From: Gemmatimonadota bacterium
GTDB taxonomy: Bacteria > Gemmatimonadota > Gemmatimonadetes > Longimicrobiales > Gaopeijiaceae
Assembly (NCBI GenBank): GCA_022827345.1
Contig: JAJDTB010000066.1
Location: 1 to 64,000 of the forward strand
DNA: 64,000 nucleotides
Direction of reading: 5' to 3'
How positions within the stretch are numbered: position 1 is the stretch's first letter; each line of letters begins with the position of its first letter. The notes beneath the pieces were generated by a model. It was not told the DNA's origin. It did not search any database and saw only the letters and a list, made by a program, of their open reading frames with translations. Shown here one piece after another: positions 1-64,000 of this stretch. A program made the position numbers and the translations under genes.

Positions 1-141
1 GCCTTCGTCGAGCGCTACAACAACGGCTGGCTTCTCCAGCGGCACGGGTACATGACCCCGGCCCGCGCCCGCGAGAAGCTCAGCCGAAAGGCGGCCTGAT
101 GTTTAGGCCGTCCACTTGTCCAGGAAACCGGAACCGGTACA
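1..141 (+). mobile_element. Right end of an IS3-family insertion sequence (3' end of orfB plus terminal repeat)
   Basis: Frame 1 reads the last 32 codons of an IS3-type integrase (bases 1-99), with the typical C-terminal FVERYNNGW and HGYMTPARARE patterns and a TGA stop. Bases about 115-141 resemble the terminal repeat of the orfA-containing IS fragment at 13.7 kb: its inverted complement matches at roughly 19 of 27 positions and has the IS3-type TG...CA ends. The junction with host DNA is placed at 141/142 because codons of the interrupted DrmA frame run intact to base 142. The rest of the element lies outside the window. Confidence 0.75.
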
Positions 142-1938
142 CATCGTCTGCAAGGTTTGTCTGGCCTGAGTGTCGCGGTTCGGCGTTACGCTTCCACCGA
201 CCCAGAGCCCGATGGTGATTCGCTGGCTTCCGAGGTCATAAACGCCTTCGCGACGTAAGTACTCGAGGGCGCAAATGAGCGACGACGCCCGTTGATACTG
301 CTGAGTCGTCAAGAGACGAAGCGTGTACCTCATCAAGACCACTGTTCCTGAGTCACCTCGTCTTCGCATGCGACGCCATATTATCGCAAACGCACTGAGT
401 CCCAAGTACGCTTCCGTCTTCCCGCCACCTGTGGGAAACCAAATGACATCCACCACCGAACGATCGGTGTTAGAGGGATCCATGATCGCGAGGAGATTCA
501 ATAGCACAAAAGCGAACTGAAATGGCCGCCATCTGTTGCCCACGCCCGTGTATCGCGGACGGTCGTAGGGGCGAGCAAGCACCAAGGTGGTGCCTCGCCG
601 TTTCCACTCGCGCGGCTTGGTTGAAAGCGCGTAGTGGAGTTGTTGCATCAGCATCGCACGATTCATCAATGCGAACGCCTTCCGGGCTTCCGGGTTGTCA
701 CAGAGCTGCTGGACGCCAGCTCGGATACGATCGAGACAAACTCGGGCACGGGCCATGTTCTCTCTCGCCGCGGGTAACAGTGCTTCAGGAATCTGGCCGG
801 GTGCATTGACCACTTCCTCAAGATTCTCGATCCAGGTCTCGTAGAGATCCGCCAAGCGGGCACCGCTCCTCGTGGAAAGCTGCTCGTCTTCAGCAAGTCT
901 CTCCATGTTCAAATCGATGTCTTCAAGGATCGTGGGGAAGATGGGAGCCACCTCGAATCCAGGCATGACCTCAGTTCTGATCAAATCTGTGGTCCCGCCA
1001 ACCGCATCTTCCCATTCGGGGGCGCACCCGTGGCCCACCGCATAGATTCGGCGGTGACGATATAGAAGCCGCATCATATTGCGCTCCGAGTCCGCCAGTG
1101 TTGCAGACAACGACGACTGACCCGCCGCTGGCTCGGCGCTGCCATGCTCGGGGTATTCCAGAAAGCACCGTTCACCATCCCCGCTGACGGAAAAGGAGCA
1201 CTGAAATAGACATGTCTCATTGCGTCTCGTGTTAGCAACAGTGTCGTTGATCAGCGTGAATGTGACGATGCGGGCGTCCATGGGGGTTCCGTGCAAGCCC
1301 GGCTCCCTGACGTAGACATGGAGCTTCATCTTGCATACATCGGTGCCAGTGTCTAAGGTCACCTCATGGATCCGACCCGAGAGAAGCTTGTCTCGCGTGA
1401 AATACTCCGTATGTCGGATTGGAATACGACGCCAGCCCCGATAGGCATGGACCTTTCCATCTTTGTCCGTCCAGCCTCTCTGCCCGGGAAGCTCCTCACT
1501 TTCATATCGACCTGCTTCTACGGTTATGACCAGCGTCTCTGGAAGACGGACGACTGCGGTCAATCCCATGCCGCTTGGCAAGTACTCGTTGGCCCTGTTG
1601 ATCTCCTGTTCAGTATCCGCTTCCGTCTGAATTTCTCCTGCCTCTTGGGCCCCGGCGCTGCCACTGTTGCCCGCCTCCTGCTGTCGACCCTCATCAACTT
1701 CCGGCGTATCCTGATCGTCTTGTTCTTGAACAACACTCCGGCGTGGAAACAGCACACCTGCGCCGTAGCGCATTCGCGGCGTGTCTGCAGCCCTCAGAAT
1801 CTCTTCACCACGGTAGCTTCGTGCCCCAATTCCCGTCTGGATGACCGGAAGGCCAGGCTGCGGCCCCACCAGTTCGCCTTTGAGAGCGTCAACTATGAAC
1901 TGCCGTACTTCCCTCGATCCAACCAACACTGTGGTCAT
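103..1938 (-). pseudogene. drmA: DISARM helicase DrmA, truncated by the IS3 insertion
   Basis: This is the N-terminal half of a DrmA-type SF2 helicase from a DISARM restriction/anti-phage system. The Walker A region WFPTGGGKTEAYLGL is at about residues 500-515, followed by VVLMRYTLRLLT and GLWVGGSVTPN, which are characteristic of DrmA. Full-length relatives are about 1100-1300 residues, so the DEAD-like Walker B and the second RecA domain are missing. The last 13 codons (from base 141 down) are read from the IS end. The preferred start is ATG 1938, which overlaps the upstream stop as TGATG and has AAAGG nine bases before it; ATG 1947 is also in frame. It is third in a minus-strand operon. It should not be functional as a helicase. 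Confidence 0.8.
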
Positions 1939-3692
1939 CAAAACCATCCTTTCAGCTTTCGGTCCATCGCTTGTAATGCAATGCTCTGTAGCCGCTCATG
2001 CAACAACACAATCAAGTGACTCCTGGCGCGGGACATCCCAACGTACATCAACGCCCTGTCGACATCCGAATCGAGTCTATCTACGTCACACAAGATCACC
2101 ACTGGACTCTCAAGGCCCTTGAAAGCATGAATGGTGGAGAACACTATCTCTGCTTCTTGGCCCTGCCGCGTGCCGGCGGACCTAATGTCCCTGCCTAGCA
2201 TCGAGACCACCGAGTTGGCCAAACGCCGACGAGACAGAATCACCACATCAGATTTGGACACACCGTCCTTGGCCAACGTATCCAGAATCGAGCGTAGTCT
2301 CTGCGCTTGGTGTTGTCGATTCCTCCAGTATCGATAGTCTACCGGTAGGCACTCCGAATTGTCCAGTCTGTAAGGCAATGAGTCGAACCCGGAGAGCAGG
2401 GCTGTCTCTTCACCTATCTTGTAGGTGTTTCGACAATTTCGGCTAAGCGGCGCCGTCGTATAGCGTTCTGGTTCGATGTATTGTGACAGCACTTCCTTCC
2501 AACCAAGCTCGAGACCGGAAAACAGCGCCTGCCTAGTGAAATCGCCCAGCATTGCCCACTGCCCTTCGCCCAGCCCACCTTTCATAGCTACCTCAAGAAC
2601 GCTGAGGACCGGATCCGCCATCAAGTCCTGGGCTTCGTCAACGATACACAGATCAGCTGTAACCCTCGATTCCAGTAAGGCAAGCTCTCCATACAGCGGA
2701 TAGACCTGGTTGAACAGTTGTTCGGAATCGTCCTTGGCTGCGCTCTCGGCCCGACGAAACTCCTCAGCGTTTTCGCCTTTCACAATCAAATCCCTAAGGT
2801 AGCGATGGAAACTCCCGGCAATGACAACGTTGGTGGGAAGAATCTCCGTGGCCCGGCGAGCGAGCCATTCGCCGAGAAGGCGATTGTAGCAGAGGAGAAG
2901 GATTGTTTCATAGCGCGGTGCCGCTCTTCTCGCGTATTCCAAAGCCAATAGGGTCTTGCCGGTACCGGCTGCCCCCTCGACCACGCACCGTGCGTTTCGC
3001 TCGAACAGGTCAAGTACATCGTACTGCTCCTCCGTGAGGCGGACGATCCGCTCTTCAGATCGGCGAATCGTCGTTGAGCGAGCAAGTGTGATGTCGAAGT
3101 CCGGCCTCAGATAGTTCCTCAGTCGTTTGATGTTCGTCGGGGTTGCCAGGGTAAGTTGTTGCGTCTTTTGCATGCGGCGCGCGTCATTCTTCACTGCCGC
3201 CATGATCGGGCCAGAAATCGGCCTCTGGAGAGCCTCAATGTCGATTACCTCCGGTGGATCATGCTCAGGATCACGCGGAAACCTGGTAACATCTGGAAGT
3301 ACCACCGCCGCGCCATAAACCATGGACGCGACACCAGAACCGGGGCCGAATTCCCGCTCTACAGCCCTCCGCAGGCCAAACATTCCCTCCCGGGCTTGTG
3401 CGATCGGTGATCGATTCAAGCGGTGCTCAAGCCCATGGCGATCGCGCGTGTACCAAATCCCTTCGCGGCAGCTAACTCCGCCGCCTTTCACTTCGAGGCA
3501 AATCACCCCTGCCTTCGGAATCAGGACGACGAAATCGATTTCGCCGTAGGGCTTCTTCCCCCGCCTGGCCAACCCGAGCGAGTGGAGAACAGTCCATTCC
3601 TCGGTGCGGGGATCCTCTCTTAAGCGGTCAAAGACGCGCTTCTCGGAGGGGGGTGTACCCGAATGCACCCTCGATGGGATCATTACGCTCAT
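1938..3692 (-). CDS. NERD-domain nuclease fused to a UvrD/PcrA-like SF1 helicase
   Basis: A 584-residue protein. Residues about 15-125 form a NERD domain with the E..D...EVK nuclease pattern (YGEIDFVVL, then ICLEVKGGG). An SF1 helicase core follows: Walker A EGAAGTGKTLLALE, Walker B LCIVDEAQDL, motif V IHAFKGLESPVVIL and motif VI YVGMSRARSHL. NERD-helicase fusions are common in defence islands and are expected to cut and unwind DNA. The gene starts 12 bases after the DrmE-like stop and overlaps the drmA start, so it belongs to the same operon. It is not one of the core DISARM genes, which makes its place between drmE and drmA notable. All catalytic motifs look intact. Confidence 0.8.
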   Translation of the reverse strand: MSVMIPSRVHSGTPPSEKRVFDRLREDPRTEEWTVLHSLGLARRGKKPYGEIDFVVLIPKAGVICLEVKGGGVSCREGIWYTRDRHGLEHRLNRSPIAQAREGMFGLRRAVEREFGPGSGVASMVYGAAVVLPDVTRFPRDPEHDPPEVIDIEALQRPISGPIMAAVKNDARRMQKTQQLTLATPTNIKRLRNYLRPDFDITLARSTTIRRSEERIVRLTEEQYDVLDLFERNARCVVEGAAGTGKTLLALEYARRAAPRYETILLLCYNRLLGEWLARRATEILPTNVVIAGSFHRYLRDLIVKGENAEEFRRAESAAKDDSEQLFNQVYPLYGELALLESRVTADLCIVDEAQDLMADPVLSVLEVAMKGGLGEGQWAMLGDFTRQALFSGLELGWKEVLSQYIEPERYTTAPLSRNCRNTYKIGEETALLSGFDSLPYRLDNSECLPVDYRYWRNRQHQAQRLRSILDTLAKDGVSKSDVVILSRRRLANSVVSMLGRDIRSAGTRQGQEAEIVFSTIHAFKGLESPVVILCDVDRLDSDVDRALMYVGMSRARSHLIVLLHERLQSIALQAMDRKLKGWF

Positions 3693-3704
3693 CGGATGTC
3701 GTCG

Positions 3705-6245
3705 TTAGTATCCATCGTCGGACAAGAATCGGTTGACCTCCCAGTGGGGACGAAGCTCCACGGCATCTCCAATGTCCTCTACCTCCACTACCCACGTAGC
3801 ACCGAGCGTCAATTCGATTTTGACCGGCGTCTCAATGACGGTACCAAGATGCTGTGGGAGTTCCGAACGCAGGAGGTCACTCAAACGCCGACCGGCACGG
3901 ATGTGTTCCCCACGGATGACACCGATCGCATTCCAGACGTCGTCCAATCTTTGCGCAAGGTCTTCGTGTTGACTCGCCCGCGCAATGATCTCCAAGTCAG
4001 TCTTCGATTGCGGTCCGATACGCTCGTCGTCGAAAAACCATGCTCGTACAGTAGCACGCGTCCGTTTTAACCCAGCTTGACGCAACAATCTCCAAGCACG
4101 CTCAGAATTCCATCCGAAGGATCCTAACGCTGCTCGCCACAACTCAGCCACGTCGCGAATGGCCGCATACTTGTCGACTCCCATTGCCATTCCCGCCATC
4201 GAGGAAATCAACCCGCGGTCGCTACGTTCTCTGAACAGGACCAAATCACCAATGCCAAGTTCCTTGGCAGCGACCAAGGGAACTCGCGGCAAGTCAAGCT
4301 CATCACCAAGAACCAGGTCCGTCACAACTGGGATCCTGTGGGAGTCGGTGAGATACGAGTAGCCATTCCCCAAGTACCCGACATACCTGGCTTCCCTCAA
4401 TTGAGAATCGTGAACCGGCCCATGATCGGGTCCCTTCTTGCGTCGGCGGAGAAGAGAGGAGACCGGATCGTCGTGATACTCGCGGCCACTAGGCATGTCA
4501 AACTCGCGTTCCCAGCTGGACCCCTTCTGCTGTGGCCATCCAGATAGTCCGGTGATCCGCTTGATCTGCCTTGCCGGACTCAGCAGGTCGGTTCGCACCT
4601 TGGTCCAACGCTTGACGAACGACGAGAGCCAGTGCTCTTCGAATGGATAGCAAAGAACATGGATCTCTTGTGCCGGGTATTCCGTAACGAGTCCCAACAT
4701 TCGGTCCCTTCCAAGCCACGAAGTGACGACCACGGAATCGTATGTTTCCGAAGACATCTCGGACGGCAGTAACACTGGAGCGTTAGAGTCGATGGAATCG
4801 AGAAACGAACGCACCTGGTTCAGTGCAAGCCTATTGCGAGCAACGACCGCGGAATGATTCGACGTCTTGAGCCGCTCGGCCAGTGCCTCGCCCTTCGCCA
4901 AACCCAGTTGTTGGGACCGCTGCAATTCACCGGCCAGCTTGAATGCACGTTCCAGCAGGTTGGCGACAGGAGCTGGCATCCACATGCGCTGGCTTCGCAT
5001 GGTGGACTGCAATTCCCGAATGGCTTCGCCCAGTGCCGTAACTGTCGGCGCGCACGGGCTGCCTACGCATTCCACCGCCGAGAGAAGGAAACGCCAAGTG
5101 AGGCCGCGCAGCTTCCCCATCTCTTCATCCGCCTCGCCAGACCAAGCTTGCTCAATCAGTTCGTGCAGTTTCTCGACCGGAGGATGACCGATCGTAATTG
5201 GTTCAATCTCGAGATCGATGGCGTTCTGAAGTCTGGCCTGCGTTTGGCGAAACAGTTCAGCTATGCTCTCTGTGCCCTCCGAAAGGGGCAGCACCGACTC
5301 TGGGTCGGGTGCCCATACCTCACATCCTCGATCGCTCAGCAGCCCTACCTCGGTCAGCTCCGAGTGATCGGCTACAATCAGCAGTCTGTAACTGCCGACA
5401 GCCTCGTCGAACGCCTGTGGATCCCTTGCAAGCCCTTTCGCCCCGTCCACGATCACTCTGCTTCCTTCGAGCGGCATGCGTCGACACGCCTCCGCCATCA
5501 GACCAACCGAATGAGTCACCGCGATGACTGGGGGTACGCTTGGATCCTTGGCCACGGTCCGTCCATTTCTCTGGATTCGCCCCCATGTTACCATTTCGGA
5601 TGCGTTGACCGCAGGGTGGGAGGAAGTGCTCAACAGCACCTCAAGTGCCACAGATCTCGTCCTTTGCTGAGGCGCCACCAGTATCACTTGGGTTCCGAAC
5701 AGGTCGACGTTGCCACCGGTTCTAACGCCAAGGAGTCTATCGAGCGGCGAAAGCTCCCATGGCGTTATCCGGGGGCTTCGCTTCGGCACCATTCCGCCAC
5801 CTTCGGTTGGAGTCAGCCGGAAGGCGTCTTCCTCCCTGAGGTGATGTATAGACCCGTCAGCAAGGTTCCTTAAGCGAATCCACCTCGTGCCATAGAGAGG
5901 TACTCCATCGCGGTCTACCTCCCAGAGTCGGTTCTCTGGAGCCAGTCTGACTCGTGTCCCAGGTATCAAGGTCATCGTCAGTCGGTCCTCCTCGAGGTCC
6001 GCAAATCTGTCCTTGACAGAGACGAGAGAGGCTGTGAGTGCCAATGCGAAAGCGAAACCATCCTTCGATGGCAGTACAACGCAAGTGGCTCCGGCATCGG
6101 CTTGTTCCAATGTGCTGAGCAGGGCACCGACAAAGCGGGGACACTTGACCGGCGACCCGCTGGACGTACTCATCAACAAGTCGTCCAGCAGCGGAGACTT
6201 CCCTGCGAGCTGCTCTGCTATGGCGTGAACCCACTGCTCACTCAT
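3705..6245 (-). CDS. drmE: DISARM DrmE-like protein
   Basis: About 846 residues from ATG 6245 (MSEQWVHA), with GGGAG about 13 bases upstream; the frame stays open to 6401, but that extension is low-complexity and unlikely to be coding. The length, the segment VDLFGTQVILVAPQQ, the VIVDGAKGLARDP stretch and the context (first gene of an operon ending in drmA) match DrmE of class 2 DISARM, whose biochemical role is unknown. No nuclease or transmembrane motif stands out. A region before the middle looks like a degenerate P-loop/helicase fold, but I cannot identify catalytic residues. The family call rests partly on neighbourhood; an unrelated defence ATPase is the main alternative. Confidence 0.55.
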   Translation of the reverse strand: MSEQWVHAIAEQLAGKSPLLDDLLMSTSSGSPVKCPRFVGALLSTLEQADAGATCVVLPSKDGFAFALALTASLVSVKDRFADLEEDRLTMTLIPGTRVRLAPENRLWEVDRDGVPLYGTRWIRLRNLADGSIHHLREEDAFRLTPTEGGGMVPKRSPRITPWELSPLDRLLGVRTGGNVDLFGTQVILVAPQQRTRSVALEVLLSTSSHPAVNASEMVTWGRIQRNGRTVAKDPSVPPVIAVTHSVGLMAEACRRMPLEGSRVIVDGAKGLARDPQAFDEAVGSYRLLIVADHSELTEVGLLSDRGCEVWAPDPESVLPLSEGTESIAELFRQTQARLQNAIDLEIEPITIGHPPVEKLHELIEQAWSGEADEEMGKLRGLTWRFLLSAVECVGSPCAPTVTALGEAIRELQSTMRSQRMWMPAPVANLLERAFKLAGELQRSQQLGLAKGEALAERLKTSNHSAVVARNRLALNQVRSFLDSIDSNAPVLLPSEMSSETYDSVVVTSWLGRDRMLGLVTEYPAQEIHVLCYPFEEHWLSSFVKRWTKVRTDLLSPARQIKRITGLSGWPQQKGSSWEREFDMPSGREYHDDPVSSLLRRRKKGPDHGPVHDSQLREARYVGYLGNGYSYLTDSHRIPVVTDLVLGDELDLPRVPLVAAKELGIGDLVLFRERSDRGLISSMAGMAMGVDKYAAIRDVAELWRAALGSFGWNSERAWRLLRQAGLKRTRATVRAWFFDDERIGPQSKTDLEIIARASQHEDLAQRLDDVWNAIGVIRGEHIRAGRRLSDLLRSELPQHLGTVIETPVKIELTLGATWVVEVEDIGDAVELRPHWEVNRFLSDDGY

Positions 6246-6630
6246 AGGGGGCGTCAATCTCCCAGGTTGTCGTCGTGTGAAGTACCGGTTCGCTTGGTGG
6301 CACGACCGCTCGTTGAACAGCCCATTGTACCGCGGGTGGGCTGTCCGTGCAGAGCAAGGCCGGACCACTATAGTGCCTGATTGGGTAAAGTGCACCCTCA
6401 CACTGCCGCAGCGTGAAGAATTACGACACGTTCAACCGTACGACGATGGTCGTGAAGCTGCTGGCTACGGCGCCACTCGTGGCGACCGGGCTGACGGCCT
6501 CGACGGATTCCGGATTCAGGCGCGGGACGGTCAACCTCCACCAAGGTTGGAGTTTGATTCATGATGACATGCGTGAGGCGGTTGCGAGACCATTGGAATT
6601 CGCTAAGTGTCAACGGCAGTTTCCATTAAG
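6246..6630. other. Gene-free stretch upstream of the DISARM-like operon
   Basis: No convincing coding sequence is present. A perfect 10-bp palindrome CACTATAGTG lies at 6366-6375 and supplies a possible -10 (TATAGT) for the minus-strand defence operon, although no good -35 accompanies it. Bases 6608-6631 repeat, at 22 of 24 positions, a motif found at 12605-12628. Confidence 0.4.
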
Positions 6631-6838
6631 TCATGTAGACGATGGCCTTTCCCTTACGAAGTGCAGCCGGATCACCCTGGGCGTCTCCCGGTCGTCGAAG
6701 TGGCACAGTACAGCGTCCCTGACCATGTCCTTCAGGTCGTCCCAGTCATCGCCCTGCGTGAAGACGCTGTGCCCCAGCGCCCTGGCGTCGTAGCCGCCTT
6801 CGGGAGCTTCTGTCACTTCAAAGATGATCTTCGCGCAT
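6631..6838 (-). pseudogene. HicB-like antitoxin, frameshifted near its start
   Basis: The frame from GTG 6816 gives a 61-residue HicB-family protein (TEAPEGGYDARALGHSVFTQ, DMVRDAVLCHF, PRVIRLHFVRE). Relatives start about eight residues earlier with a pattern like MREIIFEV. Here an ATG at 6838, preceded by a good AGGAG seven bases away, reads M-R-E and then meets a stop because of one extra base. Removing one G after GAA restores M-R-E-I-I-F-E-V in frame. No HicA toxin follows. Either the gene is a one-base frameshift pseudogene or it now starts weakly at GTG 6816. Confidence 0.6.
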
Positions 6839-6899
6839 CTGGTCGCTCCTGACCTCTTCCGTCACGAAGTGCTGGCCGGCGCGCAGGGCTGGAACCCCA

Positions 6900-7409
6900 T
6901 CAGCGCCGCCCGCTCGCATGATCGCCGTGGTCCCGCAGCTGCGCGTCGAACCAGTCATGGATCGCCGATACCAGCGCCGGCTCCTCGGCCCTGTATACAA
7001 TCCGGGCACCGAGTTCGATCTCTCCGTATTCGATCGCAAGTCTCTCATGCCCCATGACCAGTTCGTGAAGCCCGGCCATGTCCTCGCCGTGGATCATTGC
7101 GGGGTCGTGGAAGTCGCCCCTCGCAAAGCGCTCGGCCTCCTCTTCCAGGTGCTCCCGGATGAGCGCCACCTGATGCGGATCCACGGAGTCCGCCACGACC
7201 TCCTGAATGCCGCCGAACTCCGTCTTCTCGAAGAAATGGGTGGTCGCGTCGAGATCGAAGGGCATCACCTGCGCACCCGCGGCCGCCACTTCGGCCCGGC
7301 GCTCCGCCATTTCGGCCTGGTGCTCCGCCACATCGGACGACTGATCAGCCTCCGCGCATCCCAGAACGGCCATGGCGCCGAGGGCCAGGATTCTCCTTGT
7401 CGGATTCAT
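6900..7409 (-). CDS. Putative lipoprotein of an uncharacterised family
   Basis: A 169-residue protein from ATG 7409. It begins MNPTRRILALGAMAVLGC, a short signal with a lipobox (VLGC), so it is likely anchored to a membrane. An Ala/Glu-rich helical stretch precedes a conserved core with MPFDLDATTHFFEKTEFGG, ALIREHLEEEAERFARGDFHDP and AIHDWFDAQLRDHG. I recall relatives labelled, probably wrongly, as aspartate carbamoyltransferase; none of the carbamoyl-phosphate motifs of that enzyme are here. Function is unknown. The His/Asp/Glu-rich core could bind a metal or cofactor, which is only an inference. It is not in an obvious operon. Confidence 0.6.
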   Translation of the reverse strand: MNPTRRILALGAMAVLGCAEADQSSDVAEHQAEMAERRAEVAAAGAQVMPFDLDATTHFFEKTEFGGIQEVVADSVDPHQVALIREHLEEEAERFARGDFHDPAMIHGEDMAGLHELVMGHERLAIEYGEIELGARIVYRAEEPALVSAIHDWFDAQLRDHGDHASGRR

Positions 7410-7458
7410 CGATCGACTCGCTCCGGGCGGGGGCCCGGCTTGATTGGTCAATTGCAGC

Positions 7459-7487
7459 TTACATATTGTAGCCCAGCCTTTACATCC
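7459..7487 (+). promoter_or_regulatory. Dispersed TTACAT-N15-TTACAT element, copy A
   Basis: TTACAT occurs at 7459 and again at 7480, exactly 21 bases apart, and the first is followed by a degraded ATGTAA half (ATTGTAG). The element ends 12 bases before ATG 7499. The same architecture recurs at 9494, 47027 and, degenerately, 12618. The spacing of two helical turns suggests a protein-binding site or promoter. Confidence 0.45.
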
Positions 7488-7498
7488 TTCCAGACCCC

Positions 7499-7744
7499 AT
7501 GACCAACCGGCTACCCGAGGGACTCCTGCCAGGCGGCCTAACCGTGTATCAAGTTCGGCTCACCCTAAGGACAGGTGAGGTACTAACCGTTCCTCGCCGC
7601 GTCAGCATGCCGCTCGACGTGTGCGGCGAGGGCGACTACTACTACAGTCTGGACGCTACGATATACCGCGCTGCCGAAGTCGGGCGCGGCGCATGGGTGT
7701 GCGACCCGAACGGTCGCGCCATGTGGGTGCCGCCAAGCGCATGA
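7499..7744 (+). CDS. Small hypothetical protein (81 aa)
   Basis: Starts MTNRLPEGLLPGG, which closely resembles the start of the next protein (MTDHLPDGLIPS), then changes to an unrelated segment with VRLTLRTGEVLTVP and DVCGEGDYYYSLDATIYRAA, ending MWVPPSA. The middle could be a small beta-rich fold. No family is recognised. The resemblance at the N-terminus suggests either a partial duplication of the DUF1971 gene start or shared ancestry. No Shine-Dalgarno sequence precedes the ATG, and the repeated TTACAT element lies directly upstream, so a leaderless transcript is possible. Confidence 0.4.
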   Translation: MTNRLPEGLLPGGLTVYQVRLTLRTGEVLTVPRRVSMPLDVCGEGDYYYSLDATIYRAAEVGRGAWVCDPNGRAMWVPPSA

Positions 7745-7774
7745 TCACCCATCGACCTCGAATCCCACACTCCC

Positions 7775-8095
7775 ATGACCGACCACCTACCCGACGGCCT
7801 CATCCCCTCCGCCTCCTCCCCCGTCTTCACGCACAAGACCCTACCCGACGCCCTCCAAGCCGAACACACCTTGGCATCCGGCCACTGGGCGGTCCTGAAC
7901 GTCCTCGAAGGCAGCCTCCGCTTCGTGAACCTCGACACCGATGAGGAGCAGCTGATCTCGGCACCGGACCTCGTCACGATCCACCCCGGCCTGCCTCACA
8001 GGGTGGCCCTCGAAGGCTCGTTGCGCTGCCGGATCGACTTCTACCGCGAGTCACCCGCCGAGGGCGGCGACAGGCAGGGCTCGTCAATCGGGTGA
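7775..8095 (+). CDS. DUF1971 / TehB-like cupin protein
   Basis: A 106-residue single-domain protein. MTDHLPDGLIPSASSPVFTH, SGHWAVLNVLEGSLRFVNL, PDLVTIHPGLPHRVAL and CRIDFYRE match the DUF1971 family, a small cupin-like beta barrel also found attached to tellurite-resistance methyltransferases. A stress or resistance role is usual for the family, but the substrate is unknown. It follows the 81-residue protein by 30 bases on the same strand and may be co-transcribed. It is complete compared with family members of about 90-110 residues. Confidence 0.7.
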   Translation: MTDHLPDGLIPSASSPVFTHKTLPDALQAEHTLASGHWAVLNVLEGSLRFVNLDTDEEQLISAPDLVTIHPGLPHRVALEGSLRCRIDFYRESPAEGGDRQGSSIG

Positions 8096-8177
8096 GCCTC
8101 GGGAGCCTCCACGCAGGCCCGGCCAACCGCAGTGATGCGGAAGCGTTGTTTCGGACTGCTCGGCTTCTCGGGCATCG

Positions 8178-9302
8178 TCATCCTTCGGTAGGTGACTCAA
8201 AGTCATCTTCCACGACCGGTTGTTCGTCAAGCACCGCCGGTTCACTCTCTCGGACCGCGGACACTCCCGGAGCAACTTCGGGTTCGGATCGGAAAAGTTC
8301 CCCCTGAGGCGACCCGGCGAGCGCTGGAACCGGCGATGCGTCATCGAACACGATCTCGCGAAGCTCGGATGGCGTCTTTGGTTCCCGCCATTCGCCCGCA
8401 CCGCGCGCAACCAACCCGTCAAGCCCTCGGCCTCGCTCTCCGTTTGAACGGACATACACCGGCGCATAACGAAGCTTCCCCAGTTGCTCGGTCGCGCCCG
8501 CCCACGTGCCGCCATGTCCATGATCGGAGTTCACGACCAGCGCGGCATCCGCCAGCGCATAGATCTGCTTGTTGCGTTCCATCGCCTGCCAACCGCGGAA
8601 CCGGACCGCCGGATCGAAGGATGAAACCAGCACCAGCCGCCCGTCCATGAGCGGCTCGCGATTCCCGCGGTCGAGCGCCGCGCGCTCAAGGTTATTGCCC
8701 AGCACTCCGACCGCGCGCCCGCCCGCCTCAAGGGATCCCCGCATGGCCGCCTGATCGACGCCGCGGGCCCCACCCGAGACAATCTGCACCTGCGCCTCGG
8801 CGGCCAACTGGCCTACGCGTTCCGTGTACTCCGTCAGTTCCTCATTCACCTTTCGTGAGCCGACCACCGCCAGGCCGCCACCGTCCAAAGCGGCCCGGTC
8901 ACCGCAGCCGTAGAGCACCGGCGGCGCCTTGTTCCGCATCTTCTTCCGGAGCCGATCGGGATAGTCGCCGTCCGGTCTTGTCACCACCCAGATCGCACGC
9001 GCGCTCCAACGCTCCAGGGCCTGGGCCAGAAGGAACCCTCGTTCGAGAAGTCGGCGAACATCTTCCAGGGTTCGCCTGGTCTTCAACCCGGACCAGGCGT
9101 TGTCGAGCTCCCTCACGCCCTCGGGATCAAGGAGATCCGCGGGTTGCTTTTCGGTGTCGTGAAGGTGCCGCACGAGCTTGTTGTAGTCGCCGAGCGACAG
9201 AGGCCTGACGGACGGACGCGACCTGCCCGCCAGGAGTGGCGCCGTCAGCAGCAGGATCGCCTGGGCGTTGGGGCTTATGCCGTCAATCCTCACGTCCGGC
9301 AT
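8178..9302 (-). CDS. DprA/Smf-family DNA-processing protein (accessory type)
   Basis: A 374-residue Rossmann-fold protein. SPNAQAILLLTAPLLAG begins a small N-terminal domain. The DprA core includes PPVLYGCGD, LAVVGSRKV, QIVSGGARGVDQAAMRGSLEAGG and RNKQIYALADAALVV. Housekeeping DprA loads RecA on single-stranded DNA during transformation. This subtype, with its distinctive N-terminus and acidic variable tail (SEPAVLDEQPVVEDDFES), is the kind found in accessory islands. The DNA encoding the tail (8228-8288) is repeated at 85% identity at 12671-12731, outside any gene. No partner such as a topoisomerase or RecA-like gene is adjacent. Confidence 0.75.
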   Translation of the reverse strand: MPDVRIDGISPNAQAILLLTAPLLAGRSRPSVRPLSLGDYNKLVRHLHDTEKQPADLLDPEGVRELDNAWSGLKTRRTLEDVRRLLERGFLLAQALERWSARAIWVVTRPDGDYPDRLRKKMRNKAPPVLYGCGDRAALDGGGLAVVGSRKVNEELTEYTERVGQLAAEAQVQIVSGGARGVDQAAMRGSLEAGGRAVGVLGNNLERAALDRGNREPLMDGRLVLVSSFDPAVRFRGWQAMERNKQIYALADAALVVNSDHGHGGTWAGATEQLGKLRYAPVYVRSNGERGRGLDGLVARGAGEWREPKTPSELREIVFDDASPVPALAGSPQGELFRSEPEVAPGVSAVRESEPAVLDEQPVVEDDFESPTEG

Positions 9303-10151
9303 GCATTCATCCGTCCCTCCGGTTCGACTCTCAGGTCAGCACGCACCACTTCCGGTGGCGCCAAAATAATACGGGTGAACGGAGGCGCGTCCCGTCATTG
9401 GCCCGGTGGATATGGATAGCGGGGTCGAGTGCGTGATCGTGGCCGGAATCACGCAGAACCGCACGTTCACTTGAATGCAATGACAAGCACAGATTACATA
9501 ATGTAAAGTAGACATTACATTCGGGGGTAACAACTACGTTACATGTCTTTGATTCGTCCCACTTCGTCGCTAGACTTGGGTAATCGGAGGCGCGCTCCAG
9601 CAAGGAAACGCGCCTCCGTCGTCATCGCCAGGGATCGGTTCAGACGTGAGCCGGTCCCTTTTTGCTACCCGACGACGCCGGATCTACCCATCACCGGCGG
9701 CGTCCGGGGCAACCACCGAAGCTCTCGCTCGTCACCCTGGGCTCAGAACCAAACACTCCTTAGTGAGCCTGCAGCGGAGACCGATAAGCTCCCGGTGGAC
9801 GATGACGCCTGGCCCGACCGTTCCCGGGACGGGAGGGCCGACAGCCGAAGCTCTCGATTTGTCACGCCAGGCTCGAAGAACATCCAAATCTCAGCGAGTA
9901 GGAAGCCTGAGATCGCCGAGCTTCGGAGGGAAATCCCTGATCGTCGCGATGGTGGACGATCTTCTCGATGGCGGCATCGCGTTCCCCTTGTCCGGTGTTT
10001 GTGCCACGGACCGGGCAAGGGGCGGAGATCAACCCGCTCCCGGATGTCGACCCTTCCCCTCGTCCCGAATTCCGTCACTCATTGACGGCACCCGCCCGGC
10101 CGGCGCACCCGGGAGCGCGCAACCTCTCTCCCCCAACCCCCTCCCCCATCA
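9303..10151. other. Non-coding or fully decayed stretch
   Basis: I see no recognisable gene in about 850 bases. It contains copy B of the TTACAT element, a hairpin with nine-base arms GGAGGCGCG/CGCGCCTCC (9586-9594 and 9609-9617), and a degenerate direct repeat about 126 bases apart beginning CCGAAGCTCTCG (near 9718 and 9844). This looks like decayed accessory DNA between dprA and the first Rpn remnant. Confidence 0.45.
9494..9523 (+). promoter_or_regulatory. Dispersed TTACAT-N15-TTACAT element, copy B
   Basis: TTACATAATGTAA, an almost perfect inverted repeat, is followed by a second TTACAT at 9515, 21 bases after the first. Copy C at 47027 is identical at 28 of 30 positions, although the two lie 37 kb apart and their flanks are unrelated. 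No recognised gene follows on the plus strand; dprA starts 190 bases away on the minus strand. Confidence 0.5.
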
Positions 10152-10642
10152 CGGCTCCCTCGCCGACTGGCCGGGCTGGTCCGCTCCCACGCCGATCTCC
10201 TGTGGAAGGTCCACTTCCTGGGAAGCCGCCGGTACCTGCTCCTCGCGATCGAGTTCCAGTCGGTATCTACGGGGATCCGGTGCTATGGGAGAGATTCCGG
10301 GCGTGGATCACGCTGGTGCTGGCACAGCAGGTCGGCTTGACTGGGAGCGATCTGGAATTCATGCTCAGGAATGAGGAGGAAGGCGAGATGACGACGTTGA
10401 TCGAGCGGTCGCGAGAGTGGGGCGAGGCGTTGAACCAGCAGCGGCTGGAGAAGGGCATCAAGAAGGGGGAACGCGAGCTGGTCCTCCGAATGGTCGCTCG
10501 AAGATTCGGTTCCGCGGCCGCCGACGACCTTGTCCCGGTACTCGCCGGGATTTCCGACTCGGACCGCATCGCCGCGATCGCCGCCAAGGTGTTCGAGTTC
10601 GAGACGGCGGACGAGTTGGTCGAATGGGTGCGGGCAACGTGA
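10152..10642 (+). pseudogene. Rpn-family (PD-(D/E)XK) nuclease remnant, copy 1
   Basis: Two pieces of a recombination-promoting nuclease of the Rpn family in different frames. Bases 10152-10262 read RLAGLVRSHADLLWKV then GSRRYLLLAIEFQS, which contains the catalytic E-x-Q of the nuclease core. After a frame change and an apparent deletion of about 120 residues, bases from about 10285 read LWERFRAWITLVLAQQ, EWGEALNQQRLEKGIKKGER and the C-terminal ARRFGSAAADDLVPVLAGI domain. The usual N-terminus (HDxSYKRLFS) is missing. It is therefore a dead gene. Confidence 0.7.
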
Positions 10643-10798
10643 TCGGGTAGCGACGGCGACGACTTTGTTCTCGGCAGTCTCCGGGGCCGTGATTTCACCC
10701 ACAATGCCACGCGAGGGGTCTATTGGTTGAACTGGGACCTGGCCGATGTCGCGGATCCGAGCGAGCAGGACCCGCTGGACCGACTCAAACGCTCGTGA
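10643..10798 (+). pseudogene. Orphan C-terminal gene fragment before the methyltransferase
   Basis: In the frame immediately after the Rpn stop, about 50 codons read DGDDFVLGSLRGRDFTHNATRGVYWLNWD and end DRLKRS-stop. The composition looks protein-like but I do not recognise the family. Its TGA overlaps the GTG start of the methyltransferase as GTGA, the usual layout of translationally coupled genes. The 5' part of this gene appears to have been replaced by the Rpn remnant. Confidence 0.35.
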
Positions 10799-11643
10799 CC
10801 GAGGCAGACGGACAATCAGCCCCGTCCACCGCACCCAACTTCTGGGACACGCTGGCCCCGCATCATTGGCTTGTCGAGAACAACTACCTGGACGTGTCGA
10901 GCGTGCGTCTGATCCTCGGCGACATCCGACAGCCCGTCCTGGTCGTCGGTGCCGGGCAGGGGCTGATCGTCGAGGAGCTGCGACGTCAGGGGCTGCGGTG
11001 CGACGGCATCGATCTGAGCGCCAGGATGATGGAATACGCCAGGGTGCGAAGAGGCCTTACCCTGGTTCGCGCCAACGCGACCGCGATGCCGTTCGTCGAC
11101 GGGGCCTATGAGACGGTCATCATTGCGACCGGCGTCATCGACTTCATGGCCGATTCGGAGCAGACCGGGACCGTCATGCGCGAGGCGAACCGTGTCGTTT
11201 CGCGGACGGGCAACGTCTTCGTCGCGTTCTACAGATTCAGTGCGGCGCAAAAGCGCTTTCTGGCCTCGCTTGGGCCACTGCACGATGACACGTTGCACGT
11301 GCGGTCGGCATTGGCGCTGCATCGCCTCGGCTTCGGTGCGCTGGTGGCGTGGGTGGCGAAGATGGCCGGGGTAAGCGCGTTCCGGGCCATCCTGCTGTGC
11401 ATCGCCACGGGCCTTCGGTCGACGAAGCAGGAACGCGCGGTAGCCCTTGCGACGTGGAAGGTGCTCGCCCAGGCCAGGGATCCCGACGCCCTCATCGAAG
11501 CGGCGCCGGAGACACAGCCCTACCGCGACAAGCCAGCAATCGGACGCCAGCTGGAAGGCTTGTCGATGCGAATCGAGGACTGGCACGCATCAGGCAGCTG
11601 CCATCTGGTACGGGTGTCGCGGCAGCAAGCCCGCCGGCGCTGA
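10795..11643 (+). CDS. Class I SAM-dependent methyltransferase
   Basis: 282 residues from GTG 10795; an alternative TTG at 10723 would add a low-complexity extension. Motif I is PVLVVGAGQGLIVEEL, followed by CDGIDLSARMMEYAR (acidic residue that binds the SAM ribose), RANATAMPFVDGAYETVIIATGVIDF and VMREANRVVSRTGNVFV. The C-terminal third is helical and more variable, so the substrate cannot be read; small-molecule or lipid methyltransferases have this layout. The gene was probably the second of a coupled pair whose first member survives only as a fragment. Confidence 0.75.
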   Translation: MTEADGQSAPSTAPNFWDTLAPHHWLVENNYLDVSSVRLILGDIRQPVLVVGAGQGLIVEELRRQGLRCDGIDLSARMMEYARVRRGLTLVRANATAMPFVDGAYETVIIATGVIDFMADSEQTGTVMREANRVVSRTGNVFVAFYRFSAAQKRFLASLGPLHDDTLHVRSALALHRLGFGALVAWVAKMAGVSAFRAILLCIATGLRSTKQERAVALATWKVLAQARDPDALIEAAPETQPYRDKPAIGRQLEGLSMRIEDWHASGSCHLVRVSRQQARRR

Positions 11644-11803
11644 GCGGCTGCCGAAGCTTCCGAAAACAGGAAGTCCCAAACAGCCATGGAACCGCCCCGT
11701 CTCCTGAGCGACCCCTTATCCGCAGTGGGCGTTTCCCCGGCTCCACAGCGGGATCCGGAAGCCCCCAGTCCCCCCAAACCTGCCTCGCGCCACGAGCTCC
11801 CCG

Positions 11804-12602
11804 GTGTCCCGACGACACGACCAGTCCTACAAGCGGCTGTTCTCCATCCCCCTGGCCGTCGACCAGTTGATCCGGCACTACCTCGACGCCGGCCTGGCCG
11901 ACGAACTCGACTTCAAAAGAGTCGAAATCCTCGCGACCGAGCGGATCGAGGCCGGGCTGGTGCGCTCCGCCCACGCTCGCGGTGACCGTCTACAACGGGC
12001 AGGCCCGCTGGACGGCTCCACAGGACATCTCCGAGCTGATCGAGCCGGCGCACGGGTGGCTCGCCGCACGCCAGCCAAGGCTGCGCCACGAGGTCCTTAA
12101 CCTGCGCGAGCGTGCGCGTCACTCTCTACCGAAGGGGAACGTGGTGTCGTGGATTGCGAGCCTGGAGCTGGACCCCTCGTTCCATAACGTGTCGCGCGTA
12201 GTTCAGCGGGTGCTGGAGCGGTATCCCGGAGCGGAGCACGCGAGGCTGCGCGAGGCGTTCCGGGAATGGGTGCTGGGCGCGGCCGAATCGTGGGGGATCC
12301 GAGAAGAGGTGCTCGCAGAGGTGAAGTCGCTGAAGGAGGCGGAGATGATCTATGCAGGAGTGGAGGAACTGAAGGAGCAGTACCGGGAGAGGGGGAAGCG
12401 CGCGCGCATTGAGGGGCGTGCGGAAGGCCAAGCCGCAATGGTGAGCCGGCTGGCGAGGCTCAAGTTCGGTTCCGAGACGGCCGAGCAGTTGTCGCAGTTG
12501 CTGGAGGGGATCGCCGATCCGGAGCGGATTGCCCGCATCGGAGAACGCATCATCGAATGCGAGACCGGTGTGGAGCTGTTGACGCGTGCGCGGGACGACT
12601 GA
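11804..12602 (+). pseudogene. Rpn-family nuclease remnant, copy 2 (frameshift and internal deletion)
   Basis: The first frame (11804 to about 11965) gives the Rpn N-terminus: HDQSYKRLFSIPLAVDQL and DELDFKRVEILATERIEAG. The second frame (from about 11960) resumes at APPTLAVTVYNGQARWTAPQDI and continues to the C-terminal coiled and DUF4351-like part (RIEGRAEGQAAMVSRLARLKFGSE, ELLTRARDD). About 50 residues with the catalytic LEFQS segment are missing at the joint. The C-terminal 206 residues remain open from GTG 11982 and might be translated, but there is no nuclease centre. Confidence 0.75.
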
Positions 12603-12604
12603 TA

Positions 12605-12731
12605 TGTCAACCGCAGTTTCCATTATGTGAACTCGGCTTTACATCCCGTCTTGGGGGATCTGCCGTTCGCCAAGCGCCGTCGGTTCACTTTCTCGGACAG
12701 CTGACACTTGCGGAGCACCTTCGGGTTCGAA
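12605..12731. repeat. Repeat patch copied from the hicB-like and dprA surroundings
   Basis: Bases 12605-12628 match 6608-6631 (22/24), and bases 12671-12731 match the 3' end of dprA at 8228-8288 (52/61). Copy D of the TTACAT-N15-TTACAT element, with a degenerate first half TTCCAT at 12618 and TTACAT at 12639, lies between them. The patch carries no gene and looks like debris of a rearranged ancestral region. Confidence 0.55.
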
Positions 12732-12764
12732 CCAGTCACGAAACACAACCACATCCTGCGATCC

Positions 12765-13082
12765 TCAGATCGGAACTTCCCTGAATTCCCCGTTCTCAAC
12801 CTCTTCTATGGCCGCCCGGATTTCGGCCGTTCTGCGCTGCACTCTCGGCCACGCGGTCGCGAGCAGGACCACGACCCCCACCCGTTTGCCGCCGAGATTC
12901 TGTTGGTGGCGAATGCTCTGATCAGTGGTCACGATGACGTCATAGCCGTCCTCCTCGGCCTTGCGGATCAGTTCGCCGTTGTCCAGCAACTCCCAGCCCC
13001 GCTCTGCGGATCGATGCACGGAGTGTTCCGGAAGATGATGCCGCAAGGGCGCGGGCGTCCCGTGGTCGAACAGAACCTTCAC
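12765..13082 (-). CDS. DUF5615 PIN-like toxin
   Basis: A 105-residue protein. MKVLFDHGTPAPLRHHLPEH, ERGWELLDNGELIRKAEEDGYDVIVTTDQSIRHQQ and RVGVVVLLATAWPRV are the hallmarks of the DUF5615 PIN-like family. It retains the acidic residues D6, E43 (NGEL) and D58 (TTDQ), consistent with an intact metal-dependent RNase centre. It overlaps the upstream DUF433 gene by four bases (ATGA), the usual antitoxin-first layout. The pair forms a type II toxin-antitoxin module. Confidence 0.8.
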   Translation of the reverse strand: MKVLFDHGTPAPLRHHLPEHSVHRSAERGWELLDNGELIRKAEEDGYDVIVTTDQSIRHQQNLGGKRVGVVVLLATAWPRVQRRTAEIRAAIEEVENGEFREVPI

Positions 13083-13306
13083 GGTAGCGCGGGCGCCTTA
13101 AAATACTCCATCTCATGCCTGAGAACCGCCTCCACCTGCCAATCCTTCACCTCGGGAAACCACTCGAGGAACTCCTGCACGGTGGCGCCGCTCTCCAGGT
13201 TCTCGAAGAGGGCGTAAACGGGCACCCTCGTCCCGGTAAACGCCCAAGCCCCGCTGATCTTGCGGGGATTGCGTTCCACCGCGCGGCATGTTGTCCAATC
13301 CGTCAT
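13079..13306 (-). CDS. DUF433 antitoxin
   Basis: A 75-residue protein with the DUF433 winged-HTH-like pattern: RNPRKISGAWAFTGTRVPV, LFENLESGATVQEFLEWFPEV and EAVLRHEMEYF. It is expected to neutralise the adjacent DUF5615 toxin and repress the operon. A strong AAGGAGG lies five bases before the ATG, inside the end of the IS3 orfA fragment, and the ATG overlaps the orfA stop as ATGA. Transcription from the IS side could therefore drive this module. Confidence 0.8.
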   Translation of the reverse strand: MTDWTTCRAVERNPRKISGAWAFTGTRVPVYALFENLESGATVQEFLEWFPEVKDWQVEAVLRHEMEYFKAPALP

Positions 13307-13696
13307 GGAATGGCCTCCTTCCCGATGACGTGTTCCCGGCTCAGCTGCTTCAACCCGCGCTCAAGAAAATCCCGCTCGACGGTCAGCTCTCCGATCTTGG
13401 CATGCAGGTCGCGGATCTTCGCCTCATCCTGCTCGTCGAGCTTCTGCCTCCCACCTTTGGCGAAAACCTCCGGCACCGCGTCGAGCAACTGCCGCTTCCA
13501 GGCGCTCACCTGGTTCGCATGAAGCTCATACCGCGCAGCGATCGCTTGCACGCTGTCGCGCTCCTGAAGCGCCTCCAGCGCCACCCGGGCCTTGAACTCG
13601 GGCGTGAATCGTCGTCTCTTCCTGGCCATCACGGTGCCTCCTGTTCCATACTGGAATCCACCTTAACGACCTGTCTAAGAAACCGGGACCACCTCA
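13303..13696 (-). mobile_element. IS3-family fragment: left end and orfA only
   Basis: orfA (13303-13632) encodes 109 residues with the transposase HTH (RRRFTPEFKARVALEAL, YELHANQVSAWKRQLL) and the leucine-zipper end (KIGELTVERDFLERGL). The last 13 or so codons do not look like normal orfA and probably come from flanking DNA, so the element seems cut just after the orfA leucine zipper. The left terminal repeat ends at 13696 (TGAGGTGGTCCCGG on the minus strand) and pairs in type with the IS end at base 141. No orfB follows, so it cannot transpose alone. Confidence 0.75.
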
Positions 13697-13725
13697 GGCC
13701 GTCAATCACCTGAGAAATCCAAACA

Positions 13726-15378
13726 ATGCCCACCCCCACCCCCACCCTCCCCCACCGCCCCACGCGGCCCCTCCGCCTCCTCGCATACCTACTCCTCCTC
13801 CTGGCCTTCAGCCCCGCGCCGACCCAAGCCCAGCCACCCCCACCCCCAACCGGCCTCGGACAGGCCACCATCGAAGACCTCAACGCGGCCTTCAATTCCG
13901 GCCAACTCACCTCGGAGCGACTCCTCGAGATGAGCCTCGCGCGAATCGCGGCCTACGACCGGGCCGGCCCCGAACTCCACGCCATGCTCTGGGTGAACGA
14001 CAACGCCCTTGAGCGGGCGCGGGAGCTCGATGAGGAGCGGCGGCGCAGCGGTCCGCGGTCCCTGCTGCACGGCATCCCCGTGGTCCTGAAGGACAACGTC
14101 GACACGGGGGACATGCCCACCACGGGCGGATCGGCCCTGCTCGCGCGCTCCATCCCCCCTGACGACGCCTTCATCGTGAAGAAGCTGCGCGACGCCGGCG
14201 CGATCATGCTTGCCAAGACCGCGTTGAGCGAGCTTGCCTCCGGCGGCATCCTCAGCTCGGTGGGCGATTTCTTCCCGAAGAACCCCCACGACCCCGCGCA
14301 TACGCCCTCGGGATCCTCCACGGGGGCCGGCATCGCCGTCGCCGCGTCCATGGCCCAGCTGGGCGTGGGCACCGACACGGGCGGCTCCATCCGGGGACCC
14401 GCTACGGACAACGGCATCGTCGCGCTCCGTCCGACGCACGGGCTGCTGAGTCACGACGGCATCATTCCGCTGTCGATCACGCTCGACATGGCCGGCCCGA
14501 TGGGGCGCCACGTGTACGATGTCGCGGCGATGCTCGGGGTCATGACCGGCGTCGACCCCGCGGATCCCACAACGCGGAAGAGCGAGGGCCGCTTCCGGGC
14601 CGACTACACGCGGTTCCTGGACGCCGGCGCGCTCGAGGGCGCCCGCATCGGGATCGCGCGCGATCTGGTGGGCGACGACGAATCCGTGACCTGGATCGTC
14701 GAGGCGGCGCTCGCGACCATGCGCGCCCAGGGAGCGACCATCGTCGACGTGCGTTATCCGCCGTGGCTGCTGGCGGTGAAGGGCGACTGGTACACAACGG
14801 TGCGCTATCCGGAGTTCCGGTCCCAGATCGAGGACTATCTCGCCACCCTCGCGCCCGGGTATCCGAAAACGCTGCGGGAAATGATCGCGAGATCGGACGA
14901 GATCGTGGCGCCCATGCCGGACGGATCCCGCCCGAACCCGGTCCGCTGGAACATCTTCAGGGACGAGGAGGCCAGCGGCGAACTGACCGGCTTCGAATAC
15001 GTGGCGATGCGGGAGCACGGCTTCCCGATGGTCCGCGCGATCGTGCACGGGATGATGGACGCCCATGACCTCGACGCCATCGTCTATCCGCCCTCGGCCA
15101 ACCCTCCCGTTCTGCGCTCCGAGGCCGATCACTTCGCCGGCATGCTGGGCACCCACATCGCGAGCCTGGCGGGCGTACCCGATCTCATCGTGCCGGCGGG
15201 ATTCACTCCCACGGGTCTGCCCGTCGGGATTTCCTTCCTCGGCCGGGCCTTCAGCGAACCCCGGCTGTTCGCGCTCGGGTACGCATTCGAGCAGGCCTCC
15301 CGCGCGCGCCGGGATCCGGTGTACACGCCGCCGCTGCCGGGTGAGGAAGTGCCGCGGCCGGCCGACTCGGGAAGATGA
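13726..15378 (+). CDS. Secreted amidase-signature-family hydrolase
   Basis: 550 residues with an N-terminal signal (LLAYLLLLLAFSPAPTQAQ), so it is exported. The amidase signature triad is readable: Lys in GIPVVLKDNVDTG, cis-Ser in PSGSSTGAGIAVAASM and nucleophile Ser in GTDTGGSIRGPA. The C-terminal half (VYPPSANPPVLRSEADH, GFTPTGLPVGISFLGR) completes the fold. Unlike GatA there is no GatB/C context, so it is a catabolic or detoxifying amidase of unknown substrate. It starts about 30 bases beyond the IS3 left end and is transcribed away from it. Convergent with the downstream DUF2231-like gene. Confidence 0.85.
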   Translation: MPTPTPTLPHRPTRPLRLLAYLLLLLAFSPAPTQAQPPPPPTGLGQATIEDLNAAFNSGQLTSERLLEMSLARIAAYDRAGPELHAMLWVNDNALERARELDEERRRSGPRSLLHGIPVVLKDNVDTGDMPTTGGSALLARSIPPDDAFIVKKLRDAGAIMLAKTALSELASGGILSSVGDFFPKNPHDPAHTPSGSSTGAGIAVAASMAQLGVGTDTGGSIRGPATDNGIVALRPTHGLLSHDGIIPLSITLDMAGPMGRHVYDVAAMLGVMTGVDPADPTTRKSEGRFRADYTRFLDAGALEGARIGIARDLVGDDESVTWIVEAALATMRAQGATIVDVRYPPWLLAVKGDWYTTVRYPEFRSQIEDYLATLAPGYPKTLREMIARSDEIVAPMPDGSRPNPVRWNIFRDEEASGELTGFEYVAMREHGFPMVRAIVHGMMDAHDLDAIVYPPSANPPVLRSEADHFAGMLGTHIASLAGVPDLIVPAGFTPTGLPVGISFLGRAFSEPRLFALGYAFEQASRARRDPVYTPPLPGEEVPRPADSGR

Positions 15379-15390
15379 CCGCCGCCTGGC

Positions 15391-15858
15391 TCACCAGCGG
15401 GGGAAGAGCCATGAGAGCGCATCTGCCAACTCCGGACGGCGTATCACGCCCCCGAGGTGCCCCGTCCAGGCCAGCACGTAGCTGAGAAGCAGGGTGCCGA
15501 CGACCACGATGCCGTGCAGCCAGCCGGGCACCGGCTCCTCCTGCATCTCCTTCAGCGACGTCTGGAGGGCGGTGAGTGCCAGCAGCACGAGACCGAAGAA
15601 GGCCGCCCTGCCCAGAACCGCGTGCAACTCCACCAGGTCGCGCATCGGGGCCAGCTCGCTCTCCATCGACTCGAAGGCGGGCGGGCCGGAGAAATACGCG
15701 GGAACGCCCACGACCGCGGAAGCCACAAGGAGCCAGCGGGCGATGCGGGCGGCGGGCGTGTCGTAGCGCAGGCGGGCAAAGAGGAAGAGCACCAGCGCGA
15801 GAGGACAGAGGACGACCGGCAGGTGCACGGTCAGCAGATGGAGGTGCCCCGCGCTCAC
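15391..15858 (-). CDS. DUF2231-like membrane protein
   Basis: 155 residues with four predicted transmembrane helices, starting at LLTVHLPVVLCPLALVLFLFA. The histidines in GHLHLLTVH and in VELHAVLGRA, LHGIVVVG and GHLGGV lie near helix ends, as in the DUF2231/cytochrome b561-like families that may bind haem. It follows the larger membrane protein by about 40 bases on the same strand, so the two probably form an operon. Function is unknown; a redox or respiratory accessory role is an inference. Confidence 0.55.
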   Translation of the reverse strand: MSAGHLHLLTVHLPVVLCPLALVLFLFARLRYDTPAARIARWLLVASAVVGVPAYFSGPPAFESMESELAPMRDLVELHAVLGRAAFFGLVLLALTALQTSLKEMQEEPVPGWLHGIVVVGTLLLSYVLAWTGHLGGVIRRPELADALSWLFPRW

Positions 15859-15900
15859 GATGGAAACCGGGCCAGCGGTCCGTGGATGTCCACGGGCTGC

Positions 15901-16803
15901 CTAGTTGCGGCCGGTCCCGACGGCCTCCTCGGCGGGCACGCCCGCGTCTACCGCCGCGAAGTCCAGCTCGCTGCCGCGCATGCTGTGCGGGATGAGGTAC
16001 ACCACCGTCATGACGAGCGCGGCGACGCCCACGGTCACGCGGCCCGGCCCGGCCTTCCGCTTCGGCTTCATGCCCAGCGCAAGCGCCGCGAACACCCACA
16101 CCACCCACATGATGAGCAGCTTGTTGTCGGTCAGGTCGTAGCCCCAGGGGAACCCGGTCCAGTACTCGCCGAAGGCGTATTTCTGGACGAAGGGGCCGAG
16201 TACCAGGCCGCCCATCGTCATCCCGATCAGGGTCACCCAGACCAGCGCGCGCAGGTTGCCCGGCGCGAACAGCGCCCCCAGGCCGGTCCGCATCCCGATC
16301 AGCACGGTGAAGAACATCGCGATGACATGCGAGATCAGCAGCGGGGCCGGAACCGGGTCCTTGTAGCGGAGGATGATGTTGGCGTCCCCGCCCTGCTCGG
16401 CGGGGATGCGCACGCCGCCGTCCGCCGTCTCCAGCTCCAGGTAGTACTCCATCTTTCCGGCCGCGGGCTGGATGGGGAGGTACGCCGCCAGCTCCGGGCC
16501 GTCCTCCCCCTCCTCCATCGCCATCCCCACCGTGGTGAAGTCATCGCTGGTGGGGTAGCGCCGGTAGGTCATCGTGCCGGTGGCGCCCGCGCCCGGTCGA
16601 GGCAACGCAACGCGCGCGGGCTCGATGGTCTCCTGGCTGCGCACCAGCTCGTAGCGGTACGCATCGGCACCCACCACGACCTCGCCGCGCAACGGATAGG
16701 TAGGACCGGTGCGGCGCTGGTAGATCGCGGCCCCCGCCATGATCAGGAACGCGCTCACCCAGAGCAGCGCCCCGCGCCAGCGTGAATGTCGGACGTTGTC
16801 CAT
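15901..16803 (-). CDS. Membrane protein with periplasmic beta domain
   Basis: About 300 residues from ATG 16803, preceded by a GAGGTGG-like site; two in-frame GTG codons precede it. One transmembrane helix (LLWVSAFLIMAGAAIY) is followed by an extracytoplasmic segment of about 130 residues with beta-rich sequence (MTYRRYPTSDDFTTVGMAM, KMEYYLELETADGGVRIPA), then four or five more helices, including the conserved EYWTGFPWGYDLTDNKLLIMW. This pattern occurs in proteins of Gemmatimonadota and Bacteroidota of unknown role, sometimes near cytochrome genes. It probably forms an operon with the DUF2231-like gene. Confidence 0.55.
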   Translation of the reverse strand: MDNVRHSRWRGALLWVSAFLIMAGAAIYQRRTGPTYPLRGEVVVGADAYRYELVRSQETIEPARVALPRPGAGATGTMTYRRYPTSDDFTTVGMAMEEGEDGPELAAYLPIQPAAGKMEYYLELETADGGVRIPAEQGGDANIILRYKDPVPAPLLISHVIAMFFTVLIGMRTGLGALFAPGNLRALVWVTLIGMTMGGLVLGPFVQKYAFGEYWTGFPWGYDLTDNKLLIMWVVWVFAALALGMKPKRKAGPGRVTVGVAALVMTVVYLIPHSMRGSELDFAAVDAGVPAEEAVGTGRN

Positions 16804-16950
16804 CACCACCTCACTCCAGGGGAACGGGCACCAAAGCTAACCTTGCCGCGTGCGACGATCAAAATGCGCGATGCGCGCACTGACGACTGTAGTGACGCGT
16901 CTGCCTTACATTAATGTCATGCACCTTTGGACCAAGGAAAACCCGTCTCG

Positions 16951-19347
16951 GTGAGCAACCTCCGAATCAACCTCGACGACTTGCTCCACGCGCGAACGGT
17001 CGAGTCCGAGCGCATCGAGTTCAAGGCGACATGGGACTCCAGGGTGACAGGGTACCAGGTCCTGAAGACGATCTGCGCATTCGCGAACGACCTGAGGCGG
17101 CACGGCAGCGGATACGTTGTTCTGGGCGTCGCCGAGAAGGACGGCCGTGCCGAACTGCCGCCGAGGGGACTGACTCCTCAGCAGATTGAGGAGGCCGACA
17201 CCTGGATCAGCGGCAGGTGCCGGACGATCAAACCGCGATATGTCCCCCGCATCTCCAGGGAGGAGAAGGACGGAAGGAACATCCTGGTCATTTGGGTCCC
17301 CGCCAGCGAGACGCCGCCACATCAGGCACCGGATGGCAACAAGGGGCCGAAGTACTGGGTGCGGGTCGACAACAGGACCGTGGACGCCGGGTCCGCCGGC
17401 CTCCTGACGCAGCTGCTGAGCCAGTCTGCAGCCGTCCCCTGGGACTACCGGGCCGCCGAGAATGCCACGGTCGACGACATCAGCGAGACCAGGGTCCGGG
17501 AACACCTGAGGGAATGCGGCAGTGCGCTGTTGGATGAGCCGGACGCACACCACATCTACAGGAAGATGGACATCGTCCGGCGCGTCAACGCTCATGAGGT
17601 GCCCCGCAACGTGGCACTCCTCTTCTTCTCCCGTGATCCTTCGCGCTGGTTTCCGGGCGCCGCGATCGAAACGAGCATCCTCCAGTCGGGCGCCGCCGGC
17701 GACGTCATTCAGGAGAAGAAGTTCCAGGGCGGCCTCGCCGAGCAGGTCCGCGGATGTCTGGACTACCTGCGCCGCGAGGTCATCGAGTCGAGGATCAACA
17801 AGGTGCCGGATCGCATGCGCTCCTCGAATCGCCCAAATTACCCGGAAGCCGCTCTTCGCGAAGTGCTGGTGAACGCACTGTTTCATCGCGGATACGGCGA
17901 CGATGTGCCCCACACGACGCTGGTACGAGTCACGTCGGACCGCATCGATATCCGAAGCACGCCGGGACCGGTCGCCGGAATCGACCTCGACCAGCTACAG
18001 CCCGGCGCCACGCCCCGGCTGGTCCCCCCGCGCAACCCGCGGATTGGTGAGTTGTTCAAGGAGATCGGACTGGCGGAAAAGCGTCTTACGGGCCTGGGAA
18101 AGGTCTATCAGGCGATGGAACGCAACGGTTCACCGCCCCCCAGGTTCTTCTTCGACGAGCAGCGCACCTTCTTCCAGGCGACCCTGTTTGCCCACCCATG
18201 GCAGAGCGCCGAGTCAGCGATCCGCAAAGCTGGTGAACTGCGGGCCGTCGGACGACCGGGCAAAGCGCTGGATGCACTGGAATCAGCCTGGCGCGCAAAC
18301 ACCGGGTCGCAGCCTCTCGCCGAGGAACTGATCCGCCAGTATGTGGCCATTGGCGATCTGGATCGCGCGACCTCGCTGATCGAGGAAACGCTGTCTACGG
18401 ACCCCGAGTCACGTCGTCCCGATGTTGTCGTTCCGTGGCTGGAGGCGCTGGTCGTGGACGGGCAGCGTGATCGCGTGCTTCGTTTCCTGGATCACACCGT
18501 GGCCAGCCTGTCCCCGCGTGAGGCGATCGGGGCCGCAATCGTAGCGAGGCGGCTCCGGGATTCCGCAATGGCAGCCAGACTCTTCGATGTCGCGGGCCCC
18601 GCGGTTCTGGAAGACCCCAGGGGACTGTTGGAGTGCGCTCAGAACAAGCTGTTTCTGGCTGGGCAGGCCCACCGCGAAAGCGAGCGCGCCGGAAACGATG
18701 CTTTGTTGAGCGATGCGCGCGTCCTTCTCGAACGCTTGCTGGGGATGGATGCACCGGGCCGCCGGCGTGCCTGGGCCTGGCGGGAGCTGGCGCGGGCCCG
18801 GCGCTGGCTGGGCGAGCCGGCTTCGGTTGTGGACGAGGCTTATGCCAAAGCGACCGAACTGGCGTGGGACGAAACGAAGTTCTGGCGAGAGTGGGGACGA
18901 TTCAGCCAACGTGGTTTGCTGGCGTTTCTTGTGTGGCAGAGCAAGCAGCTGCACGACCTGCACGTCCCGGAACACCTCTATGGTCGGAGCGTCCTGGACC
19001 AAGCCGAGTTCGCGAGGCAAGAGGCCAAATTGAAAGCTGTGCGCCGCGCCGCCGACGATCTCAAGGATGCCCTCTCGGAGGCCATCGACCGACCCGGCCC
19101 GGGTGCCCAGCCTTTGCTGCAGGATTTGGTCACGGCGAAGACACAGCTCGAGGGTTCCGGGCCGCAATGGCTTGGTATCGCCCTGGAGGTGGCGAAGAAT
19201 CTGACGCACGCAGTTGTTTCGGCCACCGGTCGGCAAGCCGAGTCGTCCGCGTATGCAGCGGCCCCCGGCGCATTCGCAACCGTGGGGCGCGCCCTGGCCA
19301 ATCTGAACATGCGGTACCTCGACTGGCTCCGCCTCCAGCGCCCATAG
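16951..19347 (+). CDS. Schlafen-type AlbA_2 ATP-binding protein with TPR-like C-terminus
   Basis: About 798 residues from GTG 16951 (AAGGAAAA upstream); TTG 16927 is an alternative. Residues 1-130 are an AlbA_2/Schlafen domain (ESERIEFKATWDS, KTICAFANDLRRHGSGYVVLGVAEKDG). Residues about 290-400 are a GHKL ATPase of the HATPase_c_4 type (NYPEAALREVLVNALFHRGY, VTSDRIDIRSTPGPV, GLAEKRLTGLGKVYQAM). The remainder, about 400 residues, is helical and TPR-like (RAVGRPGKALDALESAWRANTG, GDLDRATSLIEETLSTDPESR). AlbA_2/GHKL proteins are often transcription regulators or defence components; the TPR extension suggests sensing or scaffolding. It starts 15 bases upstream of the pRiA4b-like gene's start on the same strand after its own stop. 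Confidence 0.7.
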   Translation: MSNLRINLDDLLHARTVESERIEFKATWDSRVTGYQVLKTICAFANDLRRHGSGYVVLGVAEKDGRAELPPRGLTPQQIEEADTWISGRCRTIKPRYVPRISREEKDGRNILVIWVPASETPPHQAPDGNKGPKYWVRVDNRTVDAGSAGLLTQLLSQSAAVPWDYRAAENATVDDISETRVREHLRECGSALLDEPDAHHIYRKMDIVRRVNAHEVPRNVALLFFSRDPSRWFPGAAIETSILQSGAAGDVIQEKKFQGGLAEQVRGCLDYLRREVIESRINKVPDRMRSSNRPNYPEAALREVLVNALFHRGYGDDVPHTTLVRVTSDRIDIRSTPGPVAGIDLDQLQPGATPRLVPPRNPRIGELFKEIGLAEKRLTGLGKVYQAMERNGSPPPRFFFDEQRTFFQATLFAHPWQSAESAIRKAGELRAVGRPGKALDALESAWRANTGSQPLAEELIRQYVAIGDLDRATSLIEETLSTDPESRRPDVVVPWLEALVVDGQRDRVLRFLDHTVASLSPREAIGAAIVARRLRDSAMAARLFDVAGPAVLEDPRGLLECAQNKLFLAGQAHRESERAGNDALLSDARVLLERLLGMDAPGRRRAWAWRELARARRWLGEPASVVDEAYAKATELAWDETKFWREWGRFSQRGLLAFLVWQSKQLHDLHVPEHLYGRSVLDQAEFARQEAKLKAVRRAADDLKDALSEAIDRPGPGAQPLLQDLVTAKTQLEGSGPQWLGIALEVAKNLTHAVVSATGRQAESSAYAAAPGAFATVGRALANLNMRYLDWLRLQRP

Positions 19348-19362
19348 ACATGGGAACCCCCC

Positions 19363-19938
19363 ATGCCACCACGCGTCACCTACCAGCTCCGAATCGTCCT
19401 GCGGCGAACCAGGCCGCCGATCTGGCGCCGCGTCCTCGTTCCGCCGTCGATGCACCTCGACACCCTGCACCATCTCATTCAGGTCGTCATGGGGTGGGAG
19501 AACAGCCATCTCCACATGTTCATGAAGGGCAAACAGCGCTACAGCGTCCCCAGCCCATGGGACAACGACTTCAGGATGCCGGGGACGCCCCGTGATCTCG
19601 ATGAACGGAAGTGCCGGATCAACCAGCTCCTCAAGCGGGAAAAGGACTGGATGACCTACATGTACGACTTCGGCGACTCCTGGGAGCACAAGGTGACGCT
19701 GCAGAAGATCCTCCCCTACGACCCGTCCGTCCGGCTGCCGGCGTGCATCAGCGGCAGACGGCGCTGTCCCCCGGAGGATTGCGGCGGGGTCTGGGGCTAT
19801 TACGAAATGCTCGAAATCCTGAAGGATCCGAACGCGCGGGACCACGAGCACATGAAGGAGTGGATCGGCGAGGATTTCGATCCGGACGCTTTCAGCCCCC
19901 GGGCCGTCGACATCATCGTCGGGAAGTTGAGGTGGTGA
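19363..19938 (+). CDS. Plasmid pRiA4b ORF-3-like (IS1096 passenger TnpR-like) protein
   Basis: 191 residues. TYQLRIVLRRTRPPIWRRVLVP, TLHHLIQVVMGWENSHLHMF, TYMYDFGDSWEHKVTLQKIL and PPEDCGGVWGYYEMLEIL are diagnostic of the pRiA4b ORF-3 family. These proteins are common on mobile elements and near defence genes; no activity is established. It follows the AlbA/TPR gene by 15 bases, so the two are almost certainly co-transcribed and may work together. A pRiA4b-type domain is sometimes fused to nucleic-acid proteins, which makes a nucleic-acid role plausible. Confidence 0.75.
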   Translation: MPPRVTYQLRIVLRRTRPPIWRRVLVPPSMHLDTLHHLIQVVMGWENSHLHMFMKGKQRYSVPSPWDNDFRMPGTPRDLDERKCRINQLLKREKDWMTYMYDFGDSWEHKVTLQKILPYDPSVRLPACISGRRRCPPEDCGGVWGYYEMLEILKDPNARDHEHMKEWIGEDFDPDAFSPRAVDIIVGKLRW

Positions 19939-19999
19939 CGAAACGTCTTTGACCGGGCCGCACCAGCATGACGGATGGCCGAGTCGGAGGAGATGATGA

Positions 20000-20854
20000 T
20001 CATCCTTCAGGAATTGCAACCGGTAACGCCATGAACTCCTCGACCGTCTGACAATCGAGGACAGCGTTGGCAATGGCCGCGATGTGCGCCGGTTCGGAAA
20101 GACCATCGAGGACCGGAGCAATCCGATCGGCGGCCGCCGAACCGAACTTCCGGGTGACCAGCCGGTGCATCAATTCGCGTTCAACCTCCAGCCAGCCCCA
20201 TTCGATGCCCTGCCCCATGCCCATTCCGATCCCCTCGATCCAGCCTTCCGCGACACCCTCGCGCCGACCCTGCTCGATGCCCTTCTCCAGCCACTGCCGA
20301 TTCAGCTCTTCGCCCCACTTCCGAGCCCGCTCGAGCAGCGTTGTCATCGACACATCCACCTGCTCCCTGATTCCGGTCTCCAGCGCTCCTTCCGCTAAAT
20401 GGACGTGCGACGCAAGCACCACGGTAACCCACTCCCGGTAGCGGTCCCGGAGTTCTGGCGCCCCGGTCCGCTCGACCCACTCCGCCAGCGAGTCGGCCAG
20501 TTCTATCAGCTCTTCCGGTGAATGCACCTCTTCGAGTTCGGCGATGGTCGAGAACTTGCTGTGCGGGGGCAACCGCGCGATGGCCGAGATGCGCTGCGCT
20601 TCAGGCAGCCTGTTGAGCACCGGCACAAAGTGCACTGCAACGGCGGCACCGAACCTGCACGCGACCAGTCGGCACACTAACTCGCGCTCGCCTTCGAGCC
20701 GACCCCACTCGACGCCGTGTGGGATCCCCAACTGGATGCCCTCCATTCGACCACGCTCCAAACCCTCACGCCGACCCTGTTCGATGCCCTTCTCCAGCCA
20801 CTGCCGATTCAGCTCTTCGCCCCACTTCCGAGCCCGCTCGAGCAACGGTGTCAT
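20000..20854 (-). CDS. Rpn C-terminal domains, tandemly duplicated, without nuclease (copy 3)
   Basis: 284 residues made of two copies of the Rpn C-terminal half. ARKWGEELNRQWLEKGIEQG occurs at about residues 8-27 and again at about 175-194; each is followed by an ERELx-R-LV-x-(C/R)-x-FG and PVL segment (CRFGAAVAVHFVPVLNRL, RKFGSAAADRIAPVLDGL). The first copy lacks everything before the coiled region, and between the copies lies the helix REWVTVVLASHVHLAEGALE. No PD-(D/E)XK residues remain. The frame is fully open, so the protein may still be made, but as an Rpn gene it is a remnant formed by recombination between repeated 3' halves. Confidence 0.65.
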   Translation of the reverse strand: MTPLLERARKWGEELNRQWLEKGIEQGRREGLERGRMEGIQLGIPHGVEWGRLEGERELVCRLVACRFGAAVAVHFVPVLNRLPEAQRISAIARLPPHSKFSTIAELEEVHSPEELIELADSLAEWVERTGAPELRDRYREWVTVVLASHVHLAEGALETGIREQVDVSMTTLLERARKWGEELNRQWLEKGIEQGRREGVAEGWIEGIGMGMGQGIEWGWLEVERELMHRLVTRKFGSAAADRIAPVLDGLSEPAHIAAIANAVLDCQTVEEFMALPVAIPEG

Positions 20855-20994
20855 CGTTCCACCTCCCCTTCTCTTGATGCTGTCCGAGAGAGTCCTGCAG
20901 AACCTACCCGCCGCGTAGGAAATGTGCTATGGGTGGCTGAGGAGCATCCCAGCTGGCGGTCATGTGGCTTCCTTCGAGCGGGTGACGCGATAGC

Positions 20995-21123
20995 CTGGTT
21001 CAGATATCTCGAGCACGGGCGCATCCGCAGCCGACCGATCCGCCCCGCACCGGTATGCCGCGTGATGTCGTCGACCGGCACCGCGGACCCGGTCAGAATG
21101 AAGTGGCCGCGACGCCTATCGAC
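20995..21123 (-). pseudogene. Remnant of an AAA_14/DUF4143 ATPase
   Basis: Forty-three codons read VDRRRGHFILTGSAVPVDD then TRHTGAGRIGRLRMRPCS, the sensor-1 stretch typical of AAA_14/DUF4143 ATPases found in accessory DNA. Nothing before or after belongs to the family, and no Walker motifs remain. The left break lies in the unannotated stretch; the right break coincides with the first unit of the 23-bp repeat array. Confidence 0.6.
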
Positions 21124-21192
21124 AAGATTGCAATGTCTACAACAACAAGATTGCAACGTTATCGGCGACAACATTGCAATCTGTGCGATGCG
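21124..21192. repeat. Three 23-bp tandem iteron-like repeats
   Basis: ACAA(G/C)ATTGCAA begins at 21123, 21146 and 21169 (within a base), giving a strict 23-bp period with 11 less conserved bases in each unit. The core TTGCAA is palindromic and the outer units extend it to GATTGCAATG and CATTGCAATC, which form an inverted pair. Regularly phased palindromic sites of this kind usually bind a repressor or an initiator. No gene for such a protein is adjacent, only the ATPase remnant. Confidence 0.6.
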
Positions 21193-21294
21193 CGATGCAG
21201 GAATGCCCGCGATACCCGGTGGTCCGGAGTCCTTCCGCCTAGATTACAGCAGTCCCATCTCTCCCCACCTCCCCTCCAACCACCACCGCACCGC

Positions 21295-21693
21295 ATGGCC
21301 ACCCCCGCGCCCACCGTCATCGACCAATCCACCGTCCCCTGGGAGACCTGGCCGGACCCCGCCGTCGCCGCCCGCAGCCCCAGCCGCTGGAAGCTCCTCA
21401 TCACCGGCGAGCGCACCGGCACCGCCGGGCTGGTGACGGGGATCGCGCAACTGGCACCCGGCGAGCACTTCCTGCCTCACCGCCACGAGCCCGAGGAGAC
21501 CTACTACGTCGTCAGCGGCCGCGGGGAGGTGGACATCAGCGATCAGACGGCGCCGATCGGACCCGGGTGCGCCATCCATATCCCGTCAGGTGCCACGCAC
21601 GCGCTCCGATGCACCGGCTCCGAGCCGCTGTTCCTCGTGTTCTCGTTTCCCCGCGACCGCTTCGACGAGATCACGTACCACTTCGAGGAGTAG
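21295..21693 (+). CDS. Small cupin-domain protein
   Basis: 132 residues from ATG 21295 (MATPAPTVIDQ); the longer open frame upstream crosses the repeat array and is not coding. One cupin barrel: motif 1 HFLPHRHEPEETYYVVSGRGEVD provides His-His-Glu ligands for a metal, and motif 2 is PGCAIHIPSGATHALRCTG. Family members include metal-dependent isomerases, dioxygenases and sensors, so the reaction cannot be told. The gene stands alone between accessory remnants and the VapBC module. Confidence 0.75.
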   Translation: MATPAPTVIDQSTVPWETWPDPAVAARSPSRWKLLITGERTGTAGLVTGIAQLAPGEHFLPHRHEPEETYYVVSGRGEVDISDQTAPIGPGCAIHIPSGATHALRCTGSEPLFLVFSFPRDRFDEITYHFEE

Positions 21694-21720
21694 TGTCGGC
21701 CGCGCTGCCCAGCCAATGTC

Positions 21721-22110
21721 TCACTCCACCCAGACCCCGTCCTCCCCCGCCCCCCGCAGCAACCCCCGGTCGCCCGTCGCCAGCTTCACGCCCAGCTCCC
21801 GCGCGGCCACGACGAACTCCGCCTCCGCCGCCGTCAGCCCGCACCCCACCGCCGTGTCCACCACCCGGTGCGACGGCACGGCGACGATCCGCGGCCCCAG
21901 CACGACGGCGGCGTCGTCGCACATGGCCTTCGCCTGATCGGCCGTGATCGAGCGGTCGCGCACCAAGCCGAGGAGCACGCCGCGCAGCTCGGTGATCAGG
22001 CTCGCGGGGGCGGCCCACTCCGGGTCCTGCCGGAAGAGGCGGGCCGCATCGGCGCCGGCGCGTCCGCCGACGACCAGGCGCAGCATCACGCCCGCATCGA
22101 CGACGATCAA
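21721..22110 (-). CDS. PIN-domain toxin (VapC/FitB type)
   Basis: 129 residues with the PIN RNase pattern: MIVVDAGVMLRLV (first Asp), SLITELRGVLLG (Glu), AAEAEFVVAARELGVKLATGD (Glu and Asp). Expected to cleave RNA when the antitoxin is degraded. It overlaps the preceding antitoxin gene by four bases (ATGA). The four acidic residues appear complete, so the toxin should be active. Confidence 0.85.
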   Translation of the reverse strand: MIVVDAGVMLRLVVGGRAGADAARLFRQDPEWAAPASLITELRGVLLGLVRDRSITADQAKAMCDDAAVVLGPRIVAVPSHRVVDTAVGCGLTAAEAEFVVAARELGVKLATGDRGLLRGAGEDGVWVE

Positions 22111-22331
22111 AGTCCGCGGCGCCTCAGGTTGTCGAGGTCGATGGGGCCCAGGGTGCGGTAGCGGCGCTGAATGCGGTCCAGCAGGGCGAGGGGGTCGATC
22201 GCCTCGGGGCGGATCGAGGCGCTGAGCCTCGAGACGATCTCGCCGTTGAGGCTGCGGTGGTTTCTCTCGGCTGCCGCCTTGAGTTCGCGGTGCAGATCGT
22301 CCGGGACTCCCCGAATGGCCAGGTCGGGCAT
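22107..22331 (-). CDS. FitA-like ribbon-helix-helix antitoxin
   Basis: 74 residues. The N-terminal RHH motif MPDLAIRGVPDDLHRELKAAAERNHRSLNGEI is typical of FitA/VapB DNA-binding antitoxins; the C-terminal part (LLDRIQRRYRTLGPIDLDNL) should wrap the PIN toxin. It is expected to bind the inverted repeat about 20 bases upstream and autoregulate. Confidence 0.85.
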   Translation of the reverse strand: MPDLAIRGVPDDLHRELKAAAERNHRSLNGEIVSRLSASIRPEAIDPLALLDRIQRRYRTLGPIDLDNLRRRGL

Positions 22332-22351
22332 CCTTCCACCTCCGTCGGCGT

Positions 22352-22389
22352 GCGGTGATAGCGTTTCGATATCATAATAATATCACCGC
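22352..22389 (-). promoter_or_regulatory. Inverted-repeat operator/promoter of the FitAB-like module
   Basis: Perfect nine-base arms GCGGTGATA (22352-22360) and TATCACCGC (22381-22389) flank an AT-rich centre with a GATATC palindrome. On the minus strand the centre supplies a TATTAT-like -10. The position directly before the antitoxin start fits autoregulation by the RHH antitoxin. Confidence 0.6.
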
Positions 22390-22404
22390 GCCGCGTCTAC
22401 TCGG

Positions 22405-24114
22405 TCAGGGCAATTCGTGCGCCACCAGGTGCGGAATCCGGCCCGGCTCTCCGGACTCCACCTCCGCCAGAAGCTCCTCCATGTCGATCGCGCCCTGCTC
22501 GACCGCCAGCTCGAACCACCTCATGGCCTCGGACTCGTCGCGCTTCACACCCCGGCCGAGCATGTGCATCATGCCGATCCCCAACTGGGAGGGGGCGAAC
22601 CCGGACTCCGCCGCCAGGCGATACCACTCCGCGGCCTTCTCGTAGTCCTGCCCGATCCCCACTCCCGCAAAGTACAACTTGGCCAGGTTGTGCTGGGCGT
22701 GGGGGAGCCCCACCTCGGCGGCCATGCGGAACCACTCCACCGCTGCCTCCGGGTCCTGCTCGACGCCCTTCCCCTCGAGGTGCAACAATCCGAGCCGGTT
22801 CTGGGCCGGTGGCCACTCGTCCTCCGCCGCCTGCAGGAGAAACTCGACGGCCCTTTCTTCGTCCCGCGGCACCAGCTCTCCTTCGTCGTACAGAAGGCTG
22901 AGCACGTAGGTCGCGTGGGGGTGGTCCTGGTCGGACGACCGGGTCAGCCACTTCTCGGCCTCGGCCCCGTCCTGCTCCACCAATTCGCCCTGCATGTGCA
23001 GCAGTCCCAGCTCGCATTGCGCCCCCGCGTGGCCCTGCTCGGCGGCCTTTCGGTACCACCGGACGGCCTCTGCGGGATCCTTGTCCACGCCCTCGCCACG
23101 CTCATAGGTGCGCCCCATGGCGAACTGCGCGTCGGCGTAGTCCTGGTCCGCCGACCTCCGGTTCAGCTGCGCGGCTTTCTCGTGGTCGCGCGCGAGTCCC
23201 GCTTCGCCCTTGTGGTACATGCCGGCGAGGTGGTGCAGCCCGGCGGCGTTGTCCTTTTCGGCCGCGGCCGTGAACCACCCGAGCGCCTTTTCGGGATCGG
23301 GCGCGGGCAGCCCGTCGCCGTGGTAGTGCATCACCCCCAAGTGGTTCATCGCGGTGCCGTGGCCCTGCCTGGCCGCCGCCCGGAACCAGCGAATGGCTTC
23401 CTTCCGGTCCCTCGGCACGCCAATGCCGATGTGATACAGGATCGCGGCGTTGAATTGGGCGTTCGCGTCTCCACGCCATGCCTCCCGCAGCAGCTTCTCC
23501 GCGATCTCCCCCGCCTCCTCCGCGTCGGTGTCGCCGAACTCGGGCACATCGTCCAGCGGATAGGGATAGCTGAGGTCGTCCATGTCGCCGACCACTGCCG
23601 GGTCGAAGTCGGCCGGGTCGCCGAAATCGTCGGGGTCGCTGACCCCGTCGCGCTCTTCACGGAGCGCTCCGAGGAGGAACCCGGCGGTGGCATGGCCGGA
23701 GGCGGCCGCGATTTCGAGATAGCGTTCGGCGTCGGGGTCGTCGTCCATGTCCACTTCCAGGTCCCCGTAGAGCATCCCGAGGTAGAGCGGCGCGTCCTGA
23801 TGGCCCGCCTTCGCTGCCGCTCTGTACCACCTGGCCGCCTCTTCGGAATCCTGGACGACAACGTCACCATCGTAGTAGGCGTCGCCGAGGTACACCTGGG
23901 CGTTGGCGTGGCCCTGTTCTGCAGCGGCCCTGAACCAATGCACCGCCCTTTCCGGGTCGTGCCTCGCGCCGCCCTCGCCCGCGAGATACATCTCGCCGAG
24001 ACGGCACTGGGCGTCCGGGTTTCCCTTCTTCGCCAGGAAGAGCATGCGCGCATGGGGGCCGGACCTGTGGCTGCGCTTGCCGCGCTTCTTCGGTTTTTTT
24101 CGCTTTCGGGCCAT
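22405..24114 (-). CDS. Sel1-repeat (SLR) protein
   Basis: 569 residues. A basic leader (MARKRKKPKKRGKRSHR) precedes about 12 Sel1-like repeats of 36-37 residues, each near the consensus A..LG..Y..G.GV..D...A..W...AA..G (for example DAQCRLGEMYLAGEGGARHD, NAQVYLGDAYYDGDVVVQD, PAQNRLGLLHLEGKGVEQD). An acidic linker of about 45 residues (DDFGDPADFDPAVVGDMDD) interrupts the array after the third repeat. There is no signal peptide, so it is probably a cytoplasmic scaffold or adaptor. Partner unknown. It ends just beyond the FitAB operator. Confidence 0.8.
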   Translation of the reverse strand: MARKRKKPKKRGKRSHRSGPHARMLFLAKKGNPDAQCRLGEMYLAGEGGARHDPERAVHWFRAAAEQGHANAQVYLGDAYYDGDVVVQDSEEAARWYRAAAKAGHQDAPLYLGMLYGDLEVDMDDDPDAERYLEIAAASGHATAGFLLGALREERDGVSDPDDFGDPADFDPAVVGDMDDLSYPYPLDDVPEFGDTDAEEAGEIAEKLLREAWRGDANAQFNAAILYHIGIGVPRDRKEAIRWFRAAARQGHGTAMNHLGVMHYHGDGLPAPDPEKALGWFTAAAEKDNAAGLHHLAGMYHKGEAGLARDHEKAAQLNRRSADQDYADAQFAMGRTYERGEGVDKDPAEAVRWYRKAAEQGHAGAQCELGLLHMQGELVEQDGAEAEKWLTRSSDQDHPHATYVLSLLYDEGELVPRDEERAVEFLLQAAEDEWPPAQNRLGLLHLEGKGVEQDPEAAVEWFRMAAEVGLPHAQHNLAKLYFAGVGIGQDYEKAAEWYRLAAESGFAPSQLGIGMMHMLGRGVKRDESEAMRWFELAVEQGAIDMEELLAEVESGEPGRIPHLVAHELP

Positions 24115-24162
24115 GGGGGGGCCTGGGATCCGGGAAAGGGGGTTACCTAAGGTAGACGATAA

Positions 24163-25467
24163 TCACAGTCTCTCCGCCACCCGCCGCAGTCGCCCTCCCA
24201 CCCAATCCACCATCTCATCCGGCACGTCCGCCGCCCGAGCATGCTGCGGCCACCCGCCAACGGCGTCTTTCACTTCCCCGACGATCTCCCGTCCTCCCCG
24301 GGGAACATCGAACATCTCCCCCACCTCGAGCAGGTCGGGCCGCGTGATCCCCCGAAACTTCCCGTTCACCGACATCTGGTGCTGGCGCGTCCACGCATCG
24401 TTCTCGGCATACGTGACGTCGTACGCGGGAGCGAGACGCCATCTGCCGGCCGGATTCATCAGGAACCCGAAGTTCTTGACGTGATCGTCGAAGTTGACCG
24501 TGGCCACGGCAAAGACCATGCGCCGGAACGCCTCGTTGACCGAGCGCTGCCCGAGGCCGATGGCGCGAACCGTATCGAACCATCCCTCGTAGCTGAAGAC
24601 GTACTGGTCGTTGAAATCGATGTGCTGCAGGCCCCCCAGGCTGTGAAAATGCAACCGGCGCGGGCGACCCGTGCCCTCGTCGGGCGACCGGTCGAATCGC
24701 CGGACCATGAAGTGCGCCAGATCTCCGTCGCGGAGGAGATGTGTCTGCGGCATCTCGATCCCCGCCTCGCGGGCCATGCATGAGCAGGCGTACTCGATGC
24801 GCCCCCAGGGACCCGGGCTGCGGGCGGAGCGCATCCCCTGACCTGCCGCCTCGCCGGTCACCCCATCGAACTTGATCAGCCACGGCTCCTCGCCGGGTTC
24901 GGGGCGCGCGAACCCGGATCGTACCCGGTTGCAGGCGCGGTCCCACAGAATCAGCGCCTTGGGCCGGGCGCCCCCGGCGCTGCCGCCGATCTGCATGATC
25001 TCCGGCACTGCAACCGACACATCTCCCTCGATCACCCGGCGGGCCTGGTCGACCAGGTGCCTGACCTCCAGCGCCTCGTCGGTGCCCGGGCCGGGGTCGA
25101 GAGGAGGGTGGAACTCCAGCGCCCCCATGGCGCGGTCGCCGATGTACAGGAGCCGCTGGAGAGGTGACAGTGCGGCCTTCGGGCTTCCTTGCTCTTCGAA
25201 GTACCGGCGGATGACCGCGTTTCCGAACTGGTCGGGCAGTGCATCGGCGAACACGCCGGGCAGGCCCAGAAACGCCCGCTTGCGTGCCAGCTCGGGGAAC
25301 GAGGCCGGGCCCTGGCGAGCCGTCGGCAGATGGATCGGTGAGATTTCGAGTCCCGAGGCCCGGAACGCGGGGTTGTATTCGAAGGTGATTCGCCCATCCG
25401 GTCCCTCGCGGAGCATGCCGGCCTCGCGGCCCCAGATGCCGACCCGTACCCTGACGTCACCATTCAC
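24163..25467 (-). CDS. hipA: HipA-family serine/threonine-kinase toxin
   Basis: 434 residues with the HipA layout: N-terminal domain (VRVGIWGREAGMLREGPDG), couple-HipA region and kinase core. MQIGGSAGGARPKALILWD is the P-loop-like segment, LIKFDGVTG follows, NFDDHVKNFGFL carries the catalytic Asp and Asn, and LAPAYDVTYAEN the metal-binding Asp. HipA phosphorylates glutamyl-tRNA synthetase in E. coli; this subtype's target is unknown. The start overlaps the HipB-like antitoxin by 11 bases. All catalytic residues are present. Confidence 0.85.
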   Translation of the reverse strand: MNGDVRVRVGIWGREAGMLREGPDGRITFEYNPAFRASGLEISPIHLPTARQGPASFPELARKRAFLGLPGVFADALPDQFGNAVIRRYFEEQGSPKAALSPLQRLLYIGDRAMGALEFHPPLDPGPGTDEALEVRHLVDQARRVIEGDVSVAVPEIMQIGGSAGGARPKALILWDRACNRVRSGFARPEPGEEPWLIKFDGVTGEAAGQGMRSARSPGPWGRIEYACSCMAREAGIEMPQTHLLRDGDLAHFMVRRFDRSPDEGTGRPRRLHFHSLGGLQHIDFNDQYVFSYEGWFDTVRAIGLGQRSVNEAFRRMVFAVATVNFDDHVKNFGFLMNPAGRWRLAPAYDVTYAENDAWTRQHQMSVNGKFRGITRPDLLEVGEMFDVPRGGREIVGEVKDAVGGWPQHARAADVPDEMVDWVGGRLRRVAERL

Positions 25468-25774
25468 GACCCCTCCTCGACGCGCGGCGCCTTATCCGGC
25501 CGCGCAGCCTCTCGACATCGTACGGCGACACTTCGGGCACGGGGACGAACGCCTCGAACGCCTGCAGCCGCCCCAGCGCACGCATGATCCGCACCAGGTT
25601 CTCGGTACCGACGCTATGCCCGGATTCGAGGCGGTTGATGGTGCGGGGACTCACTCCGGAGTCGGCGGCCAGATCCTCGACCCGCCGGTTTTGTTGAAGG
25701 CGCAGTGCCTTCAGCCGCGCGCCCACTTCGCGAAGCACTTCCGGCGTCCGGCTTGTGGCGACGATGGCTCCCAT
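25457..25774 (-). CDS. hipB: HipB-like helix-turn-helix antitoxin
   Basis: About 105 residues from ATG 25774 (MGAIVATSRTPEVLREVG); an in-frame start at 25804 is possible. XRE-type HTH: RLKALRLQQNRRVEDLAADSGVSPRTINRLESG, with a C-terminal PVPEVSPYDVERLRG segment and a basic end. It should neutralise HipA and repress the operon through the nested inverted repeats upstream. Confidence 0.8.
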   Translation of the reverse strand: MGAIVATSRTPEVLREVGARLKALRLQQNRRVEDLAADSGVSPRTINRLESGHSVGTENLVRIMRALGRLQAFEAFVPVPEVSPYDVERLRGRIRRRASRRGREW

Positions 25775-25828
25775 GGCTCGGCCCTCCTCCGTTGGCCCAA
25801 CCAAGATAACCGGAATGAAATCTTCTGT

Positions 25829-25889
25829 CTATAACGTCAGATATGGCTTGTTATCACGTTATAGTTATCTATCCTGCCATATATGACGT
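25829..25889 (-). promoter_or_regulatory. Nested inverted repeats upstream of hipBA
   Basis: A perfect nine-base pair of arms, CTATAACGT (25829-25837) and ACGTTATAG (25856-25864), overlaps a second pair, ACGTCAGATATGGC (25834-25847) and GCCATATATGACGT (25876-25889), that matches at 13 of 14 positions. The AT-rich block stands out in this GC-rich region and lies 55 bases before the hipB start. It is a strong candidate for a multi-site HipB operator and promoter. Confidence 0.6.
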
Positions 25890-25954
25890 GTTACGATGGA
25901 TTGCGCCCGACCTCGGCCGCCACCGTCCGGGATTCCTCCGCGCTGCGTCCCCGC

Positions 25955-26548
25955 TCAATCCCCCCGCGGCGCCAGACTGTACGGCTCGCGCGCGAACACC
26001 CGCCGCACCATCGGTTCGAAGAACTCGAGCGGCAGCGTGTCGTAGTCCGGATCGAAGGCGCACTGGTCCCAGCGGTGGCAGAAGTCCACGGCGTCCTGAT
26101 ACCAGGGGTGGTCGCGGTACCTGTCGCGCGCGTGGCGGTCGCCCCCGAGGTGGTGGGCGTAGTAGAAGAACTGGAAGAGGCCGTGGTGCTTGACGATCCA
26201 GTACGTGCGCTCGGTGACGTAGGGCCGCAGGAGCAGCGCGGCGAGCTCGCCGTGGCTGTGCGGCGCCAGCAGGTCGTCGACATCGTGGAGGAGCGCCGCC
26301 ACCACCATCTCCTCGTCCGCGCCGTCGCGATAGGCGCGGGTCGCGCTCTGCAGCGAGTGCTCGAGCCGGTCGACCTGGTAGCCGGCGACCGAGTCCGCCA
26401 ACTCGCGGAGGTGGGCGAGCACCCGGTCGGCGGTGCCGGCGGCGAACTCGTCCTCGAAGCGGTCGAGCAGCTCGTAGTCCTCGCGGGTACCGTCCGCCAT
26501 GGCGGTGAAGCCCACCGTGGGGCCGCTGTTCCTTGCCTTGTCTTGCAT
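25955..26548 (-). CDS. HD-domain mixed-valent di-iron oxygenase, TmpB/PhnZ-like
   Basis: 197 residues from ATG 26548 (GGAAGAG eight bases upstream). HD-fold ligands are all visible: H64 (RLEHSLQ), H88-D89 (LLHDVDD), H97 or H99 (PHSHGE), H121 or H122 (VKHHGLFQ) and D161 (RWDQCAFDPDYD). This set is that of the PhnZ/TmpB/MIOX oxygenases, which use two irons and O2 to cleave a C-P or C-C bond, rather than of nucleotide phosphohydrolases. TmpB releases phosphate from the hydroxylated trimethyl-aminoethylphosphonate made by TmpA. The divergent neighbour is a TmpA-like hydroxylase, which supports the reading. Substrate is inferred. Confidence 0.65.
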   Translation of the reverse strand: MQDKARNSGPTVGFTAMADGTREDYELLDRFEDEFAAGTADRVLAHLRELADSVAGYQVDRLEHSLQSATRAYRDGADEEMVVAALLHDVDDLLAPHSHGELAALLLRPYVTERTYWIVKHHGLFQFFYYAHHLGGDRHARDRYRDHPWYQDAVDFCHRWDQCAFDPDYDTLPLEFFEPMVRRVFAREPYSLAPRGD

Positions 26549-26670
26549 GCTGTCACTCTTCCGAAGGCGAGGGGCATTGTCAAGCGCGCCCGGTCCGGGT
26601 CAGACTGCATTTGAAGACGAGCGGTTTTGTCCCGCACAGGACTATCGTACCCTGACGGAGGGGATCGACC

Positions 26671-27786
26671 ATGCATCACTCGATCGGCAGCGTCACCCAG
26701 AACGCCGACACCCTGTCCGCCGTCTGGAGCGACGGCGAGCGGACCGCCCTTCCCTACCTGTGGCTGCGCGACAACTGCGGCTGCAGCGAATGCCGCGTCG
26801 TGCAGACCACCGAAAAGCGCTTCCACCTGTACCGGGTCGCCAGCGACCTGTGCCCACGCCAAGTGCGCATCGAGCACCCCGGATCCGCCGACGAGGCCAT
26901 CGCCATCGTCTGGCCCGACGGTCATCACACCCGGTACCCGTCGACCGAACTCCGCGGCCTCCTCCGGCTGCCCACCGTCGACCTCCGTTACTGGGACGGC
27001 AGCTTCCAGCCCGCGAGGTTCGACTACCGGCAATTCCTCGCAAGCGACGGCGCAGCCGCCGAGCTCATCGCGGAGTTCCTGCGCACCGGAGTCTGCGTCC
27101 TCGTCGACGCCCCCACCGAACCCGACACGTCCGAGCAGCTCGCGGCCCGCCTGGGCCCGATTCGGGAGGTGCTCTTCGAGCGCATCCACAACGTCAAGGT
27201 CGACCCGAAGGGCTACAACATCGCCCACACGACCCTGGCGGTCGCGCCGCACAACGACTTCACCAGCTACTCGTGGCCGCCGAACGTGCAGGCGCTCCAC
27301 ATGCTCGTGAACGAATGCGAGGGCGGCTCATCCACCGTCGTGGACGGCTTCGGGCTGCTCAACGAACTGCGCGCCGATCACCCCGACATGTTCGAGGTGC
27401 TGTGCCGGGTGCCGGTGCCGTTCCGCATCTTCAGCCACGAATACGAGTGCTACGCGGTCAACCCCATGGTCGAACTGGACAGCGCCGGCGAACTCCGGAT
27501 GCTGCGCTTCAACACCGCCCAGATGCAGGCCGTTCCGCTCTCGGAGCCCCGGCTCACCGACTTCTACGCCGCCTATCACGAGCTCTCGCGGCGCGTTAAC
27601 GATCCCGGCGCCCAGGCCACCTTCCGGCTGGAGGGCGGACAAATCCTGCTGTGCGCCGGACACCGCGTGCTCCACGGCCGCACCGCGATGATCTCCAGCG
27701 GTCACCGCCACCTCCAGGACGCCTACTTCGAGCACGACAACGTCCGCACCCACCTGAGGCTGCTGCGCCGCGCCGGCCGGGCCTGA
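26671..27786 (+). CDS. DUF971 plus 2-oxoglutarate oxygenase, TmpA / gamma-butyrobetaine hydroxylase-like
   Basis: 371 residues. The N-terminal DUF971 domain has the Zn ligands C36, C38 and C41 (DNCGCSECR). The TauD-type oxygenase domain has iron ligands H194 and D196 (VAPHNDF) and distal H335 (VLHGRTAM), with Arg just after it for 2-oxoglutarate. This architecture is shared by gamma-butyrobetaine hydroxylase (carnitine synthesis) and TmpA (hydroxylates N-trimethyl-2-aminoethylphosphonate). The adjacent HD oxygenase favours TmpA. GGAGGGG lies eight bases before the ATG. The two genes diverge from a 122-base spacer with a TTGACA (26578-26583, minus) towards the HD gene. Confidence 0.7.
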   Translation: MHHSIGSVTQNADTLSAVWSDGERTALPYLWLRDNCGCSECRVVQTTEKRFHLYRVASDLCPRQVRIEHPGSADEAIAIVWPDGHHTRYPSTELRGLLRLPTVDLRYWDGSFQPARFDYRQFLASDGAAAELIAEFLRTGVCVLVDAPTEPDTSEQLAARLGPIREVLFERIHNVKVDPKGYNIAHTTLAVAPHNDFTSYSWPPNVQALHMLVNECEGGSSTVVDGFGLLNELRADHPDMFEVLCRVPVPFRIFSHEYECYAVNPMVELDSAGELRMLRFNTAQMQAVPLSEPRLTDFYAAYHELSRRVNDPGAQATFRLEGGQILLCAGHRVLHGRTAMISSGHRHLQDAYFEHDNVRTHLRLLRRAGRA

Positions 27787-28034
27787 GGGTCACCCGCCCG
27801 GGGGAATCCGCCGGCCACCCGAACGGGGGAATCTGCGGACGAGGTCCGCCGCCGTTCATTGACGGACTGCAGGCCGGCGTGGCGGCAGCCCTGGGATTCG
27901 GCGGGATCCCGTGACCCCCACCGAACCCGGTTCCGCGGGGTGCATTACTCCCGCCCGTTGAGTATCGTAACAGTGCCACGCTGTCACGTCCTGAAAACGA
28001 CGAACCCCGTTCCGACCGAGGCTGAACCGGCACA
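27787..28034. other. Intergenic region before the first RND gene
   Basis: About 250 bases without a gene. A GC-rich stretch just after the oxygenase stop (GGGGGAATCCGCCGGCCACC and a similar copy, GGGGGAATCTGC, 30 bases on) may terminate transcription, but no T-run follows. No clear promoter hexamers are seen for the RND gene. Confidence 0.3.
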
Positions 28035-31000
28035 ATGACTTCGAGGGGAAGGAATCACGGCGAGCCCGGCGGCCCGATCGCCTACATGGCGAGCAACAGC
28101 GTGGCCGCCAATCTTCTGATGGTCGGCATCATCGTCGCGGGCGTGGCCTCGTTCTTCGGGCTCGAGCTGGAAGCCTGGCCCACCGTGCCGTTCAACCAGG
28201 TCGAGGTCTCCGTCGCCTATCCGGGCGCCACTCCCGAGGAGGTGGAGGAGTCCATCGTCGCCAAGATCGAGGACGAGGTCGAGGGGCTGGGCGACGTGAA
28301 GGCGGTCAAGTCCGTGGCGGCCCCGGGTATGGCTTCGGTCAGGGTGGAAATGCGGTCGGGCACGGACATGAACGATGCCCTGGCCGAGGTCGAAGCGGCG
28401 GTGGGGCGCATCCAGACGTTCCCGGGCGAAGCCGAGCGGCCCCAGATCAGGGAGATGACCAACGCCCAGAGCATCATGCGCCTGGTCGTCTACGGCGATG
28501 TCCCCGAGCGGACGCTGAAGGAGCTGGCCTACCGGATCGAGGATGAACTCGCCGCACTTCCTTCCGTCTCCCAGGTGGAGACGAGCGGCGTGCGCAGCTA
28601 CGAAATCTCTATCGAAGTGCCGCTGCAGCGGCTCAGGGCGCTGGGGCTCACGCTGTCGGATGTCGCCAACACGATTCGCCGGAGTTCGCTGGACCTTTCC
28701 GCCGGCAGCATCGACACCGAGCAGTCGCAGGTGCGGGTGCGCACGCTGGGGCAGAGCTACGATCAGCAGGACTTCGAGGAGATCGTCCTGCTCAGCCGCG
28801 GGGACGGCACGGTCGTCCGGCTGGGCGACATCGCCGACGTGCGCGACGGCTTCCAGAACCTGGACCTGATCGTCCGGCACGACGGACTGCCGGCCGTCTT
28901 CGTCGAGGTATCGAGGGCCGAGGGCGAGAAGGTGATGAATGTGGCGCGCGCCGTTCGGGAGCACGTCGCCGACGAGGTCGCGCCGTCACTTCCAGACGGC
29001 GTCGGCGTCACCATCTGGAACGACGAGTCCGATGCCTTCGAGGAGCGCGCCGCGATCCTCATTAAGAACGGTCTTCTGGGGCTGTTGCTGGTGCTGCTCG
29101 CGCTGGGGCTGTTTCTCGAGCTCCGGCTCGCCTTCTGGGTAGCGGTCGGCCTCGGGGTTTCCGGCATCGGCGCCCTGGCCGCCATGATGGCGTTCGACCT
29201 CGCCATCCACGCGGTCTCCCTCTTCTCGTTCGTGCTGGCCATCGGAATCGTCGTGGACGACGCGATTGTCGTCTCCGAGTACATCCACCTGGAACGAATG
29301 CGGGGCACTCCGGGGGTCGTCGCGGCGATTCGCGGGGCCCGGCGAATCAAGGTGCCGCTGATCTTCGCGGTGCTCACCACGATCGCCGCGTTCTCTCCTC
29401 TGCTCTTCATTCCCGGAGGGATCGGAGAGATCTGGAAGGCGCTGCCGACGATCGTCATCGCGATGCTGGTGATTTCGGTGATCGAATCGCTGCTGATTCT
29501 GCCCAACCACCTCTCGCACCATCTCCACGGCCCGGACTGGGCGCCCCGAACGCGCCTGGAGCGATTCGTAGCCAGGATTCAGGGTCAGGTCGATCGGCAG
29601 CTGCGCAGGTTCGTGCAGGGTCCCCTGCACCGCGGCGTGAGTTTCGCGACGGATCGGCCCGGAGTGACGCTCTCGTCAGCCGTCGCCCTGCTCATTTTCT
29701 GCTTTGCCCTGCTGCCGGCGGGCATCGTTTCGTTCACCTTCGCCACGGAGGTCGAAGGCGATTTCGCAACGGCCACCCTGGAGATGCCGGACGGGACGAC
29801 GGCCGAGCGGACCTACGAGGTGGCGCGCGAGCTGGAGGCGGCCGGCCACCGGGTCATCGAGCGCATCTCCGCAGACAGGCCCGCCCACGCGCCGCCTCTG
29901 CTGTCGGGTGTCACGATTACCGTCGGCCAGCGGCCGCGGGTCGATGGAGGGGGACTCAGTCCCAACCTCAGCCTGAACCCGGAGCCCAACGTCGCCACCA
30001 TCGCGTTCAAGCTGCTGGACGCGCAGCACCGGCAGATTCCCACGGGAGAAGTCGTGCAGGCATGGCGCGAGGAGGTGGGCATGCCGCCCCATGTCCGCGG
30101 GATCACCATCAGCGGCACCATCTACGACCTGGGCAACCCCGTCGAGGCCGTGCTGGCCCATCCGGACCCCGAGCGCCTCCCGGGTATTGCGACCGCGGTC
30201 GTCAATGACCTGCGCGAAGTGGCGGGCGTCCACGACATACGCTCCGATCACACTCCGGGCATCCCCGAAATCCGGCTGGGATTGCTGCCCGAAGCGCGAA
30301 CCCTCGGTCTCACCCTTGAAGACCTCGCCTGGCAGACGCGGTCCGCGTTCTTCGGCGCTGAAGCCCTGCGCGTGCAGCGGGGCCGCGAAGAGGTCCGGGT
30401 TTACGTGCGGCTGCCCGAGGACCAGCGCAACTCGATCACCGACATCGAGAGCTCGCTGGTTCGGACGGCCGGCGGCGCCGAGGTCCCGGTGAGCCGGGTG
30501 GCTTCCCTGAGTTCGGGCATGTCGCCGCCCGCCATCCATCGCCAGGACGGCCAGCGTATCGTCAGGGTCACCGCGGATGTGGATCCCGCGGTGATCTCCG
30601 GCGGGCGGGCCAGCCGCATTCTGGAAGACGACATCCTCGCGGCGCTCGTCGCCGAGGATCCAGAGCTGACCTACACCTTCGGCGGCGAACAGCAGCAGCA
30701 GCTGGAGTCCATGAGCGCGCTGGGGCCCGGCTTCGGGATCGCCATGATCCTGATCTTCGCGCTGCTGGCGATCCCGCTGCGCTCCTACACCAAGCCGTTC
30801 ATCATCATGGCCGTCATCCCGTTCGGGTTGATCGGCGTGATTCTGGGCCACTGGGTCCTGGGCGTCGCGCTCAGCTCCGAGTCCTTCATCGGGGTATTCG
30901 GCCTGGCCGGGGTTGTGGTGAACGACTCACTGGTCATGATCGACTTCATCGATCAGGAACTCGAGGAAGGCCTCTCCCCGCGAGAAGCCATCATCGAGGG

Positions 31001-31271
31001 CGCCAAGGGGCGCTTCCGTCCGATCATGCTGACTTCGCTGACCACCTTCCTCGGCTTCACGCCCCTCATCCTCGAAGACGCCATTCAGGCCCAGTTCTTC
31101 GTGCCCTTCTCCGCCTCGGTCGGCTGCGGCATCCTCTTCACCACGGTCCTGCTGATGTTCCTCGTGCCGGCGCTGTCGTCGATCCACCAGCGCTGGCTTG
31201 CGCGGCGGCGGGCAAAGGCGCGTGGGCGCGCCGATGTAGGCGCCGTGATGACGGAACCGGCCTCGGCGTAG
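28035..31271 (+). CDS. RND efflux transporter (HAE1/AcrB-like), first copy
   Basis: 1078 residues with the AcrB-type layout: TM1 (SVAANLLMVGIIVAGVASFF), porter domain (WPTVPFNQVEVSVAYPGATPEEVEESI), TM2-7 with FVLAIGIVVDDAIVVSEY in TM4, second porter domain, and TM8-12 (FGLAGVVVNDSLVMIDFID). The TM4 aspartates of the proton relay are present. It is about 45-50% like the second RND protein at 34.1 kb by eye. No membrane-fusion or TolC gene adjoins it, so it either borrows partners from elsewhere or works alone. Three genes follow on the same strand, starting with ispH after about 180 bases. Confidence 0.9.
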   Translation: MTSRGRNHGEPGGPIAYMASNSVAANLLMVGIIVAGVASFFGLELEAWPTVPFNQVEVSVAYPGATPEEVEESIVAKIEDEVEGLGDVKAVKSVAAPGMASVRVEMRSGTDMNDALAEVEAAVGRIQTFPGEAERPQIREMTNAQSIMRLVVYGDVPERTLKELAYRIEDELAALPSVSQVETSGVRSYEISIEVPLQRLRALGLTLSDVANTIRRSSLDLSAGSIDTEQSQVRVRTLGQSYDQQDFEEIVLLSRGDGTVVRLGDIADVRDGFQNLDLIVRHDGLPAVFVEVSRAEGEKVMNVARAVREHVADEVAPSLPDGVGVTIWNDESDAFEERAAILIKNGLLGLLLVLLALGLFLELRLAFWVAVGLGVSGIGALAAMMAFDLAIHAVSLFSFVLAIGIVVDDAIVVSEYIHLERMRGTPGVVAAIRGARRIKVPLIFAVLTTIAAFSPLLFIPGGIGEIWKALPTIVIAMLVISVIESLLILPNHLSHHLHGPDWAPRTRLERFVARIQGQVDRQLRRFVQGPLHRGVSFATDRPGVTLSSAVALLIFCFALLPAGIVSFTFATEVEGDFATATLEMPDGTTAERTYEVARELEAAGHRVIERISADRPAHAPPLLSGVTITVGQRPRVDGGGLSPNLSLNPEPNVATIAFKLLDAQHRQIPTGEVVQAWREEVGMPPHVRGITISGTIYDLGNPVEAVLAHPDPERLPGIATAVVNDLREVAGVHDIRSDHTPGIPEIRLGLLPEARTLGLTLEDLAWQTRSAFFGAEALRVQRGREEVRVYVRLPEDQRNSITDIESSLVRTAGGAEVPVSRVASLSSGMSPPAIHRQDGQRIVRVTADVDPAVISGGRASRILEDDILAALVAEDPELTYTFGGEQQQQLESMSALGPGFGIAMILIFALLAIPLRSYTKPFIIMAVIPFGLIGVILGHWVLGVALSSESFIGVFGLAGVVVNDSLVMIDFIDQELEEGLSPREAIIEGAKGRFRPIMLTSLTTFLGFTPLILEDAIQAQFFVPFSASVGCGILFTTVLLMFLVPALSSIHQRWLARRRAKARGRADVGAVMTEPASA

Positions 31272-31326
31272 GAGTCGCCTCAGACTGTCTGCGCCGGACT
31301 CCGGCAGGTGTCGGCGGCGGTCGCCC

Positions 31327-31356
31327 TTGTCGACTCGGCGCTGACAGGTGTATATC
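31327..31356 (+). promoter_or_regulatory. Candidate sigma-70-like promoter for ispH
   Basis: TTGTCG (31327-31332) and TATATC (31351-31356) are 18 bases apart, about 100 bases before the ispH start. The match is moderate, but the site lies in the only AT-leaning part of the gap between the RND gene and ispH. Confidence 0.35.
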
Positions 31357-31455
31357 TTCACTCAATTGTGTACGGATTGAATTTGGCCGGGGCGTCCGCC
31401 CGATAATGGGGGAGGCCGCACCGCCCGCTCTTTGCAGCGCTTGTTGGATGGGTCA

Positions 31456-32667
31456 ATGGAGCAAACGTACTTTCGCAGGGGCTTCGGGCTGAAGAAGCAG
31501 GTCCAGCCCATCATCGACGCCGAGTACCACTCGCAGCTGGTGGATCGTATCCGGGCTCGCGGATACACCGATGTCTTCGACGACATCACGGTCCGTCTGG
31601 CGGAGGTATTCGGCTTCTGTTACGGCGTCGACCGGGCCATAGACTACGCCTACGAGACCGTGCGCAAGTTCCCCGGCAAGCGGGTGTACCTGGTCGGGGA
31701 GATCATCCACAATCCGCATGTGAACCAGCGCATGCGCGAGATGGGCATCGACTTCATCTACCCGCGCTACGACAACAGCTTCGACTTCTCGCACATCACT
31801 GCCCGCGATGTCGTCCTGATTCCTGCCTTCGGCGTTACGCAGCGAGACTTCGCTGCACTGCGGGACATCGGCTGCGTGCTGGTCGACACGACCTGCGGGT
31901 CCGTGCTCAACGTGTGGAAGCGCGTCGAGGGCTACGCGCGTGACGGCTTCACGGCCATCGTCCACGGCAAGTACACGCACGAGGAATCCCGCGCGACCGC
32001 CTCCCAGGTGACGCTGCACGAAGGCGGCAAGTACCTGATCGTGCGCGACATGGAAGAGGCGGAACTGGTGTGCGACTACATCGCCCGCCGCCCGGGGGCC
32101 CTCTCGGCGGAGGCCTTAAGGGAGCACTTCCGCGACAAGTTGACGCCCGGATTCGAACCGGAGACCGACCTCGCCAGGGTCGGCGTGGCGAATCAGACCA
32201 CCATGCTGGCGAACGAGTCGCTGGCGATCGCCGCCCGGGTGCGCGCCGCGATGGTGGACGGCCGGGGGGAGAACTACGCGCGCGAGTGCTTCCGCTCCTT
32301 CGACACCATATGTTCCGCGACCCAGAAGCGGCAGGACGCGGTGCTTGACATGATGGCCAGCCCTCCGGACATCATGATCGTCGTTGGGGGCTACAACTCA
32401 TCCAACACCAACCATCTTGCGGCCATGTGCCGGGAATACACCGCGACCTACCACATCGAGGACGCGGCCTGCATCGAAACGACCACCGGCACGATCCGTC
32501 ACAAGCCCGACCTCGATCCGGGCGCGTCCGAAGTGGTCGCAGGCGACTGGCTTCCCCCCGGGGCGTTCGAACTGGGCATCACGGCCGGAGCATCGACCCC
32601 GAACAACGAGATCGGAGAGGCGCTGGCGCGTATCCTGACCATCCGCGGCGCACTCCCGGTCGCATGA
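31456..32667 (+). CDS. ispH: 4-hydroxy-3-methylbut-2-enyl diphosphate reductase (long type)
   Basis: 403 residues from ATG 31456 (MEQTYFRRGFG); an in-frame TTG lies at 31432. It catalyses the last step of the MEP pathway, giving IPP and DMAPP. The three Fe-S cysteines are in FGFCYGVDRA, DTTCGSVLNVWKR and DTICSATQKRQDA. The length and the RRGFG leader are those of the cyanobacterial/plant-type IspH (about 400 residues) rather than the 310-residue enterobacterial form. It lies between an RND transporter and an MpaB-like oxygenase and supplies precursors for the isoprenoids that the surrounding oxygenases may modify. Confidence 0.9.
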   Translation: MEQTYFRRGFGLKKQVQPIIDAEYHSQLVDRIRARGYTDVFDDITVRLAEVFGFCYGVDRAIDYAYETVRKFPGKRVYLVGEIIHNPHVNQRMREMGIDFIYPRYDNSFDFSHITARDVVLIPAFGVTQRDFAALRDIGCVLVDTTCGSVLNVWKRVEGYARDGFTAIVHGKYTHEESRATASQVTLHEGGKYLIVRDMEEAELVCDYIARRPGALSAEALREHFRDKLTPGFEPETDLARVGVANQTTMLANESLAIAARVRAAMVDGRGENYARECFRSFDTICSATQKRQDAVLDMMASPPDIMIVVGGYNSSNTNHLAAMCREYTATYHIEDAACIETTTGTIRHKPDLDPGASEVVAGDWLPPGAFELGITAGASTPNNEIGEALARILTIRGALPVA

Positions 32668-32921
32668 GGGACCATGACCGGCGCGCAATACCGTTGATCA
32701 GAAGGCCAAGCAGCAAGTAGCTTTAGCGTGATGCCCGACCTGCGTGGTGATTCCATGAGCCACCGTCACTCCCACTCACGCAAACGGTCTATGAGTCGAC
32801 TACGCGCTTCTGAGCCTCGACCGACCCGCCCCGCACGCCACGCACCCGCACAGCAGCATGCGAGGGTAGCGCCATAGAGATCCCGGAGGCGTACCGGCAG
32901 GGGTACCAGAAAGCTCGAGAG

Positions 32922-34043
32922 GTGTATCCCGAGCTCGCCGACGCCTACATGCGCCATACCACCATTGGGGACCCGCTGGCGGATGCGGTCGTCGAGGACC
33001 TTGTGAAGTTCGCGCCGGACGAAGTCCACGCGATGATCGCCAAAGCGATGGACGATCCTTCGGCAGTGCTTCCAGGCGTTCCGGAATCGCTGCGCGCATT
33101 CATCGACTGGGCCAACGACGTGCCGGACTGGTACGATCGCAAGCGCGCCATGACCGCGTCCCGTGCCTTTCTGCGCAATTCCGACATCGTCCTCGCGGCC
33201 CTCGTGGGCGGGAGCATCGTGGAGGGGTTCTCGACGCTGATCAGCAAGTCCTTCCGCATTCGCGGGCGCGTGACCACTTCGGGCGTCCGCCGCCTCAAGC
33301 AGAACGGCATGCAGCTGGTCGAACAGTACCTGCCCGGAGGAATGGACCCCGGGGGCGACGGATGGAGGCTTACGCTCCGCGTTCGGCTGGTGCACGCCCA
33401 GTCCAGGTACTTTCTCGCCCGTGCGGATGAATGGAACCACGCCAAGTACGGCATGCCGATCAGCGCTGCCAACATGCTCCTGGCCGGCGCCGCCTTCTCC
33501 GGCCGGCTCATGCGGCACGTCGCGAAGCTGGGGGGTGACTTCACACAGGAGGAACGAGAGGCCTACGTGCACGTCTGGCGGTACACGGGACTGCTCATCG
33601 GCATTCCCGAGGAGATCCTCTTCCACGACCTGGCCTCGTCGTTGCGGGCGTTCGACGTCGGCGCAATGTGCGAACCACCCGCCGACTTCGACGCGATCAT
33701 CATGGCCAACAGCATCGTGAACAGCGCCCCCGTGATCATCGGCGTGAGTGAGCCGGGCAAGCGAAGGAAGATGGCCAAGGTCGTAACCCAGGCCTCCAGG
33801 GAGCTGATCGGCGACGCACTGGCCGACACCTTCCTTTTTCCCGCCCAGCGCCGCAAGGTGGTTCCGTGGATGCGGTTCCAGAACCGCAGCCGGCCGATCA
33901 TCCGGAAGATCCTGCCCCGGTGGGCGAAGAAACAGGACCTGGCACGCTTCACCGAACTCCTGAAGTTCGCGAGCCTGGACAAGATGGAATACTCGTACAA
34001 GCTCCCCACTTCGCTCTACGACGAGCACTCCTCGGACTGGTAG
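32922..34043 (+). CDS. MpaB/DUF2236-family (latex-clearing-protein-like) oxygenase
   Basis: 373 residues from GTG 32922. The same frame continues upstream for about 16 family-like residues (EIPEAYRQGYQKARE) without a standard start codon, and GAGGG sits just before an ATA, so the true start may be non-canonical. Family features: YPELADAYMRHTTIGDPLAD, IVLAALVGGSIVEGFS, RVRLVHAQSRYFLARADEWNHAKYGMPIS and YTGLLIGIPEEILF. The family includes MpaB, which cleaves farnesyl chains, and rubber oxygenases, which bind haem. A terpenoid-directed oxidation is a reasonable inference, particularly directly after ispH. It ends 13 bases before the second RND gene. Confidence 0.7.
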   Translation: MYPELADAYMRHTTIGDPLADAVVEDLVKFAPDEVHAMIAKAMDDPSAVLPGVPESLRAFIDWANDVPDWYDRKRAMTASRAFLRNSDIVLAALVGGSIVEGFSTLISKSFRIRGRVTTSGVRRLKQNGMQLVEQYLPGGMDPGGDGWRLTLRVRLVHAQSRYFLARADEWNHAKYGMPISAANMLLAGAAFSGRLMRHVAKLGGDFTQEEREAYVHVWRYTGLLIGIPEEILFHDLASSLRAFDVGAMCEPPADFDAIIMANSIVNSAPVIIGVSEPGKRRKMAKVVTQASRELIGDALADTFLFPAQRRKVVPWMRFQNRSRPIIRKILPRWAKKQDLARFTELLKFASLDKMEYSYKLPTSLYDEHSSDW

Positions 34044-34056
34044 GGAAGACCGGTTG

Positions 34057-37000
34057 ATGGCCCGCGACGCCGGAGGAGCCGATCAGCCGAACGTGACGAG
34101 CGGCCGGACCGGGCCGATCGCGTTCATGGCGCGAAACAGCGTGGCCGCCAACGTGCTCATGCTGTTTCTGATCCTCGCAGGCCTGGCGGGGGCCAGAAAC
34201 CTGGTTCAGGAGGTGCTTCCGGAGCTGTCCCTGGATCAGGTGCAGGTTCTTGTCCTGTATCCCGGGGCTACGCCAGGGGAGATCGAGGAGTCGGTCGTCC
34301 GGAGGATCGAGGAGCAGATCCGCGGGGTGGAGGGTCTCGACCGGATCGAGGCGACCGCTTCGGAGGGCTTCGGCTCCGTCATCGCGCAGTTCAAGTCGGG
34401 CACCGACATCAACGGGGCGCTCAACGAAGTCAAGGCCGAGGTCGATCGCATCATCACCTTCCCCGCGGAGGCGGAGCGACCGCAGGTGCGCGAGATCACG
34501 AGTCGCCAGAATGTGATTCGTCTTCTGGTTCACGGTGACGCACCCGAGCGCACGCTGAAGGAATTGGCCTACGCCATCGAGGAGGGCATCTCGTCCCTCC
34601 CGGAGGTGTCGCTGGCCGAAGTGAGCGGCGCGCGGAATTACGAGGTTTCCATCGAAGTGCCGCAAAGGCGGCTGAGGGCGCTGGGTCTCACGCTCGACGA
34701 CGTCGCCTCGGCGGTGCGGCAGGGCTCGATGGAGCTGTCCGCCGGCAAGATCTCAACGGGCGAGGAAGAGATCCTCGTCCGCACGCTCGGGAGGAACTAC
34801 GACCAGGAGGACTTCGAGGACATCATCGTCCTGACCCGCCCGGACGGAACGTCGATTCGCCTGCGCGAGATCGCCACCGTGCGGGACGGGTTCGCGGACA
34901 CCGATCTCAGCGTGCGCTACAACGGGCAGCGGGCGGTCGGCATCGACGTGTACCGGGCTTCGAACGAAAAAGTCCTCGAGATTGCGGCGGCCGTGCGCGA
35001 TCACCTGGAAGCCGAGGTTCTTCCCGCTCTTCCGCCGAACGTCAACGTCGATATCTGGAAGGACGACTCGGTCGAGGTCTCGGGAAGACTCGGCCTGATG
35101 ATCGAGAACGCGCTGCTGGGGCTGGCGCTCGTGCTCGTGGCCCTCACCCTGTTTCTCGAGGTCCGGCTCGCCCTGTGGGTGGCCGTGGGGTTGGCAGTCT
35201 CGTTCATCGGCACCTTCCTGTTCATGGGATTGCTCGGCGTCTCGGTCAACATGTTCTCCCTGATGGCGCTCGTCCTTGCGCTGGGTATCGTCGTGGACGA
35301 CGCGATCGTCGTGGGGGAGAGCGTCTTCTCCCAGCGGGAGCGCGGTGTGGGCGGGACTGCCGCGGCGATCCGGGGGACGCGGCGGGTCAGTGCGCCGGTC
35401 CTCTTCTCGGTGCTCACCACGGTGACGGCGTTCGCCGCGCTGCTGACCGCGCCCGGCCCCCAGGGGCAACTGGGCCGTGCCATTCCGCTGGTGGTGATCA
35501 CGGTCCTGCTGATTTCGCTGGCGGAGTCGCTCCTGGTGCTGCCGAATCACCTGTCCCACCTGCCCGCGCCCGGCGCATCCGGCGAAGGCCGGCTGTCCCG
35601 CGGGCTCCGGCGCGTGCGGCAGCGCGTCGACCTCCTCCTCAAGCGGATGGTGGACGGTCCCCTGGACCGTGGGCTGCGCCTGGCGGTCGACCGACCCGCC
35701 ATTGTGCTCGCCTCCGCCGCGGGTCTGCTGGTGGTGACGCTGGGGATCGTCAATGCGGGCGTAGTTCCCAACCAGTTCCTGACCCCCATCGAGGGCGATG
35801 TCGTCTCCGCCAACCTGGAAATGCCGGTCGGCACGCCGGGAGAGCGGACATCGGCGGTTGCGGCGCAGCTGGAAGCCGCGGGGTATCGCGCGCTGGAGCG
35901 AATCGAGCAGGAGCGCGATTCGGAGGCGCAACCCCTCGAGGTCGGCGTCGCCGTGACGATCGGCAGGCCGGCGGCGCTCTACGACCCTCTGGGCGGCAAT
36001 GCCGTCGAGGCGGCTCGCGGACACATCGGGGCGGTCCAGTTCAAGCTCATCGGCTGGGAACGGCACGACATCGCGGCCTCCACCTTCGAGCGGCTGTGGC
36101 GGGAAGAGGCCGGAGTCCTGCCGGATGCCAGGTCACTGACGATTTCCTCGAACCTGATCACGCTCGGGCTGCCGGTCCACTTCGAACTCTCGCATCCGGA
36201 CCCCGACCGGCTGGCCGTGATCGCGGGCGAATTCGTCACCGAACTGAACGGTATCGACGGCGCCTTCGACGTGCGCAGCAACCTCGACGAGGGGTTCAGG
36301 GAACTGCAGCTGGAGCTGAAACCGGCGGCCCGAACGCTCAATCTGAGCGTCGGCCATTTCGCGTCCCAGGTGCGCGCGGCCTTCTTCGGAGCCGAAGCGC
36401 TCAGGGTGCAGCGCGGGCGCGAGGACGTGGGGGTCTACGTGCGCCTGCCCGAGGACGAGCGCAACTCCGCGGCCGATGTCGAGGGCTACCTGGTGCGCAC
36501 TCCCGGTGGCGAGGTCCCGCTGGGGCAGGTGGCAGCGGCCGGATTCGCAAGGTCCGCGGCCACCATCCACCGGATGGACGGCCGCCGCGCCGTTACGGTC
36601 ACCGCCGACGTGGACCCGGTGATCTCGACGGGCGGGCAGGTCAATCGAACCCTCGATGACGGTATTCTGGAGCGCCTGTCCGCCGAGGACAGCCAGTTCG
36701 AGTACTCCGTCGGCGGCGAACGAAAGCAGATGGAGGAGGCCAATGCCGATCTCGGCCGGTCGCTCTTCCTGGCCCTGCTCGTCATGTACGCACTCATGGC
36801 CATTCCCTTCGGTTCCTACCTACAGCCCCTGATCATTCTGGCCGCGGTCCCGTTGGGGATGGTCGGCGCCGTGGCCGGGCACATGTTTCTCGGCCTGAGC
36901 CTGGGCATCTGGTCACTGTACGGGCTGATCGGCGTCAGCGGCGTAGTCGTCAACGACTCGCTGATGATGATCAAGTTCGTCAACGACCTCCGGGCGTCGG

Positions 37001-37251
37001 GGCTCCCGGCCCGAGAGGCGATCATCAAGGGCGCGAAGGACCGCTTCCGGCCCATCCTGCTGACCTCCGTCACCACCTTCGCCGGTGTCGCCCCGCTGGT
37101 CTTCGAGACCAGCACCCACGCGCAGCACCTCGTCCCGCTGGCGGCGTCCGTGGGGTTCGGAATCCTGATCGCCACCGCGCTCCTCATGCTGGTGGTGCCG
37201 GCGCTCCTGGCGGTTCAGTCCATGATCGCGGCAAGGGGCGCCGCCGCCTGA
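34057..37251 (+). CDS. RND efflux transporter (HAE1/AcrB-like), second copy
   Basis: 1064 residues from ATG 34057, with TTG 34054 possible. The layout is the same as the first copy: SVAANVLMLFLILAGLAGA (TM1), LYPGATPGEIEESVVRRIE, ALVLALGIVVDDAIVVGES (TM4 aspartates) and YGLIGVSGVVVNDSLMMIKFV (TM10). It is 13 bases after the DUF2236 oxygenase and thus probably co-transcribed with it and ispH. Again there is no periplasmic adaptor or outer-membrane channel. It converges with the P450 operon; the stop codons are about 20 bases apart. Confidence 0.9.
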   Translation: MARDAGGADQPNVTSGRTGPIAFMARNSVAANVLMLFLILAGLAGARNLVQEVLPELSLDQVQVLVLYPGATPGEIEESVVRRIEEQIRGVEGLDRIEATASEGFGSVIAQFKSGTDINGALNEVKAEVDRIITFPAEAERPQVREITSRQNVIRLLVHGDAPERTLKELAYAIEEGISSLPEVSLAEVSGARNYEVSIEVPQRRLRALGLTLDDVASAVRQGSMELSAGKISTGEEEILVRTLGRNYDQEDFEDIIVLTRPDGTSIRLREIATVRDGFADTDLSVRYNGQRAVGIDVYRASNEKVLEIAAAVRDHLEAEVLPALPPNVNVDIWKDDSVEVSGRLGLMIENALLGLALVLVALTLFLEVRLALWVAVGLAVSFIGTFLFMGLLGVSVNMFSLMALVLALGIVVDDAIVVGESVFSQRERGVGGTAAAIRGTRRVSAPVLFSVLTTVTAFAALLTAPGPQGQLGRAIPLVVITVLLISLAESLLVLPNHLSHLPAPGASGEGRLSRGLRRVRQRVDLLLKRMVDGPLDRGLRLAVDRPAIVLASAAGLLVVTLGIVNAGVVPNQFLTPIEGDVVSANLEMPVGTPGERTSAVAAQLEAAGYRALERIEQERDSEAQPLEVGVAVTIGRPAALYDPLGGNAVEAARGHIGAVQFKLIGWERHDIAASTFERLWREEAGVLPDARSLTISSNLITLGLPVHFELSHPDPDRLAVIAGEFVTELNGIDGAFDVRSNLDEGFRELQLELKPAARTLNLSVGHFASQVRAAFFGAEALRVQRGREDVGVYVRLPEDERNSAADVEGYLVRTPGGEVPLGQVAAAGFARSAATIHRMDGRRAVTVTADVDPVISTGGQVNRTLDDGILERLSAEDSQFEYSVGGERKQMEEANADLGRSLFLALLVMYALMAIPFGSYLQPLIILAAVPLGMVGAVAGHMFLGLSLGIWSLYGLIGVSGVVVNDSLMMIKFVNDLRASGLPAREAIIKGAKDRFRPILLTSVTTFAGVAPLVFETSTHAQHLVPLAASVGFGILIATALLMLVVPALLAVQSMIAARGAAA

Positions 37252-37269
37252 GCGGACGCCGGTAAGGAG

Positions 37270-39282
37270 TCAGCCCGACGCGGGCCGCAGCGGATGCCGG
37301 TGCCCGGTCACCTGAAATTTGAAGTTCTTCGCGGGGCTCACCTTGGGCAGCGGACTCACTTTCAGTTCATAGTCCCGGGGCACCAGCTCCAGATCCAGGT
37401 GACGGGCAAGCAGCAGTACGTTGGCCGCCAGTTGCAACTTCGACCAGCCCGACCCACCGCAGACATGCGTCCCAATGCCGAATGGCACGTAGGCCCCGGT
37501 CTGTCTGTGCTCGTTGCGCGGCTCCGCGTAGCGGTCGATATCGAACCTGTCCGGTTCCGCGAAGTACTCGTCCATGTAGTGCGTAGCGGAATAGGCGACC
37601 ATGCAGGTGCTGTAGGCCGGTACCTCAATGCCCTGGACCTCGAAGGTATTCATGGCCGTGCGCAGGTGCACCGGTATGACCGGGTGCTTTCGCAGCACTT
37701 CCATGGTAAAACGGCGCGTGGCATCGATCGCCGTCGGATCAAGGTCCACCGCAGTCGGATCCCCGCCATCGAACAGCGCGTCCGCCTCGGCCGTGATCTG
37801 CTCCCGATAGTGCGGGTGTTTCAGCAGTTCGTAGATGGCGAACGCCATCGCGCTTCCCAGATAGTGGCCTGCGATGATCGGGGCGATGAACGCGAATCCC
37901 AGATCGGTCTCGGGAAGGAACTGGGGATCGGCCTGGTGCAGCTCCATCAGATCATCCACCAGGTCCCGGCGCTTGCCCTCCCGCTGCCCCGGTGTGTGGG
38001 TCGCGTGGACCTGGGCGTACAACTCCAGCACACGGTTCTTGTATCGCTTCATCTTCGGCGTGCGGAGCATGAACTTGGGCAGCACGCCCATCACATGCAC
38101 AAGCAGCGCCCTGTACTCGAATTTCAGCAGGTCATCGAGTATGTCCGAAGGTTCGATGCTCACGCTGAGATGGGCGATCTGTTCACCGATCAGTCTCTGG
38201 CAGGCCATTTCGCCCGCGACGACGTCTCCGACTCCCCAACCGCGGAAAGAGCCTCGGCCGAACGCGAACAGCTCATGCAGCCGGTCCTTGACCACCGCGC
38301 GGGAATTGCCGGCACGCACGGCCCTGCGCATGCGGAAGTGATCCGCGCCGTCCAGGCTGGCGATGGACCGTGCCGTGCCCCACTCCGTCTGAAAGTCCTC
38401 CAGATAGTCGCGCGTCCTCAGGTACAGGCGGCCCTTCTTGGCGACCCATTGGTTACTTTCGACTCCCGACAACACCACCGAGTGGCGTCCCGGAGTCTTG
38501 AGCTTGAAGACCGGCCCGAGCTCCTTGTTCTTTTCCGCGATAAACTTCGGCAGGTTGCCGGCTCGGAACGACTTCGACGAGAGGAGATCCCACAAACCCA
38601 CCTCGGGCATGGGGCGGCGCCTCGTGGCACGCATGCTCTTGGGGGGCCGGTATGACGTGCGCACGGCCGTCGCGATGGCCCTTGCGATCATATCGATCCC
38701 GCTGTAAAGCTCGATCAGACCCTCGGCTTCTTCGTACTCGTCTGGCTCCAGCATGGCGCGGAAGCCGTCACAGTAGTGAACGAGTCCGATGATGGCGACG
38801 TCGCGGGGCTCCGGAATCTCACCGTCGAATAGGGTGCGAAAGATCCGGCCCTTGATCTCCACGCCGGCCCTGCCGTCCACCAGAGGGTATCGGCCGGTGC
38901 GCGCGACCTTTTTGGACAGGGTCCAGAACCCGCCATCGTCGGACTCGAAGATGCCCATACTGACCAGACGGGCGACCGCCTCGTCGCTGATCGCATCCGC
39001 CCCCCTGGCGACGCGTTCGACCCAGTACTGCGGAGTATGTACCGTGCCGGTGTTGTCGCATCGCACGATGTCCTCGAGCGTGGGATCCAGCAGATTGTCC
39101 CCCGTGGGCGTCGGGTCGGTCAGAAAGAGCTTCTCGAGGTCGGAATCGATCCGGTCCTCGAGGGACAGTTCCAGCAGGACGCTGCCCGCCAGCGCACACG
39201 ACATCCTCCACTCGGGGATCGGCACGAAATAGCCCGAGTCATCGCTGTGCAACAAGAGGAGCAGTTCTTCGGGGAATCTCAT
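37270..39282 (-). CDS. GPP34 (GOLPH3-like) domain fused to cytochrome P450, copy 1
   Basis: 670 residues from ATG 39282; the longer frame to 39804 runs over the upstream gene in the wrong frame. Residues about 3-215 form a GPP34 domain (LPEELLLLLHSDD, MSCALAGSVLLELSLEDRI, TGDNLLDPTLEDI, DVAIIGLVHYCDGF). Residues about 255-655 are a P450: ExxR at E528 (EVLRKHP), and FGIGTHVCGG with haem ligand C608. In the I helix the expected (A/G)Gx(D/E)T is AGHYLG (471-476), so the acid-alcohol pair is replaced by Tyr-Leu. GPP34 proteins bind anionic membrane lipid headgroups. It is the third gene of the Rieske-P450-P450 operon; the paralogue starts 104 bases upstream. Confidence 0.85.
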   Translation of the reverse strand: MRFPEELLLLLHSDDSGYFVPIPEWRMSCALAGSVLLELSLEDRIDSDLEKLFLTDPTPTGDNLLDPTLEDIVRCDNTGTVHTPQYWVERVARGADAISDEAVARLVSMGIFESDDGGFWTLSKKVARTGRYPLVDGRAGVEIKGRIFRTLFDGEIPEPRDVAIIGLVHYCDGFRAMLEPDEYEEAEGLIELYSGIDMIARAIATAVRTSYRPPKSMRATRRRPMPEVGLWDLLSSKSFRAGNLPKFIAEKNKELGPVFKLKTPGRHSVVLSGVESNQWVAKKGRLYLRTRDYLEDFQTEWGTARSIASLDGADHFRMRRAVRAGNSRAVVKDRLHELFAFGRGSFRGWGVGDVVAGEMACQRLIGEQIAHLSVSIEPSDILDDLLKFEYRALLVHVMGVLPKFMLRTPKMKRYKNRVLELYAQVHATHTPGQREGKRRDLVDDLMELHQADPQFLPETDLGFAFIAPIIAGHYLGSAMAFAIYELLKHPHYREQITAEADALFDGGDPTAVDLDPTAIDATRRFTMEVLRKHPVIPVHLRTAMNTFEVQGIEVPAYSTCMVAYSATHYMDEYFAEPDRFDIDRYAEPRNEHRQTGAYVPFGIGTHVCGGSGWSKLQLAANVLLLARHLDLELVPRDYELKVSPLPKVSPAKNFKFQVTGHRHPLRPASG

Positions 39283-39386
39283 TCCATGTACCTTGGCCGT
39301 ACCGCAGCTGTCAACCAGCCCGCCGTCCCAAAGAAAATAGCCCCTTGACACCCCGGCAGGAACCGTGGCTCGTTCGCATCCAGGTG

Positions 39387-41414
39387 TCAGACCAGCACCT
39401 CGCGCAACTGCTTCGCCACTCGGAAGTGCAGCTTCTTGCTTGGCTTCATCGACGGGAACGGGCTGAACCGGTGCTTGTAGTTCTTCGGCGCAACCTCGAG
39501 CGTGAAGTAGTGTGCGATCATCAGAACGTTGACCATCAGCTGCAGCTCCATCCACCGGAAGCCGAGGCACCGGTGCGTGCCCAGCCCGTACGGCGCGTAC
39601 CCGGGACCGCGGTGCTCGTAGCGCGGCGGCAGATAGCGGTCGATATCGAATTTGAAGGGATCCGGGAAGACATCCTCCATGTAGTGCGGCGCCGTCTGGA
39701 CAAGAACCAGCCGCGCGCCAACGGGCAGTTCGCAGCCCTCCACCACGCACGAGTTCATCACGTTTCGCATGGAAGCCGGTACGATCGGATACATGCGCAG
39801 GCACTCGGTAATGAAGCGGTGGGTGACGTCCACCGCGGCCGGGGTGAAGGCGTCGCCGTCGGGATCGCCGTCGGCGAACAGGGCATCGGCTTCACTGCGG
39901 ATCCTGGTGTAGTACTCGGGCTGCGACGCCATTGCGTACAGCACCAGGCTGAATGCGTCACCGAGATACACGCTGGCGATCAGCGCCGCCGACAGGGCGA
40001 AACGCAAATTGGTCTCCGGCACCAGCGCAGGATCACTCTCATTGAGACTGAACAGATCATCCGCGAGATCCCGCGGGCAGCCGGCCCGCTGCGCGGGTGT
40101 ATGAACGCTCTGAACACGCGCGAGGAGCGTGTCGATGGCCTTCGCGGTGCGCTTCATCGCCGGGGTCTTCAGTGCGAATCCCGGCAGGAGTTTAATGATA
40201 TGGACGATGAGCGCCCGTTCCTTGAACGCCATCAGGTCATCGAAGATATCCTGCGAATCGACGCTGACGGAGAGCGGTGAGATCTGACCGTTGATCATTC
40301 CCCGGCACATGGATCGTGCCTGGAAGGAATCGCCGACCTTCCAACCGGACATGAATTCGCGGGCATAACGGTAGATGTCATCCACCTGGCCTTGCAGCCT
40401 CCTGCGCGAGTACGCCGGCGCCAGGGCCTTACGAAGTCGGAAGTGGTCGGCGCCGTCCAGCGCAGGCAGGACCCCGGACGCACCGTAGACCCTTTCGAAG
40501 TCGGCAAAGTAGTCTCTTGCCCTGAGATACATGCGCCCGTGCCGGTTGGCCCAGTGGTTGACCTCCGGTCCGGCGAGGTAGATCATGGGCTCCCCGACCT
40601 GCATCGGTAGCCTGTACACGGGACCGTATTTGCCCGCCAGCCCGGCAAAGAGCGCGGGAAGGTTGCCGTCGCGCACGTGGGGACTGCGCAGCAGGTCACG
40701 CAACTTGACGGACGGAATCCGCTTGGTCAGGCGGGAGTGCCGGAGCATGGGCGCGGTGGCGTTGTGCACGACCGCCTCGGCAATCGAACGGCCGATGAGA
40801 TCCATCTTGCAGATGAACTCGATGCGATCCTCGGCCTCTTCATCGAGCTTGAACATGAACCGAAAGACGTCGCAGGTGTTGACGAGGCAAATGATGATGA
40901 CGTCTCTCGGACCGGGAATCGAGTCGGTCAGGATCAGGTTGCCGATGCGCGTCTTGGTGAATTGGCCGGCGGTGGCTTCCTCGGGTCTGCCGTACGGATC
41001 CGGCCGCCAGGCGCTGCGTGCCAGCGTCCAGAACTCGCCGTCGTGGTATTCCAGGACCTCCAGCTCCACCAGGCGGTCCAGGGTCTTGTCGATGACGGAC
41101 TCCGCGCGGAGAGCGAACCGTTCGATCCAGTACCGGGCGTTCCGTTGGCGTGGCTCCTTCGCGATCTCTTCCAGAAAGGGATCGAGGCAGGGGTCGCCCG
41201 TCTCGGAATCGTCGACGACGAAGAGCGATTCCAGGTCGGTGTCGATGCGCGACATGAGAGAGAGCTCCGCGAGGACGGCGCCGATCACGGCGCAGTTCAA
41301 CCGCCAGCCGGGAACCTGGTGGAAGTAGCCGTTCTCCTCATTGAGGAGCATAAGGATGAGCTCTTCCGGCAGCGTCAGCGTCTGCGTAGTCGGAGCTTGT
41401 GTGGCAACAGCCAT
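39387..41414 (-). CDS. GPP34 (GOLPH3-like) domain fused to cytochrome P450, copy 2
   Basis: 675 residues. GPP34 domain at about 15-225 (LPEELILMLLNEENGYF, LNCAVIGAVLAELSLMSRI, TGDPCLDPFLEEI, DVIIICLVNTCDVFRF). P450 domain at about 265-660: ExxR at E537 (ECLRMYP) and YGLGTHRCLG with haem ligand C616. The I-helix motif aligns with copy 1 without gaps and reads ASVYLG (480-485), again lacking the acid-alcohol pair. The two paralogues are clearly related over their full length but diverged, so the fusion predates the duplication. The start is 30 bases after the Rieske stop. Redox partners are not encoded here. Confidence 0.85.
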   Translation of the reverse strand: MAVATQAPTTQTLTLPEELILMLLNEENGYFHQVPGWRLNCAVIGAVLAELSLMSRIDTDLESLFVVDDSETGDPCLDPFLEEIAKEPRQRNARYWIERFALRAESVIDKTLDRLVELEVLEYHDGEFWTLARSAWRPDPYGRPEEATAGQFTKTRIGNLILTDSIPGPRDVIIICLVNTCDVFRFMFKLDEEAEDRIEFICKMDLIGRSIAEAVVHNATAPMLRHSRLTKRIPSVKLRDLLRSPHVRDGNLPALFAGLAGKYGPVYRLPMQVGEPMIYLAGPEVNHWANRHGRMYLRARDYFADFERVYGASGVLPALDGADHFRLRKALAPAYSRRRLQGQVDDIYRYAREFMSGWKVGDSFQARSMCRGMINGQISPLSVSVDSQDIFDDLMAFKERALIVHIIKLLPGFALKTPAMKRTAKAIDTLLARVQSVHTPAQRAGCPRDLADDLFSLNESDPALVPETNLRFALSAALIASVYLGDAFSLVLYAMASQPEYYTRIRSEADALFADGDPDGDAFTPAAVDVTHRFITECLRMYPIVPASMRNVMNSCVVEGCELPVGARLVLVQTAPHYMEDVFPDPFKFDIDRYLPPRYEHRGPGYAPYGLGTHRCLGFRWMELQLMVNVLMIAHYFTLEVAPKNYKHRFSPFPSMKPSKKLHFRVAKQLREVLV

Positions 41415-41444
41415 TGCTATGTCCTTCCAGCGATCTCGCTCCGT

Positions 41445-42554
41445 TTACCCGCCGCCGGACACACGGTCCACCGGAGTCAGGGCGAGGCGCCGCGCCCCTC
41501 CGGCCGTCTTCCCCCGCAACTCCGGATAGAACTGCCGACAATACAGGCGATACTTGCCAATCGGGCCGTCGGCCCGGGAGAGCCGGGGCGGGACCTTGTA
41601 CCGCTTGCGGTGCCAGATGACTACATCCTGCTGGACGAACCGCCTCTCCTCCGACAGGAAAAAGCGTGACAACAGCCTGTGGCGCAGCGGCACGGGCAGG
41701 AATCCAAGGCCTGCGAAGAATCGCCCCGGCCTGCGGATTTCCCGCACCTGGGTAGCCAGCGTCAGTTCCAGCTGCATTTCGGCCACTGGGGTCGCGAGGA
41801 CCCACATTCTCGCGTCCATGCCGACCGTCTTTTCGTGGATTTCGACGAATGAGAACCCCAACCCGTGAACGTGGGTGTCGACCGAGATATCGGAGTGGAT
41901 GTTGATCACACGCGCGATCCTGCGGACGTTCTTGAAATCGAAGCAACTCTTCAGGTAGGCACCGTCGATTGTGACAGGTGCGGTCGGTTCGACGTCGTGA
42001 TACCCGTGCGTATAGCCCAGGTGCTCCAGGTCCACGGAGTTTTCCGTGGTTTCCTGCGGATGGCCCCGGAACCGCAGCGTCGTGGAACGCAGGCTGCTCC
42101 AGTCCGTGCCGGTGGGCGGTTCCTCAGGAAGGTGCCACTGCGGTGCGCGGCCGCCGCTTCCATACCAGGCGAAGACCATCCCGAGGATCTCGGTGGTCTC
42201 GTAGACCTCCAGCTTCGCGGCTCTCGGAGCGGGTGCATGGGGAGCGACGACACACTGCCCGGTCGCGTCGAACTGGAAACCATGGAATGGACACACCAGG
42301 CAGCCATCGCGCACCATGCCCCCGACAGTCGGTCCCAGGTGTGATCCCAGGTGCGGGCAGTACGCGCCGGCCACGCAGATGCGACCCTGATCGTCGCACC
42401 AGGCGATGATGTCCTGGCCCATCCAGGTCTTCTCGATCAGCCTCTTGTCGAGAAGGGTCTTGCGATCCGTGACGAAGTACCAGCCCTCGGGGAAGGGCGG
42501 CAACTCTTCGAACTGACTGGATGGTCGTTCCCTGGTCCTGGTGATCATAGTCAT
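41445..42554 (-). CDS. Rieske non-haem iron oxygenase, sterol-type (KshA/Neverland/DAF-36-like)
   Basis: 369 residues from ATG 42554, with GAGGGG about seven bases upstream. Rieske cluster ligands C66, H68 (YCPHLGSHLG), C88 and H91 (CPFHGFQFD). The catalytic iron's facial triad lies in ENSVDLEHLGYTHGYH: D175 bridging residue, H178 and H183. The pattern matches sterol or steroid monooxygenases (3-ketosteroid 9-alpha-hydroxylase, cholesterol 7-desaturase) rather than aromatic-ring dioxygenases, and no beta subunit is present. It is the first gene of the operon with the two GPP34-P450 genes. Product and reductase are unknown. Confidence 0.8.
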   Translation of the reverse strand: MTMITRTRERPSSQFEELPPFPEGWYFVTDRKTLLDKRLIEKTWMGQDIIAWCDDQGRICVAGAYCPHLGSHLGPTVGGMVRDGCLVCPFHGFQFDATGQCVVAPHAPAPRAAKLEVYETTEILGMVFAWYGSGGRAPQWHLPEEPPTGTDWSSLRSTTLRFRGHPQETTENSVDLEHLGYTHGYHDVEPTAPVTIDGAYLKSCFDFKNVRRIARVINIHSDISVDTHVHGLGFSFVEIHEKTVGMDARMWVLATPVAEMQLELTLATQVREIRRPGRFFAGLGFLPVPLRHRLLSRFFLSEERRFVQQDVVIWHRKRYKVPPRLSRADGPIGKYRLYCRQFYPELRGKTAGGARRLALTPVDRVSGGG

Positions 42555-42729
42555 TTCAATCCCCTCGTTCCGAAGGCTGCGCACCCGTAGAACGGGCCGC
42601 GATCCGACCGGTGTACCGTTTGTGACGGCGCACCTGCCGCAATAGTCCCTTGCCGGAAGCAATATCTGAAATATAGTTGAACGGGCCGGGGCGTCGCACG
42701 GACGCTTCCCCCACCGCAGTGCCCACAGG
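42555..42729. promoter_or_regulatory. Divergent promoter region between the Rieske operon and a lipoprotein gene
   Basis: 175 bases with one AT-rich patch (about 42655-42680, including ATATCTGAAATATAGTTGAA). On the minus strand TATATTTCAGATATTG could supply the -10 for the Rieske operon; on the plus strand TTGAAC could serve as a -35 for the lipoprotein gene. No repeat or riboswitch is recognised. Confidence 0.35.
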
Positions 42730-43962
42730 ATGAGAAAACCACCCCTGACACGCCGGGATGTTCCCGGCCCCGGCCCCCGGGCCATGATGCTGGCGACTCT
42801 GCTTTGCGCCTGCGCCCCACCCGTCGACGGTCCGCCGGCGGTGGTCGTGCGCGACAGCGCGGGCATTGCGATCGTCGAGTCGTTCCGGCCGGCCTGGGGC
42901 GATTCGGCGCGGTGGCGGATCGATCCGGAACCCCTGATCGACCTCGCGGAGTCCGGGACCGGCGATCCCCACAACTTCTACGGGGTCCGCAGTGTGAGGC
43001 GGCTGTCGGACGGATCGCTGGTGGTCGCCAACCGCGGCTCCAATGAGATCCGGATGTTCTCCGCCGATGGCGCGTTCGTACGCTCGGCGGGCGGAAACGG
43101 CGAGGGTCCCGGCGAATTCAGCAACCTGCAGCAGATCGTACTGGCGGGCGATTCCATCATCGCTCGGGACATCCGCTCTCGCGTCGCGCTGTTCGGACCG
43201 GACCTGGAGCACATCCGCACACTGCAGCTGGACGACTACGTTAGCGACCTGCGGTATCTGGGGGATGGCATCATGGTTGTGCAGGCGGTGATGCACTTCC
43301 CTGAGCTCTACGGGCTGGTCCGCTACCCCGAAGCGCTCCTCCCTTATGACCTGGAGGGTACGCGCGGGGACAGCATCGGATCGACGCCCGGCGCCGAAAG
43401 CTATGTGACCGAGATTCTCAGCGGGACGCCTCTGTTCGTCAAGCGGGCACTCGTGGAAACGCACGGCGGAAGGATCTACGCCGGTGCATCGGACCGCATG
43501 CAGATCGAGGAGCTGGACTCGCTCGGCGACACCGTTCGCATCCTGCGTATTCCGGATTTCCCGTTGTCGCTGACGGCGGAGCAGGTCGAGGCCGAGCGGC
43601 AGGCCAGGCTCGACATTCCGCTGCCGCAGGGAGTGACGTCGCTGCCCCCGCACCTCGTCGATGCGCTGGAGAACATGCCGTCGCCGGAGACGCGGCCAGC
43701 CTACAGGAGCATGCGGGTGGACCCGACGGGGGCGATCTGGCTGAGCCCATTCCTTGGTTTCAGCGAGGAGGGCGGCCCGGAGGACTGGCAGGTGCTGGAC
43801 GCCGATGGTGCCTGGCTCGGGAGCGTCGAGGTTCCCGCGGACTTCCGGGTGATGGACATCGGCATCGACGAGATTCTCGGGGTTTGGACCGACGAGCTGG
43901 ATGTGCAGCACCCGCAGGTGCGGCGGCTGAGCCGGGATGGGGTATATTCGGTCGACAGGTAA
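42730..43962 (+). CDS. Six-bladed beta-propeller lipoprotein
   Basis: 410 residues. The N-terminus MMLATLLCACAPPVDG carries a lipobox-like LCAC, so it is probably an exported lipoprotein. Repeated propeller strands are visible: VRRLSDGSLVVANRGSNEIRMF, GAFVRSAGGNGEGPGEFSNL (the NHL-like GxGEGPGEF turn), DSIIARDIRSRVALF and MRVDPTGAIWLSPFL. Such proteins are numerous in Gemmatimonadota and Bacteroidota; their ligands are mostly unknown. It diverges from the Rieske/P450 operon. Confidence 0.7.
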   Translation: MRKPPLTRRDVPGPGPRAMMLATLLCACAPPVDGPPAVVVRDSAGIAIVESFRPAWGDSARWRIDPEPLIDLAESGTGDPHNFYGVRSVRRLSDGSLVVANRGSNEIRMFSADGAFVRSAGGNGEGPGEFSNLQQIVLAGDSIIARDIRSRVALFGPDLEHIRTLQLDDYVSDLRYLGDGIMVVQAVMHFPELYGLVRYPEALLPYDLEGTRGDSIGSTPGAESYVTEILSGTPLFVKRALVETHGGRIYAGASDRMQIEELDSLGDTVRILRIPDFPLSLTAEQVEAERQARLDIPLPQGVTSLPPHLVDALENMPSPETRPAYRSMRVDPTGAIWLSPFLGFSEEGGPEDWQVLDADGAWLGSVEVPADFRVMDIGIDEILGVWTDELDVQHPQVRRLSRDGVYSVDR

Positions 43963-43998
43963 CCCGGATCACAAACCCTCGAACCAGGGAGAAGGATC

Positions 43999-44196
43999 GT
44001 GCCCTTCGGCATTGGCTTCCGTGAAATGGTGTTGCTTCTGATCATGATGGTGATCGTGGTGGGTGTACCGCTCATGATCTACAGGAAGCACGCCCGGCTG
44101 GGCAGCTCGAGCCACGATGAACTCGAGGAAGCGAAGCGGGACTTCGAGCGGGAACTCGAACGGATGAAGCAGCGCGAACGGCTTCCCAGAGGATGA
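43999..44196 (+). CDS. Micro-membrane protein (65 aa), coupled to a glycosidase gene
   Basis: Starts at GTG 43999 with AGGGAGAAGGATC upstream. One transmembrane helix (MVLLLIMMVIVVGVPLMIY) precedes a charged helix likely to form a coiled coil (HDELEEAKRDFERELERMKQR). The layout resembles PspB-like small proteins but the sequence is not diagnostic. Its stop overlaps the next ATG as ATGA, which implies translational coupling to the glycosidase. A role as a membrane tether or in envelope stress is only a guess. Confidence 0.6.
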   Translation: MPFGIGFREMVLLLIMMVIVVGVPLMIYRKHARLGSSSHDELEEAKRDFERELERMKQRERLPRG

Positions 44197-46997
44197 ATCA
44201 GGCGCCACCCCCGCCCCACCCCGCCCCGGCGCCGGCCCGGGTCCTCCCCCGGGCGGCCATCCTCACGCCCGTCCCGGCGCTCGCCCGCCCCTCTCCCGTC
44301 ACCACCCTCTTCGCACGCACCACCGTCTTCGCGCGCACCACCATCCTCGCCCTCCTCACCCTCCTCCCCCTCCTCCCCCTCCCCGCCCTCCTCGCCCTCC
44401 CCACCCCCGCCCACCCCCAGCGCCTCCCCGACCCCGGGCCCGGCCAGCTGGCCACGCTCTCCGTCCCCCGCTTCCCCATCGCCCCGTCGCCCATCGAGCT
44501 GACCGGCCCCGTACGACCGGGCGAGTACCTCGGCGTCACCGGCCCGCGCGCGGCATGGCTCGGCACCGAGACGGGCGAGGCCGAGCTGTGGGTGCATCCG
44601 CTCAAGGTCGGCAACGGCTTCCGCCTCTCCTTTTCGACGGCCAGCTACGGCTCCCCGATACCCGGCGAGGAGGTCGCGCGCACCGTCCAGGTCCGCCCCG
44701 AGCTCGCCACCATCACCTACAGCCACGCGGCCTTCCAGGTGCGCCAGCACATCCTCGCGCCGCGCGACACCGCCGCCTCCGGGCTCCTCGTCCTGCTCGA
44801 GGTCGACACCCCGGACCCGATGGAGATCGTCGCCGAGTTCCACCCCGTCCTCAACTACATGTGGCCGGGCTCGCTCGGCGGGCAGTACGCGTACTGGGAC
44901 GGGGAGCGGCGCGTCTTCGTGCTCTCCGAGAGCCTGCAGACGCGCAACGCGGTGGTGGGCTCGCCGTGGGCCACCAACTCGGTGGAGCACCCCGCGCACC
45001 AGCTGGGCGATGCGCCCCGCACGATGGTGATCCCGGTCGACCCGGAGCGCGCGCGCGGCGAGTTCATCCCGATCGCGGTGGCGGCCGGCACCCTCCCGCG
45101 CGACACGGTATTCGCCCGTTACGCGCGGCTGATCTCGGGCGCCGGCATGCTCTATCGGGACACCCGCGCCTGGGCGGATTCCGTCCTCGCCGCGACGGCG
45201 TCGGTCGAGACCCCCGACCCGGCCCTCGACCTGGCCCTCGAGTGGGCGAAGATCAACCTCGAGGAGCAGCGGGTGTGCAACCCGGACCTGGGGTGCGGGT
45301 TCGTCGCCGGCTGGGGGCTGTCGGGCGACGGCGGCCGTCCCGGCTTCGGCTGGTTTTTCGGCGGCGACGCGATGATGAACACCTTCGCCATGGACGCCCT
45401 CGGCCAGTGGGAGCTGGTCGCCGAGGAGCTCGCCTTCCTCGCGGACTACCAGCGCGACGACGGCAAGATCACCCACGAGATCTCGCAGGCGGCCGCGTAC
45501 ATCGACTGGTTCGACACCTACCCCTACGCCTACTACCACGCCGACACGACCCCCTACTGGATGTTCGCGCTCTACCAATACTGGCGCGCCAGCGGCGACG
45601 ACGCCCTGGTGCGCGAGCTCTGGCCGGCCTACCGCCGCGCCTGGGCGTGGTGCCTGAGCGCGGAGACCGACGGCGACGGCATTATCGAGAACACGGTGGG
45701 CGGGCTGGGCGCGGTCGAGGTCGGCGCGCTGGGCGAGGCGCTCCACCAGGACATCTACCTGGCGGGCGTGTGGGTCGGCGCGATCGAGGCCACGATGGCG
45801 ATGGCGGAGGCGATGGAAGACGACGAACTCGCCGCCGAGGCCGGCGAAATCGCACCGGTCGCGCGCCGCACCCTGAACGACGCCTACTGGCGCCCGGACG
45901 AGGGCCACCACGCCTTCGGAATCCTCGCCGGCAGCGGCACCAACGACAACCTGACCGTGTGGCCGGCCACCGCCGCCGCCTTCGGCCTCCTCGACGACGC
46001 GCGCGCTGTCTCCACCCTGACCCACATCGCCGGCGACCGCGTGTCGTCCGACTGGGGCGCCCACATGCTGTCGACCGAGAGCGTCCTCTACGATCCGCTC
46101 CAGTACAACATGGGGACCGTGTGGCCCTTCGTGACCGGCTTCGCGTCGTGGGCGCAGTACCGCTACCGCCGCCCCTGGGCCGGATTCCACCTCATGGACG
46201 CGGTCAAGCAGATGACCTTCGACTGGAGCCTCGGCCGCCACGGCGAGCTCTTCTCGGGCACCTTCTACCAGCCCCTCGACCAGACCGTCCCCCACCAGTT
46301 CTTCGCCTCGTCGATGCTGGTCACCCCCCTGCTCCGCGGCGTCTTCGGGTGGGATCCGGATGCGCCGAACGGCCGGGCACGGCTGGAGCCGCAGTTGCCG
46401 CCGGATTGGCCCCGGGCGACGGTGCGGGGGCTGCGGGCGGGCGAAACCACGCTCGACGTGGAGATCGAGGAGCAGTGGACTTCGACGGGCGGCCAGCGGC
46501 GGATCGCGATTACCAGCCGGGGCCCGGCGCTGGAACTCGACCTCGTTCCGAACATCCCCGGCGGCGTGACGCGCGTAGAATTCAGTCAAGCCGGGGGAGG
46601 CGGGGCGACCCTGCCCCAAGGTGCCGATGCCGAACGAAATCGCAGACAACTCCCGCCCATCCGCATTCCGCTCAATGCCGGCGAGCCGACCGAGATCACG
46701 GTGGCCTGGGACGGCGGCCTCGCGGTCGCACCGCCGCGCATCGAGCTGGAGCCCGGGCAGCGCAGCGCCGGACTCCGGGTGCTGGACCTTGAGGTGGACG
46801 ACGAAGGGTGGCTGCTCACCCTGGAAGGCACGGCGGGCCGGATGTACGAGGTCGGGCTTTTCGCCGCGCCGGTGGACTTCGCGGTGGCGGGTGGCGACGC
46901 GACGGTGTCGGCAGGCCCCGGGGGCTCCCTCGGCGTCCGATTCGCCGACGGCGAGGGCCGCGCGGCCGTTTCGATCCGCCTCACCCCGAGCGGGTGA
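44193..46997 (+). CDS. Exported alpha/alpha-barrel glycosidase (amylo-alpha-1,6-glucosidase / GH63-like)
   Basis: 934 residues. Proline-rich leader and hydrophobic segment (TILALLTLLPLLPLPALLAL) at about 50-70, so it is exported or membrane-anchored. An N-terminal beta-sandwich is followed by an (alpha/alpha)6 catalytic domain at about 345-720 (GFGWFFGGDAMMNTFAMDALG, DYQRDDGKITHEI, YNMGTVWPFVTGF, FYQPLDQTVPHQFF) and a C-terminal beta region of about 200 residues. The Asp in GGDA and the acidic pair near GTVWP are probable catalytic residues. The fold is shared by glycogen-debranching, GH15 and GH63 enzymes; substrate is unclear. Coupled by four bases to the micro-membrane protein. Confidence 0.65.
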   Translation: MNQAPPPPHPAPAPARVLPRAAILTPVPALARPSPVTTLFARTTVFARTTILALLTLLPLLPLPALLALPTPAHPQRLPDPGPGQLATLSVPRFPIAPSPIELTGPVRPGEYLGVTGPRAAWLGTETGEAELWVHPLKVGNGFRLSFSTASYGSPIPGEEVARTVQVRPELATITYSHAAFQVRQHILAPRDTAASGLLVLLEVDTPDPMEIVAEFHPVLNYMWPGSLGGQYAYWDGERRVFVLSESLQTRNAVVGSPWATNSVEHPAHQLGDAPRTMVIPVDPERARGEFIPIAVAAGTLPRDTVFARYARLISGAGMLYRDTRAWADSVLAATASVETPDPALDLALEWAKINLEEQRVCNPDLGCGFVAGWGLSGDGGRPGFGWFFGGDAMMNTFAMDALGQWELVAEELAFLADYQRDDGKITHEISQAAAYIDWFDTYPYAYYHADTTPYWMFALYQYWRASGDDALVRELWPAYRRAWAWCLSAETDGDGIIENTVGGLGAVEVGALGEALHQDIYLAGVWVGAIEATMAMAEAMEDDELAAEAGEIAPVARRTLNDAYWRPDEGHHAFGILAGSGTNDNLTVWPATAAAFGLLDDARAVSTLTHIAGDRVSSDWGAHMLSTESVLYDPLQYNMGTVWPFVTGFASWAQYRYRRPWAGFHLMDAVKQMTFDWSLGRHGELFSGTFYQPLDQTVPHQFFASSMLVTPLLRGVFGWDPDAPNGRARLEPQLPPDWPRATVRGLRAGETTLDVEIEEQWTSTGGQRRIAITSRGPALELDLVPNIPGGVTRVEFSQAGGGGATLPQGADAERNRRQLPPIRIPLNAGEPTEITVAWDGGLAVAPPRIELEPGQRSAGLRVLDLEVDDEGWLLTLEGTAGRMYEVGLFAAPVDFAVAGGDATVSAGPGGSLGVRFADGEGRAAVSIRLTPSG

Positions 46998-47026
46998 GGC
47001 GAGCTGGCCCCAAAGTAACTCAAACA

Positions 47027-47056
47027 TTACATAATGTAAACTAAACATTACATTCG
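47027..47056 (+). promoter_or_regulatory. Dispersed TTACAT-N15-TTACAT element, copy C
   Basis: TTACATAATGTAA at 47027-47039, then a second TTACAT at 47048, exactly 21 bases after the first. The 30-base block matches copy B at 28 positions. It ends 21 bases before ATG 47077 of the GH63-like gene, in the 80-base gap after the preceding glycosidase, and so is the likely promoter or operator of that gene. Confidence 0.55.
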
Positions 47057-47076
47057 CGGAGCCGCTTCCCACCCCC

Positions 47077-49113
47077 ATGCACGTAGGCGCCCTCGAAGCA
47101 CGGAATTGGGCCGGCCTCGTTTTCGCCGACGGCCCCAGCAACGGAATCGCGGTGCGCCTCGTCTTCACCACCCCGTCGGGCGACCGCCGCGAGCACGGCG
47201 ACTGGTACTGGATGGTCTCGCGCGTCGGTCCCCAGGCGCCGGACGGCTCCTACGCCCGCATCGAGTTCGACCTGGGCGCCGATCCGTCCCCGTCGTCCGC
47301 CCCGTCGGCGGGCAGCCTGATCCTGGAGTGGTCGCGCCGCGCTGACGCCGTCGCACTCCGCGCCACCGTGAAAGCGCCCGGCCGGCTGGCGCTGGTCGGG
47401 GATGCGCCGTGGGGGTGGCCTGCGCGCTGGGCTGAGGTGGTGGGGGATGAGAGGGCGGCGATGGCGGACGACGACGACGCGCCCGGCGTGGACGGCTGGC
47501 AGGCCGTGCTCGGGAGGAGGGAGATCGCGGCCGTGTTCTCGGCGGGGACCAGGCGGCGCCGAGAGGCGGCGGGCGGGGGCGCGGCGCGAGGCGGCGGCGC
47601 GTACGCCGCACGCACTCTCGATGTCGCCCCGGGGGCTACCGGGCGCGTGGCCATGGCAGCCGTGTGGGGTGGGGACCCTCTCGCCCGGGCCCACAAGCTC
47701 CTGCCAACCGCGGACTCCTGGATCGACGAGGCGCGGGCGGAGTCGGCCCGCCGCGGGCTCCGCGCGACCGCCCGTCCGGATCCCGTCGCGGCAGACTCCG
47801 CCCGGGCGCGGCCTTCGCCGGCGGGTCCGCCGCGCGCCACCCATTCCGAGCTGCTCGCCAGCATCGCCGACAACCTGATCTGGACCGTCCTCCTGCAGCC
47901 TGAAACCGGCAGACTCTACACCCCTGCCGGCCGCCGCTGGATCTTCCCGCGACCGGGCACCGCCACCCCGGACGACTGGACCATCTTTGGCTGGGACACC
48001 TTCTTCAACGCCCTCCTGCTCGCGACCGCCTCCGCCGAACTCGCTTGGTCGACGCTCCTCGCCGGCGTCCAGTCACGCTACCCGAACGGCAACGTCCCCA
48101 ACTGGCGCAGCCGCCGCGGCGGCACCCCCGACCGCTCCCAGCCCCCCGTCGGCTCCTACGCGGCGCTGAGGCTGCACCGCATCCACCCCGACCGCGACGC
48201 CCTGGCCGCCGCGTATCCCGGCCTCCTTGCCTGGTCCGACTGGTGGGTCGCCGACAAGGGCGGCCGGCCGCGCCGCGAAGGCCTCACTCCGGGCCTGCTC
48301 TCGTGGGGCTCCGACACGGCACTGGTCCCACCGCCCGAGCAGGTCCCGGAGTGGGAGGTCGGCGCGTGCGGCCACCAGCGCGCGGCCTGGGAATCGGGCC
48401 AGGACGACCTTCCTTTGTGGGACGAGGCCAAGTGGGACCCTGACCGCGAAGTCCTCGCCATGTCGGCGGTGGACCTGTGCAGCTACCGCGCGCTCGACCT
48501 CGAGTGCCTGGCGCAAATCGCGCGCATCCTGGGAGAAGAGCCGACCGCGCGCCGCCTGGACGCCAGTCGGCTGCGCCTCACCGGGACGATGAACCTGACC
48601 CTGTGGTCCGAAGCCGCCGGCATGTACCTCGACGAACTGCCTTCAGGGCCCTCGCCGCGCCTGGCAGCGTCGCACTTCCTCCCCCTCCTTGCGGGCATCC
48701 CCTCGCGGCGGCGCGCCATGCGCATGCTCGACACCCTCTGCGACCCCGCCCGCTTCCGGGGCGACTGGGTGCTGCCGACCATCTCGCGCGACGACCCCGC
48801 CTTCGCCGACCAGCAGTATTGGCGCGGTTCGATCTGGCCGCCGATGAACTACCTGGTGCTGCAGGGGCTGCGGCGGTACGGCTTCGACGACCTCGCCTCG
48901 GAGCTCGCGTGGAAGGGCGCGGCGATGTTCCTGGCCGACCGGCGGCGCACGGGATTCTGCCGGGAGAACTTCGATGCGCGCACCGGCGAAGGGCGCGGCC
49001 GGCGATTTCAGAGTTGGGGACCGCTCTTCGCGCTGGGGGCGCTGGAGGAGCTGGAGTCTACCCCAGCACTCCCGCCAGCGCTTCCACCACCTCGTCGATC
49101 TGCTCTTCGGTGA
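47077..49113 (+). CDS. GH63-like glycoside hydrolase
   Basis: 678 residues without a signal peptide, so cytoplasmic. The (alpha/alpha)6 domain is at about 260-665: TIFGWDTFFNALLLATAS with the candidate general acid Asp, ESGQDDLPLWDEAKW, QYWRGSIWPPMNYLVLQGLRRYG and a C-terminal RENFDARTGEGRG that carries a Glu seen in GH63 and mannosylglycerate hydrolases. The first 250 residues are beta-rich with low-complexity stretches. Substrates could be glucosylglycerate-type solutes or oligosaccharides. Its 3' end overlaps the convergent lysJ by 56 bases. Confidence 0.65.
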   Translation: MHVGALEARNWAGLVFADGPSNGIAVRLVFTTPSGDRREHGDWYWMVSRVGPQAPDGSYARIEFDLGADPSPSSAPSAGSLILEWSRRADAVALRATVKAPGRLALVGDAPWGWPARWAEVVGDERAAMADDDDAPGVDGWQAVLGRREIAAVFSAGTRRRREAAGGGAARGGGAYAARTLDVAPGATGRVAMAAVWGGDPLARAHKLLPTADSWIDEARAESARRGLRATARPDPVAADSARARPSPAGPPRATHSELLASIADNLIWTVLLQPETGRLYTPAGRRWIFPRPGTATPDDWTIFGWDTFFNALLLATASAELAWSTLLAGVQSRYPNGNVPNWRSRRGGTPDRSQPPVGSYAALRLHRIHPDRDALAAAYPGLLAWSDWWVADKGGRPRREGLTPGLLSWGSDTALVPPPEQVPEWEVGACGHQRAAWESGQDDLPLWDEAKWDPDREVLAMSAVDLCSYRALDLECLAQIARILGEEPTARRLDASRLRLTGTMNLTLWSEAAGMYLDELPSGPSPRLAASHFLPLLAGIPSRRRAMRMLDTLCDPARFRGDWVLPTISRDDPAFADQQYWRGSIWPPMNYLVLQGLRRYGFDDLASELAWKGAAMFLADRRRTGFCRENFDARTGEGRGRRFQSWGPLFALGALEELESTPALPPALPPPRRSALR

Positions 49114-50233
49114 TCACCAGCGGCGGCAACAGCCGGATCACCGTCGCTCCGGCTGGCAGCGTCAGCACCCCCGCCTCCGTAAGCGCGTCGATGTAGGGCC
49201 GGCAGCGTTCCCTCAGCTCGACCCCGATCATGAGGCCGATCTGGCGAAGCGCGCGCACACGCCGGGGGAGCAGCGGCTCGAAGCGCGCCCGGAAGTGCTC
49301 GCCCAGCCGCTCCGCCCGCGCCGCCAGCCCCTCCTCTTCCATGAACCGAATGGCGGCGAGTCCGGCTGCGCACACGAGCGGGTTGCCGCCGTAGGTCGTG
49401 CCGTGCTTGCCCGGGGGCGGCCGGATGCGGTCGTTGGCCAGCACCGCACCCATCGGGACGCCGCCCGCGATCGCCTTGGCCAGGCAGAGGATGTCGGGAA
49501 CGACGCCGTGGTGCTCGCAGGCGAACATCCTGCCGGTGCGGCAGAAGCCCGTCTGGATCTCGTCGAAGACCAGCAGCGCCCCCGCCTCGTCGCAGATGTC
49601 GCGCGCCACCCGCAGGAACTCGGCGCTGGCCGGGCGGATCCCGCCTTCTCCCTGCACCGGCTCGATGACAACGGCGGCGGTGTCCTCGTCGACCGCGGCG
49701 CGCAGCCTGTCGGCGTTGTTGAACGGGACGAAGGAGAAGCCCGGAACGAGGGGCCCGAAGCCTTCGCGGTACTGTTTCTTGTGGGTGGCGCTGAGGGCGC
49801 CCAGGGTGCGGCCGTGGAAACCCCGCATGGCGGACACCACGCCGGTGCGGCCGGTCGTGAGGCGGGCGAACTTGATCGCGGCCTCGATCGTCTCGGCTCC
49901 GGAGTTGCAGAAGAACCCCCGCGACAGCCCCGGCGGCGCGATCCGGGCGAGCTTTGCCAGGAGCCGCGCGCGCGCGTCGTTGTAGAAGATGCCCGGACAC
50001 GCCACCAGCGTGCGCGCCTGCTCGGCCAGCGCGTCCGCCACCGCCGGGTTGGCGTGACCGATGTTCGCGACCCCGATCCCGGCCACGCAGTCGATGTAGC
50101 GGCGGCCCCGGTCGTCCCACACTTCGGCCCCGCTGCCCTTCACCAGCGTGATGTCCCGCTTGGGGAAGACCTCGAGTGCGTAGCGCTGCTCGGTCTGGTG
50201 AATCCGCCCGCTGTCCTCCAACCCGGTGGTCAA
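49058..50233 (-). CDS. lysJ: LysW-aminoadipate semialdehyde / acetylornithine-type aminotransferase
   Basis: 391 residues, class III PLP aminotransferase. [18 protein letters not shown] binds PLP phosphate, [13 protein letters not shown] holds the PLP-interacting Asp, [16 protein letters not shown] the Schiff-base Lys, and [16 protein letters not shown] the closing motif. In the LysW pathway it transfers an amino group from glutamate to the carrier-bound semialdehyde, giving LysW-lysine or LysW-ornithine. Last gene of the operon, overlapping lysZ by four bases. Overlaps the convergent GH63-like gene by 56 bases at its 3' end. Confidence 0.85.
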
Positions 50234-51021
50234 GCTACGACCGTGCCCTTCCCGGCCAGCGCGTCGGCAATTGGGGTTTCGCTGCGGCCGTCGGCGATCA
50301 GCACCCTGGTCTTTCCGGTTTTCACCATCCTGCAGATCGACTGCATCTTGCGCATCATGCGGCTGCTGATCTGATCTTCCCAGCGGGGCACCTGGTGTGG
50401 GGGAACGTGGTCGACAATCGAAGCGGGATCGTCCGGATCCGCCAGAAGGCCGGGCGCCTCGATCAGCTGAATCACCCAGGTCGGTCGTAGCGCATGGGCC
50501 AGCAGCGTCACGATATCGTCGTTCTCGGAGTTGATGGCCACGTTGCGCTCATCGATCACCGGGACGGTGATGACGGGTACGTATTCGTTTTCCAGGAGCA
50601 GCGTCACCAGCTTGCGGTTGATCGCGACCGGCTTGCCGGAGAGGTCGCGCACGATGCGCTTCTTGTCACCCTCTCGCACCCGGATGCCCTTGTTGCGCAT
50701 GCCGCGCACCATTGCCCCGTCGAGCCCGGTCAGGCCTACCGCATTCACGCCCGACTGCTGCAGCAGCTCCACGAGACGCTTGTTGCGCAGTCCCGCATAG
50801 GCCATGAGCATCACGTCGATCATCTCCGCGTCGGAATAGACGCTGGAAACCCCGGACACCGAGGTCAGCACGCGCTTTTCCACCCCAAAGCGCTCGGCCA
50901 CGTCATCGCGAAGCGCGTTGGCCCCGTGCACGATCACGATCTGGTCTTCCAGTCCCTTGATGTCGCGTGCGATGCCGGGCAGGTTGATCGCCGCACCCCC
51001 TCCAATCTTGATAAGAAGCAA
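50230..51021 (-). CDS. lysZ: [LysW]-aminoadipate/glutamate kinase
   Basis: 263 residues of the amino-acid kinase fold: LLIKIGGGAAINLPGIARD, IVIVHGANALRDDVAERFG, DRGI-like segment AVGLTGLDGAMVRGMRNKG, VINSEND-type NVAINSENDDIVTLLAHAL and KMQSICRMVKTGKTRVLIADG. It phosphorylates the side-chain carboxylate of the carrier-bound aminoadipate or glutamate. It follows the amidotransferase gene by 38 bases and overlaps lysJ. Confidence 0.85.
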   Translation of the reverse strand: MLLIKIGGGAAINLPGIARDIKGLEDQIVIVHGANALRDDVAERFGVEKRVLTSVSGVSSVYSDAEMIDVMLMAYAGLRNKRLVELLQQSGVNAVGLTGLDGAMVRGMRNKGIRVREGDKKRIVRDLSGKPVAINRKLVTLLLENEYVPVITVPVIDERNVAINSENDDIVTLLAHALRPTWVIQLIEAPGLLADPDDPASIVDHVPPHQVPRWEDQISSRMMRKMQSICRMVKTGKTRVLIADGRSETPIADALAGKGTVVA

Positions 51022-51059
51022 TGTTCAGACTCCTGTCTCGCCGGCTTCCCGCCGGTCGG

Positions 51060-51716
51060 TCAAAGAACGCCTGTCGCCCCGTTTTCAATCGGCGTCCAGT
51101 CAATTCGGCCTACAGTGCCCGGGTAGGGTTCGGAACAGAGGATCTGCGTGCCGTCCACCTCGGCCGTGTGCATCTGAAAGTAGTCCGGATCCTCGCGGAA
51201 TCGCGAGGCAAAATAAACTCTGTGCGTGGTGTCGGCGACAATGACGTTCATCGCGCGCATGTAGCGCGTCCGCCGCTCTATGGCGTCGAGCCCCCGCTGC
51301 AGCGCGGCCGCAAAGTCCCCGCGGTCGAAGCGCTTTACGAAGTTGAACACCTTCTCGGCACCGATCCGGCCGCGCTCCCTGATGCGCACGCCATGGAGTT
51401 CGCCGTTGAAGGCGAAGGCGCGCTGGCCGTCGGAGAAGGGCATGTTGTTTTCGATGCGAATTCCCTCGTCCCGAAAAGCGCTGCGGGCGTGGGCCACCAG
51501 CAGCACTGCGCGGCCAGCCGGTCTGGAACGGTCCCTCCATATCGGCAGAATGTCGTGGTGGAACCGCCACTCGTGCTGTCCCCCCTCCTCGATCCAGGCG
51601 CAACCCCAGCCGTGTCCCTGGTACTCCCGGCTCTCGCGCGAGATCCGGGCGAGGGTGTCGAGGTGCTCGTCCATCTCGAAGCCTTCGGGGCTGCGGACGC
51701 AGAGGAGACGGCACAC
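51060..51716 (-). CDS. Class II (Ntn) glutamine amidotransferase in the LysW operon
   Basis: 218 residues from GTG 51716, chosen because removal of the first residue exposes the catalytic Cys2 (M-CRLLCVRS), as in EgtC/YafJ-type GATases. Other family signatures are GHGWGCAWIEEGG, LLVAHARSAFRDEG (Arg that binds glutamine carboxylate) and AFAFNGELHG (oxyanion Asn-Gly). No synthetase or asparagine-synthase domain is attached. It lies between lysY and lysZ on the same strand, so it is very likely a pathway component or regulator, but no role in LysW chemistry is established. It could free ammonia or glutamate, or act on an unknown amide. Confidence 0.75.
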   Translation of the reverse strand: MCRLLCVRSPEGFEMDEHLDTLARISRESREYQGHGWGCAWIEEGGQHEWRFHHDILPIWRDRSRPAGRAVLLVAHARSAFRDEGIRIENNMPFSDGQRAFAFNGELHGVRIRERGRIGAEKVFNFVKRFDRGDFAAALQRGLDAIERRTRYMRAMNVIVADTTHRVYFASRFREDPDYFQMHTAEVDGTQILCSEPYPGTVGRIDWTPIENGATGVL

Positions 51717-51795
51717 GGTCAGCGGTGAGTGGCGGCGGTCCGGCCGTGCCACGGCCCTGGCGGGCGGTTGCGGGCGCGGTCGCACACCATCGGGC

Positions 51796-52824
51796 TCAGG
51801 CCGGGTGCAGGCCCGGAAACTCCAGCCCGCTCCTCTCCGGAAGTCCATGCATGATGTTGAACGCCTGCACGGCCTGCCCCGCCGCGCCCTTCATCAGGTT
51901 GTCGATCGCGCTCAGCACGACCACACGGTTTGAGTGCGGGTCGGCCTCGAAGCCGATGTCGCAGTAGTTCGACCCGGCCAGCAGCTTCGGGTCCGGGTAG
52001 CGGTGGATGCCGGTCCGCTCCTTCACGATGCGGACGAAGGGCTCGAGCGCGTAGGCGCGCCGGTAGATCTTCCAGAGCGCCTTGTCGTCGAGGCTTGGGT
52101 CGGGGTGCACGAAGACGTGGCAGGTGGCAAGGATTCCGCGCACCATTTCGACCGCGGTGGCCGAGAAGTGGACGCCGCCCCCCAGCACGGCCTGGATCTC
52201 GGCCATGTGGCGATGCCCGGTGGGCTTGTAGGACCGCATCGCGCCGCTGCGTTCGGGGTGGTGGCTCGCTTCGGTGGCGCGGTTGCCGGCTTCGCTCGAT
52301 CCGACCTTCACCTCGATCACCGCCGATTCCACCACCCCTTCGAGCTGGAGGGGGCGGAGCGCGAGGATCGAGGCCGTCGCGTTGCAGCCCGCGCAGGCCA
52401 CCAGGTCGGCGGTGCGGAGGGCATCCCGGTGCAGCTCCGCGATGCCGTAGACGAAACGGCCAAGGAGGTCGGGACGCGGGTGCGGCTTGCCGTAGAAGCG
52501 CTGGTAGGCGGCGGCGTCGCTCAGGCGGAAGTCGGCGCCGAGGTCGACGATGCGGTCGGCGACGGCGCGGAAGTCGTCGATGCGGCGCGAGGAGGCGCCG
52601 TGCGGGAGGCACGAGAAGAGGACATCGCAGCGCGAGAGGTCGGCGAGGGGCGAGAAACGAAGCCGCGTGAGGCCGCGGAGGTTGGGGTGGGCGCGGTGGG
52701 CGAACTTGCCGGCCAGCCGCTCGGAGGTGATCTGGACGACATCGGCGTCGGGGTGGGCGAGCAGGATGCGCAGGAGCTCGCCCCCGGCGTAACCGGAGGC
52801 CCCGGCGATCGCGACGGTGATCAT
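51796..52824 (-). CDS. lysY: [LysW]-aminoadipate/glutamate-phosphate reductase
   Basis: 342 residues from ATG 52824 (GAAGG upstream), with an alternative GTG 52851. ArgC-like dehydrogenase: NAD(P) motif VAIAGASGYAGGELLRIL, FSCLPHGASSR, LGADFRLSD, catalytic Cys in VACAGCNATASILALRPL, and His in PTGHRHMAEI. It reduces the acyl phosphate made by LysZ to the semialdehyde. The insert HHPERSGAMRSYKP is typical of LysY/ArgC types. Starts 37 bases after lysX. Confidence 0.85.
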   Translation of the reverse strand: MITVAIAGASGYAGGELLRILLAHPDADVVQITSERLAGKFAHRAHPNLRGLTRLRFSPLADLSRCDVLFSCLPHGASSRRIDDFRAVADRIVDLGADFRLSDAAAYQRFYGKPHPRPDLLGRFVYGIAELHRDALRTADLVACAGCNATASILALRPLQLEGVVESAVIEVKVGSSEAGNRATEASHHPERSGAMRSYKPTGHRHMAEIQAVLGGGVHFSATAVEMVRGILATCHVFVHPDPSLDDKALWKIYRRAYALEPFVRIVKERTGIHRYPDPKLLAGSNYCDIGFEADPHSNRVVVLSAIDNLMKGAAGQAVQAFNIMHGLPERSGLEFPGLHPA

Positions 52825-52861
52825 CGGGGCCTTCGGGGTAGCGCCGCCCACACCGCGTACC

Positions 52862-53698
52862 TCATCGAACCGCCTCCGCCAGGTACGACACGACCCGCTC
52901 CGGAATGTTCACTCCGGTCACGTCGATGCTGTTCCTGAACTCCATCGTGTAGTTGACCTCGTTGACGAGCAGCTCGCCCTCCGATTCGAAGAGGTCGACC
53001 GCAAGGACTCCGCCGCCGACCGCCTCGGCCGCCCGCAGCGAGATGTCCGCCAGGGCCGGCGTGACCGGGCAGTTCGTGGCGCGGCCTCCCCGCGCGGTGT
53101 TGGTGATCCAGTGCTCCGAAGTACGGTAGATCGCCGCGATGCACTCATCCCCGACCACGAATGCGCGGATGTCCCTGCCCCGCTTCTCCACAAACTGCTG
53201 CACGAAGAAGATGGAGTGATGGTAGCTGCCCAGGATCGACTTGTGCTCGAGGATGGTCTCGGCCGCGTCCCGGTCGTTGATCTTGGACAGCAGCCGCCCC
53301 CAGGACCCGACCGCGGGCTTGAGCACCACGGGATAGCCCAGCTCCTCGATCGCGGCCAGCGCGGACCCGGGCGTGAAGGCCACCCTGACCTCGGGCTGCG
53401 GCACACCACTGTCACGCAACGATGCGGCCGTGAGGATCTTGTCGCCGCACCGGCGCGCAACCTCGTACGCGTTCACGCAGGGCGTCCCAACTCCCTCGTA
53501 GAGCCGCAGCGCATGCATGGCGCGCGAATGGTTGATCGAACGCTCCAGGACGACATCGACCTGGGGCCGCGCCTCCAGATCGAAGACCAGCCGCCGGTCG
53601 TCGAGGAAGACAAGCTCGATGTCGCCGCGCTTGCGCAGCTCGGCGATGAGGAGCTTCTCGTCCTTCCGGATCAGCGAATGAAGGAACCCGACCCGCAC
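52862..53698 (-). CDS. lysX: [LysW]-amino-acid ligase, ATP-grasp
   Basis: 278 residues. RimK-like ATP-grasp ligase: [20 protein letters not shown] (ATP loop), [44 protein letters not shown] (metal ligands Glu/Asn). It attaches the alpha-amino group of aminoadipate or glutamate to the C-terminal Glu of LysW. Whether it prefers aminoadipate (lysine) or glutamate (arginine) cannot be decided from the sequence alone. Fifty-odd bases after lysW. Confidence 0.85.
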
Positions 53699-53752
53699 CT
53701 GGTCGCTCCGCGCGTCGGCGCCTCCCGCACCCTTGCGCTCATGGGGGGCACG

Positions 53753-53917
53753 TCACTCACCCCAGTCCTCCTCCATCTCGGGAGCCTCGCCCAGCGTGAT
53801 CGGACCCAGGGCGAGGATCTCGAGTTCGATGCCGCATTCCTCGCAATCGAGGAGCTCCCCTTCGACGGGATCGTCCGAGATCGCGACCTCGGCGTCGCAT
53901 ACAGGACATTCTGACAT
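53753..53917 (-). CDS. lysW: LysW amino-group carrier protein
   Basis: 54 residues from ATG 53917 (GAGGTAGG upstream). The zinc knuckle is formed by C4, C7, C25 and C28 (ECPVC, DCEEC). An acidic body follows and the protein ends in the diagnostic EDWGE, whose terminal Glu is the attachment point for the substrate. It is the first gene of lysW-lysX-lysY-GATase-lysZ-lysJ. It is 81 bases downstream of the NagB/PIG-L gene and may share its transcript. Confidence 0.9.
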   Translation of the reverse strand: MSECPVCDAEVAISDDPVEGELLDCEECGIELEILALGPITLGEAPEMEEDWGE

Positions 53918-53998
53918 GGTACCTACCTCGCGCACATCGCTTCAAAGTGTCTGCACGGCAGGTAATCTACCGGATCCGCGGCGCGCGGGTAGTCGCCT

Positions 53999-55912
53999 TC
54001 AGCCCGCGTCTTCCGCCAGCGACGATGTCGGGATCTCTCGCGCCTCCACCAGGTTGCCGTTGCGCGAGACGACGTACGCCTCCATCGCGCGATATGCGGG
54101 CAGCCCCAGCGCCTTGAGCAGATCGGCGGTCTCGCGGTTGCGAGCCACCACCCGCTGCCAGAACTCGCGCGGATCGGCGCCCGGGAACGGCGCGGAGTCC
54201 TTCTGCGACTCGTGCCGGAAGATGGCCTGGACCTTGCGCCGCAGTTCGTGCTCCGACAGCGGCACCAGCACGGTGGCTTCGCCCACGCCCCACTCCTCCC
54301 AGGCGCCGCGGTACAGCCACAGCCACGGCGGATCGCCGGTGTAGCGCGCCAGTCCGCCCTCTACCGCCTCGAGGCACATGCGGTGGGTGCCGTGGGGATC
54401 GGAGAGATCGCCGGCCGCGAAGACCATGGTGGGCCCGACCTCTTCCAGCACCTCGGTGACGATGTCCACGTCGAGCTCTGAAATCGGGTTCTTGCGCACC
54501 TTGCCCGTCTGGTAGAAGGGCAGGTCGAGAAACCGCGCACAGTCGGCGGATAGCCCGAGCGCCTCGATCCCCGCCGTGGCCTCGCACTCGCGGATGATGC
54601 GCTTGAGGTCCTGCACGACCTCCGCATCGACATCCCCGGGCTCCTTGCGGGCGAGTCCTTCCTCCACCGACGTCACTACCGTCTCGACTTGTCCCGGATC
54701 GCCCAGTTCGACGACCCGGGCCGCCCGCCGCACGAAATCGAGGTAGCGGCGCACCTCGTGGTCGAAGACGGCGATGTTCCCCGATGTCTGGTACGCGACG
54801 GTGACGCGGTTGCCGTTTTCGACGAGCTTGCGGAGCAGTCCTCCCATCGAGATCACGTCGTCGTCCGGGTGCGGCGAGAAGACCACGATGTCCTGCCCGC
54901 GGGGGAGCCGGCTCTTGCCGCGAATCTTCGAGATGAGGGCGTTGAAGACCTGCCCGTTGAGGGGCTCGGCCGAACCGTGGCGAGACACCAGCGAGGCCAG
55001 GTGATGCTCGCGGTAGTCGTCGTTGGCAAGGTGGAGGATGGGCTTGCCGGTCTGGAGGCTCAGCCAGATGACGGCTTCTGTCTCGCTGCGCGGGGTCCAC
55101 TCCACCTCCTCGACCAGCCACGGAGTGCGCACGCGCGTGAGATGCTCGGCAGCGGCCGGGTCGAGATAGACCGTGGCGGCCGGATGCTGCTGAAGGAAGG
55201 TGGCGGCCACGTCGGCGTGCACGCCCCCCTCCACCGCCCTCAGCACGATTTCGGCCTTGTGCTCGCCCGTGGCCAGCAGCACCACTTCACGCGCCTCCAG
55301 GATCGTCGCGACCCCCATGGTGATCGCCTTCGGGGGCACGTTCTCTTCGCCGAAGAAGTCGGCGGCTGCATCCGAGCGCGTCACCGTGTCCAGGTAGATG
55401 CACCGGGTGCGCGAATCCCGCACCGAGCCCGGCTCGTTGAAGCCGATGTGTCCGCTGCGCCCGATACCCAGCAGCTGCAGATCGATGCCGCCAGCCTCGC
55501 GGATGCGTCGCTCGAAGTCGAGGCAGTGCGCTTCGACCTCCTCCTCCGGCAGGTCGCCGCGGGGAATGTGGCACTGCCCGGCGGGGATGTTGACGTGGTC
55601 GAAGAGGTTCTCGCGCATGTAGCGGTGGTAGCTGTGGATGCTCCCGGGCCGCATGGGGACGTACTCGTCGAGGTTGAAGGTCACGACGTTGGAGAAGTCG
55701 AGCCCTTCCTCGCGGTGACGCCGAATCAGTTCCCGGTACACGCCGACGGGGGTCGAGCCGGTGGCGAGGCCGAGCACGGCGCTGCGTCCCTGCGCCGCGC
55801 GCTCCCGAATCAGGGCCGCGATCCGCCCCGCCACCTCCGCCGCGATGCTGTCGTGGTCCGGCATGACGCGCACGGGAATCCGTTCGCGCCGCGCCGAGAT
55901 GGCTTCGTCCAT
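53999..55912 (-). CDS. nagB: Glucosamine-6-phosphate deaminase fused to a PIG-L/LmbE deacetylase
   Basis: 637 residues from ATG 55912. Residues about 15-260 are NagB: VLGLATGSTPVGVYREL, VTFNLDEYVPM, LLGIGRSGHIGFNEPGS. From about residue 390 there is a PIG-L/LmbE domain with the metal motif FSPHPDDDVISMGG and a second ligand set near AAGDLSDPHGTHR. The fusion is known in Bacteroidota-like phyla. NagB converts glucosamine-6-phosphate to fructose-6-phosphate and ammonia; the PIG-L half would remove N-acetyl groups from a sugar. It joins GlcNAc catabolism to the operon that begins with lysW, but a functional link is not shown. The M16 gene ends 76 bases upstream. Confidence 0.85.
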   Translation of the reverse strand: MDEAISARRERIPVRVMPDHDSIAAEVAGRIAALIRERAAQGRSAVLGLATGSTPVGVYRELIRRHREEGLDFSNVVTFNLDEYVPMRPGSIHSYHRYMRENLFDHVNIPAGQCHIPRGDLPEEEVEAHCLDFERRIREAGGIDLQLLGIGRSGHIGFNEPGSVRDSRTRCIYLDTVTRSDAAADFFGEENVPPKAITMGVATILEAREVVLLATGEHKAEIVLRAVEGGVHADVAATFLQQHPAATVYLDPAAAEHLTRVRTPWLVEEVEWTPRSETEAVIWLSLQTGKPILHLANDDYREHHLASLVSRHGSAEPLNGQVFNALISKIRGKSRLPRGQDIVVFSPHPDDDVISMGGLLRKLVENGNRVTVAYQTSGNIAVFDHEVRRYLDFVRRAARVVELGDPGQVETVVTSVEEGLARKEPGDVDAEVVQDLKRIIRECEATAGIEALGLSADCARFLDLPFYQTGKVRKNPISELDVDIVTEVLEEVGPTMVFAAGDLSDPHGTHRMCLEAVEGGLARYTGDPPWLWLYRGAWEEWGVGEATVLVPLSEHELRRKVQAIFRHESQKDSAPFPGADPREFWQRVVARNRETADLLKALGLPAYRAMEAYVVSRNGNLVEAREIPTSSLAEDAG

Positions 55913-55988
55913 GGCTCCGCATGTGTGGTGAACCCGCCTGGGCGTCGGGAGCGCGCGCGGCGCCCGGCGGCGGGACACCTCGTGCGCG

Positions 55989-58820
55989 CTACGGCACCTT
56001 CTGTTCCGGCAGCAGCACGAACTTCGCGTACCGGTCGGTGCGAAGATAGCGTATCGCAGCCTGCCGCACCTGCTCGGCGGTCCAGCTTTCAATCCAATCG
56101 TAGCTCGGGATCAGCCTCAGATCGAGCCCCTGGCTTTCGAAAGCGGAAAGCTGGGACAGCCAGTAGCGATTCTCTCGCAGGTCGGTCTCCTTCCCCCGGC
56201 GCTGCGTCTCGCGCACCTTGGCCACCGTCTCGGCATCGGGACCCTCGGCCTTGAGCCTCTCGATCTCCTCGAACGCAACCGCGCTCAACTCCTCTGCACG
56301 CTCGGGCGCCGAGCCGAAGCTGATGCTGACGCGGTATTCCTCGTCCGGACGGTAGGTGAGCCTTCCCGACACGCCGACGCCGTAGGTGCCCCCCAGGTCC
56401 TCGCGAAGGAGTTCGCGCAGGCGGATGTCGAGCACGTCCGCGAGTGCGGAAATCGTCGTCCACTCCTCACGCGAATACTCGCCGTCGCCGGTGAAGATGA
56501 TCTGCGTGCGGCTCTTGGGCTCGAGTCCCTTGCGCACGACCTTCTCGACGACTCCGGCCGGCGGATCGATCCCGACATCGCGCCAGCTCTCGACCCGGTC
56601 CATGTCGGGCAGCGCCCCCAGGTACCGCTCGGCCAGGGGCCGTATTTCATCGACGTCGAAGGCCCCCACGAAGTAGAAGGTGAAGTCGGACGCGTCCGCG
56701 AACCGCTCCTTGTACAGCTCGAAGGCCGCCTCCAGGTCGGCCCGCTCGAGGTCCGCCATCACCTGCGACAGGCTCCGCGACCTGGGGTGTCCCTGGCCCA
56801 TGGTCGCCGAGACCGTGTCGCTGAAGGTGAACTCCGGACTCGCACCCGCGTTTCCGAGGAAGCCGACCTGCATGGTCTTGTAGGCCGAAAACGCACCTTC
56901 GTCGAGCCGCGGCGCGTGGAAGTACTGGTAGATGAGCTGGAAGGCGGTCTCGATGTCCTTCGGGGACGCGGTTCCCGACATCCCCTCGGAGAGCGATCCG
57001 ATCGAAGGACGGACGCTGACGGCCTTGCCGGTGAGTTTCTTGCGCAGCGCCGTCTGGTCGAAATCACCGACTCCGGACTGGCCGATCACGGATCCCGCCC
57101 AGGAAACGGTGGGGTAGATCTCGTCGGAGATCAGCGAAGTCCCGCCGGGACTCGTCGCCGAGAAGCGGATCTCGTCGTCCTTGAAGTCGGTGGGCTTCAG
57201 CACCACACGTACACCGTTGCCGAGCGTCCAGATCGTCACGCCGACCTCGGCCACCTCTTCCTCTGCCGCCACCGCGGACCCTTCGGGCAGGACCGGCAGT
57301 AGCGGAGCGTCGGCCGCCGCATCCTCGTAGGGAGCGATGTCCTTGCCCGCGATCGCCGCAAACACAGCGGTGAACTCGTCCGCGGCCGGGATCTCCAGCC
57401 CTTCCTTCTCCGGCGAATCGACCAGCACGACTCGCCCCTGTTCGGTGAGCCATGCCTGGGCCACGCTGTTCGCCTCTTCGAGGGTGATGCCGGGAAGCAG
57501 CGCCTCGGACAGCGCCACCCGGGTCTCCACGCCGGGATACGGATCGCCCTCCAGGAACACCTGGACGTACCGGCTTGCGAGCGACGACGACTCCTGGTTG
57601 TCCTTCTCGGCGAGGCTTCGTTCGTTCGACCTGCGCATGGCGGTCTTGCGCCGCTCCAGCTCGGTCTCGGTGAATCCGTGGCGCACCACCCGCTCCGCCT
57701 CGGTCAGCAACGCGTCCAGCCCCCGCACGGTCCCGCCCTCGGAGACCAGCGCGTTGAGCTGGTACGCATCCACGCCGCGGACGAAGCCCCCCGAACCGGA
57801 AAAGGCGATCACGAACGGAGGATCGGACTGGAGCCTGAGCTCGTCCAGCCTGGCGTTCAGCATGCCCGAGTACACGCTGCGCACGAGGCTGCGCCGATAG
57901 TCGGCCACGGTCCCCTGCGAGCTCGGCGGCTGCTTGTAGAGCACGCCGACCTGGCTCTGGGGCGCCTCCACGTCGGAGGCGATCGCGACCCGTGGCGGAT
58001 GGTCGACCGGCACCTCGGCCTCGAAGCGGGGACGGGGATCGGCCGGGCCCTCGATCCCTCCGAAGTGCTCCCGTATCGTCGCCACGATCGCGTCGCCGTC
58101 GAAGTCGCCGACGGCCACCACCGCCATCAGGTCCGGGCGGTACCAGTCGTCGTAGAAGCGCTGGAGCAGTTCGTGCGGAGCCGATTCCAGCACCTCGGGC
58201 TTCCCGATCGGCAGCCGCTCGGCGTACCGCGAGCCCTCGAACATGATCGGGTACTGCTCGTCACGCATGCGCGCGAAGGCCCCGCGCCGGCCCCGCCACT
58301 CTTCGATGACGACGCCACGCTCCTTGTCGACCTCTTCCGGATCGAAGAGGACCGCCTGCGCCCAGTCCTCCAGGATCTGGAAAGCCGTCGCCACGATCTG
58401 CGGGTCGTCCATGGGCACCTGCAGCATGTAGACGGTCTCGTCGAAGCTGGTGTAGGCATTCACGTCGGGGCCGAACTGCATCCCGATCGACTCCAGATAG
58501 TCGACCAGTTCCTGTTTCTCGAAGTTGCGCGTCCCGTTGAACGCCATGTGCTCGACGAAGTGTGCCAGCCCCAGCTGGTCGTCGTCCTCCAGGATCGACC
58601 CTGCGTTCACGACGAGCCGCAACTCGGCCCGGTTCTCGGGCTGGTCGTTCTCGCGAACGAAATAGGTGAATCCGTTGTCGAGCGTGCCGGTCATGACCGC
58701 GGGATCCGGGGGGATGGGATCGGTCGGACCGGGGATCTGCGCTGCTGCTGTGGACGCCCCGGCGAGGGCGGCTGCGGTGAGCGCGAGTGCGGCGGGGAAT
58801 GGGCGCGCGGGCCTGCTCAT
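55989..58820 (-). CDS. Exported M16 zinc peptidase (pitrilysin-like, two-domain)
   Basis: 943 residues with a signal peptide (AALALTAAALAGASTAAAQ). The zinc site HxxEH is in LAHFVEHMAFNG, with the distal Glu in the downstream ERGVVIEEWRGRRG segment. Two M16 halves are present, the second (from about residue 525) without HxxEH. The protein probably degrades peptides in the periplasm. Length and layout fit bacterial M16B/C proteins of this phylum. A TTGACA-N17-TAGAAG promoter is found just upstream. Confidence 0.85.
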   Translation of the reverse strand: MSRPARPFPAALALTAAALAGASTAAAQIPGPTDPIPPDPAVMTGTLDNGFTYFVRENDQPENRAELRLVVNAGSILEDDDQLGLAHFVEHMAFNGTRNFEKQELVDYLESIGMQFGPDVNAYTSFDETVYMLQVPMDDPQIVATAFQILEDWAQAVLFDPEEVDKERGVVIEEWRGRRGAFARMRDEQYPIMFEGSRYAERLPIGKPEVLESAPHELLQRFYDDWYRPDLMAVVAVGDFDGDAIVATIREHFGGIEGPADPRPRFEAEVPVDHPPRVAIASDVEAPQSQVGVLYKQPPSSQGTVADYRRSLVRSVYSGMLNARLDELRLQSDPPFVIAFSGSGGFVRGVDAYQLNALVSEGGTVRGLDALLTEAERVVRHGFTETELERRKTAMRRSNERSLAEKDNQESSSLASRYVQVFLEGDPYPGVETRVALSEALLPGITLEEANSVAQAWLTEQGRVVLVDSPEKEGLEIPAADEFTAVFAAIAGKDIAPYEDAAADAPLLPVLPEGSAVAAEEEVAEVGVTIWTLGNGVRVVLKPTDFKDDEIRFSATSPGGTSLISDEIYPTVSWAGSVIGQSGVGDFDQTALRKKLTGKAVSVRPSIGSLSEGMSGTASPKDIETAFQLIYQYFHAPRLDEGAFSAYKTMQVGFLGNAGASPEFTFSDTVSATMGQGHPRSRSLSQVMADLERADLEAAFELYKERFADASDFTFYFVGAFDVDEIRPLAERYLGALPDMDRVESWRDVGIDPPAGVVEKVVRKGLEPKSRTQIIFTGDGEYSREEWTTISALADVLDIRLRELLREDLGGTYGVGVSGRLTYRPDEEYRVSISFGSAPERAEELSAVAFEEIERLKAEGPDAETVAKVRETQRRGKETDLRENRYWLSQLSAFESQGLDLRLIPSYDWIESWTAEQVRQAAIRYLRTDRYAKFVLLPEQKVP

Positions 58821-58862
58821 GGCTTACCTCCGGGTTGGCGCGGTGTGAAAACCGTGACACCT

Positions 58863-58891
58863 CTTCTACAGCGCAATGAATCGGTTGTCAA
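58863..58891 (-). promoter_or_regulatory. Sigma-70-like promoter of the M16 peptidase gene
   Basis: On the minus strand TTGACA (58891-58886) is a perfect -35, followed after 17 bases by TAGAAG (58868-58863) as a -10 with four of six matches. The start codon is 43 bases downstream. Confidence 0.6.
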
Positions 58892-58976
58892 TACACGGTA
58901 CCATACGGTTTTCCAGTCCCCGCCTTACCCTGGTTGTGCTTCCGGCCTCGGACAGTCCCTGCGAGTCCGGCGACCC

Positions 58977-59665
58977 TCAGCCGTGCGCAGCCGACCCCTG
59001 CAGGCACCCGCGCCCCGCCAGCGACGAAAACGTTTCGCCCGCGACAATGACGTGGTCGAGCACGGGGATACCAAGCTGGCTGCCCGCCGTGCCGAGTTGC
59101 CGCGTGACCTGCAGGTCCTCGGCCGAGGGCTCGGGATTCCCGGACGGATGGTTGTGCACGAGGATGAGTGCGGCCGCCCGCAGGACGATGGCGTCCCGGA
59201 AGACTTCGCGCGGATGAATCAGCGACGCGTCCAGGATGCCGCGCGTAATCTGGCGCTGGCAGATGGGCGCGTTCTGGGAGTTGAGGAGGAGGACGTGGAA
59301 CTCCTCGTGGGCGAGGTGGGCTAGCGCGGGCGCGAAGATATCGTGCACATCCGAGGGGCCCGTGATGGGGTCCTCGTAGATGGTGCGAGCCGCACCCACC
59401 CGTCTGCCGAGTTCGATGGCCGCCACGATCCGCGAGGCGACGGCCGGGCCGATCCCGGCGATGGCCTCCAGGCGGCCGAGATCCATGCGCGCGAGTTCCT
59501 GCAGGCGCCCGCCGGAGAGGTCCAGGACGCGTTCGGCCAGGCTGCGGGCGGGGGTCGCCGGGCCTCCCGCGCCGATCAGCAGTGCGAGCAACTCGTGCTC
59601 GGCGAGGGGACCGGGTCCGAAGCGCCGCAGCCTCTCGCGCGGCCGCGCCTCCGGGGGGTGGGCCG

Positions 59666-59687
<22 letters not shown>
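58977..59687 (-). CDS. radC: RadC-family JAB/MPN protein
   Basis: 236 residues. N-terminal HhH helices (RLEAIAGIGPAVASRIVAAI) precede the JAMM domain: EEFHVLLLNSQNAPI and the zinc motif HNHPSGNPEPSAED. The family is widely called a DNA repair protein, but its function is unsettled; the motif predicts a metallo-hydrolase. Its ATG 59687 overlaps the secA stop by 22 bases. Confidence 0.9.
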
Positions 59688-62997
<3,310 letters not shown>

Positions 62998-62998
<1 letters not shown>

Positions 62999-63687
62999 CA
63001 CTTCTCCCTGATTGTATCCGCCGGGCCCCTGCCGGGCGCGGCGGTTGACGCTCCGTAGAGCCCTTCCTCTTCCATTATCGCCAGAACGGCGGGCGTTACC
63101 ATGTCTATAACGGCCAGATTTCGCCCGACCCGGTCCCGGACGAGCGACGATGAGACGTCCACCGGCGTGACGTGCACCGTGCGGACGCCCATGCGCTCCG
63201 CCTCCGCCGGCGCGTCGGTCCCCGGTCTGCAGATCACGACCAGCTCGGCCAGCTCCATGATCACCTCCGGTTCCTTCCATCTGCGGAACCCCGCGAACAG
63301 GTCACTCCCCATGACCAGCGACAGCGACCACCCGGGGTGCCGCGCCCTGATCTCCCGCAGGGTATCGACGGTGTAGGACGTGCCTCCACGTTTCAGTTCC
63401 AGATCACAGAGTTCGAATCTCGGGTCGTCTTCGATGGCCGCGGCGACCAGACGCCGCCTGACCCGACCCTGTGTGATCCTGCGGCCCGCCTTGTGCGGCG
63501 GCACCGCGGCCGGAACCCAGAGGAGCCGGTCCAGCTGCACGGCCTCGACGACTTCCGTGGCCACGACGATGTGGCCGACGTGAGGCGGATCGAAGGTGCC
63601 GCCGAAGACCCCTACGCGCCGGCGATCACCCTGCCCGCTCCCCGGTGCCGGGCGGGGCTCGGCTGCGGACGGTCGAGACGGTGTCAC
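62998..63687 (-). CDS. nadD: Nicotinate-nucleotide adenylyltransferase
   Basis: 229 residues from GTG 63687. Nucleotidyltransferase motifs: RVGVFGGTFDPPHVGHIVVA, PPHKAGRR and the ISSTxxR-like DVSSSLVRDRV. It makes deamido-NAD from nicotinate mononucleotide. The first 24 residues are a low-complexity leader overlapping the bamD end by 62 bases. Coupled to secA by TGATG. Confidence 0.9.
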
Positions 63688-64000
63688 CGGTGGCTGGCTC
63701 CTGGAATGTCCGTGCTTCGGGCGAGGCCGGATATGCCCTCAACAAACGGGTCCTGAACTCCTCCACCTGATCGCCCCACTCCCACTGCGTGTAGATGTCG
63801 ATCAGGCGCGCGATTGCCCGTGGGGCGGCCTCCGTGTCCGGAAATGTCTCCAGCAGGTCGAGGAATACGTGCTCGGCTGATTCCAGAGCGTTTCGCTGGA
63901 AGTAAAAGTAGCCTTCCCCGTAGGACTTGTCGCCCAGCTTGTCGTGCATCTCCTGCGCGACGGTCGAGGCCGAGTCGCCGTGGGGGGTGCCCCGGAAATC
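63626..64000 (-). CDS. bamD: Outer-membrane assembly lipoprotein BamD, C-terminal part
   Basis: The frame is open to the window edge, giving about 124 C-terminal residues. TPHGDSASTVAQEMHDKLGD, GEGYFYFQRNALESAEHVFLDLLETFPDTEAAPRA and FRTRLLRAYPASPEARTF are TPR repeats of BamD type. BamD helps insert outer-membrane proteins. The N-terminus with the lipobox is outside the window. Confidence 0.7.
   Translation of the reverse strand, partial: DFRGTPHGDSASTVAQEMHDKLGDKSYGEGYFYFQRNALESAEHVFLDLLETFPDTEAAPRAIARLIDIYTQWEWGDQVEEFRTRLLRAYPASPEARTFQEPATGDTVSTVRSRAPPGTGERAG

What the first reader, a model, noticed from the sequence alone, without database searches (positions are those of the whole stretch)
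103..6245. DISARM-like operon with a NERD-helicase between DrmE and DrmA
Three tightly spaced minus-strand genes (12-base gap, then a one-base overlap): DrmE-like, NERD plus SF1 helicase, DrmA. A NERD-helicase is not a core DISARM gene, and its place inside the operon suggests either a variant with an extra effector or a hybrid of two defence systems. DrmB, DrmC and a methyltransferase are not visible; they would lie beyond the IS.
Basis: partly seen in the sequence, partly recalled or inferred. Interest (0 to 1): 0.65.

Follow-up and report, generated by a model that had tools for sequence, protein, structure and literature searches.

The report
DISARM variant with built-in nuclease-helicase
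This is a broken copy of a widespread, apparently undescribed form of the bacterial anti-virus system DISARM in which a combined DNA-cutting and DNA-unwinding protein sits inside the operon and the usual cutting protein is absent, which suggests an answer to how such systems destroy viral DNA.

Summary
Three tightly spaced minus-strand genes encode a DrmE-family protein, a NERD-nuclease/SF1-helicase, and the N-terminal half of DrmA; an IS end (window 1-141) cuts DrmA, and the window's genome shows no DrmB. An intact copy in another genome of the same family reads DrmE, NERD-helicase (65% identical), DrmA, DrmB, then a convergent DrmMII-like cytosine methyltransferase; no DrmC. The NERD gene is no accident: 33 distinct loci (plasmids and genomes, at least eight phyla by record title) carry this kind of NERD-helicase on the same strand as DrmA and/or DrmB. 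In the DrmE-type subset DrmE is often split into two genes. None of the 33 has a detectable DrmC; 8 of 11 class 1 DISARM loci of the same phylum have one. Nuclease and helicase residues are intact in 34 of 34 (the 33 plus L035), and NERD and DrmA distances correlate (r 0.82-0.92). NERD-helicases joined DrmAB operons more than once. Best reading: a DrmC-less DISARM variant whose nuclease arm is the NERD-helicase. It fails the published class 2 definition (DrmC required). No description turned up in the searches run. The window's copy is probably dead. Function is untested.

The parts
1..141 (+). end of an insertion sequence (C-terminal end of a transposase frame; IS3-like by recollection) that truncates drmA; also the contig edge
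   Evidence: 141 bases identical to the start of contig C51 of the same genome, then divergence; 95% match on C54
142..1938 (-). drmA, N-terminal ~600 of ~1150 residues, Walker A TGGGKT kept, DExH half lost; last residues of the open frame (to 103) come from the IS
   Evidence: NF038325 387 bits over model 1-575/1165; motif scan; junction
1938..3692 (-). NERD nuclease + SF1 (UvrD-like) helicase, 584 aa
   Evidence: Pfam NERD 41.0 bits, UvrD_C_2 41.8 bits; PADLOC RTasNERD-Hel 113 bits; catalytic residues E17, E51, D53, E67, K69, Q99, K246, D352, E353
3351..3644 (-). NERD (PD-(D/E)xK-type) nuclease domain of that protein, residues 17-114
   Evidence: Pfam PF08378 match
1995..3038 (-). SF1 helicase region, residues ~219-566
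   Evidence: Pfam/PADLOC matches, Walker A GAAGTGKT at residue 240, DEAQD at 352
3705..6245 (-). DrmE-family protein, 846 aa
   Evidence: NF038316 150.9 bits, cut-off 80; Pfam DrmE_C 23.6 bits, just under its cut-off of 27
4581..4904 (-). RecA2-like lobe of the DrmE-family protein, residues 448-555
   Evidence: AlphaFold2 model, local pLDDT mostly 65-90; VIA-align Z 10.9, rmsd 2.2 over 100 residues to the RecA2 domain of Hera

Best explanation
The operon is the 5' part of a DrmC-less DISARM variant: drmE, nerd-helicase, drmA, drmB, plus a nearby DrmMII-like cytosine methyltransferase. DrmAB acts as in known DISARM: a complex that is shut by a trigger loop until it loads on single-stranded 5' ends of incoming DNA, then translocates. 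The NERD-SF1 protein is the nuclease arm: a motor carrying a PD-(D/E)xK nuclease that follows or is recruited by activated DrmAB and degrades the unwound phage DNA, the job guessed for DrmC. DrmE looks like a helicase-shaped protein without ATPase motifs and may be the adaptor or sensor. Methylation by the nearby enzyme marks self DNA. Shown by sequence: gene identities, conserved linkage, DrmC absence, intact catalytic residues, co-inheritance. Inferred: physical complex, recruitment, DNA degradation, DrmE's role, self-marking. In this genome the system is probably inactive because an IS splits drmA and drmB is not found.
For: Intact operon in a same-family genome. Found in plasmids (10 of 20 plasmid records that match the window's NERD protein hold a DrmA match next to it) and in 24 of 80 NERD-helicase loci of genome contigs. 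Same strand in 33 of 33; stop-to-stop frames within 4 bases of each other or overlapping in 26 of 33, the exceptions being five loci with a 2.2-2.9 kb insert, one such contig that holds DrmB only (L047), and L154 (109 bases). DrmC 0 of 33, 30 of them with at least 1.2 kb read beyond DrmB, against 8 of 11 class 1 loci of the phylum. Catalytic residues of both activities in 34 of 34 linked NERD proteins. Distances DrmA-NERD r = 0.82 (E-type, n = 12) and 0.92 (UvrD type, n = 9), p = 0.0002; DrmA-DrmB 0.90 (n = 10) and 0.95 (n = 9). The G045 DrmA matches the solved Serratia DrmA (480 bits), and an acidic stretch lies where the trigger loop is. Bravo et al. 2022 (passages): DrmC dispensable, often missing, the nuclease step unexplained.
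Against: DrmC is also missing from the ten DrmA loci of the same large clade that lack NERD (L015-L018, L020, L150, L153, L160-L162), so DrmC loss follows the DrmA lineage and NERD is not simply 'in place of' it. Two DrmE-DrmA-DrmB loci inside the NERD clade have no NERD gene (L020, L162), so it is not strictly required. Most NERD-helicases of the 80 loci (56) show no DrmAB, though many lie on short contigs; L034 inside the E-type NERD clade is free-standing on a 3.3 Mb contig. No interaction or activity data.
Confidence: 0.62

Rival explanations
1. The NERD-helicase is a self-contained defence gene (as Nhi is said to be; recalled) that rides in the operon as a second layer; DrmAB works without it.
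For: NERD-helicases occur alone (56 of 80 loci show no DrmAB; L034) and with other defence modules (PADLOC RTasNERD-Hel). DrmE-DrmA-DrmB operons without NERD exist (L020, L162).
Against: Co-inheritance with DrmA nearly as tight as DrmB's, tree congruence, placement between drmE and drmA with a one-base overlap.
Confidence: 0.2
2. The NERD-helicase limits self-damage or cleans up stalled DrmAB-DNA complexes (repair or regulatory role) rather than attacking phage DNA.
For: SF1 helicase partners without NERD (UvrD, short SF1/AAA proteins) also sit next to DrmAB in the same DrmA clade, so the motor may matter more than the nuclease.
Against: Nuclease residues invariant in 34 of 34 linked proteins.
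Confidence: 0.12
3. In this genome it is only a decayed remnant with no present function.
For: drmA cut by an IS; no DrmB and no other convincing DrmA piece in a genome of 97% completeness.
Against: The remaining frames are intact; the missing part could lie in an assembly gap at the IS. This concerns the copy, not the family, and can be true together with the best explanation.
Confidence: 0.7

Closest known systems
DISARM class 2 (DrmA, DrmB, DrmC, DrmE, DrmMII; definition in the PADLOC paper PMC9252829, passages read)
   Same: DrmA, DrmB, a DrmE-family protein, a DrmMII-like cytosine methyltransferase nearby (G045)
   Different: no DrmC; NERD-SF1 gene between drmE and drmA; DrmE fails the strict equivalog; methyltransferase convergent, not in the operon; DrmA just below NCBI's DrmA cut-off
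DISARM class 1 (DrmD, DrmMI, DrmA, DrmB, DrmC; e.g. L111, L140, L141, L158, L159)
   Same: DrmA and DrmB
   Different: no DrmD, DrmMI or DrmC; DrmA in a separate branch
TALON (Bell et al. 2025, PMC12458937)
   Same: YprA-family helicase with a NERD-type nuclease in one operon
   Different: TALON has an ARMADA-like YprA with its own fused domains, TPR-CSD and TBP genes; here DrmA and DrmB are separate DISARM-type genes and NERD is fused to an SF1 helicase
ARMADA type II (same paper)
   Same: YprA-family helicase plus an SF1 (GajB-like) helicase in the operon
   Different: ARMADA has a BrxHII-like helicase, a PglX-like methyltransferase and a RelE-like domain on the SF1 protein
Free NERD-helicases and RTasNERD-Hel (PADLOC PDLC03813)
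   Same: same domain layout; 113 bits over residues 1-565
   Different: partners are not DrmAB

Membership tests
DISARM class 2 (PADLOC definition) | DrmA | tested here: met
   Window N-half NF038325 387 bits; G045 933 bits against a cut-off of 950, PADLOC DrmA 712 bits. Family met, NCBI equivalog cut-off just missed.
DISARM class 2 (PADLOC definition) | DrmB | tested here: met
   Met in the intact relative G045, NF038324 455 bits, cut-off 240; not found in the window's own genome.
DISARM class 2 (PADLOC definition) | DrmC (PLD nuclease) | tested here: not met
   No DrmC profile hit in 33 of 33 NERD-linked loci; the same profile gives 84 bits or more in 12 other loci, 9 of which supplied its seeds. 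In the window itself the place where drmC would lie is beyond the contig edge.
DISARM class 2 (PADLOC definition) | DrmE | tested here: met
   Family level only: NF038316 150.9 and 180 bits, cut-off 80. Equivalog NF038323 not met (16.4 and 21.4 against 250).
DISARM class 2 (PADLOC definition) | DrmMII | tested here: inconclusive
   G045 has a cytosine methyltransferase ~500 bp beyond drmB on the other strand; its 364-aa part matches PADLOC DrmMII best (121.7 bits) with a general type II MTase close behind (110.8). Not in the window.
DISARM class 1 | DrmD and DrmMI | tested here: not met
   Absent from G045's operon and from the NERD-linked loci by local profiles with one seed each; L037 has a weak DrmD-like hit (56 bits) on the other strand.
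TALON | TPR-CSD and TBP genes, ARMADA-like YprA | not tested
   No profile run for TPR-CSD or TBP; DrmA matches DISARM profiles.
NERD nuclease family (PF08378) | curated Pfam score and PD-(D/E)xK residues | tested here: met
   41.0 bits, cut-off 22.1; D53, E67, K69 in 34 of 34 linked proteins
Anti-phage function | protection against phage | not testable with these tools
   needs experiment

The most novel reading that the evidence does not exclude
DISARM has a large further branch without DrmC in which SF1 helicase-nucleases of the NERD kind were recruited several times as the DNA-destroying arm, in at least four layouts (full or split DrmE upstream; sacsin-like ATPase-helicase upstream; UvrD upstream with NERD after drmB; short SF1/AAA protein between drmB and NERD), and DrmE is a helicase-shaped protein without ATPase motifs that links DrmAB to the nuclease.
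Probability: 0.45. Interest if true: 0.72.

Novelty: new variant of a known kind. Interest (0 to 1): 0.58.

Why it matters
How DISARM destroys DNA is open: the candidate nuclease DrmC is dispensable and often missing, and Bravo et al. call the nuclease step a mystery. Operons that carry a nuclease-helicase with intact catalytic residues and no DrmC make that question directly testable by point mutation. The layouts also show that annotation misses this branch: in the ten NERD-linked plasmid records the DrmA gene is named 'helicase-related protein' or 'DNA helicase', or has no name, and never DrmA.

Tried and rejected
Canonical class 2 DISARM: rejected, DrmC tested and absent. ARMADA/TALON: only the helicase family is shared. 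'NERD replaces DrmC one for one': not kept, since DrmC is missing from the whole DrmA branch, with or without NERD. Looking for the missing half in the window's genome: no DrmB, only a weak DrmA hit on C25. Plasmid search with the DrmE protein: no match. Viral contigs with the NERD alignment: two weak partial matches, no use. A motif regex for PLD proteins found only 2 of 12 DrmC loci, so it is no control and I do not use it. DrmE fold: the model of the whole protein is poor (mean pLDDT 63, pTM 0.34) and Foldseek gave nothing under E 0.001; only the 448-555 lobe has a convincing match. The N-terminal half (split form, L040) gave Z up to 6.7 only, mostly an SH3/Tudor-like barrel at 68-165: inconclusive, so 'helicase-shaped' rests on one lobe plus the lack of Walker A/DExx motifs (the single Walker A-like string in the window protein lies near its first residues and is absent from G045; a DE string at residue 645 is also unlike G045). 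Rows dropped before counts: short duplicates of the same places (L001, L003, L004, L126, L128, L133-L138 and the other short search loci L114-L132 that were re-fetched longer); from the DrmA tree also L111, L146 and L148 (broken or partial DrmA); L047 and L087 hold no DrmA. Sampling is biased: the 80 genome loci were fetched with NERD seeds picked because they sit beside DrmAB; the plasmid and phylum samples were not. Of the 10 plasmid records with both genes I read the annotation of 5; the 26 DrmA records not listed were not checked. The original DISARM paper (Ofir 2018) is not held, so its text was not seen.
Full report
What is in the window. The window is the first 64 kb of contig C60 of a 4.8 Mb genome in 75 contigs. 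On its left edge lie three minus-strand genes in transcription order drmE-like (3705-6245), nerd-helicase (1938-3692), drmA (1938 down to the IS). The families are firm: DrmE family NF038316 150.9 bits (cut-off 80), NERD 41.0 bits (cut-off 22.1) with UvrD_C_2 41.8 bits (cut-off 27.4), and DrmA NF038325 387 bits over the N-terminal half of the model. Spacing is 12 bases, then a one-base TGATG overlap. DrmA stops after about 600 of 1150 residues because an IS end covers window 1-141; the same 141 bases start contig C51. The genome has no DrmB and no other convincing DrmA piece, so this copy is either dead or split over an assembly gap.

The intact form. Among 395 genomes of the phylum, 4 match the DrmE-like protein, the window's own genome included: one other at full length (G045, 51% identity) and two by short weak matches (E about 2e-4). 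G045, of the same family, has drmE-like (853 aa), nerd-helicase (65% identical to the window's), drmA (1153 aa), drmB (624 aa) in one run, then a convergent cytosine methyltransferase whose best PADLOC match is DrmMII. There is no DrmC beside it; the one G045 match over the DrmC cut-off (170 bits) belongs to a separate class 1 DISARM on contig C23 (L111).

How general it is. The window's NERD protein matches 20 plasmid records; in 10 of the 20 a DrmA match lies next to it (coordinates; some are near-copies, and one pair meets across the record start). Annotated stretches of five were read (Rhodococcus opacus, Deinococcus gobiensis, Azospirillum ramasamyi, two Rhizobium). A scan of genome contigs with seven such proteins returned 80 loci, of which 24 hold DrmA and/or DrmB; L035 also has both DrmE halves and NERD where its contig ends. 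Hosts by record title include Actinomycetota, Pseudomonadota, Acidobacteriota, Verrucomicrobiota, Chloroflexota, a melainabacterial Cyanobacteriota (Gastranaerophilales) and a Mollicutes MAG, besides a Deinococcota plasmid; the phylum names are partly recalled. In the phylum survey of DrmA (18 of 395 genomes, 21 loci, all neighbourhoods read), 11 loci are class 1 or placed there by DrmC or the DrmA tree, 4 carry NERD, 2 have a short SF1/AAA protein without NERD, and 4 are a deep DrmE-bearing branch.

Layouts. (1) Full-length DrmE, NERD, DrmA, DrmB: window, G045, L031 (46% identical NERD; drmA runs off the contig). (2) Two genes in place of drmE, then NERD, DrmA, DrmB: nine loci, one of them (L152) by weak matches. 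The second gene aligns with the C-terminal half of DrmE (hhalign E 9.5e-21, probability 99), the first with the N-terminal half (E 1.4e-4, probability 53), so drmE is split. (3) A ~1550-aa protein with a sacsin-type ATPase domain and a RadD-like helicase region, then NERD, DrmA, DrmB: three loci. (4) DrmA, DrmB, NERD, mostly with a UvrD helicase upstream: ten loci, one holding DrmB only. (5) DrmA, DrmB, a short SF1/AAA protein, another gene, NERD: six loci, one holding DrmB only. Two loci (L010, L154) fit none of these. Cytosine methyltransferase and Vsr genes are common nearby.

DrmC. A profile from nine DrmC proteins finds DrmC in 8 of 11 class 1 loci of the phylum and in four annotated plasmid loci, but in 0 of 33 NERD-linked loci, 30 of which extend at least 1.2 kb past DrmB (Fisher p about 2e-6 for 0/30 against 8/11, and 0.026 for 0/4 against 8/11 within the phylum; loci are related, so these p-values are optimistic). 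But the ten other loci of that DrmA branch, without NERD, also lack DrmC. DrmC loss is thus a trait of the branch, and the NERD-helicase is the commonest nuclease found in it here, not a proven swap.

Trees. In a tree of 58 DrmA proteins (quick search, LG+G4) the full-DrmE group is one clade (SH-aLRT 99) inside a clade of 14 with the split-DrmE loci and two NERD-less DrmE loci (99); the class 1 rows lie outside a branch of 41 (support 91). In a tree of 92 NERD proteins the linked ones fall in groups that match the layouts, and the linked/free label needs 7 changes. Most UvrD-type NERD proteins sit in the other half of the tree among free ones, so recruitment happened more than once. Distance matrices of DrmA and NERD correlate at r 0.82 (E-type, 12 loci), 0.92 (UvrD type, 9) and 0.83 (all 31), near the DrmA-DrmB values of 0.90, 0.95 and 0.93.

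Mechanism. The NERD protein keeps the nuclease residues E17, D53, E67, K69 and Q99 and the helicase residues K246, D352, E353 in 34 of 34 linked proteins. G045 DrmA matches the solved Serratia DrmA at 480 bits, keeps TGGGKT and DELH, and has an acidic stretch where the trigger loop (Serratia 176-232) lies. In the published model (Bravo 2022, passages) DrmAB opens on 5'-overhang DNA and the nuclease step is unknown. I propose that NERD-SF1 performs it. DrmE shows a RecA2-like lobe (Z 10.9, rmsd 2.2, 100 residues) and no conserved Walker A or DExx motif. A helicase-shaped adaptor is therefore plausible, but the N-terminal lobe is unresolved.

Known or not. Seven full-text searches touched this; none listed a paper that I could see to describe a NERD gene in a DISARM operon. 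Bell et al. 2025 (abstract, passages and sections 7-8 read) report NERD in TALON in the passages found. An eighth search for PADLOC-style names found no paper. Supplements and the 2018 DISARM paper were not seen, so prior mention cannot be excluded. NCBI already has a 'DrmE family' model wider than DISARM DrmE, and PADLOC holds NERD-helicase profiles, so the parts are known; the system layout appears not to be.

Noticed in passing
L057:5238-16445, L064:5149-16388, L065:5301-16466: DrmAB-NERD operons led by a ~1550-aa protein with a sacsin-type ATPase domain and a RadD-like helicase region; in Sphingomonas naphthae (L013) a DUF3883 protein of similar size precedes a NERD-helicase without DrmAB.
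   Followed up: partly
L045, L050, L060, L066, L080 (also L150, L153): DrmA-DrmB followed by a ~400-aa SF1/AAA protein and an uncharacterised gene before NERD; L150 and L153 have a transposase-like gene (by eye) where the next gene should be.
   Followed up: partly
L112, L149, L151, L155: A deep DrmA branch in the same phylum with an upstream gene of DrmE size (DrmE family 136 bits in L112) and, in L149 and L155, weak DrmC-profile hits.
   Followed up: partly
L111 and L146 (G045 C23, G224 C15): Two genomes share class 1 DISARM loci with equal profile scores whose drmA each bears one in-frame stop (TAA).
   Followed up: no
L160:3697-6102, L161:3613-5991: ~800-aa proteins directly upstream of DrmA-DrmB in Lactiplantibacillus and Haliscomenobacter plasmids, in the DrmE place but below detection by DrmE models.
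   Followed up: no
window 8178-9302 (-): DprA-like (DNA_processg_A, 119 bits) gene close to the operon.
   Followed up: no
L016:4117-7938: A 1273-aa protein with sigma-70 regions 2-4 sits directly upstream of DrmA-DrmB in Streptomyces fungicidicus plasmid p1.
   Followed up: no

Follow-up and report, generated by a model that had tools for sequence, protein, structure and literature searches.

What would a bacterium do with cytochrome P450s joined to GPP34, a fold of Golgi lipid trafficking? The question is raised by a minus-strand operon of three genes (37270-42554) in the window, that is, the 64,000-nucleotide stretch analyzed here, in which a Rieske oxygenase gene and the genes for two GPP34-P450 fusions, A and B, follow one another at distances of 30 and 104 bp, tying the fold to a putative lipid-modifying enzyme of bacteria. 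The Rieske gene (41445..42554) encodes a protein of the KshA_C type (PF00355 and PF19298). Fusion A (39387..41414; 675 aa) begins 30 bp past the Rieske stop, and fusion B (37270..39282; 670 aa) is 43% identical to it. Pfam searches confirmed the domains of all three minus-strand genes, in agreement with the operon proposed in an earlier note on this DNA. A start of fusion B at 39804 (ORF 37270-39804) was rejected as a mechanical ORF; since homology begins only at ATG 39282, this codon is the likely start. A promoter/terminator scan found no terminator-like site and predicted promoters at about chance level.

Both domains of both fusions scored above the curated Pfam cut-offs. In fusion A, GPP34 (7.5e-30) spans residues 15-216 (40767..41372, minus strand) and P450 (2.5e-31) residues 249-658 (39441..40670, minus strand); in fusion B, GPP34 (1.7e-28) covers residues 4-187 (38722..39273, minus strand) and is likewise followed by a P450 (2.6e-33). 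The assignment of the N-terminal ~200 residues of both P450s to GPP34, made earlier from the sequence by eye, was thus borne out, the PF05719 scores being 104.9 and 100.5 bits for A and B, respectively, against a gathering cut-off of 29.1. Since the P450 filled the match list when the whole fusion was searched by fold, the GPP34 domain of A was folded alone (pLDDT 85.5, pTM 0.84). This model matched GOLPH3/Vps74 with Z scores of 16.5 to 20.1, compared to 4.9 for the best unrelated fold, and its top match was GOLPH3 9qpq_B (Z 20.1, 195 residues, rmsd 2.5). The idea of an anionic headgroup being bound as GOLPH3 binds PI4P, for which the earlier note had given the background, was weakened. In a profile alignment, W81 and R90 of GOLPH3, which we take to be PI4P contacts, face V and V/I, respectively, in the fusions; R171 and R174, presumably PI4P residues as well, could not be placed. 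Because W81 and R90 are not conserved, the alignment lends no support to a eukaryote-like PI4P site. GOLPH3/Vps74 and the fusions hence have the fold in common, and the fusions differ in being attached to a P450 and in not conserving W81 and R90. We found no description of a bacterial role for GPP34 in the open-access literature.

We then considered how widely the fusion occurs. A-type fusions were present in 18 of 22 same-genus relatives, the window's genome excluded, with 49 to 85% identity, two of them being cut by contig ends; relatives of the B type were found in G030 and L158. C-type fusions form a divergent group of the same genus, about 30% identical to A. With these counted, a fusion at E <= 1e-70 was present in 45 of 395 Gemmatimonadota genomes and 6 of 138 genera, and in 8 of 246 Nitrospirota genomes. 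A collection of named genomes yielded 478 relatives, the best 80 of which were nearly full length, with 60 to 83% identity. These best 80 belong to metagenome-assembled genomes (MAGs) labeled with ten phyla, the labels including Gemmatimonadota, Latescibacterota, Nitrospirota, Chloroflexota, Alpha- and Gammaproteobacteria, Binatota, Acidobacteriota, Actinomycetota, Myxococcota/Deltaproteobacteria, and Bdellovibrionota. Neither of the two outcomes named beforehand as refuting the proposal was observed: the domain falls within GPP34, and the operon is conserved in related genomes, the fusion itself being kept in most same-genus genomes and in ten phyla. Several copies (four loci) lie on single-contig chromosomes of 2.6 to 4.5 Mb. 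As the frame is open over its full length, is conserved within the genus and in ten phyla, and occurs on such chromosomes, we excluded both chance and an assembly artefact as its origin. The fusion tree showed only partial grouping by phylum, with 15 label changes compared to a minimum of 9 and with Latescibacterota and Pseudomonadota split, a pattern consistent with, but not proof of, transfer between phyla.

The carriers are likely restricted to sponge symbionts, the source being confirmed in published text for 277c only. Genomes named MPM, SB06, RHO, COS, IRC, APA, jk18, p16, OX, and Plut presumably belong, at least in part, to sponge MAG series. Isolate 277c comes from the sponge Petrosia ficiformis (PMC8941161), and Palauibacter includes sponge-derived species, a sponge origin being implied for Palauibacter rhopaloidicola (PMC10469786).

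Which chemistry the P450 domains might perform was addressed by structure and by sequence. The AlphaFold2 model of fusion A, built from 49 sequences, reached a pLDDT of 84.4 and a pTM of 0.74. Its P450 part was closest to CYP46A1, the cholesterol 24-hydroxylase (Z 35.4), CYP170A1 (34.7), and CYP51 (34.5), neighbors that are to be read as ties since they lie within 1 Z, with many non-sterol P450s coming next. A sequence-profile comparison gave CYP51s as the closest proteins of solved structure (7.7e-48), and the closest NCBIfam models were terpene oxidases, every one far under its cut-off. The heme motif [FYS]GxG[TN][HR]xCxG was present in 113 of 114 fusions, the exception (L039) being cut by a contig end, and E537 and R540 of the ExxR motif and the heme cysteine C616 were invariant across 49 aligned fusions. 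The I-helix departs from the usual pattern. It reads IASVYLGDAF in A and IAGHYLGSAM in B, and in the alignment ~98 A-type and 3 B-type fusions displayed ASV-YLGD or close variants, one residue shorter than usual. In about 100 A/B-type fusions, the acid-alcohol pair is absent and replaced by Y-x-G-[D/S], whereas C-type fusions retain DTT or HT and neighboring CYP51-like P450s keep the pair, reading AGQHTS.

Owing to the loss of this pair, ordinary hydroxylation by the A/B fusions is uncertain, and the alignments suggest that this lineage may carry out chemistry other than textbook hydroxylation. The fusions might even be sterol- or heme-binding scaffolds, sensors, or non-oxygenase enzymes catalyzing isomerization, dehydration, or peroxygenation. 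The one-residue deletion with Y-x-G-[D/S] in the A/B types, set against the DTT/HT of the C type, speaks for such a role, as does the retention of the heme cysteine and ExxR while the acid-alcohol motif is gone. The strong constraint on the heme ligand and ExxR argues against it, and so does the existence of genuine P450 monooxygenases without this pair. We regard this as a real possibility, somewhat doubtful on balance, and one that would be compatible with the sterol-tailoring role argued for below.

The Rieske protein scored above the curated cut-offs for PF00355 (1.9e-14) and KshA_C PF19298 (1.6e-20). As the earlier note had stated, its metal sites are complete: the motif CPHLG...CPFH (CxH..CxxH) and the facial triad ENSVDLEHLGYTH are both intact. 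With KshA as the best PDB match of the family profile (8.5e-34), the domains and metal sites identify it as a KshA-type Rieske oxygenase. It has a counterpart in SdmA/SdmB, a Rieske protein and an SDR that act on sterols in C-4 demethylation in Methylococcus, but it is of the KshA_C type and reached only 37 bits with the SdmA model, compared to a cut-off of 600. The kinship to KshA, the best solved relative, raises the question of whether the Rieske protein and the P450s initiate a catabolic route like that of 9,10-seco degraders, with cholesterol of the host as the carbon source. Sponges are enriched in steroid degraders, and a KshA cluster with homologues restricted to sponge MAGs has been noted (Holert 2018, PMC5790920). 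On the other hand, TIGR03213, the model for HsaC-type extradiol dioxygenases, had no match in the window's genome or in 22 other same-genus genomes, which makes catabolism less likely, and the genes near the fusion are biosynthetic, namely, those for a sterol methyltransferase (SMT), ERG24, a squalene epoxidase-oxidosqualene cyclase fusion (SE-OSC), and CYP51. We consider this explanation improbable.

Gene neighbors were counted at 79 readable loci from named genomes, among the best 80 of the 478 relatives. A Rieske gene was found at 54 loci, an SMT-like gene at 47, an FAD oxidase gene at 41, and any RND/MMPL transporter gene at 61; at least one of these four accompanied the fusion at 77 of 79 loci and two or all three of the enzymes at 52 of 79. 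Of the two partners suggested earlier, the Rieske gene was therefore recovered, but the DUF2236 gene lay near just 3 of 79 fusions and was dropped as a regular partner. In the window, this MPAB/Lcp (DUF2236) oxygenase-like gene (32922..34043, plus strand; PF09995, 1.1e-16) shares its strand with the adjacent second AcrB-type RND gene (about 34054-37251, plus strand; PF00873, 2.4e-153) and is opposite to the operon, leaving the Rieske gene, A, and B as the only co-directional set. The second RND gene and the operon are convergent, with stops 18 bp apart, and the tie of this transporter to the cassette is uncertain. Another AcrB-type RND gene, 6 kb beyond fusion B (28035..31271, plus strand), is the best match of the RND genes that adjoin fusion A in relatives (71 to 88% identity) and is, by this homology, the probable cassette transporter. 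Elsewhere, the transporter is an MMPL/HAE3 protein that includes a sterol-sensing domain, as at 30 loci, a second MMPL type, as at 14 loci and often accompanied by a LolA-like gene, or an AcrB-type RND; in an 825-aa HAE3-family member, the sterol-sensing domain scored 7e-13. The cassette transporter is RND-type like BstA, the sterol transporter of Methylococcus, but differs from it in scoring 35 bits versus 1400.

The association also held at the level of whole genomes. In 59 relatives, the phyletic patterns were 20/1/1/37 for fusion versus Rieske (Fisher 1.5e-13) and 17/4/2/36 for fusion versus FAD oxidase (Fisher 3e-9), values that are only descriptive because the genomes are related and hence not independent. 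The FAD oxidase has a mean column identity of 83% across phyla, and its profile matched LkcE at 3e-29 and, at 1e-10, 2b9w, a putative aminooxidase that we take to be a fatty-acid isomerase. Sterol_MT_C is present in the SMTs of the cassette, with E values from 4e-15 to 1e-23 (4.2e-15 in one case). Region I of the cassette SMT reads MVxGWG, compared to YEYGWG in canonical SMTs, and its best PDB relatives were other small-molecule methyltransferases.

Links to sterol genes were more direct in some genomes. ERG4/ERG24 genes occurred at 5 of 79 loci. At five Nitrospirota loci, the fusion lies a few kilobases from sterol genes encoding an SE-OSC fusion, a CYP51-like P450, ERG24 (up to 1.1e-73), a second Rieske protein (VanA_C), an SDR, and a canonical SMT, although not every one is present in each 18-kb locus; OSC, CYP51, and ERG24 thus stand beside the fusion there and are absent from the window and most loci. 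At another locus (L042), a 329-aa SDR adjoining the fusion is SdmB-like (7.3e-58). On contigs other than that of the operon, the window's genome encodes an SE-OSC fusion (L090) with a DCTAE motif (OSC model TIGR03463, 673 bits, under the model cut-off of 851), an SMT with YEYGWG, an ERG24-like protein, and the FAD oxidase at 81%. A cassette-type SMT was looked for in this genome and not found. Together with the sterol-sensing domain of the transporters, these SMT, ERG24, SE-OSC, CYP51, and SdmB-like neighbors support the lipid or isoprenoid role, shared with the Rieske enzyme, that the earlier note had proposed, and point specifically to a sterol.

An SQHop cyclase (squalene/oxidosqualene cyclase family) was found in only 3 of 24 genomes (G000, G009, and G033; the set comprised the window's genome, 22 same-genus genomes, and G033), and 25 of 49 named cassette genomes, in a search that covered 50 loci, had no SQHop-cyclase match, MAG gaps being possible. 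Many cyclase-bearing carriers had a high-scoring hopene-type cyclase only. The same enzymes could accordingly be imagined to tailor a non-sterol isoprenoid or lipid, such as a hopanoid, a meroterpenoid, or a branched lipid, an idea that the cyclase content, the terpene-oxidase models nearest to the P450s (far under cut-off), and the likeness of the FAD oxidase to LkcE and 2b9w would all suit. It is at odds with Sterol_MT_C, the sterol-sensing domain, ERG24, and the Nitrospirota sterol operon beside the fusion, and we judge it unlikely. Since cyclase-free carriers have no such enzyme, an outside supply of sterol is the simplest reading for them, and exogenous sterols are a likely substrate.

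The reading that we favor, with a probability of roughly 0.62, is that the operon belongs to a sterol-tailoring cassette that has spread horizontally among bacteria associated with sponges. Because the fusion recurs beside sterol-modifying genes in about ten phyla, in genomes that appear to stem from marine sponges, a shared toolkit for making or remodeling sponge sterols is probable. In such a cassette, sterol would arrive at the bacterial inner membrane, either self-made, the window's genome encoding an SE-OSC fusion, or acquired, coming from the sponge or other symbionts in cyclase-free genomes. The GPP34 domain could serve as a membrane-surface or lipid-binding module keeping the P450 domain at the bilayer. 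The SMT-like enzyme would alkylate the sterol side chain; the P450, the KshA-type Rieske enzyme, and the FAD oxidase would oxidize, desaturate, or isomerize the side chain or rings; and the RND/MMPL transporter would deliver what is made either to the outer membrane or to the outside. Several observations count against a sterol cassette, namely, the lack of a cyclase in 25 of 49 carriers, which deprives those of a direct biosynthetic context, the MVxGWG of the cassette SMT, the acid-alcohol loss, the tied P450 neighbors, and, in the window's genome, the location of the FAD oxidase and SMT genes on separate contigs with no cassette-type SMT found.

Sterol gene clusters of sponge symbionts have already been published. 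In Ircinia symbionts, Kelly et al. (2022, PMC9531527) describe clusters of steroid genes (CSG), ERG24-CYP51-LSS, in ten phyla, with horizontal transfer. The likeness lies in sterol genes shared by many symbiont phyla, in disagreeing gene and species trees, and in an often adjoining SMT; the text consulted describes no GPP34-P450, FAD oxidase, or RND (PMC9531527). In Nitrospirota, the cassette reported here lies next to a CSG-like operon, but in most of its occurrences there is no OSC. The msb locus of a Melophlus gammaproteobacterium encodes a squalene epoxidase-sterol cyclase fusion, lanosterol demethylase, sterol reductase, SMT, Rieske protein, and NAD(P) oxidoreductase; the SE-OSC of the window's genome is of the type of MsbE, a bifunctional squalene epoxidase/cyclase already described, and no GPP34 fusion was reported there (PMC7074536). 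Sterol side-chain methylation by SMTs of sponge-symbiont bacteria was proven in vitro (Brown et al. 2023, PMC10070321); the cassette SMT differs from these in its region I, MVxGWG, and the fusion and its partners are unmentioned in that work (PMC10070321). We found no description in the open-access literature of GPP34 joined with bacterial P450s or sponge symbionts, or of this cassette.

The msb cluster was proposed to make sarasinosides (PMC7074536), which invites the thought that the operon serves a defensive secondary-metabolite pathway, for example toward sulfated or glycosylated sponge steroids. The SMT gene of the window's genome adjoins PAPS-synthesis genes, and one C-type fusion (L045) is followed by a sulfotransferase gene. 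Among the examined neighbors of A-type fusions, neither a glycosyl- nor a sulfotransferase family recurred, and the presence in ten phyla suggests a core trait more than a specialized product; we therefore give such a pathway little credence.

For the sterol-tailoring cassette, a wider context is the debate on whether sponges or their bacteria make the unusual sponge sterols, for example, the precursors of 24-isopropylcholestane, which is read as the oldest animal fossil. A compact, conserved cassette with a distinctive fusion enzyme, present in many symbiont phyla and often without its own sterol cyclase, offers a direct test of the sterol maker. We advance only tentatively the bolder version, that an unrecognized mobile cassette defines the sponge-symbiont niche in ten phyla and rebuilds host or neighbor sterols via a GPP34-anchored, non-classical P450. 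If that were true, the cassette could be among the origins of the unusual side chains found in sponge sterols, compounds that serve as molecular fossils. The loss of the acid-alcohol pair and the spread across phyla had both been missed in the earlier note.

The C-type GPP34-P450 fusions (L045 to L057), which share about 30% identity with fusion A of the window and retain the acid-alcohol pair, are a separate second fusion lineage, distinct from A. Acyltransferase or sulfotransferase genes adjoin them in some of these loci. GPP34 proteins standing alone, with no P450, are encoded by single or tandem genes in the same genus as the window (L059 and L099 to L103), often next to FAD oxidoreductase genes, and are about 38 to 48% identical to the GPP34 domain of the fusion.

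Elsewhere in the window's own genome, contig C75 encodes a 1125-aa protein, bearing a DCTAE motif, in which squalene epoxidase is fused to oxidosqualene cyclase (L090:6262-9639), and long-frame cyclases resembling this fusion, of the MsbE type, were found in about 12 of the 49 genomes carrying the proposed sterol-tailoring cassette. Contig C67 carries a canonical SMT gene whose immediate neighbours are a sulfate adenylyltransferase/APS kinase fusion and a PAPS_reduct-family (CysD-type) gene, the group spanning L089:8287-12043. On contig C13 (L060), two ordinary P450s, an MPAB/Lcp oxygenase, an RND protein, a 3beta-HSD-like SDR, a sulfotransferase and PAPS-synthesis genes are grouped together, possibly forming a sulfated isoprenoid or steroid cluster. 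Within the window, LytB/IspH, an enzyme of isoprenoid precursor supply, is encoded between the AcrB-type RND1 and DUF2236 genes (31456-32667, plus strand).

The low-GC left edge of the window (103-6245, minus strand) encodes the defence proteins DrmA-like (4.4e-70), NERD-UvrD helicase (3.6e-33) and, by a weak match, DrmE-like, which by sequence make up a DISARM-like island. A PsyrA-like protein (8178-9302, minus strand; 7.8e-114) is a putative PsyrTA/ShosTA-type defence component.
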